NCBI GenBank assembly: GCA_003139095.1
Contig: PLHW01000025.1
Coordinates: 62,389-101,534, forward strand
Direction of reading: 5' to 3'
DNA: 39,146 bases
Source of the DNA: Acidobacteriaceae bacterium
GTDB lineage: Bacteria; Acidobacteriota; Terriglobia; Terriglobales; Acidobacteriaceae
Shown here piece after piece: positions 1-39,146 of this stretch; the first letter of the stretch is position 1; every line of letters begins with the position of its first letter. The notes beneath the pieces are model-generated. The model saw only the letters and a list, made by a program, of their open reading frames with translations, was not told where the DNA came from and made no database searches. The position numbers and the translations under genes were made by a program.

Positions 1-147
1 GCGGTCGCGGTGGCTGAGAAAGTGGGAGTGGTAGAAACTGCGGCTGACTTCTTCAAGAAGCGCGCCGGGAAGGCCACCGGGGCCGGGTTGATGAAGTTTC
101 TGCGGACCGCCCCCAAGGCTGCTCCCGAAACGGACGACCGGATCTGA
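1..147 (+). CDS. C-terminal end of an unidentified protein (partial)
   Basis: The first reading frame is open from base 1 to a TGA at 145-147, giving 48 residues with no start inside the window. The tail is alanine- and lysine-rich and ends in an acidic stretch (PETDDRI). I do not recognise the family. A GC-rich inverted repeat follows 11 bases after the stop, which fits the end of a real transcription unit. The next gene converges from the other strand. The reading frame is plausible but no function can be given. Confidence 0.55.
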   Translation, partial: AVAVAEKVGVVETAADFFKKRAGKATGAGLMKFLRTAPKAAPETDDRI

Positions 148-158
148 AGGGTGGAGGC

Positions 159-189
159 CCCACCCAAGCTCGGTTTTGGCTTGAGTGGG
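159..189. terminator. Hairpin after the partial gene, possible terminator
   Basis: CCCACCCAAGC (159-169) pairs with GCTTGAGTGGG (179-189) with one mismatch around a 9-base loop. It lies between two convergent genes. There is no T-run after it, so it may instead be a repeat-type palindrome. Confidence 0.35.
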
Positions 190-202
190 CGAGCTCGCTT
201 TT

Positions 203-227
203 AGCTCGAAGCTCGAAGCTCGAAGCT
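203..227. repeat. 7-bp tandem repeat AGCTCGA
   Basis: AGCTCGA occurs three times head to tail (203-209, 210-216, 217-223), followed by a partial AGCT. It lies in the 260-bp spacer between convergent genes. The rest of that spacer is AT-rich, with two short palindromes, CTATTTAAATAG near 262-273 and TTAACGTTAA near 298-307, and no convincing gene. Confidence 0.6.
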
Positions 228-353
228 GAGATTTCCATATCACAAAATGCCACCCTCAAGTGCTATTTAAATAGTAAAAAAACAAGCCCCTCATCTATTA
301 ACGTTAAAGTAAACAAAAGGGGGCCAGCGAGGACCCAGCAATCGCCGCCCCAA

Positions 354-393
354 TGACTAAATGATTAAATGATTCAATAACTAAATAGTTAAC
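354..393. repeat. Array with 8-bp period (TGAYTAAA type)
   Basis: Five consecutive 8-mers can be read: TGACTAAA, TGATTAAA, TGATTCAA, TAACTAAA, TAGTTAAC. The array ends 14 bases before the stop codon of the TonB-dependent receptor, in a spacer between convergent genes. Three other arrays with the same period but different units occur in this window. Confidence 0.65.
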
Positions 394-407
394 TCCTGCC
401 CCACCCC

Positions 408-3272
408 CTAAAAGTGAAACCCGATCTCCCCCGTCACCGCCCGCGGCGTCACATAATGTGTCCCGCTGAACGTCGACAAAAAGTTATAAAGCGCATAGTT
501 GTTCGTTAGGTTCACCGCCGCCACCTGCGCGCTCCACTTATACCGGTCCCCATGAAATAAATTGTCATGCCCAATCGCCAGGTCAAACACGCTACGTTGT
601 TGAACCCGCGGGGGTTTGTGGTCGTCGTTCTCCGTGTTCGCCGCCGGAATCTGCAGCAGATTCGAGGTAAACTGCCCCACCGGACACGCCGCCGGCAGCG
701 CCTGCGTCGGCGTCGCCCGCACCCCATTGCACGCCAGACCGGCCTCAAACTCCAAATCCGCGCTCAACGGATTCCCCAGCGCATCCTGCATCAGCACCGC
801 CGGCTGTCCGTTCAACAGCGTCGATTGCGGGCAATCGTTCCCCGGATTCACTCCGTAACAGGGTGCCGCGCCCGCCACCAATCCGCTGTCATACCGCCAG
901 TTCCAACTGATCCACGGGCCGCGCTTAAATGGTTGATATTGCAGGTGTAACGTGTCATTGAACCGCTCGTCATGATCGATCCGGAAGGGCAGCCCCTGCG
1001 CCGTCGTAACCGTCGCCCCCGCTCCCCCGATCTGCGGCGTAAAGTACCGCGCCGCCACGCTCGAAAACACGAACAGCGCCGAAAATCCGCGATAATTCGG
1101 CATGCTCACCCGCCCCGCATATCCCGGAATCTTCGAGTTGTGCCACTCGATCGGAAACGTAATCGGCGTATCTCCCAACACGCTGAAATCAAACCCGTTA
1201 TGTGTGTACTTCCAGATGTACTCGCCCGTAAAAACCAGGTACTTTCCAAACGCCTGCTCGAGCCCGGCGTGGAACTCATTTCGAAACCCTGGGCTAAGCG
1301 GGTTCGCCACCGGCGCCGAGCACGCCAGCAGCGGATTCAGCACCGCATTCGCGCACCCCGCGCTCGAAAGCACCAGGTTTTCATTGAAAGGCGTCTCCAG
1401 AGTCCGCGCGTAAGATACTCGCAACACAGTACTTGACGGCTTAATGTTGTAAGCGATCCCAATCCGCGGCTGCGCCTGGCTCGCCGTCGTCAGGCCGTTG
1501 TAAACGTCTCCCCGCAGCCCCAGATTCAGGTTCCAGTTCCCCTTCGCAATCGTGTCTTCCACGTACATCCCAAGTTCCTTGACATCCGTATGTCCCGTAA
1601 ACAGATACCGCGCCCCGCCGCGCGTCAAGTCATAGGGCAGCAGCGTCGCATTGAACAGAGGATAAATCGCTGAATTTGGAGCACTTGCATTCGCCGCCAC
1701 ATTCGGCACATTCGCCCCCACACACTGCGAAGGACTCGTAAATCCCGGCACTGCAACATAAGCGCCCGTCCCCGCATCCAGCGTAAGGCACGGCGCGTTA
1801 TAGGCCGGATCCACAATCCCAATCCGGTCATTCTCATTCAAGAATGTTTGCCCATAAGTAACCCCCGCCTTCACCGTATGCCCCCCCTTCACATATGACA
1901 CAGACGACCTCACCCCGGCATTTGACAGACTTCGTTCCTGCCCCACGCTCTCCCGCTGCAAACTCGGCGGGCCAAGGTCGGCAAACGGATCGTTACTCGG
2001 ATAGTAGTTATACTCGTCGCGCCGCACCCACACGCCCGTTGTCCACACCGTGTTGTTGTTGACCACCCGCGTCCACGACGGCGAAATATTAAACGTCCCA
2101 ATCTTCGAGCGCTGATCCGTCGGCCCTACCACCTGTCCATCCGGACCGACTCCGCCGTAGTTCTCCACCGCCGGAAGCACGCCGTCCAACCCGCTCCACG
2201 GCGATGCGTACTGGCCATCGAAAGTATTTGGCGTCTGGAACCACGACCGCGTGTAGCCGAGGTCAAGATGAATGGAATCTTTATTCGAGATCTGAAAATC
2301 CACGCGGTCAAAAATGTTCGCTTCGTTCCCTCGGTCGTGCATCACCGAAAATTCCGGCGGATCAAGGAATCGTCCCGTATCCAATCCGCTCGCCGAAATA
2401 AAGTTCCCCCAATTCTTCCCGCCATACGCCACGTTGAATCCCACATTCGTTGTGCCAAACGTCCCGTATGACATCGTCACCGCTCCATGCGGCGTGGTCA
2501 CGCCCTGCCCCGACTGCGTCGTCACATTGATCACCACGCTCGTCTTCCCGCCATACTCCGCCGGCGGCGCGCCTGAAATTACCTCCATCGACTGCACCGC
2601 GTCCAGCGGCAGTTGATTCGAGAAGACCTTGCTGATCTGGTCCGTCATCGGCTGGCCGTCCATCGAGATCGAATTCTCCGCATGATCGCCCAGGCCGTGA
2701 ATCTGTCCGTTCGAGTCGGCCGCCACGCCCGGCGTGCCTTGCGTGACCGCTGCGCTCAGTTGCGACGTCTGGCTCTCCAGCGTCATCGTGTCGAGCAGGC
2801 TCTTATCGAGGTCGGTGTGAAACGTCGAGTCGTTCTCCACCAGATCTCCGCCCTGCGCTTCCACGTTGACCGTTGTGGTCGAAGCGCTCACCTGAAGATT
2901 GATGGTCAGGTTCATCGGCACCGAAGACCGCGGCGCCACATCCTGCGTATAGGTTGCAAAGCCGGTCGCGTTTACCGTCAAGTGATATGGATTGTAGGGA
3001 ACGTTCGTAAAAGAAAATCTTCCCTGTGCATCAGTGGTCGCGGATCGGTGATACGAGGTCACCGGGTTTTCGATGCTCACGCCCGCGCCCACCACGACCG
3101 AGCCGCTCTCATCCTCTACCGTGCCTCCGATCGCCGCCGCCGTTCCACCCATCTGTGACGCCCCGTCCGCCTTGTCCGCTCCGCTCGTGTTCGCTCCAAA
3201 GCAAACGCCCTCCACCAGCAAAAATAAAATCGCACAGGCCAATCCCATCGGCCTCCAGTTCAAATGCAGCAT
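408..3272 (-). CDS. TonB-dependent receptor with carboxypeptidase-regulatory N-terminal domain
   Basis: This 954-aa outer-membrane receptor should import a large nutrient or metal complex, or bind peptides, using TonB energy. An N-terminal signal sequence (about residues 8-27, LACAILFLLVEGVCFGA) is followed by a carboxypeptidase-regulatory/Oar-like beta-sandwich (about 48-135: GGTVEDESGSVVVGAGVSI...RFSFTNVPYNPY). Next come a plug domain (SISMDGQPMTDQ, MEVISGAPPAEYGG) and a long beta-barrel. The chain ends in phenylalanine (GEIGFHF), as outer-membrane barrels do. The ATG at 3270-3272 has GGAGG just upstream. Such receptors are abundant in acidobacteria and the substrate cannot be read from sequence. 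The small Cys/His-rich gene 79 bp upstream on the same strand hints at a metal link, but only weakly. Confidence 0.93.
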   Translation of the reverse strand: MLHLNWRPMGLACAILFLLVEGVCFGANTSGADKADGASQMGGTAAAIGGTVEDESGSVVVGAGVSIENPVTSYHRSATTDAQGRFSFTNVPYNPYHLTVNATGFATYTQDVAPRSSVPMNLTINLQVSASTTTVNVEAQGGDLVENDSTFHTDLDKSLLDTMTLESQTSQLSAAVTQGTPGVAADSNGQIHGLGDHAENSISMDGQPMTDQISKVFSNQLPLDAVQSMEVISGAPPAEYGGKTSVVINVTTQSGQGVTTPHGAVTMSYGTFGTTNVGFNVAYGGKNWGNFISASGLDTGRFLDPPEFSVMHDRGNEANIFDRVDFQISNKDSIHLDLGYTRSWFQTPNTFDGQYASPWSGLDGVLPAVENYGGVGPDGQVVGPTDQRSKIGTFNISPSWTRVVNNNTVWTTGVWVRRDEYNYYPSNDPFADLGPPSLQRESVGQERSLSNAGVRSSVSYVKGGHTVKAGVTYGQTFLNENDRIGIVDPAYNAPCLTLDAGTGAYVAVPGFTSPSQCVGANVPNVAANASAPNSAIYPLFNATLLPYDLTRGGARYLFTGHTDVKELGMYVEDTIAKGNWNLNLGLRGDVYNGLTTASQAQPRIGIAYNIKPSSTVLRVSYARTLETPFNENLVLSSAGCANAVLNPLLACSAPVANPLSPGFRNEFHAGLEQAFGKYLVFTGEYIWKYTHNGFDFSVLGDTPITFPIEWHNSKIPGYAGRVSMPNYRGFSALFVFSSVAARYFTPQIGGAGATVTTAQGLPFRIDHDERFNDTLHLQYQPFKRGPWISWNWRYDSGLVAGAAPCYGVNPGNDCPQSTLLNGQPAVLMQDALGNPLSADLEFEAGLACNGVRATPTQALPAACPVGQFTSNLLQIPAANTENDDHKPPRVQQRSVFDLAIGHDNLFHGDRYKWSAQVAAVNLTNNYALYNFLSTFSGTHYVTPRAVTGEIGFHF

Positions 3273-3351
3273 GATTCCTCCATTTCAATAGGTCCTTCGC
3301 CAATTGCGAACACATCGCAAACGGAAACGCTGATTCAGTTTGGGTGAGGAA

Positions 3352-3645
3352 TCAGTTCGAAGGTGGAGGACGAATGGAGGGAACTACCGTAGGGCGAAAG
3401 ATGTCAGCGCAGCCGAGCGGCGGAGGCGCGAATGCCGTCGCCACCAGCATCGGAGCGGTCGAAATGCGTTCCGTGCTCAGCCCGGCATGTGCCGTCGAGC
3501 AGATCGAGCACGCATGATGCGGCGCTGTCGAGCTTTCCGGATGTGCGTGGACCGCCTGCACGATCCCCATCGCGCACACCAGCACCATCGTCAGTACGCA
3601 CACCGCTCTGACCATGAGCCCGCGCTTTGTCGATCGCTTCATCAT
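3352..3645 (-). CDS. Small exported Cys/His-rich protein (DUF2946-like)
   Basis: This is a 97-aa protein from the double ATG at 3640-3645. A basic start and one hydrophobic segment (about residues 10-34, ending VHAHP) suggest a signal peptide or membrane anchor. A compact metal-ligand-like patch follows: H43, H44, C46, C49, H53 (HHACSICSTAHAGL). The proline-rich C-terminus has one further Cys. DUF2946 proteins, often found near copper or TonB genes, have a similar layout, so I suggest that family as a resemblance only. It lies upstream of the TonB-dependent receptor on the same strand, 79 bp away, and may share its transcript. The frame runs open 129 bases upstream of the chosen start, but those residues look random and precede the basic-hydrophobic signal pattern. 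Confidence 0.6.
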   Translation of the reverse strand: MMKRSTKRGLMVRAVCVLTMVLVCAMGIVQAVHAHPESSTAPHHACSICSTAHAGLSTERISTAPMLVATAFAPPPLGCADIFRPTVVPSIRPPPSN

Positions 3646-3954
3646 TCTGAATTGTCGTCCGGAACCACGCCCGTATTTAGACGATTTTACGCTTAGATGG
3701 TCACCGCCGGGTACCCGACACACCAAAAACGCAGTTTTTTTCGCGCGATTCCGATCCTCCGCCCCATCCTGCAATACCCCTCCGCCACCCCAACCGTCCG
3801 GCCGGTTGGTTCGCCCATCAAAACCGTTTCCCTAAGCCCCTTGTTAACACGCAATTACCTCGGTGATCATCATCACAATCGCCTGTGCTCAGTGTCACGC
3901 TATCGCCCCCCCGAAAGGTCGAAACTGACAGTGAGGATTCCGAAAGAGGCGGTC
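3646..3954. other. Divergent spacer between the Cys/His-rich gene and the oxidoreductase operon
   Basis: This 309-bp stretch should hold promoters for both directions. I see no consensus -35/-10 pair on either strand. The only notable symmetry is GTGAT-CATC-ATCAC at 3863-3876, which could be an operator. No gene is convincing here. Confidence 0.4.
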
Positions 3955-4422
3955 ATGATGCTCGCTTACAAGCTCGTCCGTTTAATTGAGACCCACTCCG
4001 ACGCCTTGGCCACTACCCTGGTCGCCAAGGTTCAAACCTCGGACCTGACCCGCTCCTACCGCCATGTCCCGCCTCAGGACCTTAAGGCCACCGTCGGCGA
4101 AATCTACCAGCACCTCGGCGAGTGGCTCCTCGGCAAAAGCTCCTTCGATATTGAGCGCCGTTACCAGGAGATCGGCGCCCGCCGTGTCCATCAGGGCGTG
4201 CCGATCAGCGAGTTAATCTGGGTCATCATTTTGACGAAAGAAACCTTGTGGGAGTTCTTGAAAAAAGAGTCGACCCCGGAACAGCCCGTTGAAGCCTTCG
4301 GCGAACTGGAAATGTTGCAACTCCTCGATCAGTTCTTCGATCGCGCCGTCCACTCCGCTTCCATCGGCTACGAAAAGGCAATCGGCATAAAAGAAATTAC
4401 CAAGACCGCCGCGCATCAATAG
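3955..4422 (+). CDS. RsbRD N-terminal-domain protein
   Basis: This 155-aa protein matches the helical RsbRD_N sensor domain over most of its length: LIETHSDALATTLV, then YRHVPPQDLKATVGEIYQHLGEWLLG, ERRYQEIGARRVHQGVPISELIWVIIL and a final helical stretch. In the family this globin-like domain senses a signal and is normally attached to kinase, STAS or PucR-type output domains. Here no output domain is present. The ATG at 3955 has AGAGG at 3945-3949. The frame upstream to 3697 is open but has no such site. The gene lies 24 bp ahead of the CoA-transferase and heads the operon, so it may sense redox or stress state for it, which is inference. Confidence 0.75.
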   Translation: MMLAYKLVRLIETHSDALATTLVAKVQTSDLTRSYRHVPPQDLKATVGEIYQHLGEWLLGKSSFDIERRYQEIGARRVHQGVPISELIWVIILTKETLWEFLKKESTPEQPVEAFGELEMLQLLDQFFDRAVHSASIGYEKAIGIKEITKTAAHQ

Positions 4423-4446
4423 CGGCCTTTAGAGAAAGGGCACTCG

Positions 4447-5772
4447 ATGTCCTGGCAAATCGAATACAAAAAGAAATTGCGCACCCCCGACGAGGCCCTG
4501 CGCTGCGTCTCCTCCGGCATGCGCGTCTACATCCAGCCCGGCTGCGCCGAGCCCGAGATGCTCGTCGAAGCTCTCATGAAGCGCGGCCCCTTCGTCGAGG
4601 ACGTCGAAATCGTCCACATGCTCACCATGGGCTCCGCGCCCTACGTCGCGCCCGAAATGGCTGGCCACTTCCGCCACAACGCCGTCTTCATCGGCGCCAA
4701 TGTCCGCGACGCCATCAACGACGGCCGCGCCGACTACACGCCCATCTATCTCAGCGAAATCGAATCGCTCTTTGAGTCCGGCGCCATGCCCCTCGACGTC
4801 GCACTCATCCAGGTTTCCCCGCCCGACGCGCACGGATTCTGCTCTCTCGGCGTCGGCATCGATACCACCCTCACTGCCGTCAAGCGCTCCCGCTTCGTCG
4901 TCGCCCACGTCAACGATCAGATGCCCCGCACCTACGGCGACAGCTACGTTCACGTTCACGATCTCGATGTCGTCGTCGAGGAATCGCGGCCGCTCTGCGC
5001 CATGAAGAAGCCCGAGATCACCGATCTCCACATCGCCATCGCCCGCAACGTCGCCAATCTCATCGAAGACGGCTCCGTCCTGCAAACCGGCATCGGCGGC
5101 ATCCCCGACGCTGTCCTTCCCCTGCTCACCAACCGAAAGGATCTCGGCGTCCACAGCGAACTGGTCTCCGACGGCGTCATCCCTCTCATCGAAGCCGGCG
5201 TCATCACCGGCGAGCGCAAAAACTTCAAGCCGCGCAAAATTATCGTCGGTTTCGTTCTCGGCACCAAGCGCATCTTCGACTTCGTCGACAACAATCCCAT
5301 CTTCGAATTCCATCCCACCGCCTACGTCAACGATCCCGGCCTCATCGCCCGCAACGATCGCATGGTCGCCATCAACTCCGCCCTCCAGGTCGATCTCACC
5401 GGCCAGGTCTGCTCTGACTCCATCGGCAATCAGTTCTATAGCGGCATCGGCGGCCAGGTCGATTTTCTCCGCGGCGCATCCCGCTCCAAGGGCGGCAAGC
5501 CCATCATCGCCATCTCCGCCACCGCCAAAAGCGGCACCATCTCCCGCATCGTCCCCATGCTTAGCCCGGGCGCGGGCGTCGTCACTTCGCGCGGCCTGGT
5601 GCGCTACATCGTCACCGAATTCGGTGTCGCCTATCTCCATGGCAAGTCGATCCGCGAGCGGGCGAAGGCCCTCATCGAAATCGCTCATCCCAAGTTTCGC
5701 GAAGAGCTTTACTCCTATTGCGAAAAAACGAAATGGCTGCAACGTCCCGAACCTGTTATGGCAACGAGGTGA
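4447..5772 (+). CDS. Acetyl-CoA hydrolase/CoA-transferase family protein (4-hydroxybutyrate CoA-transferase type)
   Basis: This 441-aa cytoplasmic enzyme moves CoA between a carboxylate (often acetate) and another acid. It shows the family's two-domain layout, with [19 protein letters not shown] near residue 135, [12 protein letters not shown] near 218, and [10 protein letters not shown], whose glutamate falls at residue 238. In the family this glutamate forms the acyl-glutamyl-CoA intermediate. The C-terminal half has [20 protein letters not shown] and [24 protein letters not shown], both typical. Length is normal. The start has a purine-rich GAGAAAGGG upstream. It ends two bases before the ferredoxin gene, so it is translated with the 2-oxoacid oxidoreductase and probably supplies or consumes its acyl-CoA. 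The actual acid is unknown. Confidence 0.88.
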
Positions 5773-5774
5773 TT

Positions 5775-6077
5775 ATGGCTGGACCTGCGCGTGGCAACAT
5801 CCTCATCGATACCGAAGAGTGCAAAGGCTGCGGACTCTGCGTCGAGTCCTGCCCGCCCGAGTGCCTCGAACTTCTGCCCGAGCTGAACGCGTACGGCGTT
5901 CACCCGGCTCACTACACCGGCGAAGGCTGCTCTGGCTGCGGCATCTGTTTCTATTGTTGCCCGGAGCCCGGCGCCATCACCGTCTACCGTCTCACGCCAC
6001 CGCAAAAGCCTGTCGCTCATGAGCCAGCCCCGGGCGAAGTTCAAGTTCCAGGAGGTTCCCATGCGGCAGCTCTGTAA
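5775..6077 (+). CDS. 2-oxoacid:ferredoxin oxidoreductase delta subunit (2x[4Fe-4S] ferredoxin)
   Basis: This 100-aa electron-transfer subunit has two 4Fe-4S motifs, [15 protein letters not shown] near residues 15-28 and [16 protein letters not shown] near 54-69. It should pass electrons between the catalytic subunits and a soluble ferredoxin. The start (MAGPARGN) lies two bases after the CoA-transferase stop. An upstream in-frame ATG at 5718 would lie inside the previous gene and is less likely. Its end overlaps the alpha-subunit gene by 17 bp, and the alpha-subunit ribosome-binding site is inside this reading frame. Order delta-alpha-beta is usual for VOR/KOR-type enzymes. Confidence 0.88.
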
Positions 6078-7113
6078 GGGCAACGTCGCCATCGTCAAAG
6101 GCGCAATCCTCGCCGGTTGCAAGGCCTATTACGGTTACCCCATCACTCCCGCCAGCGAGATTGCCGAAGCCGCCGCGCTCTATTTCCCCCAGGTCGGTGG
6201 CACCTTCTTGCAGGCCGAGAGCGAAATCGCCGCCATCAACATGGTGTACGGCGCAGCCGCCACCGGCCAGCGCGTCATGTCCGCATCCTCCGGCCCCGGT
6301 CTCAGCCTCATGCAGGAAGGTATTTCCTACTGTGCCGGCTCCGAACTCCCCTGCGTCATCGTCGATATCGTCCGCGGCGGCCCCGGCCTCGGCAACATCG
6401 CTCCTGAGCAGAGCGACTACTTTGCCATGGTCAAAGGCGGAGGCCACGGCTGCTATCGCAATTTCGTTCTCGCTCCCGCCTCCGTGCAGGAGATGGCCGA
6501 CCTCACCGTCCTCGCCTTCGAACTTGCCGACACCTATCGCAATCCCGCCATCATCCTCGCCGACGGTTTCATCGGCCAGATGATGGAGCCGCTCGAACTC
6601 GACTACCGCGAAGCCAAGCTCCCCGAAAAGCCCTGGGCCGTGCAAGGCACGCACGAAACCCGCAAGAACGTCATTAGCTCCATCTTCCTCGAGCCCGACG
6701 ATCTCGAAGCCCACATCCGCAAGCTCGAAGCCAAGTACATTCGCGCCTCGCGCCTCGAAGCCCGTCACGAAACCTTCGAGACCAATGACGCCGAAGTTCT
6801 CCTCGTCGGCTACGGCATCACCTCGCGCGTGCTGCGTTCGGCCGTCGAGATGGCCCGCCGCGAAGGCCTCAAGGCCGGCCTCTTCCGCCCCATCACCTTG
6901 TGGCCGTTCCCGAAAGAAGCCCTGCGCAAGGCTGCCAGCAAAGTCAGCAAAGTCCTCGTCGTCGAACTCAGCAACGGCCAGATGGTCGAAGACGTCCGCC
7001 TCTCCCTCGAGGGCAAAGTCCCCGTCGAGTTCTACGGCCGCACCGGCGGCAATGTGCCCTCGGTCGAAGAGATTCATTCCCAACTCATGCAACGCGTAAT
7101 GTCATTGGTGTAG
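6061..7113 (+). CDS. 2-oxoacid:ferredoxin oxidoreductase alpha subunit (VorB/KorA type)
   Basis: This 350-aa subunit is the pyrimidine-binding and domain II part of a thiamine-diphosphate enzyme that oxidatively decarboxylates a 2-oxoacid to acyl-CoA, or runs in reverse. It opens with [28 protein letters not shown], the standard signature, followed by [41 protein letters not shown], with the conserved glutamate and the SSGPG loop. The C-terminal part carries the transketolase C-like domain ([22 protein letters not shown]-type region, [14 protein letters not shown]). The ATG at 6061 has a perfect AGGAGG at 6050-6055. The sequence resembles proteins annotated as 3-methyl-2-oxobutanoate dehydrogenase VorB, so a branched-chain or general 2-oxoacid is a likely substrate. 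This cannot be fixed by eye. Confidence 0.9.
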
Positions 7114-7187
7114 CAAAGCGGTCTTGTAAAGATGGTTCAGCAAGGATGATCTGGCAAAGAACGGGTAGCAAAGAAAACGGAGCCAAA

Positions 7188-8696
<1,509 letters not shown>

Positions 8697-8713
8697 TTTC
8701 ATGACCGCGTGAT

Positions 8714-8767
8714 CGTTCCATCGGTGGATTGGAATCGCCGATGGAACGCCGGGCGTCCCCGCCCGGC
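8714..8767. repeat. Pair of palindromes, REP-like or terminator
   Basis: Two inverted repeats follow the oxidoreductase operon. The first is CGTTCCATCGG (8714-8724) with CCGATGGAACG (8738-8748), and the second is GCCGGGCG (8748-8755) with CGCCCGGC (8760-8767) around TCCC. They lie between convergent genes and could end transcription, although no T-run follows. The second shares GGGCGTCCYCGCCC with a palindrome near 16719-16739, which suggests a dispersed REP family. Confidence 0.55.
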
Positions 8768-8773
8768 CCGGAG

Positions 8774-9175
8774 CTAGCCGTTCTCGACGCGATCCTTTAT
8801 ATCCGCGTACGCCGCATCGATGAGACTGCTTAGCGCTTCGGCGTTCGTCGCCGTTCCCGGTCTCAGCTTCACATGGCGCATAAACTTGCCGGTGCCTTGC
8901 AACAAGCGGGCCGGATCCGGCAGCGCTGCGCCGTGAAAGAACCCCACGTTAACGTGCGACGTGAATACATTGGCGTAGCCGAAGGCCGCATCTCCCAAAC
9001 ATGCCACTGGACAGCCGTCATGCAAAAGCTCCCGGACTTCGTCCCCGCATTTTCGCATCACCTCAAACCACTTCTGCGCCATGGCTCCCAATTCACCTGC
9101 ATGCTCTTTCATCCACGCCTCGATGGCGGGATCCCGCTCGACAGCGCCGTTGAATCGCAGCAATTCCGTCCTCAT
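8774..9175 (-). CDS. DUF1801-domain protein
   Basis: This 133-aa protein ends with the pattern typical of DUF1801/YdhG-like proteins: NVFTSHVNVGFFHGAALPDPARLLQGTGKFMRHVKLRPG. The fold is frataxin-like in known members and the cellular role is poorly defined. The ATG at 9173-9175 is preceded by GGAG with 5-base spacing. The frame is open for another 93 codons upstream, but that stretch is only the translation of the repeat array at 9286-9499 (recurring KYLLFN peptides), so it is excluded. It converges on the oxidoreductase operon and stands alone. Confidence 0.8.
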   Translation of the reverse strand: MRTELLRFNGAVERDPAIEAWMKEHAGELGAMAQKWFEVMRKCGDEVRELLHDGCPVACLGDAAFGYANVFTSHVNVGFFHGAALPDPARLLQGTGKFMRHVKLRPGTATNAEALSSLIDAAYADIKDRVENG

Positions 9176-9285
9176 CGTCGCTCCACTTTCTGCACAACTG
9201 CTGACACGGTCGCAGATTACCGCAACCTGCGCATGTAGGATGCAAGGGCGCCACGCCGAATACAAGTTCGCCTGACAGCCACTTA

Positions 9286-9499
9286 ACCTATTGAATAATA
9301 AATACGTTACCGGAAATGCCTGCAAGTCAAAAGAATAGACCCAATCTTCCGTCCCTAAGCCGTTGAATAATAAATACTTTACAAGTACATCCCCAAACAA
9401 CCCTCCTAAGTCATTGAAAGATAAATACTTTACACCTAACTCCTTATTCCTCAAAGACCTGGCGGTTTTTACCTCCTAAGTCTTTGACTCCAAAAGACC
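9286..9499. repeat. Degenerate intergenic repeat array (CCTAAGTCATTGAA...AATACTTTAC type)
   Basis: Copies lie at 9286-9310, 9354-9382 and 9405-9433, with core TTGAAtAATAAATACkTTAC. Two more degenerate copies begin CCTAACTCC (9435-9459) and CCTAAGTCTTTGACTCC (9475-9499). Start-to-start distances are about 67, 51, 30 and 40 bp and the intervening sequence is unrelated. On the minus strand each copy ends in a purine-rich CTTAGGAGG-like stretch. The array fills the spacer between the divergent DUF1801 and aminotransferase-fold genes. Confidence 0.75.
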
Positions 9500-9613
9500 G
9501 AGCCAGAGGGGGTCTCCGCCACTCGCGGATCAACTCGCCCCAAACTCCGCCGAACGCGATTACCGCAACATTCCACCCCAATCGCACTCGCAGCGTTACA
9601 ATGTCCCTTCCTT

Positions 9614-10948
9614 ATGCCCACAGCTGAACGGACTTCCCTCAACCTCACCCGCATTCGCTCCCAATTCCCATCCCTATCCCAAACCGTCAACCAACGCCCC
9701 GCAGTCTTCCTCGACGGTCCCGGCGGAACGCAGGTTCCGCAGCGCGTCATCGACGCCATCTCCAACTATCTCGCGCACCACAACGCCAACACTGGCGGAG
9801 CTTTCGAGACCAGCCGCAACACCGACCGCATCGTCGCCGAAGCACGCGCCGCGATGGCCGACTTCCTCCACTGCGATGCCGACGAAATCGTCTTCGGCCC
9901 CAACATGACCACGCTCACCTACGCTCTCAGCCGTTCCCTCGGCCGCGAACTCGGTCCCGGCGATGAGATCGTCCTCACTCTCCTCGATCACGACGCCAAC
10001 TTCTCTCCCTGGAAAGCCCTCGAAGAAACCGGCGCGACAATTCACACCGCCCGCTTCAATCCTGCCGATTGCACCCTCGACATGCACGACCTCGCCCGCC
10101 AGATCTCCAGTCACACGCGCCTCGTCGCCGTCGGTTACGCATCCAACGCTGTCGGAACCATCAACCCGGTCGATGAAGTCGTCCGCCTCGCCCGCCAGTC
10201 CGGAGCTCTCACCTTCATCGACGCCGTCCACTACGCTCCTCACGGCCTCATCGACGTGCGCGCCCTCGACTGCGACTTCCTCGCCTGCTCCACCTACAAG
10301 TTCTTCGGCCCGCACATGGGAGTCCTCTATGGCAAACGCAATCACCTCAAGCGCCTGCGCCCTTATAAGGTTCGTCCCAACACCAACAACATCCCCAACT
10401 GCTGGGAGTGGGGCACGCTCAACCACGAGTGCATCGCCGGCATCAAAGCCTGCGTCGATTACTGGGAAGATCTCGGCCGAACCGCAGAGACGGGCGAAAC
10501 TCCGTCTCCCTCCACAGCTCGCGCGTCCTCCGCAGCCAGCGCGTCTTCCTCGGCAACTCGCGCGTCCTCCGCAATCTCCCGCCGCGAAGCCATTGTCGCC
10601 GCGCACGAAGCCATTCATCCCCACGAGCGCGCCCTCACCGAGAGAATGTTGTCGGGCCTGCTCTCCATCCCAGGCGCAAAGCTTTACGGCATCTCCGACC
10701 CGCGCCGACTCGACCAGCGCTGCGCCACCTTCGCCGTCCGCATCCAAGGCCACACGCCGCTCGAGCTTGCCACCAAGCTGGGCGAGCGCGGCTTCTTCAC
10801 CTGGGACGGCAATTACTACGCCCTCAATCTAACCGAGCAGTTGGACGTAGAACGAACCGGCGGCTTCCTCCGCATCGGCTTAGTGCACTACAACACCATG
10901 GAAGAAGTCGACAGCCTGCTAGCCGCGTTGCGCGAAATCGCCAAGTAA
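9614..10948 (+). CDS. Cysteine desulfurase-like class V aminotransferase (SufS-like)
   Basis: This 444-aa PLP enzyme has the fold of SufS and NifS. Residues 34-36 begin the substrate-entry signature (FLDGPGGTQVPQRVIDA), followed by a DHDANFSPW segment, the FIDAVHYAPH aspartate region, and STYKFFGPHMGVLYG with the PLP lysine. It best resembles the VC1184-type 'cysteine desulfurase-like' subfamily, whose true substrate is uncertain. Between GRTAETGETPS and REAIVAAHE there is an Ala/Ser-rich insert of about 30 residues produced by a short DNA repeat. No suf or isc genes are nearby. The ATG at 9614 lacks a clear Shine-Dalgarno sequence, and I kept it because it gives the expected N-terminus. Confidence 0.82.
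   Translation: MPTAERTSLNLTRIRSQFPSLSQTVNQRPAVFLDGPGGTQVPQRVIDAISNYLAHHNANTGGAFETSRNTDRIVAEARAAMADFLHCDADEIVFGPNMTTLTYALSRSLGRELGPGDEIVLTLLDHDANFSPWKALEETGATIHTARFNPADCTLDMHDLARQISSHTRLVAVGYASNAVGTINPVDEVVRLARQSGALTFIDAVHYAPHGLIDVRALDCDFLACSTYKFFGPHMGVLYGKRNHLKRLRPYKVRPNTNNIPNCWEWGTLNHECIAGIKACVDYWEDLGRTAETGETPSPSTARASSAASASSSATRASSAISRREAIVAAHEAIHPHERALTERMLSGLLSIPGAKLYGISDPRRLDQRCATFAVRIQGHTPLELATKLGERGFFTWDGNYYALNLTEQLDVERTGGFLRIGLVHYNTMEEVDSLLAALREIAK
10519..10580 (+). repeat. In-frame minisatellite inside the desulfurase-like gene
   Basis: GCGCGTCYTCC-type units start at 10521, 10539 and 10560, so their spacings of 18 and 21 bases keep the frame. They encode an Ala/Ser/Arg-rich loop (RASSA, SASSS, RASSA) where related proteins have a short turn. 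This looks like a local expansion tolerated in a surface loop. Confidence 0.6.
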
Positions 10949-11424
10949 GTTGACTCCAAAAAAAGTAAGTTGGCTCCAAGAGTAGGTGTCATCCTAAGAG
11001 TGTGTGACTTTCTTTGATGTCATCCTGAGCGCAGCAGGTGGACTCGCGAATGCGAGTCCACCCGCGGAGTCGAAGGACCCCTACGCGCCAGATCTCACCC
11101 CATCCGCCTCAGGGGATTCTCCCCGTCCACTCGACCGCTTCGCCCTCCCAGTTCCCCAAACCCTTGTCATTCCGAGCCCGAGCGAAGCGAGTGGACGAGG
11201 AATCTCATGCTCCCGGATAGCCTGATCGCTGAGTTCGTCCCATGTGAAGGCTTCGGCGCTTTGGAGTTTAAACTAAGCTGTCATCGACGACTCTGGTGTG
11301 GGCGGGAGGATTCCGGGCGATCGCGGCGGGGGCTCTGCTACGACGCGGCGGGGGAGCATGAGATTCCTCCCTTTGGTCGGAATGACAAGAGCGAAGAACT
11401 GACATCTGGCAACTGACAACTGCC
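10949..11424. other. Repeat-rich intergenic region without a gene
   Basis: The region starts with a 20-bp-scale duplication of AAGTAAGTTGRCTCCAA (10944-10980) that begins within the upstream stop codon. A block reading GTCATCCTGAGCG (11018-11032) is followed by the perfect hairpin GGTGGACTCGC-gaat-GCGAGTCCACC (11037-11062) and then GGAGTCGAAGGACCC. Finally an inverted pair of GTCATTCCGA...GAGGAATCTCATGC elements spans 11166-11214 and 11351-11386. These are known types of dispersed bacterial intergenic repeat. Short open frames here read through the repeats and are not supported as genes. Confidence 0.7.
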
Positions 11425-12783
11425 CTACATCCCCGGCAATTTCATCCCCGCCATGCGCCGCGCAAAACTGGGCTTGCCCATCTGCTTGAACATCTTCCGC
11501 ATCTGCGCATACTGTCGCAGCAGGTTATTCACTTCCTGCACCGTCGTTCCCGACCCGCGCGCAATCCGCTTCCTTCGGCTGCCATTAATCGACTCGTGAT
11601 GATTCCGCTCATACGTCGTCATCGAGTTAATAATCGCTTCCACGCGGTTAATCTGCTTGTCGTCTACCTTGTCCGCCGCTTTTTGCAATCCCTGAAACGC
11701 GCCAATCGACGGCAGCATCCCCATCAAACTTTGCAGCGAGCCCATCTTGCGCACCGACCGCAGTTGCTCGCGGAAATCCTCCAGCGAAAAGCCCTCGCGC
11801 GAAAATGCCTTCGTCGCCAGCTCTTCCGCCTTCTTCTTGTCGATCTGCGACTCCGCCTTTTCGATCAGCGACAGAATGTCGCCCATCCCCAGAATCCGCG
11901 ACACAATCCGGTCGGGATGAAACGGCTCCAGCGCATCGTACTTTTCGCCAATGCCAATAAACTTGATCGGCTGGCCCGTGACCTGGCGAATCGAAATCGC
12001 CGCGCCGCCGCGCGCGTCGCCGTCCATCTTTGTAAGTACAACTCCGGTCAGCGTCAGCTTCTTGTGGAACTCGTCCGCCGAATTCACCGCGTCCTGCCCG
12101 GTCATCGAATCGGCGACAAACAGAATTTCCTGCGGATTCAGCAGCCGCTTCAGCGACTGCATCTCCTCCATCAGTTGATCGTCAATGTGCAGCCGGCCGG
12201 CGGTATCCACGATGAGCACGTCGCAACCCGTGTTGATCGCCTCGCGCCGCGCCTCTTTCGCCAGTCGCTCCACGGTCGCGGTGTTCGCCTCGCCAACCTC
12301 GCCTTCGTAAATGTTTGCCTTGATCGCCGCCGCGACTACTTTCAGTTGCTCGCGCGCCGCCGGACGATACACGTCCACCGACACCAGCAGCGGCCGGTGT
12401 CCGCCATTCTTCAGCCAGTTCGCCAGCTTGCCCGACGTCGTCGTTTTGCCCGACCCTTGCAGGCCCGCCATCAGCACCACCGTCGGCGGCTGCGACGCGA
12501 ACTTCATCTTCGCCGTGTCTTTCCCCAGCGTCTCGACCAGCTCGTCGCGCACAATCTTGATGACCTGCTCGCCCGGCGAGAGCGCTGTCATCACCTGCTG
12601 CCCCACCGCCTTCGCCTGAATGCGGTCGATCAGGTCCTTCACCACTTTGAAGTTGACGTCGGCCTCAAGCAGCGCCAGCCGGATCTGCTTCATCGCGTCG
12701 GCAATGTTCTCTTCGGTAAGAACCGCCTGCCCGCGCAGGCTCTTGAACGCTCGTTGCAGTTTTTCCTGTAGATTTTCAAACAT
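11425..12783 (-). CDS. ffh: Signal recognition particle protein Ffh
   Basis: This 452-aa GTPase binds 4.5S RNA and signal sequences and delivers nascent membrane proteins to FtsY. The N-terminal helical bundle is followed by the P-loop GLQGSGKTTTSGK (107-119), the DVYRPAAREQL motif, DTAGRLH, TKMDGDARGG and GIGEKYDALEPFHPDR. The C-terminal M domain keeps SRRKRIARGSGTTVQEVN, the SRP-RNA-binding helix-turn-helix, and a methionine-rich end (KMFKQM, RRMAGMKLPGM). Length is normal. The ATG at 12781-12783 lies inside a 15-bp tandem repeat and has no strong Shine-Dalgarno sequence. The gene diverges from the Sel1-repeat gene. No 4.5S RNA gene was seen nearby. Confidence 0.96.
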   Translation of the reverse strand: MFENLQEKLQRAFKSLRGQAVLTEENIADAMKQIRLALLEADVNFKVVKDLIDRIQAKAVGQQVMTALSPGEQVIKIVRDELVETLGKDTAKMKFASQPPTVVLMAGLQGSGKTTTSGKLANWLKNGGHRPLLVSVDVYRPAAREQLKVVAAAIKANIYEGEVGEANTATVERLAKEARREAINTGCDVLIVDTAGRLHIDDQLMEEMQSLKRLLNPQEILFVADSMTGQDAVNSADEFHKKLTLTGVVLTKMDGDARGGAAISIRQVTGQPIKFIGIGEKYDALEPFHPDRIVSRILGMGDILSLIEKAESQIDKKKAEELATKAFSREGFSLEDFREQLRSVRKMGSLQSLMGMLPSIGAFQGLQKAADKVDDKQINRVEAIINSMTTYERNHHESINGSRRKRIARGSGTTVQEVNNLLRQYAQMRKMFKQMGKPSFARRMAGMKLPGM

Positions 12784-12827
12784 ACGATTCTCAAAAATAC
12801 GATTCTTAAAAATACGATTCTGAAAAG
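12772..12827 (-). repeat. 15-bp tandem repeat carrying the ffh start codon
   Basis: Read on the minus strand, units of the form CGTATTTTTNAGAAT occupy 12787-12801 and 12802-12816, with a partial unit at 12817-12827. The unit nearest the gene (12772-12786, CGTATGTTTGAAAAT) contains the ffh ATG and its first codons. The repeat therefore forms the immediate 5' leader, where the ribosome-binding site should be. Confidence 0.75.
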
Positions 12828-12925
12828 TGACGACGAGCCCCTATTTTAGCAGTCCGCTTCGGCAAACCTCCCGCCCATCCCTTCGGCGGTACAATAAACG
12901 CGACCTTCCAAGCCAGAGGAATTTT

Positions 12926-14719
12926 GTGATTGCCCGAGCCCGCACGGCTCTTCTTGCGCTCCTCGTCTGCGCCTGCCTCGAATCTCCCTCCGTCGCGCAA
13001 TCCACCGTGATGGCCGCGCCAAATCAAGCCGCCGCGCCGAATGCGGCCGCGAACCCTGCCGCGCCGAATGCCGCTGCAACTCCCAAGGCCACCGTTGGCC
13101 GAATCGACGTTCGCGCCCAGTCCGACCGCGTCACCATCTCCATCGCCATCACCGCCCCCATCGTCCCCACTTCTGACCGCGTCTCCAATCCCGATCGCCT
13201 CGTCTTCGACTTCCCCGAATCCATCCTCAAAGGTGCCAACCGCCAAATCCCCGTGAACCACGGCCCCGTCAAGGGTCTCCGCCTCTCGCTCTTTAGCGTC
13301 CACCCGCCAATCACGCGCCTCGTCGTCGACCTCGCGCAGCCGCTCGATTTCCACCTCACCACCACCGACCACGAATTAGTAATCGACCTTCTATTCTCGA
13401 AAGCCGGCGCATCTGCTGCGCCCACTCCCGCCTCGCCAGCGATTGACGCATCCGCAACTCCGCCGTCGCCGCAACCCGCGCCCGAAGCCCCGCCCGCAGC
13501 CAACTCCGAACCTCAGCCCAAACCAGCCCCCCGCCCGAACACTCCCGGCGCTTACGCTCTATTGGCCCAAGCCAAATCGTTGACCGTCGATGCCCTCCAA
13601 TCCCTCGAGGACAAATCCGCCGCCGGCGATCCCGAATCCCAAACCCTCCTCGCCCTCGCCTACCACTCCGGTGTCCTGCTCAAGCAAGACGACGCCGAAG
13701 CCCTCCGCCTCCTCCGCCTCGCCGCCGACCGCAACTACCTCGCCGCCGAGGAGTCTCTCGGCATCTTCTCCCAAACCGGAGTCGGCCAACCGCCCTCGCC
13801 CGCCGACGCGCTCCGCTGGTACACCCTCGCCGCCGACCACGGCTCCCCTGACGCCGCCACCGATCTCGCCCTGATGTACGTCAACGGCAAGGGCGTTGAC
13901 CGCGACGTCCCCAAAGCCATCGCCTGGTTTCGCCGCGCCGCCGAGGCCGGCGACTCCTCCGCCCAGTACAACCTCGCGCTCATGTACGAGCGCGGCGAAG
14001 GCCTTCCCCAGGATTATGCCCAGGCCATTCGGTGGCTCACCGCTGCCGCCGATGCCGGCCTCGTTCCCGCCATGCTCGATCTCGCCGAAACTTATTTTCA
14101 GCCTCCCTCTGCCTCCATTCCCAAAGACGTCCTGCACGCCGTCCACTATTTTCAAAAGGCCGCCGAACTTGGCAGCGCTCCCGCCCAAGTCAATCTCGGC
14201 ACAATTTATGCCAAAGGCCTGCAAGGCAAAGTCGATTTCGCCGAGGCCGTCAAGTGGTATCAAAAAGCCGCCGATCAGGGTGACCGCGACGCCGAGTGCG
14301 CCCTCGGTGTCAGCTATGCGCTCGGCGAGGGCGTCCCCGTCGACTACGATCAGGCCCGCCGCTGGCTCACTTCCGCCGCCGACCAGGGACAGGCCCAGGC
14401 CCAGTTCGATCTCGCCATGATGTTCGAAGAGGGCAAAGGCTCTCCCACCGCGCCCGATCTCGCCGCCCACTACTACGCGCTCGCCGCCGAGCAGGGCCTG
14501 CCCCGCGCCCAACTCAAGCTTGGCTCCATGCTCGCCCGCAACAAGGACTCCCGCGCCGACCGCATCGCCGCCTACAAGTGGCTCATGCTTGCCCAGGATT
14601 CGCTCAAAGAGCCCTCGCCCGCCTTCGCCGATCTGCGCAAATTAATGGATGCGAAAGAAATCGAAGAAGCCAGCCAACAAGTCGATAACTGGCGCCTGAC
14701 CCACCCCAAACGCCCCTAG
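12926..14719 (+). CDS. Exported AMIN-domain and Sel1-repeat protein
   Basis: This is a 597-aa protein from a GTG start at 12926 with AGAGGA at 12915-12920. A signal peptide (RARTALLALLVCACLESPSVAQS) leads to an Ala/Pro-rich linker and an AMIN-like beta domain (about residues 58-125: VGRIDVRAQSDRVTISI...HPPITRLVVDLAQPLDFHL), which in other proteins binds peptidoglycan or targets the periplasm. A second Pro-rich linker follows. The rest is a run of about nine Sel1/TPR-like repeats of the form A..G...AQ..LA.MY..G.G...D. A scaffolding or envelope-assembly role is likely. The partner is unknown. It diverges from ffh. Confidence 0.85.
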   Translation: MIARARTALLALLVCACLESPSVAQSTVMAAPNQAAAPNAAANPAAPNAAATPKATVGRIDVRAQSDRVTISIAITAPIVPTSDRVSNPDRLVFDFPESILKGANRQIPVNHGPVKGLRLSLFSVHPPITRLVVDLAQPLDFHLTTTDHELVIDLLFSKAGASAAPTPASPAIDASATPPSPQPAPEAPPAANSEPQPKPAPRPNTPGAYALLAQAKSLTVDALQSLEDKSAAGDPESQTLLALAYHSGVLLKQDDAEALRLLRLAADRNYLAAEESLGIFSQTGVGQPPSPADALRWYTLAADHGSPDAATDLALMYVNGKGVDRDVPKAIAWFRRAAEAGDSSAQYNLALMYERGEGLPQDYAQAIRWLTAAADAGLVPAMLDLAETYFQPPSASIPKDVLHAVHYFQKAAELGSAPAQVNLGTIYAKGLQGKVDFAEAVKWYQKAADQGDRDAECALGVSYALGEGVPVDYDQARRWLTSAADQGQAQAQFDLAMMFEEGKGSPTAPDLAAHYYALAAEQGLPRAQLKLGSMLARNKDSRADRIAAYKWLMLAQDSLKEPSPAFADLRKLMDAKEIEEASQQVDNWRLTHPKRP

Positions 14720-14835
14720 CTACGCTAGTAGCCTATGGTGTAAGTCTGGATGCGTGAGCGGAAAATGCTGAACGAATCCACAGACTCATGAGTGGAGCGC
14801 GCGAATCGCTCACCGGGCCCGACAAGTCCGGCAGT

Positions 14836-15534
14836 CTAGATCCGTTTGATTGTCGCGAACCAGGCCGGTGCACCGTGGTCATCGTGGAATCTCGTCCGAA
14901 TGCGGTCCGGTTCGATTGCGGCGACATTCCAACCATTGCTGGGGCTGAATGCCGCTCTCAGCTCATCCCGAAGGATGGGGTGCGGGCCAGTATCGCGACC
15001 ATCGTCACTGAAGCACAACACATACAGGGTTCCATCGTGCTGGGTCACCGACGCTAGACTCGCAACGTATCGCATTCGCTCGTCGCCGTCGAAGGTGTGG
15101 AACAGTCCGCAGTCCAGCACCGTCTCAAACATGCGCCCCAGACGCTCCAACTGGAAGGCGTCAGCCGCAGCGAACTCAACCTCGATCCCACGGTCGGCGG
15201 CTTTCTGTCGGGCCATCGCCAGTGCCGTTTCGGCCACGTCAACGCCCAGAACCGACAATCCCAGGGAGGCGACGTGAAGAGTGTTTTCGCCGGTCCCGCA
15301 GCCCGCATCGAGCACCGCTCCGGCGAATCCACCTTCGGATGCCAAACGCACTACTGCGGGCTGCGGCTGGCCAATATCCCAAGGCGCCGGGCCGTCGTGG
15401 TACGACGCATCCCAAGGCAATCCCGACAGCCGTTCGTGACTGGTCGGGTGCCGACCACTGAACGGATCGTCAGCAAAATTTCCTGATCGCTCCGACAACT
15501 TCGTTCCCTCCTGCAACCGATCTTCCCACCTCAT
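14836..15534 (-). CDS. Class I SAM-dependent methyltransferase
   Basis: This 232-aa protein has the methyltransferase glycine-rich motif VLDAGCGTGENTLHVA (about residues 73-88), the acidic residue in VLGVDVAETALAMA, and the AADAFQLERLGRMFETVLDCGLFH region that forms motifs II-III. Upstream of the core is PWDASYHDGPAPWDIGQPQP, seen in TehB/thiopurine-type small-molecule methyltransferases. The acceptor substrate is not evident. The ATG at 15534 has only a weak purine stretch upstream, and initiation a little further in cannot be excluded. It is followed by a 116-bp spacer before the convergent Sel1-repeat gene and sits upstream-to-downstream with the deacetylase-family gene on the same strand. 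Confidence 0.82.
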   Translation of the reverse strand: MRWEDRLQEGTKLSERSGNFADDPFSGRHPTSHERLSGLPWDASYHDGPAPWDIGQPQPAVVRLASEGGFAGAVLDAGCGTGENTLHVASLGLSVLGVDVAETALAMARQKAADRGIEVEFAAADAFQLERLGRMFETVLDCGLFHTFDGDERMRYVASLASVTQHDGTLYVLCFSDDGRDTGPHPILRDELRAAFSPSNGWNVAAIEPDRIRTRFHDDHGAPAWFATIKRI

Positions 15535-15563
15535 CGTTGCACGCCAACCCAGCTAAATGAATT

Positions 15564-15619
15564 GAAAATTACGAAATCCCAAAATTTCCCAATTACCCAA
15601 TTACAAAATTACAAATTAG
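15564..15619. repeat. Array with 8-bp period (CMMAATTA type)
   Basis: Seven consecutive 8-mers can be read: GAAAATTA, CGAAATCC, CAAAATTT, CCCAATTA, CCCAATTA, CAAAATTA, CAAATTAG. The array lies between two minus-strand genes and ends 12 bases before the stop codon of the deacetylase-family gene. Confidence 0.7.
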
Positions 15620-15631
15620 ACTCCTCGTCCC

Positions 15632-16615
15632 CTACTTCCCAAACACTTCCTTCGCCGCAATCACCGTATTTGCGTGGATCGTCACCGTATCCTCCAGCCT
15701 GTGCGCATACCCGCCCGCAAACGTCACCATCACCGGAATCCCCTCTGCCTTCGCCAGCCGGAATACCAGCTCATCCCTCTGCTTCAACCCCTCAATCGTC
15801 AGCGCCAGCCCACCCAGTTGGTCGTCATAATAAGGATCCGCTCCCGCCACATAGCAAAGCAGCTCCGGCCTGAATCTCTGCAAGCCCATGCTGAACGCGC
15901 TCCCCAAACACGCCAGATATTCGCCATCGCCCATCCCATCCGGCAAATTCATATCGAGCGACGACGGCGGCTTGAACGCCGGATAGTTATTTTCCTGGTG
16001 CAATGAAATCGTGAACACATCCGTCTGCGTCCGTCGCGTCCGCCCCATCTCAATCGGATTCTGCGCCCCCGCCACGACCCCCACGCGATTGCCCGGCGCC
16101 GCCGGCGCAAAAATCACCGCCGTCCCGTTACCCTGATGCACATCGCAGTCCAGCGTCATCGCCGTCCGGATCTTCTCGTCCCTTTGCATCCGCCGGATGG
16201 CCACCGCAATATCGTTAATCATGCAGAAGCCTTCTCCGTGATCCGGAAACGCATGATGGAATCCGCCCCCAATGCTGATCGCCACTCCATCGTTCAGCGC
16301 ATAATCCGCCGCCAGCATCGACCCGCCCGCCGCCAGCCAATATGCCCGCACCAGGTCCGCAGAGTACGGCACCTCCATCTCCAGTTCCTCGCGCGCGCTC
16401 AGCGTCCCCGTTTTCAGTTTGTGTACATACTGCGGCGTATGCACCAGCAGAATGTCCTCGTCGCTGGCCGCCCGCGGAGACACAAAGTCCGACGCGTCCG
16501 CCACCTTCAGCGTCACCAGCCGGTCGTGCACCGCTTTATATTTCTCGCCTGGAAAAACGTGAGACCCGATCGGCAGGAAGTAGTCGTCGCTGTAAATTAA
16601 TTTGAAAGGCAGCAT
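15632..16615 (-). CDS. Histone deacetylase-family (AcuC-like) hydrolase
   Basis: This 327-aa metal-dependent amidohydrolase belongs to the arginase/deacetylase fold. The catalytic core is complete: GGGFHHAFPDHGEGFCMINDIAVA holds the tandem histidines, TLDCDVHQGNGTA gives the Asp-His zinc ligands, and AGADPYYDDQLGG gives the second Asp. TFAGGYAHRLEDTV ends the active site. Bacterial relatives deacetylate acetyl-CoA synthetase (AcuC), polyamines or other small acyl-amines. The neighbourhood gives no acs gene, so the substrate is open. The start gives MLPFKLIYSDDYFLPIGSHVFPGEKY, the usual opening of this family. Confidence 0.9.
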   Translation of the reverse strand: MLPFKLIYSDDYFLPIGSHVFPGEKYKAVHDRLVTLKVADASDFVSPRAASDEDILLVHTPQYVHKLKTGTLSAREELEMEVPYSADLVRAYWLAAGGSMLAADYALNDGVAISIGGGFHHAFPDHGEGFCMINDIAVAIRRMQRDEKIRTAMTLDCDVHQGNGTAVIFAPAAPGNRVGVVAGAQNPIEMGRTRRTQTDVFTISLHQENNYPAFKPPSSLDMNLPDGMGDGEYLACLGSAFSMGLQRFRPELLCYVAGADPYYDDQLGGLALTIEGLKQRDELVFRLAKAEGIPVMVTFAGGYAHRLEDTVTIHANTVIAAKEVFGK

Positions 16616-16682
16616 GCGGCATTCGAACGCGAAAACCCCATATCATACGCGTCCTCGCCCCTTTTGGCAGGAATCCCCATCA

Positions 16683-16739
16683 CCCGAGCTCCGTAGCGCC
16701 GGCTTCTCGCCGGCTGTCGCGGGGCGTCCTCGCCCCCGC
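16683..16739. repeat. REP-like palindromes upstream of polA
   Basis: GCCGGC-ttctc-GCCGGC (about 16699-16715) is followed by GCGGGGCG (16719-16726) and CGCCCCCGC (16731-16739) around TCCT. The second stem shares GGGCGTCCYCGCCC with 8751-8764. They lie in the 261-bp divergent spacer between the deacetylase-family gene and polA. A second dispersed element, CTCCGCGCCCTCCGCG (about 16818-16845), follows and recurs in inverted, degenerate form near 24580-24615. Confidence 0.6.
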
Positions 16740-16876
16740 ATCCATTGTAAGGTTGCGTTTTGTGCGACGTTAGGTTGCGGCTTTCGCTCATACCTCACAG
16801 TCCCAAAAAAATCTCCGCGCCCTCCGCGCCCTCCGCGTTCAAACCTCCGGCCCCGCAAGCTGCTAAACTGACCCCA

Positions 16877-19729
16877 TTGCCGCCCAAAAAGAAATCCCCG
16901 CCGGCTTCCCCCGCCGTTGAGCCCACCCCGACTCAGCCCGCCCCCGGCCGCATCTTCCTCATTGACACCATGTCCTTCATCTTCCGCGCCTATCACGCCA
17001 TGGCGCGCCAGCGGCCGATGTCCACCAAAACCGGACTCCCCACCGCTGCCATCTTCGTCTTCGTCAACATGCTCCGCAAACTCCGCGACGACTTTTCCCC
17101 CGAGTACCTCGCCGCCATCTTCGATGTCGGCGCCCCCACCATCCGCAACCAGCAGGCCGAGGCCATCACCACCATCCGCAAGTTCGACCTCAAGACCCAG
17201 TCTTTCAAAGAAGAGCAATACCAGGGCTACAAGGCCAACCGCTCCGAAATGCCGCCCGACCTCGTCCAGCAGGTCCCCTACATCCGCCGCGCCCTCGAAG
17301 CCTATCGCATTCCCATCCTCCAGCTCGAAGGCTACGAGGCCGACGATGTCATCGGCACCCTCGCCCGCAAAGCCGCCGCCACCGCGCACACCGTCTTCAT
17401 CGTCTCCAGCGACAAGGACATGCTGCAACTCGTCGGCGACAAAGTCTCCGTCCTCAATCCGCCCAAAGACAATCTCATCTGCGATGCCGCCAAAGTCGAG
17501 GAACTCCTCGGCGTCCCTCCCTCCCGCGTCGTCGATGTCATGGCCCTCCGCGGCGACTCCATCGACAACATTCCCGGCGCGCCCGGCATCGGCGACAAAG
17601 GTTCCGTCGAACTTATCCGCCGCTTCGGCTCCGTCGAGCAGGCCCTCGACCGCGCCGCCGAAGTCGAAAAGAAAACCTATCGCGAATCGCTCCTCAACAA
17701 TCGCGACAACATTCTTCTCAGCAAACAGCTTGTCACCATCGAAACCGAGCTCCCCGTCGATCTCGACGTCGCCTCCATGAAAATCGGCGATCCCGACGTC
17801 GGGGCCCTCCGCGCCCTCTTCGCCGAGTTGGAGTTCAGTTCGCTGCTGAAGGAAGTGCTTCCCGTGGTCGAAGTCAAAGAAGGCCACTATCGCGAAATCG
17901 ATTCGCAAGAAGATTTAGAAGAATATTTGCAGAGTGCATCGCCCGCCGCCCCATTAGTAGTAGCCATCTCCGCCGGCGACGCGTCCTCCTCACCGCAACA
18001 GACAGAAGAAGAAGACCAAGCCGAGCCCGAGCCCGAACAGTCCGGCCTCCTCGATCTCCGCCCCCCCTCTTCAGAATCCGAAGCCGCCCAGGCCGGCGCC
18101 CCAAATGCCGTGCCCCGCGCCCAACTCGCTCTCTCCAAGTCCCCCGGCGAAGGCGCCACCCTCCAACTCGATCCCTCTCCCGGCGCCGACTTGCTCTCCG
18201 CCCGCCTCAAACAATTCCTCGAAAATCCCGCCGCCCCCAAAACCGTCTACGACTCCAAAGCCGCCCTTCACCACTTCTCATCCCTCGGCATCCATCTCGC
18301 CGGCGTCCAGCACGATCCCATGCTCTACTCCTATCTCCTCGATCCCACTTACTCCTCGCATTCCCTCCCCGAAGTCGCGCTCCGCCGCCTCAATCTCAAG
18401 CTCAGCGGCAATCTCGCCGAGGCCGCCGACGTCACCGGCCGCCTCGCCGCCGCTCTCCGCCATGAGGTCGACAACCAGCAACTAACTCCCGTCTATGACC
18501 AGATCGATGTCCCCTTAGTCCCCGTCTTAGTCCGCATGGAAGATGCCGGCGTAAGAATCGACCGCGCCGTCCTCGCTGAAATGTCCATCAAACTCCAGCG
18601 CGAAGCCGACGCCAAGGCCCGCGATATCTATGCCCGTTGCAATTTCCAGTTCAATATCAACTCGCCCAAGCAACTCGGCGACGTTCTCTTCAACAAACTC
18701 GGCCTCCCCATCCCCATCAAATACGGCAAAGGTAAAAAAATCTCCACCGCCGTCGATGTCCTCGAAGGCCTCGCCGAAGAGCACGAAGTCCCCCGCCTCG
18801 TCCTCGAATACCGCCAGCTTACTAAGCTTAAGTCCACTTACGTCGACGCCCTCCCCGCCCTTATTCACCCTGACACCGGCCGCGTCCACACCACCTTCGG
18901 ACAGACCGGCACCGCTACCGGCCGCCTTTCCTCCACCAATCCCAACTTACAAAACATTCCCATCCGCACCGAACTCGGCCGCGAAATCCGCGCTGCCTTC
19001 ATCGCCGAGCCCGGCAACCTCCTCCTCGCCGCCGACTACTCCCAAATCGAACTCCGCCTCCTCGCCCATTTCTCCCGCGACCCGCTCCTCGTCGAGGCCT
19101 TCCGCCGCGGCGACGACATCCACACCCTCACCGCCTCCCAGGTTTTCGGCGTCCCGCCGCTCATGGTCACCGCCGACCACCGCCGCCAGGCCAAGGCCGT
19201 CAACTTCGGCATCGTCTACGGACTCTCCGCGTTCGGCCTTTCCCAGCAACTCGGCATCGAGCCCTCCGACGCCAAGAAATTTATCGAAGCCTATTTCGAA
19301 AAGTATGCTGGCGTCCGCGCCTTCATCGACGCCACCTTAGCCGATGCCCGCCGCGAACAAAAAGTCCGTACCCTCTTCGGCCGCATCCGTCCCATCCCCG
19401 ACATCAACAGCCACAACGCCAATCAACGAGGATTCGCCGAGCGCACCGCCGTCAACACCCCGCTGCAAGGCACCGCTGCCGACCTGATCAAGTTAGCCAT
19501 GATCCGCATAGACGAAGAAATCCGCACCCGTAAGTTGAAAGCCCGCATGACCTTGCAGGTCCACGACGAGTTAGTCTTCGAACTCCCCGAAAACGAAGTA
19601 GAAGAACTAAAGCAGTTGGTAAGACAACAAATGGAATCCGCTCCAGCCCAAATGCAATCCACCCAGGAGTTAAGAGTCCCCCTAAGCGTAGAGTTAGGAA
19701 TAGGCCCCAACTGGCGCGACCTCAACTAA
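16877..19729 (+). CDS. polA: DNA polymerase I, proofreading domain degenerate
   Basis: This is a repair and Okazaki-processing polymerase of about 950 aa. The N-terminal 5'-3' exonuclease is intact (FLIDTMSFIFRAYHAM, GYEADDVIGTLA, SSDKDMLQLV, GAPGIGDKGSVELI). The polymerase has motif A DYSQIELR (Asp at 720), motif B RRQAKAVNFGIVYG (Lys at 773) and motif C VHDE (Asp at 897). The middle 3'-5' exonuclease-like domain lacks a recognisable DxE motif. It has ADVT preceded by Ala where E. coli has the catalytic Asp501, so it is probably inactive. A 60-residue acidic/Pro-rich linker (EEEDQAEPEPEQ...) interrupts it. I chose TTG at 16877 because the frame further upstream to 16760 translates a dispersed repeat. 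The start is uncertain. Confidence 0.9.
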   Translation: MPPKKKSPPASPAVEPTPTQPAPGRIFLIDTMSFIFRAYHAMARQRPMSTKTGLPTAAIFVFVNMLRKLRDDFSPEYLAAIFDVGAPTIRNQQAEAITTIRKFDLKTQSFKEEQYQGYKANRSEMPPDLVQQVPYIRRALEAYRIPILQLEGYEADDVIGTLARKAAATAHTVFIVSSDKDMLQLVGDKVSVLNPPKDNLICDAAKVEELLGVPPSRVVDVMALRGDSIDNIPGAPGIGDKGSVELIRRFGSVEQALDRAAEVEKKTYRESLLNNRDNILLSKQLVTIETELPVDLDVASMKIGDPDVGALRALFAELEFSSLLKEVLPVVEVKEGHYREIDSQEDLEEYLQSASPAAPLVVAISAGDASSSPQQTEEEDQAEPEPEQSGLLDLRPPSSESEAAQAGAPNAVPRAQLALSKSPGEGATLQLDPSPGADLLSARLKQFLENPAAPKTVYDSKAALHHFSSLGIHLAGVQHDPMLYSYLLDPTYSSHSLPEVALRRLNLKLSGNLAEAADVTGRLAAALRHEVDNQQLTPVYDQIDVPLVPVLVRMEDAGVRIDRAVLAEMSIKLQREADAKARDIYARCNFQFNINSPKQLGDVLFNKLGLPIPIKYGKGKKISTAVDVLEGLAEEHEVPRLVLEYRQLTKLKSTYVDALPALIHPDTGRVHTTFGQTGTATGRLSSTNPNLQNIPIRTELGREIRAAFIAEPGNLLLAADYSQIELRLLAHFSRDPLLVEAFRRGDDIHTLTASQVFGVPPLMVTADHRRQAKAVNFGIVYGLSAFGLSQQLGIEPSDAKKFIEAYFEKYAGVRAFIDATLADARREQKVRTLFGRIRPIPDINSHNANQRGFAERTAVNTPLQGTAADLIKLAMIRIDEEIRTRKLKARMTLQVHDELVFELPENEVEELKQLVRQQMESAPAQMQSTQELRVPLSVELGIGPNWRDLN

Positions 19730-19737
19730 CTAGCGTG

Positions 19738-19753
19738 TGTTCCACGTGGAACG
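19738..19753. promoter_or_regulatory. parS: parS-like ParB-binding palindrome
   Basis: TGTTCCACGTGGAACG matches the ParB box TGTTNCACGTGNAACA at all positions but the last, and its 14-bp core is a perfect palindrome. A C/G fifth pair, as here, occurs in well-studied parS sites such as those of pseudomonads. It lies just after the polA stop, between convergent polA and clpB, about 0.3-0.4 kb from a GC-skew sign switch. No parAB genes are in the window. Confidence 0.6.
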
Positions 19754-19754
19754 C

Positions 19755-19772
19755 TCTCCCCGAGAGGGGAGA
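19755..19772. terminator. Hairpin between convergent polA and clpB
   Basis: TCTCCCC (19755-19761) and GGGGAGA (19766-19772) form a 7-bp stem with a GAGA loop, ending at the base next to the clpB stop codon. Position between two convergent genes suggests a shared transcription end. There is no T-run. Confidence 0.45.
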
Positions 19773-22433
19773 CTACTTGCGGGCGCGGGCAGGCGGACTT
19801 TTTGCGGGTAGAGCGGGCTCGCCCACCCGCTCGCTGACCTTAAAGGACATCTTCCCAGCCTCGGCGTCTACGATCAGGTGGTCCCCATGCAGCACCTCCC
19901 CGTCCAGGATCTTCAGCGCCAGGGGGTCTTGCACTAATTTCTGGATCGACCTCTTAAGCGGCCGCGCCCCAAAATTTGGGTCGTAGCCGGCGGTGAAGAG
20001 AAGTTCCTTGGCCGAGTCGGTCAGCTCCAAAGAAATCTTCCGATCGGCGAGCAGCCGCCGCAAATCTTCCAGCCGCAGCTCCACTATCTTCACGAGCTGT
20101 TCTTTCCCTAGCGGACGGAAGATGATGATGTCGTCGACGCGGTTGAGGAACTCGGGCTTGAAGTGTCCGTGCAGCGTGTTCATCACCTGCTTCGAGGCCT
20201 CCTCAAAATCCCGCGCGGAGAGCGGCGTTTGGCTTTGCAGGAAAGAAGACCCCAGGTTCGACGTCATGATGATGACCGTGTTTTTGAAATCGACGGTGCG
20301 GCCTTTGCCGTCGGTGAGGCGGCCGTCGTCCATGATCTGGAGGAGGACGTTGAAGACGTCGGGATGCGCCTTTTCGATTTCGTCGAAGAGGACGACGGCG
20401 TAGGGACGGCGGCGCACTTGTTCGGTGAGTTGACCGCCTTCTTCGTATCCGACGTAGCCGGGAGGGGCGCCGATGAGGCGCGAGACGGCGTGCTTCTCCA
20501 TGTATTCGGACATGTCGATGCGCAGCATGGCGCGCTCATCGTCAAAAAGAAATTCAGCCAAAGCCCGCGCCAGTTCGGTCTTTCCGACGCCCGTGGGGCC
20601 GAGGAAAATAAAAGAGCCGATCGGGCGCTTCGGATCGCTCAGTCCGGCGCGCGAGCGGCGGATGGCGTTCGCGACACGCTCGAGCGCTTCGTCCTGGCCG
20701 ATGACGCGCAGGCGGGGACGGTCTTCCATGTTGATTAACTTTTTGACTTCGCCTTCGAGCATCTTGGAAACAGGAATGCCGGTCCACTTGGAGACGATGC
20801 GTGCGACATCTTCTTCATCGACTTCTTCCTTCAGCATGCGCGTCGCGCCGCTCTTGCCATCCATCTGCGCAGTGATCTTTTTCAAGTCTTCCTCGGTCTG
20901 GCGAATGAGGCCGTAGCGGATTTGCGCCACGCGTTCGAGATTGCCTTTGCGCTCTTCGGCCTGCTCTTCGAGTTTGAGCTGCTCGAGTTTTTCCTTGAGA
21001 GCGCGCGCCTTGGCGATGACATCCTTCTCGAGTTTCCATTTCGCTTTGAGCGCGTTCGACTTCTCGCGAATTTCGGCCAGCTCCTTTTCGACGAGTGCGA
21101 GGCGTTCGCGCGAGCTGCGGTCATCTTCTTTCTTGAGCGCCTGCTTTTCGATTTCGAGTTGCGTGGCGCGGCGTTCCAGTTGATCGATCTCGGTGGGCAT
21201 GGAGTCGATCTGGATGCGCAGCGAGGCAGCCGCTTCGTCGATGAGATCGATGGCCTTGTCGGGCAGGAAGCGGTCGGAGATATAACGATGCGACAAGGTC
21301 GCAGCGGCGACGATCGCGGAGTCTTTAATGCGGACGCCGTGATGGACTTCGTATCTTTCTTTGAGGCCGCGGAGAATGGCGATGGTGTCTTCGACGTTGG
21401 GCTCGCCGACGAAAACGATCTGGAAGCGGCGTTCGAGCGCAGCATCTTTCTCGATGTACTTGCGATATTCGTTGAGCGTGGTGGCGCCGATGGCGCGCAG
21501 TTCGCCGCGGGCTAGCGCGGGCTTGAGCATGTTGGAAGCGTCGATTGCGCCTTCAGCCGCGCCTGCCCCGACGAGCGTGTGGAGTTCGTCGATGAAGAGG
21601 ACGATCTGGCCCTGCGCGTCTCCGATTTCTTTGAGCACTGCTTTAAGACGATCTTCGAATTCGCCGCGATATTTCGCGCCGGCAAGCATGGCTCCGAGGT
21701 CGAGCGAGACGACGCGCTTGTTCTTCAGCGCTTCGGGCACATCGCCCGAAATGATGCGCTGGGCAAGGCCTTCGACGATGGCGGTCTTGCCGACTCCGGG
21801 CTCGCCGATGAGCACGGGATTATTTTTGGTGCGGCGCGAGAGAACCTGGATGACGCGGCGAATTTCTTCGTCGCGCCCGATGACGGGATCGAGTTTGCCG
21901 CGGCGCGCCTGCTCGGTGAGGTCGCGGGCGTAACGCTCGAGCGCCTGATATTTGCCTTCGGGATTCTGATCGGTGATGCGCTGCGATCCGCGAACGGAGG
22001 TCAGTGCCTTGAGAATGGCATCGTGGGTTGCTCCGTGGCGCGCGAGGAGTTCCTGCGCCGCGTCACGTTTCAGGCTTGTGATCGCGAGCAGCAGGTGCTC
22101 GGTGGAAACGTATTCGTCTTTGAAGGAGTCAGCTTGCTTGAAAGAATTTTCCAGAAGCTGATTAACCTGCGACGACATGGTGGCCTGTTTGGTGCCGCTG
22201 CCGGAGACCTTGGGGAGCTTTTCGATCTGCTGGTATATCTCGGCGAGGACGGCTTGCGGGCCGATGCCGATTTTTTCGAGGACGGGGACGACGATACCTT
22301 CTTTGTCCTCAACGAGAGCGGCTAGAAGATGGATGGGAAGAAGCTCCGGGTTGCCATGCTCGGAGGCGAGGTCGTTGGCGCGCTGTACGGCTTCCTGGGC
22401 TTTGACTGTGAATTTTTCCCAACGGATGGGCAT
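19773..22433 (-). CDS. clpB: ATP-dependent disaggregase ClpB
   Basis: This 886-aa AAA+ chaperone threads aggregated proteins through its ring together with DnaK. The Clp N domain (1-150) is followed by AAA-1 with Walker A GEPGVGKT and Walker B LFIDELH. Next is a long coiled-coil M domain (about 400-530, [24 protein letters not shown]...) that sets ClpB apart from ClpA and ClpC. AAA-2 has [19 protein letters not shown] and the sensor-2 GARPLKR motif. The aromatic pore motifs KYRGEFE and GYVGYEEGG are present. The ATG at 22431-22433 has AAGGAG eight bases upstream. It follows hsp20 on the same strand after a 222-bp repeat-filled gap, so the two heat-shock genes probably act together. Confidence 0.97.
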
Positions 22434-22469
22434 GGATTAACTCCTTGTGCTACTCAAAGCGTAGCGGGA

Positions 22470-22546
22470 TTTTGTAATTTTGTAATCGGGTAATTGGGAG
22501 CACAAGCTCGCGATTCTTAGAATTGCCCGATTGCGAAATTGCAAAA
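22470..22546. repeat. 8-bp-period array folded into a long inverted repeat
   Basis: Arm 1 (22470-22495) has 8-mers TTTTGTAA, TTTTGTAA, TCGGGTAA. Arm 2 (22521-22546) has ATTGCCCG, ATTGCGAA, ATTGCAAA. The arms are inverted copies matching at 22 of 26 positions around a 25-base loop. All four differences are T against C, so a plus-strand RNA would still pair through G-U wobbles. It lies 37 bp upstream of the clpB start. Confidence 0.7.
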
Positions 22547-22587
22547 TAAAACGGGAGACGGATACTGCTCCGCCCCCCGCTAACTCC

Positions 22588-22639
22588 GGGCTAAAGCCCT
22601 GAATCATTGGTTGCCCAGCGGCGCGGCTGAAGCCGCGCC
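22588..22639. repeat. REP-like palindromes between hsp20 and clpB
   Basis: GGGCTAAAGCCC (22588-22599) is followed by GGCGCGGCT-ga-AGCCGCGCC (22620-22639). This GGCTGAAGCC-centred type is common in acidobacterial spacers. The second stem lies 17 bp after the hsp20 stop codon and could protect or end the hsp20 message. Confidence 0.6.
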
Positions 22640-22655
22640 CTTTCAAAGCCAACCC

Positions 22656-23168
22656 TTACGCAGCTTTGCCTTCGGTCTTGGACTCGCTCTTGGGCTGTTT
22701 GCTTTCGAGCGTCTTGGATCCGCCTACGTTGACTTTGATCTGCTTCGGTTTGGCTTCGGCCTTCTTGGCCAGCTTTACCTTGAGCACGCCCTTGTCGTAG
22801 TCGGCCTGGACGCTTTCGGTGTCGATCGTCGTCGGGAGAGTGAAGGTGCGAGTGAAACTGCCGTACTGGCGCTCGACCCGGCGATAGTTCTCTTCTTTCT
22901 CTTCCTGCTCGAACTTGCGCTCGCCGTGGACGGTGAGCGTGTTGTTCTCGATGCGGACGTCGATGTCCTTCTCGTCGATGCCCGGGACTTCGATCTTCAG
23001 AGTCACGTTGTGCTCGTCTTCGTAGACGTCGACGGGGGGCGCGAAGGCGGTGGTGGTCAGGGATTCATCCTGCCCTTCCGGCCCGCGAGGGTCGCGGAAC
23101 AGACGGTTCATGCGGTCTTGCAGGGTGACAAACTCACGGAACGGATCGTAACGGGTAAGAAACGTCAT
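22656..23168 (-). CDS. Hsp20/alpha-crystallin small heat-shock protein
   Basis: This 170-aa holdase binds unfolding proteins. After the N-terminal arm (TRYDPFREFVTLQDRMNRLF) comes a complete alpha-crystallin domain (about residues 43-142): PPVDVYEDEHNVTLKIEVPGIDEKDIDVRIENNTLTVHGERK, then SFTRTFTLPTTIDTESVQADYDKGVLKVKLAK. The C-terminal extension is unusually long, Lys/Glu/Ser-rich (about 25 residues), and contains QIKVNV in place of a classic IxI motif. The ATG at 23166-23168 has AGGAGG upstream. A consensus promoter and a leader hairpin precede it. It lies upstream of clpB in the same direction. Confidence 0.95.
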   Translation of the reverse strand: MTFLTRYDPFREFVTLQDRMNRLFRDPRGPEGQDESLTTTAFAPPVDVYEDEHNVTLKIEVPGIDEKDIDVRIENNTLTVHGERKFEQEEKEENYRRVERQYGSFTRTFTLPTTIDTESVQADYDKGVLKVKLAKKAEAKPKQIKVNVGGSKTLESKQPKSESKTEGKAA

Positions 23169-23201
23169 AACTTAATCCTCCTAAAGCTGGGAAACTCTGA
23201 T

Positions 23202-23219
23202 GGGAGCACGATTGCTCCC
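23202..23219 (-). promoter_or_regulatory. Hairpin in the hsp20 leader
   Basis: GGGAGCA (23202-23208) and TGCTCCC (23213-23219) form a perfect 7-bp stem with a 4-base loop, in the predicted leader between the promoter and the AGGAGG of hsp20. It does not resemble the CIRCE operator. It could stabilise the mRNA or act in heat control. Confidence 0.5.
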
Positions 23220-23242
23220 GCGCTGTTCATTAGCGTAAGCAC

Positions 23243-23271
23243 ATAATAAAACATGAGCGTACTATTGTCAA
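23243..23271 (-). promoter_or_regulatory. Consensus sigma-70 promoter for hsp20
   Basis: On the minus strand TTGACA (23271-23266) is followed after exactly 17 bases by TATTAT (23248-23243). This is a perfect -35 and a near-perfect -10. Transcription would begin near 23236, giving a leader of about 68 bases. The promoter lies in the spacer after the RlmI-like gene. Confidence 0.75.
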
Positions 23272-23292
23272 GTATAAATAAAATATTGTTTT

Positions 23293-24519
23293 TCAATGAC
23301 TTACATGAGACATCAGACATTTTAGATAGCTGGTTTCTGGGACGTTCAGGAGGATGGGATGGTCTTGGGCGGCTCCCCGGCTTTCGAGAATGCGCAAGGA
23401 TTTGTGGGCGTCTAGGGCGGCGCTGGCTACCGTTTGGAGGAAATCGGCGGCGCTGACGTGGAACGAGCAGGAGCACGTAATAAGGATGCCGCCGGGCCTG
23501 AGCATTTTCAGAGCGCGCAGATTGAGTTCTTTGTAGCCGCTGAGAGCTTTGTGGAGGTCGCGACGAGTTTTGGCGAAGGCGGGCGGGTCGAGGACGACGG
23601 TGTCGTACTTTTTTCCGGCGGCGGCGTAGTCGCGGAGAAGGTCGAAGGCGTTGGCTTCGATCCACTCGATCTCGCGCTGGTTGAGCGCGGTGTTTTTGTC
23701 GGCGACCTCGAGGGCGGGACGGGAGCTGTCGACTCCGGTGACGGCGGAGCAGCGCGGGGCGAGGTGGAGGGCGAAGCCTCCGTGATAGCAGAAGACGTCG
23801 AGGGCGTCGCCGTGGGCGTAGCGGGCGGCGGCAGCGTAATTCTCGCGCTGGTCGAGGAAGGCTCCGGTTTTTTGGCCTTCGAGGGCGTCGTAGTGGAAGC
23901 GGACGCCGCTTTCGAGGTGCGTATTCATGGTGATGACGGTGGAACTTTTGTTGCCCCAAAGAAGAGCAGAGTCGCGCGGCGGGAGTTGTTCGAGATCGCG
24001 GATGCGGGGATCGACGCGATCGAGGATGCCGGCGGGATGGAGTTCTGCGATAAGCGTCTCGATGATGGCACCGCGGACGGGCTCGGCGTCCATGGCCTGG
24101 GTGAGGATTTGGAGGGAGAGGACGTCGTTGTAGCGGTCGACGATGAGGCCGGCGAGGAAGTCGGCTTCGGAGAAGACGAGGCGGCAGGCGTCGGTATGGG
24201 CGACGAGAGGTTTGCGGTAGGCGAGGGCGGCGCGGATGCGGTCGGAGATGAGCTGCGGGAGGTCGGTTACCTCTTCGCGCGCGATCATGCGGATGGCGAT
24301 TTGCGAGGACGAAGAGTAGAGAGCGGTGCCGAGGAATTTGCCGCGCGGGTCGAGAACGCGGACGGTGGCGCCGGGCGGGACGCCGTCCGCGGCGGAAATG
24401 TCAGAGCGGTAGACCCAGGGGTGTCCGGATTTGAGGCGGGCCGCGCCGCGGGAGGAAAGGGTTACGGCGGGGAGCGTTGATTTCTCTGGCGTCTTGGACG
24501 TGGGAGAGGATTTCGGCAT
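23293..24519 (-). CDS. RlmI-like class I SAM-dependent rRNA methyltransferase
   Basis: This 408-aa protein has an N-terminal PUA domain (about residues 20-95: SRGAARLKSGHPWVYRSDI...GTALYSSSSQIAIRMI), an EEHD-like middle part and a Rossmann methyltransferase. It shows TGAFLDQRENYAAAA, DVFCYHGGFALHLA, TGVDSSRPALEVA, the NPPY-like VLDPPAFAK and CSCSF, whose Cys is the likely nucleophile. E. coli RlmI makes m5C1962 in 23S rRNA, so this enzyme probably does the same or a close variant. It begins with a Ser/Thr/Pro-rich tail. It precedes hsp20, but hsp20 has its own promoter. Confidence 0.9.
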   Translation of the reverse strand: MPKSSPTSKTPEKSTLPAVTLSSRGAARLKSGHPWVYRSDISAADGVPPGATVRVLDPRGKFLGTALYSSSSQIAIRMIAREEVTDLPQLISDRIRAALAYRKPLVAHTDACRLVFSEADFLAGLIVDRYNDVLSLQILTQAMDAEPVRGAIIETLIAELHPAGILDRVDPRIRDLEQLPPRDSALLWGNKSSTVITMNTHLESGVRFHYDALEGQKTGAFLDQRENYAAAARYAHGDALDVFCYHGGFALHLAPRCSAVTGVDSSRPALEVADKNTALNQREIEWIEANAFDLLRDYAAAGKKYDTVVLDPPAFAKTRRDLHKALSGYKELNLRALKMLRPGGILITCSCSFHVSAADFLQTVASAALDAHKSLRILESRGAAQDHPILLNVPETSYLKCLMSHVSH

Positions 24520-24572
24520 GAGGGAATGTTACATCGTGTCTTTCGGCGCGAGGTCGAAGTCAAAATCAAAAA

Positions 24573-24620
24573 GCTTGAACCGCAGAGGACGCAGAGGAAA
24601 AGAGAGAACGCGGAGAAGAA
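24573..24620. repeat. Dispersed GCAGAGG-type repeat
   Basis: TTGAACCGCAGAGGACGCAG and the following GAACGCGGAGAAG form an imperfect tandem of a GCRGAGG motif. An inverted, better-preserved relative (CCTCCGCGCCCTCCGCG) lies near 16818-16845. It occupies the 153-bp spacer between the RlmI-like and aminotransferase genes. Confidence 0.5.
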
Positions 24621-24672
24621 CGTGGCGGCGCGGCCGTCTTGCTGCGTCAGGGTTAAATCCGTGAGAAGTTGA

Positions 24673-25869
24673 TCAGCCTCGCATTGGCAGCTCGCCGTTC
24701 CTTCTGCGCGGGGAGCGCGCGGGCGACAGGCTCGCAGTTACGGCGCCGGTCATTACTTTTTTCAGGGCGGTTTGGAACTGATCCATCTCAGGCGCGGTGC
24801 CGATGGTGATGCGGACGTGGGTAGGCCAGACAGGCCAGATGCGTCCGATGTGCACATTTTGTTTGGCCATGGCTTCGATCATTTCTTTGCCGGGGCGCTT
24901 GGCATCGAGCATGAAGCAGTTCGATTCGGAGGGGATGTAGGAGTAGCCGTTGCGGTCAAGCCAGGCGAAGACGCTGGCGCGGATTTCGGCGTTGATGCGT
25001 TTGCGCTCGGGGACGAGCTGCGGGTCGCGGAGGCTGGCGGCGGCGGCGGCGAGCGCGGTGACGGGCATGAAGTTCCAGCCGCCGTAGTTCTGAATTTTTT
25101 CGATGAGGGCGGGCTTGCCGAAAACGGCTCCGCAGCGCAGGCCGGCCATGCCGTAAATTTTGGAGAAGGTGCGGAGGACGAGGACGTCTTTGTCGGCCTT
25201 GACCAGGTCGAGGGCGGTGGCGGCGTCGGAGAAATGGATGTAGGCTTCGTCGACCATGACGATGGAATCTTTGGGCTGGTGGGCGACGAGGTACTCGATA
25301 TCGGAATGGCTGGTGACGGTGCCTGTGGGATTGTTGGGACTGCAAACGTAGAAGAGGCCAGCGTCGGGGGCGGCGGCGAGCATGGCGCGGACGTCGTGGG
25401 AGTAATCCTTGGCGAGCGGGACTTTGATGACGCGGGCGCCGATGGCTTCGGCGGCGAACATGCCGGCCTCGTAACCGGGATCGGCGGTGACATAGGGGCG
25501 GTGAGGGGAAGCGAAGGCGGCGACGGCGTGATGCAGGGGCTCGCTGGAGCCGGCGTAGATGCAGGCGTATTCGGGTTTGAGGCCGAGGGATTCGGCGAAC
25601 TGATTGGTGAAGTCTTCGCTGAGCCAGAAGGAGTAGCGGCCGCCTTGCGGGGCCATGTCGATGACGGCTTGGCGGGCGGCGGCGGAGGGACCGAGGGGAT
25701 TCTCGTTGGAGTCGATCATGACGCCGTCGTGGCTGTGGGGATGGCGAATGGCGGCGGCATGGGCGAGCATGGGCTCGGTGACGATGCGAAGGGCGAAGGC
25801 GGCGGAGGTGGCGGCAGAAAGGCCGAGAAAAGAACGACGAGATGCGGAGACGATGGGGCTGCGGAGCAT
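24673..25869 (-). CDS. Tat-exported HisC-like PLP aminotransferase
   Basis: This 398-aa class I/II aminotransferase resembles histidinol-phosphate aminotransferase. It shows SNENPLGPS (54-62), CSPNNPTGTVT (176-186), MVDEAYIHF with Asp207, the PLP lysine K237 in RTFSKIYGMAGLR, and the phosphate-binding-type Arg in VRITIGT. Unusually for a HisC relative it begins with a twin-arginine signal (SRRSFLGLSAATSAAFALR, residues 10-28), which implies export of the folded, PLP-loaded enzyme. No histidine genes are nearby. A periplasmic amino-acid or amine transaminase is the best reading, with substrate unknown. Similar Tat-tagged HisC-like proteins exist in other soil bacteria. Confidence 0.88.
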   Translation of the reverse strand: MLRSPIVSASRRSFLGLSAATSAAFALRIVTEPMLAHAAAIRHPHSHDGVMIDSNENPLGPSAAARQAVIDMAPQGGRYSFWLSEDFTNQFAESLGLKPEYACIYAGSSEPLHHAVAAFASPHRPYVTADPGYEAGMFAAEAIGARVIKVPLAKDYSHDVRAMLAAAPDAGLFYVCSPNNPTGTVTSHSDIEYLVAHQPKDSIVMVDEAYIHFSDAATALDLVKADKDVLVLRTFSKIYGMAGLRCGAVFGKPALIEKIQNYGGWNFMPVTALAAAAASLRDPQLVPERKRINAEIRASVFAWLDRNGYSYIPSESNCFMLDAKRPGKEMIEAMAKQNVHIGRIWPVWPTHVRITIGTAPEMDQFQTALKKVMTGAVTASLSPARSPRRRNGELPMRG

Positions 25870-25900
25870 GGCTCACCTCACGAGGACATCTTAGCGCATT

Positions 25901-27784
25901 TCATTCCGTGAGGAGGCGGTGGGCGATGGCTTGATCGTCGGCGAGGTTGGGGGCTAGGGTTGCGGCTTGGGATTGGGCGGCGCGGGCGGCTTCGGTTTGG
26001 CCGGCTTGTTCGAGGGCCTGGGCGAGCAGCAGATAGTTGAGGGCGGAAGGTTCGAACTGCGCGGCTTGCTGGTAGTTGCGGATGGCGGCGGCGAGATCGC
26101 CACCTCTTTGCTTCGCTAGCGCGAGGCCGCGATAGGCGGCGGCGTTCGCTGGCTGGGATTGCAAGATGGCGGCGAAATCCTTCTGGGCATTTTCGTATTG
26201 CTTGAGCGACATGTGGGCGTAGCCGCTGTTGATGCGGGCTTGCTCGATCAGCGAGGCGTTCCTGGAGATGAGCGGAATTCTGGAGTAGCCCGAGAGGGCG
26301 GCCTGGTAGTTTCCGCGCATCTGGTCGTAGGTGGAGAGGTTGAGCGTGGCCATGGCGTCATCGGGGGCGAAGGAGAGGGCGCGGCGGACATGGGACATGG
26401 CTTCGTCGATTTTTCCTTCGGCGATTAGGGCGCCGGCAAGGTTGTCTTCGGCGGTGTAGTTGCGCTCGGTGATGGAGAGGGTATGGGTCCAGAGGGTGAC
26501 GTCATCGGACCAGAAGGCGATTTGGCGGGAGAGCAAGAGAGCGAGTGCGAGTAGCACCGCGGCAGAAGCCGCGAGGGGCGCCCATTTGGGGACGCGCCAC
26601 CGGGCGGCTAGATCGGCGGCGCCCCAGCAGACGATGACGAAAATTCCAAGCAGCGGGATGTAGGCGTAGCGATCGGCCATGGAGTGAACGCTGATCTGGA
26701 TGAGGCCGATCATGGGAACGAGCGTGCCGAGGAACCAGAACCAGCCAACGAAAAACGGACGGTGGCGGCGGAAGACGAGCGCGAAGATCGAGATGGCGAT
26801 GAGCGCGGCGGCCGAGGCGATGGCCGCGGCAATGTTGATGGACGCGCCGGGATGCGGATAGATGGGGGCGAGATGAACGGGCCAAAAAGCTTTCTCAAGA
26901 TATTTGACGTAGGCCGCAGAGGCATTGGCGAGGCGGAGCGAGAAAGGAAGCCGGGCCTGCGTGGCGGCGGCTTCGACCTTCATGGTGATGATGGCGCTGG
27001 CGGCGGAGAGCGCGAGCCAGGGCGCTTTTTCCCATAGCAAGCCGAGGAACGATTTCGCCTGTGCATCCGTGTGGCCGCGATTTGCGGCTGCCGCATCCGC
27101 GGGCGCGAGGCGGTGCAGCGGCCAATAATCAAGCAGCAGGAGCGCGAAGGGGAATGTGATGACCTGGGCCTTGCTCATGAGCGCGAGAGCGTAGGCGGCG
27201 GTCACGGTCAAATACCGTGCGAGGCCAGGGCGGCGCGCGTACCAGCCGTATGCGGCGAGCGCGAGAAAAAAGAAAAAAGTGCTGAGGACATCTTTTCGCT
27301 CGGAGATCCAGGCGACCGATTCGACGTTGATGGGATGCAAAGCGAAGAGGGCGGCGACGGCAAAGCTGCGCCAGAGCAATTGCGTTGCGCTCGCCAGGAT
27401 GAGAAAGAGGAGAGCGGCGTTGATGGCGTGCAGCAGCAGATTGACAGTGTGCGGGCCTTCGGGACTCAGGCCGAAGAGTTGGCAGTCGAGCGCGTGCGAC
27501 AGCCAGGTGATGGGATGCCAATCGGCGGTTTCCGAAGAGCGGAATGCCCAGATCACCGTGCTCCAGGTGAGGCCGGTGCGGACGTGAGGATTGTCGGCGA
27601 CGTGGAGGGCGTCGTCATAGTTGAGGAACGGCGCGCGCGTGATGGGACTGTAAAGCGCGAGCGTGGCCGCGACCAGCAGCAGGCAGAGGGTGAGTTTTTG
27701 TTTGGCGGGATTGCGGAAAAATTGCGAGTCAGCCGGATTTTGATTGGAGGTGGTTTCGGCGGAGGCCATCGGCTCAACGAGCAT
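25901..27784 (-). CDS. TMTC-like multi-pass membrane protein with C-terminal TPRs
   Basis: This 627-aa protein has about ten membrane helices (residues 31-470) and then TPR repeats (about 490-615: NLAGALIAEGKIDEAMSHVRRAL, NSGYAHMSLKQYENAQKDFAAIL, AAYRGLALAKQRGGDLAAAIRNYQ). The first loop holds NYDDALHVADNPHV with D57-D58, then DWHPITWLSHALDCQLFG and GPHTVNLLLHAINAALLF. These are typical of the bacterial relatives of TMTC proteins, a GT-C glycosyltransferase-like group. A lipid-sugar-dependent glycosyltransferase is therefore plausible but unproven. The start ATG overlaps the upstream stop as TGATG, which implies translational coupling to the zinc-ribbon gene. A second ATG five codons in is possible. 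Confidence 0.85.
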   Translation of the reverse strand: MLVEPMASAETTSNQNPADSQFFRNPAKQKLTLCLLLVAATLALYSPITRAPFLNYDDALHVADNPHVRTGLTWSTVIWAFRSSETADWHPITWLSHALDCQLFGLSPEGPHTVNLLLHAINAALLFLILASATQLLWRSFAVAALFALHPINVESVAWISERKDVLSTFFFFLALAAYGWYARRPGLARYLTVTAAYALALMSKAQVITFPFALLLLDYWPLHRLAPADAAAANRGHTDAQAKSFLGLLWEKAPWLALSAASAIITMKVEAAATQARLPFSLRLANASAAYVKYLEKAFWPVHLAPIYPHPGASINIAAAIASAAALIAISIFALVFRRHRPFFVGWFWFLGTLVPMIGLIQISVHSMADRYAYIPLLGIFVIVCWGAADLAARWRVPKWAPLAASAAVLLALALLLSRQIAFWSDDVTLWTHTLSITERNYTAEDNLAGALIAEGKIDEAMSHVRRALSFAPDDAMATLNLSTYDQMRGNYQAALSGYSRIPLISRNASLIEQARINSGYAHMSLKQYENAQKDFAAILQSQPANAAAYRGLALAKQRGGDLAAAIRNYQQAAQFEPSALNYLLLAQALEQAGQTEAARAAQSQAATLAPNLADDQAIAHRLLTE

Positions 27785-28920
27785 CAGTTGGCGGTCGAGT
27801 GCTCGGCGGATTTGGCGGAATGGCCGGCACGGGCTTTGCCGTGCTCGCGTTGGACGGCGCGCAGGTCGTTGTGCAGAATGTCGAGCGCGCTGCTCGGCAT
27901 CTCGGTGCCCCACTCCTGCATTTCTTCCTCGTCCCAGTGTCCATTGAGGCGAATGGCGGAGTCGGTGAGATCTTCGGGAAAGGCCTGGCGGTAGTTGCCC
28001 TCGCGATTGAGCGCTTCGCCCATCTGCCGGCCCGAGTGCATCTCGTAAACGCACCGCGTCGCCGTGCCATTGTGGTTCATAAACATCAGCAGAACTTCGC
28101 CGTCGTCGCCGTAATCGGGGCGATAGAACCAGGCCTGCGGGGAATCGGCCTTAGGACGGGGGCGTCTGCGGGCGTGGCCGGGCTGTTCGGTGGCAGCCTG
28201 CTCGGGCTTGGGTTCGTTGGCGGGAACGACGTACAGAACGCGCTGGCAGGAGTCGCAGAAAACGATGTGTTCGCAGTTCAAAACTTCGTTGTGGGTCTGG
28301 GGACGCAACTTGACCTGGCAGCCCATGCATTTGTGGTCGCGTACTTCGGCGAGGCCGCTGCCGCGAAACTTCATGACCCGCTCGTAGCGCCGCAGCAGGT
28401 CGTCGTCGATGCCCTGTCGCAGGACGTCGCGCTTGGCATTCCACTCGGTGAGTTTCTGTTGATCTTCGGCAGTGACACGCCGGGCGTCCTCTTTTTCCTT
28501 GTCGATCTCGGCGGTTTCGGCTTTGAGGCGGCCCTCGGCGATCTTTACGTCTTTTTCGCGCGCCTCGACGTTGACCATGACCTCGAGGATGCGGTCTTCG
28601 TTGATGCGAATCTCCTGCTCGGAAAACTGGATCTCGTGGAGGAGCGCTTTGTATTGTTCGTTGGTTTTTACGTCGAGCGACTGGTCGCGATACTTGGAAA
28701 TTTTGCCTTGCAGATCCTGAATGGCGGTTTCGAACTTTTTGCGGTTGGCCTCGTCGGCTTTGGCGGCGGCGCGGGCTTTTTCGAGATGGGCCTTGGTGCC
28801 CGCCAGTTTTTGTTCGATCGAGGCGATGCGCTTCGGCAATTCCGCGATCTCGTCTTGCAGCTTGCGGATCTCCTGATCCGCGACCTGGAGTTCGAGAAGT
28901 TTTTCGATGTCAGGAAGCAT
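27784..28920 (-). CDS. Coiled-coil C4 zinc-ribbon protein with extra C-terminal domain
   Basis: This 378-aa protein begins with about 185 residues of heptad-rich coiled coil (MLPDIEKLLELQVADQEIRKLQDEIAELPKR...) and then a C4 zinc ribbon: C198-M-G-C201, then C222-D-S-C225 (EHIVFCDSCQRVLY). This is the CT398/zf-RING_7 type, seen in many bacteria at about 240 residues and often linked to flagellar or nucleic-acid roles. Here a Lys/Arg/Pro linker is followed by about 110 further residues (AWFYRPDYGDDGEVLLMFMNHNGTATRCVYEMHSGRQMG...) that I do not recognise. It overlaps the TMTC-like gene by one base. The start is supported by normal family onset rather than by a strong Shine-Dalgarno sequence. Confidence 0.85.
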   Translation of the reverse strand: MLPDIEKLLELQVADQEIRKLQDEIAELPKRIASIEQKLAGTKAHLEKARAAAKADEANRKKFETAIQDLQGKISKYRDQSLDVKTNEQYKALLHEIQFSEQEIRINEDRILEVMVNVEAREKDVKIAEGRLKAETAEIDKEKEDARRVTAEDQQKLTEWNAKRDVLRQGIDDDLLRRYERVMKFRGSGLAEVRDHKCMGCQVKLRPQTHNEVLNCEHIVFCDSCQRVLYVVPANEPKPEQAATEQPGHARRRPRPKADSPQAWFYRPDYGDDGEVLLMFMNHNGTATRCVYEMHSGRQMGEALNREGNYRQAFPEDLTDSAIRLNGHWDEEEMQEWGTEMPSSALDILHNDLRAVQREHGKARAGHSAKSAEHSTAN

Positions 28921-29172
28921 CGGTAAGAATGGTCACCTATTGATTTTAGCATGTGGAAAATGCCGGGTTGCGGGGAGGTGAGGAAATGATGTAACCGCGG
29001 GGAACATGGATGGAGTGACGGCGCGACGTTTGGGGATGATGGGGTTGGGGGCGCGCGCGGCAGTTTGGATGACGAATGGAGTTGGCGGGAGTTTCACTGT
29101 GGTGTGAGTCTCGCTGTGGTAGGCTGCGAGGTTCGGCCGCTCGTTGTTAAGTTCTTCTTGTGGAGGTTTCAG

Positions 29173-31278
29173 TTGAAGCCAGGTCGATTCGGTCTCTCAT
29201 CGGTCTTTGTTGGTTCCCCCGCATTTTTCCGGAGGATCGCCCCGCTTTTCGGGCTCGCCGCGTTGTTTTTCGTTACGCCGGCGGTCGGTCAGCACGCGGC
29301 TCAAAAGGCGGCGGACGTGGTTGCCGAGCGGGTGGGAGACACCGCTTTTATCCGGTTGCGGGCGCCGAGTTTTGCGGCTCTGAGCCCGCGGCAGCAGGCG
29401 CTCGCCTACTGGCTGACGCAGGCTTCGATCGCGATTGATCCGATTATTTACGACCAGTTTTCGGCCTGCGGCTTGCGGCAAAAGCGGCTATTGGAAGAGA
29501 TCGTCGCGCATAGCGGGGGAATCAAGCCGACGACGCGCGCGAAGATCGCGGATTACGCGAAGCTGTTTTGGGCCAATCGCGGCAACCACAACGAAATTAC
29601 CTCGCAGAAATTTCTGCCTGGGTTCACGTTTCAGGAATTGCGGCTTGCGGCTGCCTCGGCGGAGAGCGATGGAGGATTCAAGACCGCGTATGCCGATCTG
29701 CCGCCGCTGAAGACGGCGGCCGAGGTAAAGCTGGAGGTCGATGCGTTGCGGGCGTCGTTTTTCGACGCGGCGTTTGAGCCGATGGAGGTGGCAAAGAGTC
29801 CGGGCGGCGGGAAGGACGTGATTCAGGCGAGTTCGAATACGTTTTATCCGGGATTGAGCCTGACGGATTTGAAGGATTTTAAGGACAGGTATGCGCTGAA
29901 TTCGCGGGTGGTGCGGGGCGCCGACGGCAAGCTGACGGAACTCGTGTATCGCGCGGGCACGCGGGACGCGAAAGTTCCGGCGGGGCTGTATGCGACGTTT
30001 TTGAAAAAAGCGAATGAGTGCCTGGAACAGTCGTTGCCGTATGCCGAGCCGCAGCAGGCCGAGGCGATCCGCCACCTGATTCGTTTTTATGAGACGGGCG
30101 AGTATAGCGAGTGGCTGGCGTTTGGGATCGCGTGGGTGCAAAACGACGCGACGGTCGACTTCGACAGTGGATTTATCGAAGTGTATCGCGATGCGCGGGG
30201 CGCGAAGGGAAGCTCGCAGAGTTTTGTGACGATCACGGATAAGCCGGTGACAGCGGCGATTACGAAACTCGCGGACAACGCGGCGTATTTCGAAGAGAAG
30301 GCGCCGTGGCTGGAGAAGTATCGGCGAACGGCGTTTAAGCCGCCGGTGGTGAAAGCGGTGGAGACGCTGATCGAGACGGGCGATTTTAACGTGAGCACGA
30401 TCGGCGACAATCTGCCGAATGAGGACGAGATTCACGACAAATATGGATCGAAGAATTTTTTGTTTACCGGGAGCAGCCGGGCTTTGAATGCGGCGACGGG
30501 TAAGACCGCGTTTGCGGAGTTCGCGCCGGATGACGCCGCAATCGCGCGCAACGAAAAGTTTGGCGGAGAGGCGCAGGATTTGCTGGTGGCGATGCACGAG
30601 GTCATCGGGCACGGGTCGGGGAGGCTGAGCGAGCGGCTTAGCGGGGGAGCGCAGCCGTTCTTGAAGGAATATTATTCGACGCTCGAGGAAGGCCGCGCGG
30701 ATTTGATGGCGCTATGGAACGTGTGGGATCCGAAGCTGAAGGAGCTGGGGCTGATTACGAATCAGGAGGAAGTGGCGAAAGCGATGTACGACAATGCGGC
30801 GATGGTCGCGCTCACTCAGTTGCGGCGCATTCCGCGTGGCGACACCATTGAGGAGGACCATGAACGCGACCGGCAGATGATTGCGCACTATATTGCGGCG
30901 CAGGTACCGGGATCGATTGAAGAGTTTAAGCGCGACGGCAAGACTTATGTGCGGGTCGCGGATTACGAGAAGATGCGGAAGGGCGTGGGCATGTTGCTGG
31001 CGGAGTTGATGCGGATTAAGGCGGAGGGCGATTACGACGCGATCAGGACGCTGGTGGAGAAATACGGCGTGCATTTCGACCCCGCGGTGCGGGACGAGGT
31101 GGTGACGCGCTACGCGAAGCTGGACCTGCCGACTTATTTTGCCGGCGTGAATGCTTGGCTGACCGCGCGCGTGGATGCAAAGGGCGAGGTGAAGAAGGTG
31201 GAGATCAGCTATCCGGAAGATGTAGTGACGCAGTATTTGCGGTATGGGGCGATGTACGACGCGGGGCTAGGGCGGTAA
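29173..31278 (+). CDS. Exported M49-family (dipeptidyl-peptidase III-like) metallopeptidase
   Basis: This is a 701-aa protein from a TTG start at 29173, chosen because GGAGG (29162-29166) lies six bases upstream and the product then opens with a clean signal peptide (RRIAPLFGLAALFFVTPAVGQ). The open frame reaches back to an ATG at 29065, but those residues look random. The zinc site is that of M49 peptidases: HEVIGHG with H475, and EEGRAD with E505/E506, the second ligand region. GSGRLSERL follows the first motif. The N-terminal half matches the large helical domain of bacterial M49 members. It should trim short peptides in the periplasm. It is divergent from the zinc-ribbon gene across about 250 bp. 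Confidence 0.9.
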   Translation: MKPGRFGLSSVFVGSPAFFRRIAPLFGLAALFFVTPAVGQHAAQKAADVVAERVGDTAFIRLRAPSFAALSPRQQALAYWLTQASIAIDPIIYDQFSACGLRQKRLLEEIVAHSGGIKPTTRAKIADYAKLFWANRGNHNEITSQKFLPGFTFQELRLAAASAESDGGFKTAYADLPPLKTAAEVKLEVDALRASFFDAAFEPMEVAKSPGGGKDVIQASSNTFYPGLSLTDLKDFKDRYALNSRVVRGADGKLTELVYRAGTRDAKVPAGLYATFLKKANECLEQSLPYAEPQQAEAIRHLIRFYETGEYSEWLAFGIAWVQNDATVDFDSGFIEVYRDARGAKGSSQSFVTITDKPVTAAITKLADNAAYFEEKAPWLEKYRRTAFKPPVVKAVETLIETGDFNVSTIGDNLPNEDEIHDKYGSKNFLFTGSSRALNAATGKTAFAEFAPDDAAIARNEKFGGEAQDLLVAMHEVIGHGSGRLSERLSGGAQPFLKEYYSTLEEGRADLMALWNVWDPKLKELGLITNQEEVAKAMYDNAAMVALTQLRRIPRGDTIEEDHERDRQMIAHYIAAQVPGSIEEFKRDGKTYVRVADYEKMRKGVGMLLAELMRIKAEGDYDAIRTLVEKYGVHFDPAVRDEVVTRYAKLDLPTYFAGVNAWLTARVDAKGEVKKVEISYPEDVVTQYLRYGAMYDAGLGR

Positions 31279-31568
31279 GGGCTGGGGCGGGCCGCGGGTT
31301 GCTGGCGCGCCGCTAGTTTTGACTATTCAGATTTTCGAATCTTCAGATTTATTCATAGACAATTCAGACCTCCTCCATGGACGGAATCGCGGTCTTGATC
31401 ACAATGCCATCAAGTTGTGGCGAACTGAAGAGGGCTCGCCAGCAGGGTTGAGCCGGCGCTCTTGTGCAGGGAGCTCAAGAAAAAAACTCCTTCATGTCGA
31501 AACGTTCGGCCCGTTCTTCACACAATACTGGTAGTCGCGGGGCTGACGGCCTCAGAAAGAGGGGGGAT
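31279..31568. other. Spacer after the M49 gene, with an 8-bp-period stretch
   Basis: From 31319 the sequence reads TTGACTAT, TCAGATTT, TCGAATCT, TCAGATTT (to 31350), a fourth example of an 8-bp-period block close to a gene end. The remainder has no convincing gene, promoter or RNA. An open frame from 31319 lacks a ribosome-binding site and recognisable features. Confidence 0.5.
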
Positions 31569-31766
31569 ATGTCGTTCGTCACGATATTGATGGTGGGGGG
31601 ATGGAGCGCAACGATCGGGATGATCGGTTTTTGCGCGCTGAAGGAATCCGGGAAACTGGCCGGGATGCGCAGACGCTTGGTGCTGTGGCTGGATAGCACG
31701 GCGTACACAGGCGCCGGCCTACCCGAAGACGGATTGCGGCGGGACGTTGCGCGCGCGCGAGGGTAA
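31569..31766 (+). CDS. Small single-pass membrane protein, hypothetical
   Basis: This is a 65-aa frame starting MSFVTILMVGGWSATIGMIGFCALKESGKL: one hydrophobic helix (about residues 3-24), then a basic cytoplasmic-type tail (MRRRLVLW). A very purine-rich AGAGGGGGG ends three bases before the ATG at 31569, closer than ideal. The frame extends upstream to 31464 without better support. I recognise no family. A terminator-like hairpin for the opposite strand lies 100 bp beyond its end. Confidence 0.45.
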   Translation: MSFVTILMVGGWSATIGMIGFCALKESGKLAGMRRRLVLWLDSTAYTGAGLPEDGLRRDVARARG

Positions 31767-31865
31767 GCGGCGGAGCGCTGCTATGGCGGCCTTTGAGAAC
31801 GACACAACGTTTTGCGGCATTTGCCGCTGCGGAATACGGAGGCGCGAGGCGCCTCTTTCGCGCGG

Positions 31866-31911
31866 CAAAAAGGGGACCGCGCGACCTTGACCACATGCAG
31901 GGTCGCGCGGT
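31866..31911 (-). terminator. Rho-independent terminator of the secreted hypothetical gene
   Basis: ACCGCGCGACC (31876-31886) and GGTCGCGCGGT (31901-31911) form a perfect 11-bp GC-rich stem with a 14-base loop. Read on the minus strand the stem is followed by CCCC and then TTTTT (31871-31867). It lies 45 bp past the stop of the minus-strand gene at 31956. Confidence 0.7.
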
Positions 31912-31955
31912 GCCGCCTTGGCTGCGAACGAGTGTTTGATGAGCGGGGAGCGCCG

Positions 31956-32798
31956 CTAATTGGCGGCGTCGGGCGCGCCGGGAGTGGGGGGAAGTTTGAA
32001 CTCCACGCCGAGCGCGTCGTTTGCTTCCTGGGTCGCAGGAAGGTCGATGTCGGAGAGCAGAATTTTGCGTGCGCGGCCATCGGCGAAATCAAAGAGCGTG
32101 TCGCCGACGATGGCGTAGTTGACGATCTTGGAGTGGTGGCCGTCTTTGAAGATGAGCACGGTTGTCGGCTGGACCGAGACGGAAGCGTCGGCAGCGGCGT
32201 CGTCCGAGGTGGCGGGTGTCGCGGTGCGAGCGTTCGCCGTTTCTGCGTCTGGGGAGATGTCGTCCGGCGCGCTGCCAGCCGCGGTTGCGTTGCTTGCGAG
32301 CGCGGCACCCCTTCCCGCTTTGCGCTTGGCGGTTGCAGACGATCTCACTGCGCGGGGAGGCTGAGCGGGCTCGGGATACTGGGCATCGTCTGCTTCGCCG
32401 GAATCAGAATCGGCGTAGGAATCAGAGTCATCCGCGTAGGGCACGGCGTAGGGAATATAGACGGGCTCGGCGATGGCGCCGACCAGGCCGTCGCGGTGGT
32501 GGCGATGATGGTGCTCGGAGGAGAGCGGCGTCATCGGGACCATGGGCGAAAATCCGGACGGGAAAAAGAAGCTGGCACAGCAACCGAGCGGGAAAGAGGC
32601 GGCGCCGACCCCGTTGGAGCGAAAACCGGGAGCATTATTGATGCTTCCGCCGTTGTTATTTCCCCCCAGGCCCGAGGGCGGAACGCCCTGAAACTGCATG
32701 GGAGGCACGCCCTGAAATTGAGCGGCGCTGGGCAGGCACGCGGCAAGGATGAATGAAAGCGTGACAAGCAGCAGGAAAAGAATTCGAGCGGACGGCAT
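31956..32798 (-). CDS. Secreted low-complexity protein, hypothetical
   Basis: This is a 280-aa protein from the ATG at 32796-32798 with GGGAG upstream. A signal peptide (ARILFLLLVTLSFILAACLPSAAQ) is followed by a duplicated QFQGVPP motif, an Asn/Gly-rich part, GCCASFFFPSGFSP, and HHHRHHRDG. A Tyr/Asp/Ser-rich run (PYADDSDSYADSDSGEADD) and an Ala/Thr-rich linker come next. The C-terminal 75 residues look folded (TTVLIFKDGHHSKIVNYAIVGDTLFDFADGRARKILLSDIDL). That last part resembles small beta domains found at the ends of acidobacterial secreted proteins. I cannot name a function. It may be lipid-anchored via the Cys in AAC, though LAAC is followed by LPSAAQ, which suggests ordinary cleavage. 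Confidence 0.75.
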   Translation of the reverse strand: MPSARILFLLLVTLSFILAACLPSAAQFQGVPPMQFQGVPPSGLGGNNNGGSINNAPGFRSNGVGAASFPLGCCASFFFPSGFSPMVPMTPLSSEHHHRHHRDGLVGAIAEPVYIPYAVPYADDSDSYADSDSGEADDAQYPEPAQPPRAVRSSATAKRKAGRGAALASNATAAGSAPDDISPDAETANARTATPATSDDAAADASVSVQPTTVLIFKDGHHSKIVNYAIVGDTLFDFADGRARKILLSDIDLPATQEANDALGVEFKLPPTPGAPDAAN

Positions 32799-32859
32799 GG
32801 GCAGTCTCCCTCGCTCGGGTTGGACATCCAGAAGCCAATTCATGTGCCGGGCGCCCGGG

Positions 32860-32896
32860 CCAGTACCCGGAACAGAGCAATTTCCGGGCCTACTGG
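32860..32896. promoter_or_regulatory. Long hairpin between two minus-strand hypotheticals
   Basis: CCAGTACCCGGAA (32860-32872) pairs with TTCCGGG (32882-32888) and TACTGG (32891-32896), a 13-bp stem with one two-base bulge and a 9-base loop. A second palindrome, CCGGGCGCCCGG, adjoins it. It lies 62 bp upstream of the secreted-protein start. It could be a terminator of the upstream gene or a leader element. Confidence 0.5.
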
Positions 32897-32959
32897 TTAG
32901 AACTACGCAGATGCGGCGAAGTTGCGCGGAAAATTTCCCGGCGGGCAAGAAAGTTGCAG

Positions 32960-33190
32960 TCAGGCTGCATTTAGCGGCACATGCGCGGTGAGGCGGCTCA
33001 ACTCGGCAATGCGGTGCCGGACGTAGCCATCTTCGGTGAGGTGCGCGGCAGCGGTCGCTTTGCGGCTGCCGCCCACCATCTGGTCCATGGGACGGCGCTT
33101 AGAAAAATGAGGGTCGAGTTCCCGGCAAAATTCACACGGCCGGGTCGAGCGCGTGTCGCGTTTCAGTTCTGCCAAATCGATGTGTTCCAT
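32960..33190 (-). CDS. Small CxxC protein, hypothetical
   Basis: This 76-aa protein begins MEHIDLAELKRDTRSTRPCEFCRELDPHF. The ATG at 33188-33190 has a perfect AGGAGG with suitable spacing, the main reason to accept it. One CEFC pair near residue 19 and several His residues suggest possible metal or redox binding, but a single pair is not a zinc finger by itself. The rest is basic and soluble-looking. It lies upstream of the secreted hypothetical, with a strong hairpin between them. Family unknown. Confidence 0.6.
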   Translation of the reverse strand: MEHIDLAELKRDTRSTRPCEFCRELDPHFSKRRPMDQMVGGSRKATAAAHLTEDGYVRHRIAELSRLTAHVPLNAA

Positions 33191-33441
33191 CAGACTTCCT
33201 CCTGAGTGGAGTGAAAAAAACGGAGGCATCGTTTCTGAGATCAGGGGTTCTTGAGATCAGGTCATAAATGGAAAGTGGCCGTTCGGGAAGAGCCTTTTTA
33301 CTACAGGGCGGGGCAACTGTTCAAGCCCGAAAAATCCACAGGGTGGAATTTTGGGCGGTTTCCATAATCGTATGGGATTCTGGCATCATCAGCCATGGGC
33401 AAATTGACCGGTTCTTTTGATGGCGGCGTGCGGGAGATTCT
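33191..33441. other. Divergent spacer before the HAD gene
   Basis: This 251-bp spacer contains a repeated GAGATCAGG (two copies about 15 bp apart near 33238-33260). I see no convincing promoter or RNA. Confidence 0.35.
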
Positions 33442-34131
33442 GTGAACCGCGCCGATGCAGGTTCCCGAACCGTTTTTCTGTTCGACGTCGACAATACGCT
33501 CGTCGATAACGATCGCATCGAAATCGATTTGAAGCGCCGCCTGAAGAGTAAGGTGGGCGCAGACGCGGGGCGCTATTGGGAGCTGTTCGAGCAATTGCGC
33601 TCCGAGCTTGGGTATGCCGATTACCTGGGGGCGCTGCAAAGCTACCGGATCGAGCGGCCCCGCGATCCGCAACTGCTGGAAGTTTCCTACTTCATGGTGA
33701 ACTATCCGTTTGCGAATCGGCTGTTTCCCGAGTCGCTGGATGCGGTGGAGCACGTTCGTTGCCTCGGCCAGCCGGTCATTCTGAGCGATGGCGATGTAGT
33801 GTTTCAGCCGCGCAAGGTGGATCGCTCGGGCTTATACGATGTGTTCGAGGGCCATGTATTGATTTATGTACACAAGGAGAAGGAACTGCCGGATGTGGAA
33901 GCGAAGTATCCAGCAGCGCACTACGTGATGATCGACGACAAGGTGCGCATTCTGGCGGCGATCAAGGAGCATTGGGGGGCGCGGGTGACGACGATTTTTC
34001 CGCGGCAGGGACATTACGCGCTGGACGCGGCGCAGGTGGCGCAGTATGCGAAGCCCGACATTACGATCGAGCGCATCGGCGAATTGCAGAAATTGTCGCT
34101 GGAGGAAATCTTGCGGGCGGCAGGGAAGTAA
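33442..34131 (+). CDS. HAD-family hydrolase
   Basis: This 229-aa protein from a GTG start with GGGAG five bases upstream has the HAD motif I FLFDVDNTLVDND (nucleophile Asp15, Asp17), motif II VILSDGD, motif III lysine in the KEKELPDVEAKYP region and motif IV HYVMIDDK. The helical cap between motifs I and II is C1-type. These enzymes are mainly phosphatases for sugar phosphates, nucleotides or similar small molecules. The substrate is not evident. It converges on the TauE-like gene. Confidence 0.85.
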   Translation: MNRADAGSRTVFLFDVDNTLVDNDRIEIDLKRRLKSKVGADAGRYWELFEQLRSELGYADYLGALQSYRIERPRDPQLLEVSYFMVNYPFANRLFPESLDAVEHVRCLGQPVILSDGDVVFQPRKVDRSGLYDVFEGHVLIYVHKEKELPDVEAKYPAAHYVMIDDKVRILAAIKEHWGARVTTIFPRQGHYALDAAQVAQYAKPDITIERIGELQKLSLEEILRAAGK

Positions 34132-34164
34132 AGAAATTGGCGCGCGTAAGAGAGCGAACTCCGG

Positions 34165-34929
34165 CTAGATGTAGGCCTTCCAGAAAAAATACACGGTCAT
34201 ACCCGTGCCAACGACAATCACGAACCAGCGAATCCATGCCTGCGGCAGCTTCAGCGCGTAATGCGCTCCCAAGTATCCGCCCAGCAGCGCGCCGGCGATC
34301 ATGATGGTGCCTTGCTTCCAGACCACCGCGCCGGCCACGATGAAGGTAATCACCGCGACGCCATTGATGATGCCGCCGAGAACGACTTTGAGGGCGTTCA
34401 TGGCGTGAATATCGGTCATGCCGATGGCGGCGAGCATGGCAAGATTGACGATGCCAACGCCGCCGCCGAAATAGCCTCCATAAACCGCGACGAACAGTTC
34501 GAAGACGCTGGCGAAGACGAGCGCGTTGGAGGAAATGTCGCGCCCCAAGCCTTCTTTGGAGCGGCCCAATCGCCCGCCAAAGACAAAGAGCAGCGTTGCG
34601 CCGAGCATGAGCCAGGGTAAGACGCGCAGAAAGGTCTGCGCGGGCGTGTGCAGCAGAAGATACGCGCCGGCGACGCCTCCGATCAGGCTGGTGATGGCGA
34701 GGGGAACCATGACGCGGCGAGAGAGGTCGAGGCGCTTGCGATAGGCGCCGGTGCTGGCGGTTACGCCCATCCACAATGCGACGGTATTCGTTGCATTCGC
34801 CGCGATGGGAGCGACGCCCGTGAACATGAGGGCGGGGAAGGCGATGAAACTTCCGCCGCCAGCGACGGCGTTGAGCGCGCCGCCGAGCGCGCCCGCGAAA
34901 AACAGGAAGATGGCGGTGTGGACGGGCAA
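34165..34929 (-). CDS. TauE/SafE-family membrane transporter
   Basis: This 254-aa protein has about eight hydrophobic helices and two half-repeats of the family signature: AGALGGALNAVAGGGSFIAFPAL near the N-terminus and VYGGYFGGGVGIVNLAMLAAIG near the middle. The family exports or imports sulfite, sulfonates or other small organosulfur anions. No ATG is available at the expected site. TTG at 34927-34929 gives MPVHTAIFLFFAGALGG, but no Shine-Dalgarno sequence is visible. It is divergent from the polyferredoxin gene across a 134-bp spacer with a CRP/FNR-like site. Confidence 0.85.
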   Translation of the reverse strand: MPVHTAIFLFFAGALGGALNAVAGGGSFIAFPALMFTGVAPIAANATNTVALWMGVTASTGAYRKRLDLSRRVMVPLAITSLIGGVAGAYLLLHTPAQTFLRVLPWLMLGATLLFVFGGRLGRSKEGLGRDISSNALVFASVFELFVAVYGGYFGGGVGIVNLAMLAAIGMTDIHAMNALKVVLGGIINGVAVITFIVAGAVVWKQGTIMIAGALLGGYLGAHYALKLPQAWIRWFVIVVGTGMTVYFFWKAYI

Positions 34930-35002
34930 ATAACAGATGTATCACGGCGAAGCGCCGAGTGGCGAGAGCGGAAAAGTGCCGGGCGCCGAAAAACGCAGGC
35001 CG

Positions 35003-35018
35003 CGTGACATAGGTCACA
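35003..35018. promoter_or_regulatory. CRP/FNR-family operator
   Basis: CGTGACATAGGTCACA fits the CRP-type box TGTGA-N6-TCACA at nine of its ten fixed positions. Its inner arms GTGAC and GTCAC are perfect. It is centred about 53 bases before the polyferredoxin ATG and lies in the divergent spacer with the TauE-like gene, so it may control one or both. Confidence 0.55.
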
Positions 35019-35063
35019 TGCAGCTGTTCACGCGGCGGTTAGCCTGAAATCGAAAGGTTAACG

Positions 35064-36278
35064 ATGGCAACGCAAGCCGAGATCGAAATTGCTCCGGAAG
35101 GACAGGGAAGAGGGCGGGAAAAATCTCCGAAAGCCACAACAGGACGGCTGTGCGAGACGGGCGGCGAGGGGCCGCAGTCGGGGGCAAAACTGGCGTCGAA
35201 ATCAAAGAAGAAACTAGTTCGCCGCACCGACCGCGATTACTCGCAGTTGACGCGGCGCAGTTTTCAGGCGGCATTTCTGCTGCTGAATGGATGGATCGGC
35301 GTCATCTTTTATTTATGGGTGAGGCAATTTGAGCCGGGCGGCGCGCCCACCTCCATGCCCCGCCCGGCGGGCGTTGAGGGCTGGCTGCCGATCGCCGGAC
35401 TGATGAATTTACGTTATTTTCTGCTCTCGCATCATGTGCCGGCGCTGCATCCGGCGGGCATGTTCCTGCTGACCGCATTTCTGGCAATGTCATTTTTATT
35501 CCGCAAGGCATTTTGCAGTTGGCTGTGCCCGGTGGGTGCCGTCTCAGAATATTTGTGGCGAGCGGGGCAGAAGATGTTTCGCAGAAATTTTCATCTGCCG
35601 CGCTGGTTGGACCTTGGGCTTCGGAGTTTGAAGTATGTGCTGCTCGGATTTTTCGTTTGGGCGGTGACATCGATGGCGGCCGACGAACTGGCCGCGTTTA
35701 TGAGCAGCCCGTATGGCGTGATTGCCGACGTGAAGATGCTGAATTTCTTCCGGCACATCGGCGAAGCAGGCGCGATCGTGCTGGGCGTGCTGGTGGTGGC
35801 GTCGCTGTTCATTCAAAATTTCTGGTGCCGCTATCTTTGCCCATACGGCGCGCTGCTAGGAATCGTCGCGCTCGCCAGCCCGACGCGGATTCGGCGCAAC
35901 GCGGAGTCATGCATCGATTGCGCGAAGTGCGCCAAGGCGTGTCCATCGGCGTTGCCGGTCGACAAACTGATCACGATCAAGTCGGCAGAGTGCACGGGCT
36001 GCCTGGAATGCGTGGCCGTGTGCCCGGCAAAAGACGCTTTGAGGCTGACGCTGCCGGCGATTCCGGCGAGAGCTTTTGGGGACAACGAATCCGCGTCGTA
36101 TGCTCCGCGGGTGCCTGTCTGGGCGATGGCGGCGGGAATCGCGGTGCTTTTTTTCGGGATCGTGGGATTCGCGAAGACCGCGGGCCATTGGGATTCGCAG
36201 GTACCGCGCGCGGTATATGAGCAACTCGTGCCAAACGCGGATGAGGCGCGGCATCCGATGCCGGGGGATGTGCGCTAG
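35064..36278 (+). CDS. Membrane polyferredoxin (NapH/CcoG-like 4Fe-4S protein)
   Basis: This 404-aa protein has a soluble basic N-terminus (about 65 residues) and then five or six membrane helices. It has the paired membrane-edge motifs CSWLCPVGA and CRYLCPYGA typical of NapH/NosR/CcoG proteins, and two soluble 4Fe-4S motifs, CIDCAKCAKACP and CTGCLECVAVCP. A last helix (VWAMAAGIAVLFFGIVGFA) precedes the C-terminus. It should carry electrons between the quinol pool or a membrane donor and a periplasmic or cytoplasmic acceptor. No reductase genes adjoin it, so the partner is unknown. A GAAAGG site precedes the ATG. The CRP/FNR-like box upstream fits redox control. Confidence 0.88.
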   Translation: MATQAEIEIAPEGQGRGREKSPKATTGRLCETGGEGPQSGAKLASKSKKKLVRRTDRDYSQLTRRSFQAAFLLLNGWIGVIFYLWVRQFEPGGAPTSMPRPAGVEGWLPIAGLMNLRYFLLSHHVPALHPAGMFLLTAFLAMSFLFRKAFCSWLCPVGAVSEYLWRAGQKMFRRNFHLPRWLDLGLRSLKYVLLGFFVWAVTSMAADELAAFMSSPYGVIADVKMLNFFRHIGEAGAIVLGVLVVASLFIQNFWCRYLCPYGALLGIVALASPTRIRRNAESCIDCAKCAKACPSALPVDKLITIKSAECTGCLECVAVCPAKDALRLTLPAIPARAFGDNESASYAPRVPVWAMAAGIAVLFFGIVGFAKTAGHWDSQVPRAVYEQLVPNADEARHPMPGDVR

Positions 36279-36498
36279 CGAGCGCGCCTCCGGAGCGAGC
36301 AACGTGTGCGCTTCCCGGAAATCTACTACGCTGCTGTGATTTTTCGCCATAAATGAGCAGCATTGCCGCGCGCAGATTACCGCAGTAACTTCTAAGTCAT
36401 TCCGCTTTCCGTTACCGTCGAGATGGCGACATTGCGATGTCGCGACAAATCTCCCCGCCTCTCCGCGCACGACTGAAGACTATTTTGAGCGAGCGTTT
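36279..36498. other. Spacer after the polyferredoxin gene
   Basis: The spacer holds one perfect hairpin, GCGACAT-tgcg-ATGTCGC (36426-36443), and CTTCTAAGTCATT (36389-36401), which looks like a fragment of the repeat found at 9405-9420. No gene is evident. Confidence 0.45.
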
Positions 36499-37518
36499 GT
36501 GCAGAATAAAGATAAAGAACAGGACAAATTTGAGGTGAGTCCAGAGCTATTGGGCCGGCCGATTTGCGAACTGGGGCTGAAGCTCGAGGGATCGCCGGTG
36601 GAGCGGTTCGTCGAGCAACTCTATAGCGAACTGGTGTCGAAGGGACTCGAAAAGCTTCGTCCCGCTTGCTACCTGACGGACGAGTGGGGATGCCCGACGG
36701 GCGAGCCGATCATTGGGATTCCGTTTTACTTGGCAAACGCGGAACTGGCGCAACTGGAAAAGCAGGCGCACGAACTCGAGGATGCGCGGGAAATCATGAT
36801 GTATCTGCGCCACGAGGCTGGGCACGCGTTCACCTATGCTTACAAGCTGCACACCAAGCCCGACTGGAAGGCGAGGTTCGGATCGTTCCGGCGGCCGTAT
36901 CGCGACAACTACCGTCCGGCGCCATTTTCGCGGGACTACGTGCGGCATTTGCCGGGGTGGTATGCGCAGAAACATCCGGAGGAAGATTTTGCGGAAACAT
37001 TTGCGGTGTGGCTGACGCCGCGGTCGAACTGGCGAAAGCGGTACCGCGGATGGCCGGCGATGGAGAAGTTGCGCTATGTGGATCGGGTGGCGCGCAAGCT
37101 GGGGAAGACGGAGCCGCTGCGGCGGCGCGGCGTGACCGACATAACCGTGGATGACATGGAGATGACGGTGGCGGAGTTTTATCACCGGAACGGGAGCGAG
37201 CAGATCGCGGCCAATGAACTGGCCGAGGATACGGACTTGCGCGATTTGTTTCCAGTGTCGAAACGGCGGAAGACGGCGGTGGCAGCGGGCGAGTTTCTGC
37301 ATGAGCATCGCAAAGGGTTGATCGATAAAGTGGCCGAGTGGACGGGAGCGCAGCGTCCGCTGATCAAGACGCTGTTTGACAGCATCGAAAGGCGCGCGGG
37401 CGAGCTTGACCTGCGGGCGGACGCGAAAAACAGCGCGGAGCATCTGGCGGGCGTGACCGCGTATGCGACGGCGCTGGTGATGACGTATGTGGCGAAGGGA
37501 AAGTTTATTCAGCCGTAG
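36499..37518 (+). CDS. Putative zinc-binding metallopeptidase (Peptidase_Mx-like)
   Basis: This 339-aa protein carries a gluzincin-like site: RHEAGHAFTYAY with H105, E106 and H109, then HPEEDFAETFAVWL with E166 as likely third ligand. That spacing and the HPxEDxAETxA block match the PF15887-type 'putative zinc-binding metallo-peptidase'. Those proteins usually also have an N-terminal zinc ribbon, of which only C58 and C65 remain here. The region after residue 200 is charged and helical. No signal peptide is present, so it acts in the cytoplasm. The GTG start has only a weak ribosome-binding site. It is followed on the same strand by the ATP-grasp gene 128 bp away. Confidence 0.8.
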   Translation: MQNKDKEQDKFEVSPELLGRPICELGLKLEGSPVERFVEQLYSELVSKGLEKLRPACYLTDEWGCPTGEPIIGIPFYLANAELAQLEKQAHELEDAREIMMYLRHEAGHAFTYAYKLHTKPDWKARFGSFRRPYRDNYRPAPFSRDYVRHLPGWYAQKHPEEDFAETFAVWLTPRSNWRKRYRGWPAMEKLRYVDRVARKLGKTEPLRRRGVTDITVDDMEMTVAEFYHRNGSEQIAANELAEDTDLRDLFPVSKRRKTAVAAGEFLHEHRKGLIDKVAEWTGAQRPLIKTLFDSIERRAGELDLRADAKNSAEHLAGVTAYATALVMTYVAKGKFIQP

Positions 37519-37646
37519 AAGTGGCTGCTGGCGATTCGCCGCTGGCTACTAGCTACAGCTCATGGTTGCTGGATTCAAAATTGAGGCCAGGCGCAACTGG
37601 ACCTGGTTCATTGGAGGTTGGGCTCGGCGGGTGTTCCGAGCTACTT

Positions 37647-38750
37647 ATGATTGGCACGAAAATGAAAATTGCACTGCTGTATGACTTGTGGAATGAAGAT
37701 CCGGCGGCGGCCGCGTTGAAGGAAGCGGGCGAAGGCGGGCGTCCATCGAATGGAAATGGATGCAAGCGCAAGCCGGCAAAGAAAGTGAAGAAAGAAAAGA
37801 CGGACCGCGAGGAGATTTTTGACGCGCTCGAAAAGCTGGGGCATGAACCGTACAACATCGAACTGGATGGGCGGCCGCAGTCGCTGCATGCGCTGGCGAA
37901 GTGCGATGCGGACTTGATTTTTAATTTGACGGAGTCGTTCGGCGGCGACGATACGCGGGAAATGAATGTGGTGGCGTATCTGGATTTGCTGGGGCTGCGC
38001 TATACGGGAGCGGGGCCGCATGCGATTTTTCTGTCGCAGGATAAGGCGATTGCGAAGAAAATTTTTGCGTTTCACGGGATCAAGACGCCATATTTTGCAA
38101 GCTCGTATCGCGGGCGCATCGAACACGCGCACGATATTTCCTTTCCGCTGATCGTGAAGCCGTCGTGGGAGGATGGATCGATCGGGATCGATGCCGGGTC
38201 GGTGGTGAAGAACGTGAAAGAGTTGATGGAACGGGTCGAGTACATTCAGGATGAGTTCGATTCGCCGGCGCTGATTGAGGAGTACATCGAGGGCCGCGAA
38301 GTGTATGCGGGCGTGCTGGGGAGTTATGAGCGGGCGCAGGTTCTGCCGCTGGTGGAACTCGACTTGTCGCGACTGCCGGAGGGGACGCCGAAGATCGCGA
38401 GCTATGACGTGAAGTTCGAGAAAAATACCGAGGCGTACAAGCTGACGAAGTCGGCGATTGCCGAGGATCTGGATGAGGAGACGCGGAGGCGGCTGTCAGA
38501 TACGGCGCTGGCGGCGTATCGCGCGTTGAAGCTGCGCGATTATGGGCGAGTGGACATGCGGCTGGCGCCGAATGGCGAAGTCTACGTGATCGAGGCGAAT
38601 CCGAATCCGTGGCTGGCGAGCCGGCAGGAATTCGCCATGGCGGCGAAGGCGGCGGGACTCTCGTATACGGAGATGATTGGGACAATTCTGGATCTGGCGA
38701 TGAGCCGGTATTTGAATGCCAGCCTGGTGAACGCGGCGGCGATGCACTAA
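37647..38750 (+). CDS. ATP-grasp ligase, D-Ala-D-Ala ligase-like
   Basis: This 367-aa protein opens MIGTKMKIALLYDLWNEDP and has the ATP-grasp layout: FNLTESFGGDDTREMNVVAYLDLLGLRYTGAG, the lysine-bearing LSQDKAIAKKIFAFHGI, PLIVKPSWEDGSIGID, EEYIEGREVYAGVLG and, at the metal site, GRVDMRLAPNGEVYVIEANPNPWL. The family joins a carboxylate to an amine using ATP. D-Ala-D-Ala ligase is the nearest known activity, but a Lys-rich insert near residues 30-48 (KRKPAKKVKKEKTD) and the absence of cell-wall genes argue for another substrate, perhaps a peptide. ATG at 37662 is an equally possible start. The metallopeptidase upstream is a likely functional partner. Confidence 0.85.
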   Translation: MIGTKMKIALLYDLWNEDPAAAALKEAGEGGRPSNGNGCKRKPAKKVKKEKTDREEIFDALEKLGHEPYNIELDGRPQSLHALAKCDADLIFNLTESFGGDDTREMNVVAYLDLLGLRYTGAGPHAIFLSQDKAIAKKIFAFHGIKTPYFASSYRGRIEHAHDISFPLIVKPSWEDGSIGIDAGSVVKNVKELMERVEYIQDEFDSPALIEEYIEGREVYAGVLGSYERAQVLPLVELDLSRLPEGTPKIASYDVKFEKNTEAYKLTKSAIAEDLDEETRRRLSDTALAAYRALKLRDYGRVDMRLAPNGEVYVIEANPNPWLASRQEFAMAAKAAGLSYTEMIGTILDLAMSRYLNASLVNAAAMH

Positions 38751-38838
38751 CTTAGTGTTCCGGCTGGCATTAAGGGGAGGCTTTCATCGCGGTGTACCAA
38801 AACTCAGGCTGGTCATGTTCTCGTTCAGAATGATTAGT

Positions 38839-38857
38839 GACACTCGAATAGAGTGTC
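38839..38857. repeat. Short palindrome before the transposase fragment
   Basis: GACACTC (38839-38845) and GAGTGTC (38851-38857) are perfect arms around GAATA, directly ahead of the transposase reading frame. It may belong to the left end of the insertion sequence, but no terminal inverted repeat could be confirmed since the other end is missing. Confidence 0.4.
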
Positions 38858-38860
38858 GGA

Positions 38861-39142
38861 ATGCAAATACGCAACGGGAAACCACCCGGGTCGAGCCGGC
38901 TGGCTCGGACCGGAGTGGAGTTAAGTCGGGAAGGTCGAGTGCGGTTGGCCGGGATGGACTTCTATGGTCGCTGCGGCAACGTAGCCCAGACTTGCCGTCA
39001 CTTTGGCATCAGCCGCCAGACTTTCTATCGCTGGCAGCGCCGCTATGATCCGTACGATTTAACGACGCTGGAAGGGCGCAGTCATTGTCCCCGGCGACGA
39101 CGCCAGCCGACTTGGTCTTTGCTCTTATTGATGATCACATAA
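38861..39142 (+). pseudogene. IS481-type transposase, N-terminal fragment
   Basis: These 93 residues contain the helix-turn-helix head of an IS481/integrase-core transposase: LARTGVELSREGRVRLAGMDFYGRCGNVAQTCRHFGISRQTFYRWQRRYDPYDLTTLEGRSH, then PRRRRQPTWS. Full proteins continue with a DDE catalytic domain of about 250 residues. Here the sequence departs from the family right after TWS, reads LLLLMIT and stops at 39140-39142, four bases before the window ends. This is either a frameshift or deletion, or an assembly edge within the element. No DDE residues are present, so the copy shown cannot transpose. Confidence 0.7.
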
Positions 39143-39146
39143 TATA

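What the first reader, a model, noticed from the sequence alone, without database searches (positions are those of the whole stretch)
19700..20350. GC-skew sign switch near a parS-like site: candidate replication-origin region
Left of about 20 kb the plus strand is C-rich in genes on both strands; right of it the plus strand is G-rich in genes on both strands. Hand counts in single 60-base rows: C/G 24/16 (from 5041, plus gene), 23/16 (12001, minus gene), 23/13 (19201, plus gene), 15/18 (19981), 23/14 (20041). On the right, G/C 21/13 (20101), 27/16 (21481, minus gene), 25/13 (24001, minus gene), 22/12 (30901, plus gene). Row 21121 is even. A change from C-rich to G-rich in the 5'-3' direction is the origin-type polarity. 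The switch falls in the 3' part of intact clpB, so it is not a simple misassembly. I found no dnaA gene or DnaA-box cluster, so the exact origin may lie elsewhere or be unusual.
Basis: partly seen in the sequence, partly recalled or inferred. Interest (0 to 1): 0.85.

Follow-up and report, generated by a model that had tools for sequence, protein, structure and literature searches.

The report
Skew flips at scattered centromere sites
In this soil bacterium and several relatives, copies of the centromere-like parS sequence scattered over the chromosome each sit where the G/C bias of the DNA strands steps up, as if DNA were copied outward from many centromeres rather than from one origin; the pattern is striking and its cause is not yet proven.

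Summary
In detail: plus-strand GC skew is negative in all 20 one-kilobase windows before 20 kb and positive in all 19 after, change-point 20,088-20,124, in genes on both strands. A parS-like site lies about 350 bp away, between polA and clpB. But this is not "the" origin: a classical origin-type locus (six parS-like sites, parA, parB) is on another contig, and the genome has 24 parS-like sites at 13 loci. At 12 of 12 loci with an intact core the skew steps up; so it does at 17 of 17, 3 of 3 and 5 of 5 loci in three congeners, and 8 of 8 (7 of 8 with 10-kb flanks) in a complete genome of a sister genus, weakly. Where parS lies on the other side of the same gene block, the block's skew is reversed. 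Around the origin cluster of a well-assembled relative the skew is local too. Up-steps without parS also exist: 14 of 22. parS sites are thus centres of local outward strand asymmetry. Leading mechanism: dispersed replication starts (0.4); main rival: ParB/SMC-linked asymmetry (0.3).

The parts
19738..19753 (.). parS-like palindrome TGTTCCACGTGGAACG, in the 43-bp gap between the convergent 3' ends of polA and clpB
   Evidence: genome-wide list; same 16-mer as M. xanthus parS in PMC7022226
20088..20124 (.). change-point of GC skew, minus to plus, inside the 3' end of clpB
   Evidence: likelihood change-point; third codon positions give 20,094-20,121
1..20087 (.). left part: plus strand C-rich in genes of both strands; on contig C46 the C-rich stretch goes on leftward to about C46:28 kb (about 54 kb left of parS)
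20125..39146 (.). right part: plus strand G-rich in genes of both strands, up to the contig end
16760..19729 (+). polA (DNA polymerase I); plus-strand fourfold GC skew -0.83 (445 C, 42 G); opposite sign in relatives with parS at the other end of the block
19773..22433 (-). clpB; plus-strand fourfold GC skew +0.41
11425..16615 (.). block with ffh (SRP54, 11425-12783, -) and a histone-deacetylase-domain gene (15632-16615, -) left of polA; ffh, that gene and polA keep order and orientation in G012 L186, where skew is reversed

Best explanation
In this genus, and weakly in one sister genus, parS-like sites are scattered over the chromosome, and each is the centre of a local domain, tens of kilobases wide, in which the strand running 5'-3' away from parS is enriched in G over C. 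Shown: the coincidence, its polarity, its independence of gene direction, and its reversal in orthologous genes lying on the other side of parS. Inferred: that ParB binds these sites and that the asymmetry is mutational. The mechanism I hold most likely is that replication forks start, or restart, at or near many parS sites and run outward in both directions, so that the outward strand is the leading strand near each site, and fork direction averages out further away. The window shows the centre with the largest step in this genome. The confidence given is for this mechanism; that the sites are centres of outward strand asymmetry I hold at about 0.85.
For: Step up at 12 of 12 own loci with intact core, mean 0.245, against 373 control gene gaps with means -0.004 to -0.017 (by type) and 20,000 random positions with mean 0.006; in each of three tests none of 100,000 draws reached the observed mean. 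17 of 17 loci in G011, 3 of 3 in G012, 5 of 5 in G015, 8 of 8 in complete genome G040 with 5-kb flanks; with 10-kb flanks 12/12, 17/17, 3/3, 5/5, 7/8. Step maxima lie within 0.4 kb of parS on six contigs and 0.9 kb on a seventh. Genes read towards and away from parS both show it in the own genus, fourfold-site skew up to about 0.8-0.9. In 18 ortholog pairs with opposite relation to parS the outward copy is more G-skewed in 16, mean difference 0.72 (14 of 14, mean 0.87, without G040). Fading upward jumps mark yeast replication origins (PMC3459929, abstract and section 16).
Against: No DnaA-box cluster at the sites, and in the window only a 43-bp gap to hold an origin. In G015 the skew around the origin cluster is already weak within about 100 kb, so forks from there leave little trace further out; many starts would be needed. 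14 of 22 up-steps in the sampled DNA have no parS near, and at C10 a strong left skew remains where a relative has parS and this genome has none. Steps at C31, C45, C47 and C71 are small (0.05-0.12) and in G040 weak (mean 0.066), where genes read outward show almost none. A change of sign, not only a step, is seen at 10 of 12, 13 of 17, 3 of 3, 3 of 5 and 5 of 8 loci. Genes are not oriented outward near the sites.
Confidence: 0.4

Rival explanations
1. ParB clamps and Smc-ScpAB moving outward from parS, not fork initiation, cause the asymmetry (for example by exposing or repairing one strand more). It is a centromere effect.
For: The common factor is parS itself; in the window there is hardly room for anything else. 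ParB, Smc and ScpA genes are present. The skew is local even at the origin cluster of G015. P. aeruginosa ParB covers more than 20 kb around parS (PMC5098823, passage). For Candida albicans centromeres PMC3459929 argues that the skew jump is not replicative because it fades too fast.
Against: I know of no case where ParB or Smc biases mutation by strand (recalled, not searched in full). 14 up-steps lack parS. Some domains reach beyond 50 kb (C46 left), further than the ParB cover cited.
Confidence: 0.3
2. parS is a follower: other elements (unknown starts, or the AT-rich companion module) set the skew, and parS sites are gained or kept where skew already steps up.
For: Up-steps without parS (14 of 22); strong left skew at C10 without parS at a place orthologous to a G011 parS flank. 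A companion motif accompanies dispersed parS in the genus.
Against: The window's site, with the largest step, lacks the companion motif, as do 7 of 7 dispersed G040 sites. No cluster of three or more companion words lies within 7 kb of an unmarked up-step, though that test catches few true sites.
Confidence: 0.17
3. One ordinary origin; the many flips are scars of inversions and other rearrangements.
For: Gene order is much scrambled between species; blocks of roughly 20-30 kb with sharp edges of both polarities on C25; up- and down-steps without parS are both present (14 and 8).
Against: Inversions make up- and down-steps alike, but parS lies at 7 of 22 up-steps and at none of 8 down-steps, and steps go up at 45 of 45 loci in five genomes with 5-kb flanks.
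Confidence: 0.08
4. This place is the single chromosomal replication origin.
For: Sharp origin-type flip beside parS, the largest step of the 12 loci.
Against: Eleven other loci have the same feature, including the parS cluster before parA and parB. In G012 and palsa_125 parS lies at the other end of the block.
Confidence: 0.03

Closest known systems
Chromosomal ParABS with parS sites
   Same: The palindrome is a published parS sequence (PMC7022226, passages); parA and a ParB match stand beside a parS cluster in this genome.
   Different: [quoted passage not shown] here sites are spread, in a complete relative up to 1.37 Mb from the cluster, and each marks a skew step.
Bacterial oriC with arm-wide GC skew
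   Same: Minus-to-plus polarity, independent of gene direction.
   Different: Many centres per genome; local reach; no DnaA-box cluster.
Skew jumps at yeast origins and at Candida albicans centromeres (PMC3459929; abstract and section 16 read)
   Same: Upward jump that fades on both sides; in Candida it sits at centromeres and its cause is disputed between origin and centromere.
   Different: In a bacterium, at parS, over tens of kilobases instead of about 3 kb, and strong at fourfold codon sites.

Membership tests
parS (ParB/Spo0J-type centromere site) | 16-bp palindrome matching the parS consensus | tested here: met
   identical to the M. xanthus sequence in PMC7022226
parS (ParB/Spo0J-type centromere site) | cognate chromosomal ParA and ParB encoded in the genome beside parS copies | tested here: met
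   parA read from sequence, ParB match 1.6e-49, on C25
parS (ParB/Spo0J-type centromere site) | bound by ParB in vivo | not testable with these tools
   needs ChIP-seq
parS (ParB/Spo0J-type centromere site) | located near the replication origin | tested here: not met
   sites on 13 contigs; in complete G040 up to 1.37 Mb from the cluster. The usual rule, not an absolute one.
Bacterial replication origin (oriC) | skew switch of origin polarity | tested here: met
Bacterial replication origin (oriC) | cluster of DnaA boxes and an unwinding region | tested here: not met
   window; around parS loci of five genomes (2 exact boxes in 26.4 kb, 0.4 expected)
Bacterial replication origin (oriC) | neighbouring origin genes such as dnaA, dnaN, parAB, rsmG | tested here: not met
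   dnaA on C10, parAB on C25; window neighbours are polA and clpB. dnaN not searched.
Bacterial replication origin (oriC) | replication starts there | not testable with these tools
   no reads or depth available

The most novel reading that the evidence does not exclude
A bacterial chromosome with many natural replication start sites, each paired with a centromere (parS) site, forks running outward from each and in no fixed direction elsewhere: a eukaryote-like layout in a bacterium.
Probability: 0.35. Interest if true: 0.97.

Novelty: categorically new. Interest (0 to 1): 0.86.

Why it matters
Strand composition is the standard way to locate bacterial origins, and parS is taken to mark the origin region. 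In this lineage both signals occur together at many places. Either a bacterium can use many replication starts, or the centromere machinery itself writes strand asymmetry into DNA. Either would be new, would bear on the dispute about centromere skews in yeast, and is directly testable. It also warns against calling origins or judging assemblies by skew in these soil bacteria.

Tried and rejected
Single-site origin: rejected, see rivals. Misassembly or chimeric bin: rejected, because the pattern recurs in five genomes, one of them a single contig, and in one named record, L029 (step +0.103). Gene-direction effect: rejected. Bare CACGTG words (159, mean step -0.006) or three-mismatch words (55, mean +0.014): no step; three two-mismatch words: +0.052, -0.021, -0.062. 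Decayed parS at 12 unmarked up-steps: best hits 3-5 mismatches within 2.5 kb, as in random places; one near C10:117.67 kb lies inside a gene. DnaA boxes at parS: one-mismatch boxes 1.5 to 3.9 times the own-genome background, in AT-rich gaps; exact boxes 2 in 26.4 kb, 0.4 expected. Mobile element around parS: in the part of a cut output that I saw, matches between flanks of non-orthologous loci were at most about 106 bp long. Companion motif at unmarked up-steps: no cluster of three or more words within 7 kb, but the same test finds only two of the eleven dispersed own parS sites. My first gene finder called antisense frames and was replaced; the second still misses genes. G054 as a one-parS control: no step up at its parS, and the thin sample (15 pieces of 5 kb) gave no clear layout. 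Literature: ten searches (listings with the starts of abstracts; three returned no paper) showed nothing describing skew steps at dispersed bacterial parS; that library lacks most subscription journals and preprints. Of the listed papers I looked into PMC10197239, PMC7022226 and PMC5098823 (passages), PMC3459929 (abstract, section 16) and PMC2099444 (abstract).

Dropped or limited before counts: C7:37,501 (its one mismatch breaks the CACGTG core) is not among the 12; its flanks are both negative, -0.228 and -0.150, a step of +0.075 with 5-kb flanks. G012 was fetched at 3 of at least 5 loci. Own C17 and C71 and G011 L168 and L184 have one short flank. parS copies within 700 bp count as one locus. 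Some loci are orthologous between species (C20 with G015 C10; L181 with L185), so the 45 loci are not all independent, nor are the 18 ortholog pairs (several come from one block). The companion words were chosen from the G000 and G011 sites in which they are then counted. The 27% of the own genome that was read was chosen to include all parS loci, so the share of up-steps with parS is not a genome-wide rate.

Full report
What was given. The window is bases 62,389-101,534, the right end of contig C46 (101,534 long), in a draft genome of 5.53 Mb in 75 contigs. Its nearest named PolA relatives in the scan are Acidobacteriaceae/Terriglobales metagenome assemblies (bog_202, palsa_125 and a Terriglobales bin; 74-76% identity).

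The observation. GC skew is negative in 20 of 20 one-kilobase windows to 20,000 and positive in 19 of 19 after it. The change-point is 20,088-20,124 over all bases and 20,094-20,121 at third codon positions. It lies inside the 3' end of clpB, about 350 bp from a parS-like palindrome at 19,738-19,753 in the short gap between polA and clpB. The effect is extreme at fourfold sites: polA has 445 C and 42 G. It does not depend on gene direction: Pfam-matched genes of both strands are negative on the left and positive on the right.

Not a unique origin. dnaA lies on C10, where no parS-like site was found. A classical origin-type arrangement lies on C25: six parS-like sites between 188.4 and 188.8 kb, then parA at 188,867 (read from its sequence), then a ParB match at 190,784. 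The gene just left of it resembles rsmG (my recall, not tested). Fourfold skew there goes from about -0.7 to between +0.6 and +0.8, with single genes near zero on both sides (-0.05, +0.10). The genome holds 13 perfect 14-mer cores, and 24 sites with at most one mismatch, at 13 loci on 13 contigs; the reversed control of a 15-mer gave 0 at up to one mismatch, while at two mismatches the control is high, 17 against 42.

Each intact parS locus is a step up. Of the 13 loci, 12 keep the CACGTG core. At 12 of 12 the right flank is more G-skewed than the left, with 10-kb flanks (sign change at 10) and with 5-kb flanks (mean 0.245; smallest C71, C47, C31 and C45 with 0.05-0.12). Controls in the same 1.48 Mb: 373 gene gaps at least 30 kb from parS, mean -0.004 to -0.017 by type; 20,000 random positions, mean 0.006; in each of three tests none of 100,000 draws reached the observed mean. 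Other CACGTG sites (159) and three-mismatch words (55) show nothing. The step maximum lies within 0.4 kb of parS on six contigs and 0.9 kb on a seventh. The window's step is the largest of the 12 (0.411).

Relatives. Exact palindromes number 2-19 per genome in 24 genomes of the own genus including this one. They number 0-5 in 71 of 77 other genomes of the class; the six exceptions are G028, G037, G040 and G046 with 12-15, and G079 and G094 with 6 and 8. I fetched all 17 loci of G011, 3 of at least 5 loci of G012, all 5 loci of G015 and all 8 loci of G040, a complete single-contig genome of a sister genus. With 5-kb flanks the step is up at 17 of 17, 3 of 3, 5 of 5 and 8 of 8. With 10-kb flanks it is up at 17 of 17, 3 of 3, 5 of 5 and 7 of 8, with a change of sign at 13, 3, 3 and 5. 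In G040 sites lie up to 1.37 Mb from the parS cluster, the steps are weak (mean 0.066), and genes read outward show almost none of it (-0.08 to +0.14). The one named record with a site in hand (L029, palsa_125) also steps up (+0.103).

Gene direction and distance. In the own genus, genes read towards and away from parS both have a G-rich outward strand within 2.5 kb: 0.47 and 0.29 in G000, 0.27 and 0.21 in G011. In G000 this holds to about 30 kb and is mixed beyond. Genes beside parS mostly converge on it (outward coding fraction 0.15 in G000 and 0.25 in G011 within 2.5 kb, but 0.67 in G015), yet convergent gaps without parS have no step. In G015, around the origin cluster at C12:104.6 kb, fourfold skew is about 0.4-0.5 in most bins within 40 kb. 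On the right it is still about +0.4 at 60-80 kb, then within about 0.2 of zero. On the left it is near zero at about 60-85 kb, with another C-rich stretch in the contig's first 15 kb. So even there the skew is mainly local, not arm-wide. In the own genome C28 is flat for 220 kb and then G-rich without parS.

Skew goes with parS. Of 139 reciprocal best ortholog pairs I took those with both copies within 25 kb of parS and at least 50 fourfold sites. In 18 pairs the copies have opposite relations to parS; the outward copy is more G-skewed in 16, mean difference 0.72; both exceptions involve G040, and without G040 it is 14 of 14, mean 0.87. In 31 pairs with the same relation the mean absolute difference is 0.27. 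The clearest case is this window: ffh, the deacetylase-domain gene and polA have the same order and orientation in G012, and ffh and polA do in palsa_125, but there parS lies at the other end of the block. Plus-strand fourfold skew of the block is -0.50 to -0.83 here, +0.30 to +0.58 in G012 and +0.50 to +0.64 in palsa_125.

Results against a simple story. In 1.48 Mb (27% of the genome, chosen to include the parS loci) there are 22 up-steps of at least 0.2. Seven lie within 1 kb of parS, an eighth (C17) is an edge case 2.4 kb away, and 14 have none. Eight down-steps have none. Alternating blocks of roughly 20-30 kb with sharp edges on C25 look like rearrangements. At C10:116.5 kb the left flank is orthologous to the left flank of a G011 parS; parS is absent here, yet the last gene on the left has skew -0.91. 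So parS is not needed at each step, or its loss leaves a memory.

A second motif. Within 60 bp of dispersed parS sites of the genus lie AT-rich GTACRTA/TACATAT-type words: 15 of 16 sites in G011, 7 of 11 in G000, 2 of 3 in G012, 3 of 4 in G015, against 5 of 327 control gaps. None occur at four origin clusters or at 7 dispersed G040 sites (words chosen from G000 and G011). By eye they often stand some 20 bp from parS on one side. The window's own site lacks them.

How it may work. The pattern asks for a process that is symmetric about parS and treats the two strands differently in the outward direction. Outward replication forks do that, and yeast origins show fading upward jumps of this kind (PMC3459929, abstract and section 16). 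With many initiation sites, fork direction would average out away from each. I put this at 0.4. ParB clamps and Smc moving outward from parS are symmetric in the same way, and the genes are present, but I know of no precedent for strand-biased mutation by them: 0.3. The same dispute exists for Candida centromeres, where PMC3459929 argues for a non-replicative cause because the skew fades within about 3 kb; that argument applies here to a lesser degree. A follower role of parS: 0.17.

Known and new. parS, ParABS and origin skew are known. [quoted passage not shown] Ten searches of an open-access library showed no report of skew centres at dispersed bacterial parS. The nearest known thing is the Candida centromere skew. 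I rate the pattern categorically new for bacteria because it recurs in five genomes, while its mechanism stays open.

Noticed in passing
C25:60-237 kb of the own genome (loci L164-L166, L023-L027, L167): Blocks of roughly 20-30 kb with alternating strong fourfold skew and sharp edges, several without parS; likely rearrangement scars or lost centres.
   Followed up: partly
flanks of dispersed parS in G000, G011, G012, G015 (e.g. L168-L187): A GTACRTA/TACATAT-type AT-rich companion motif near dispersed parS but not at four origin clusters or in G040; binding protein unknown.
   Followed up: partly
C10:115-117 kb (L019): Strong left skew remains where G011 L183 has parS and this genome has none: a possible memory of a lost site.
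   Followed up: partly
C28:1-220 kb (L148-L158): About 220 kb with skew near zero, then a G-rich stretch, with no parS-like site of at most one mismatch on the contig.
   Followed up: no
L048 (CALQBJ020000065.1): A record titled Bifidobacterium breve encodes a PolA 41% identical to this one, listed among Gemmatimonadota and Chloroflexota hits; the title may be a mislabel.
   Followed up: no
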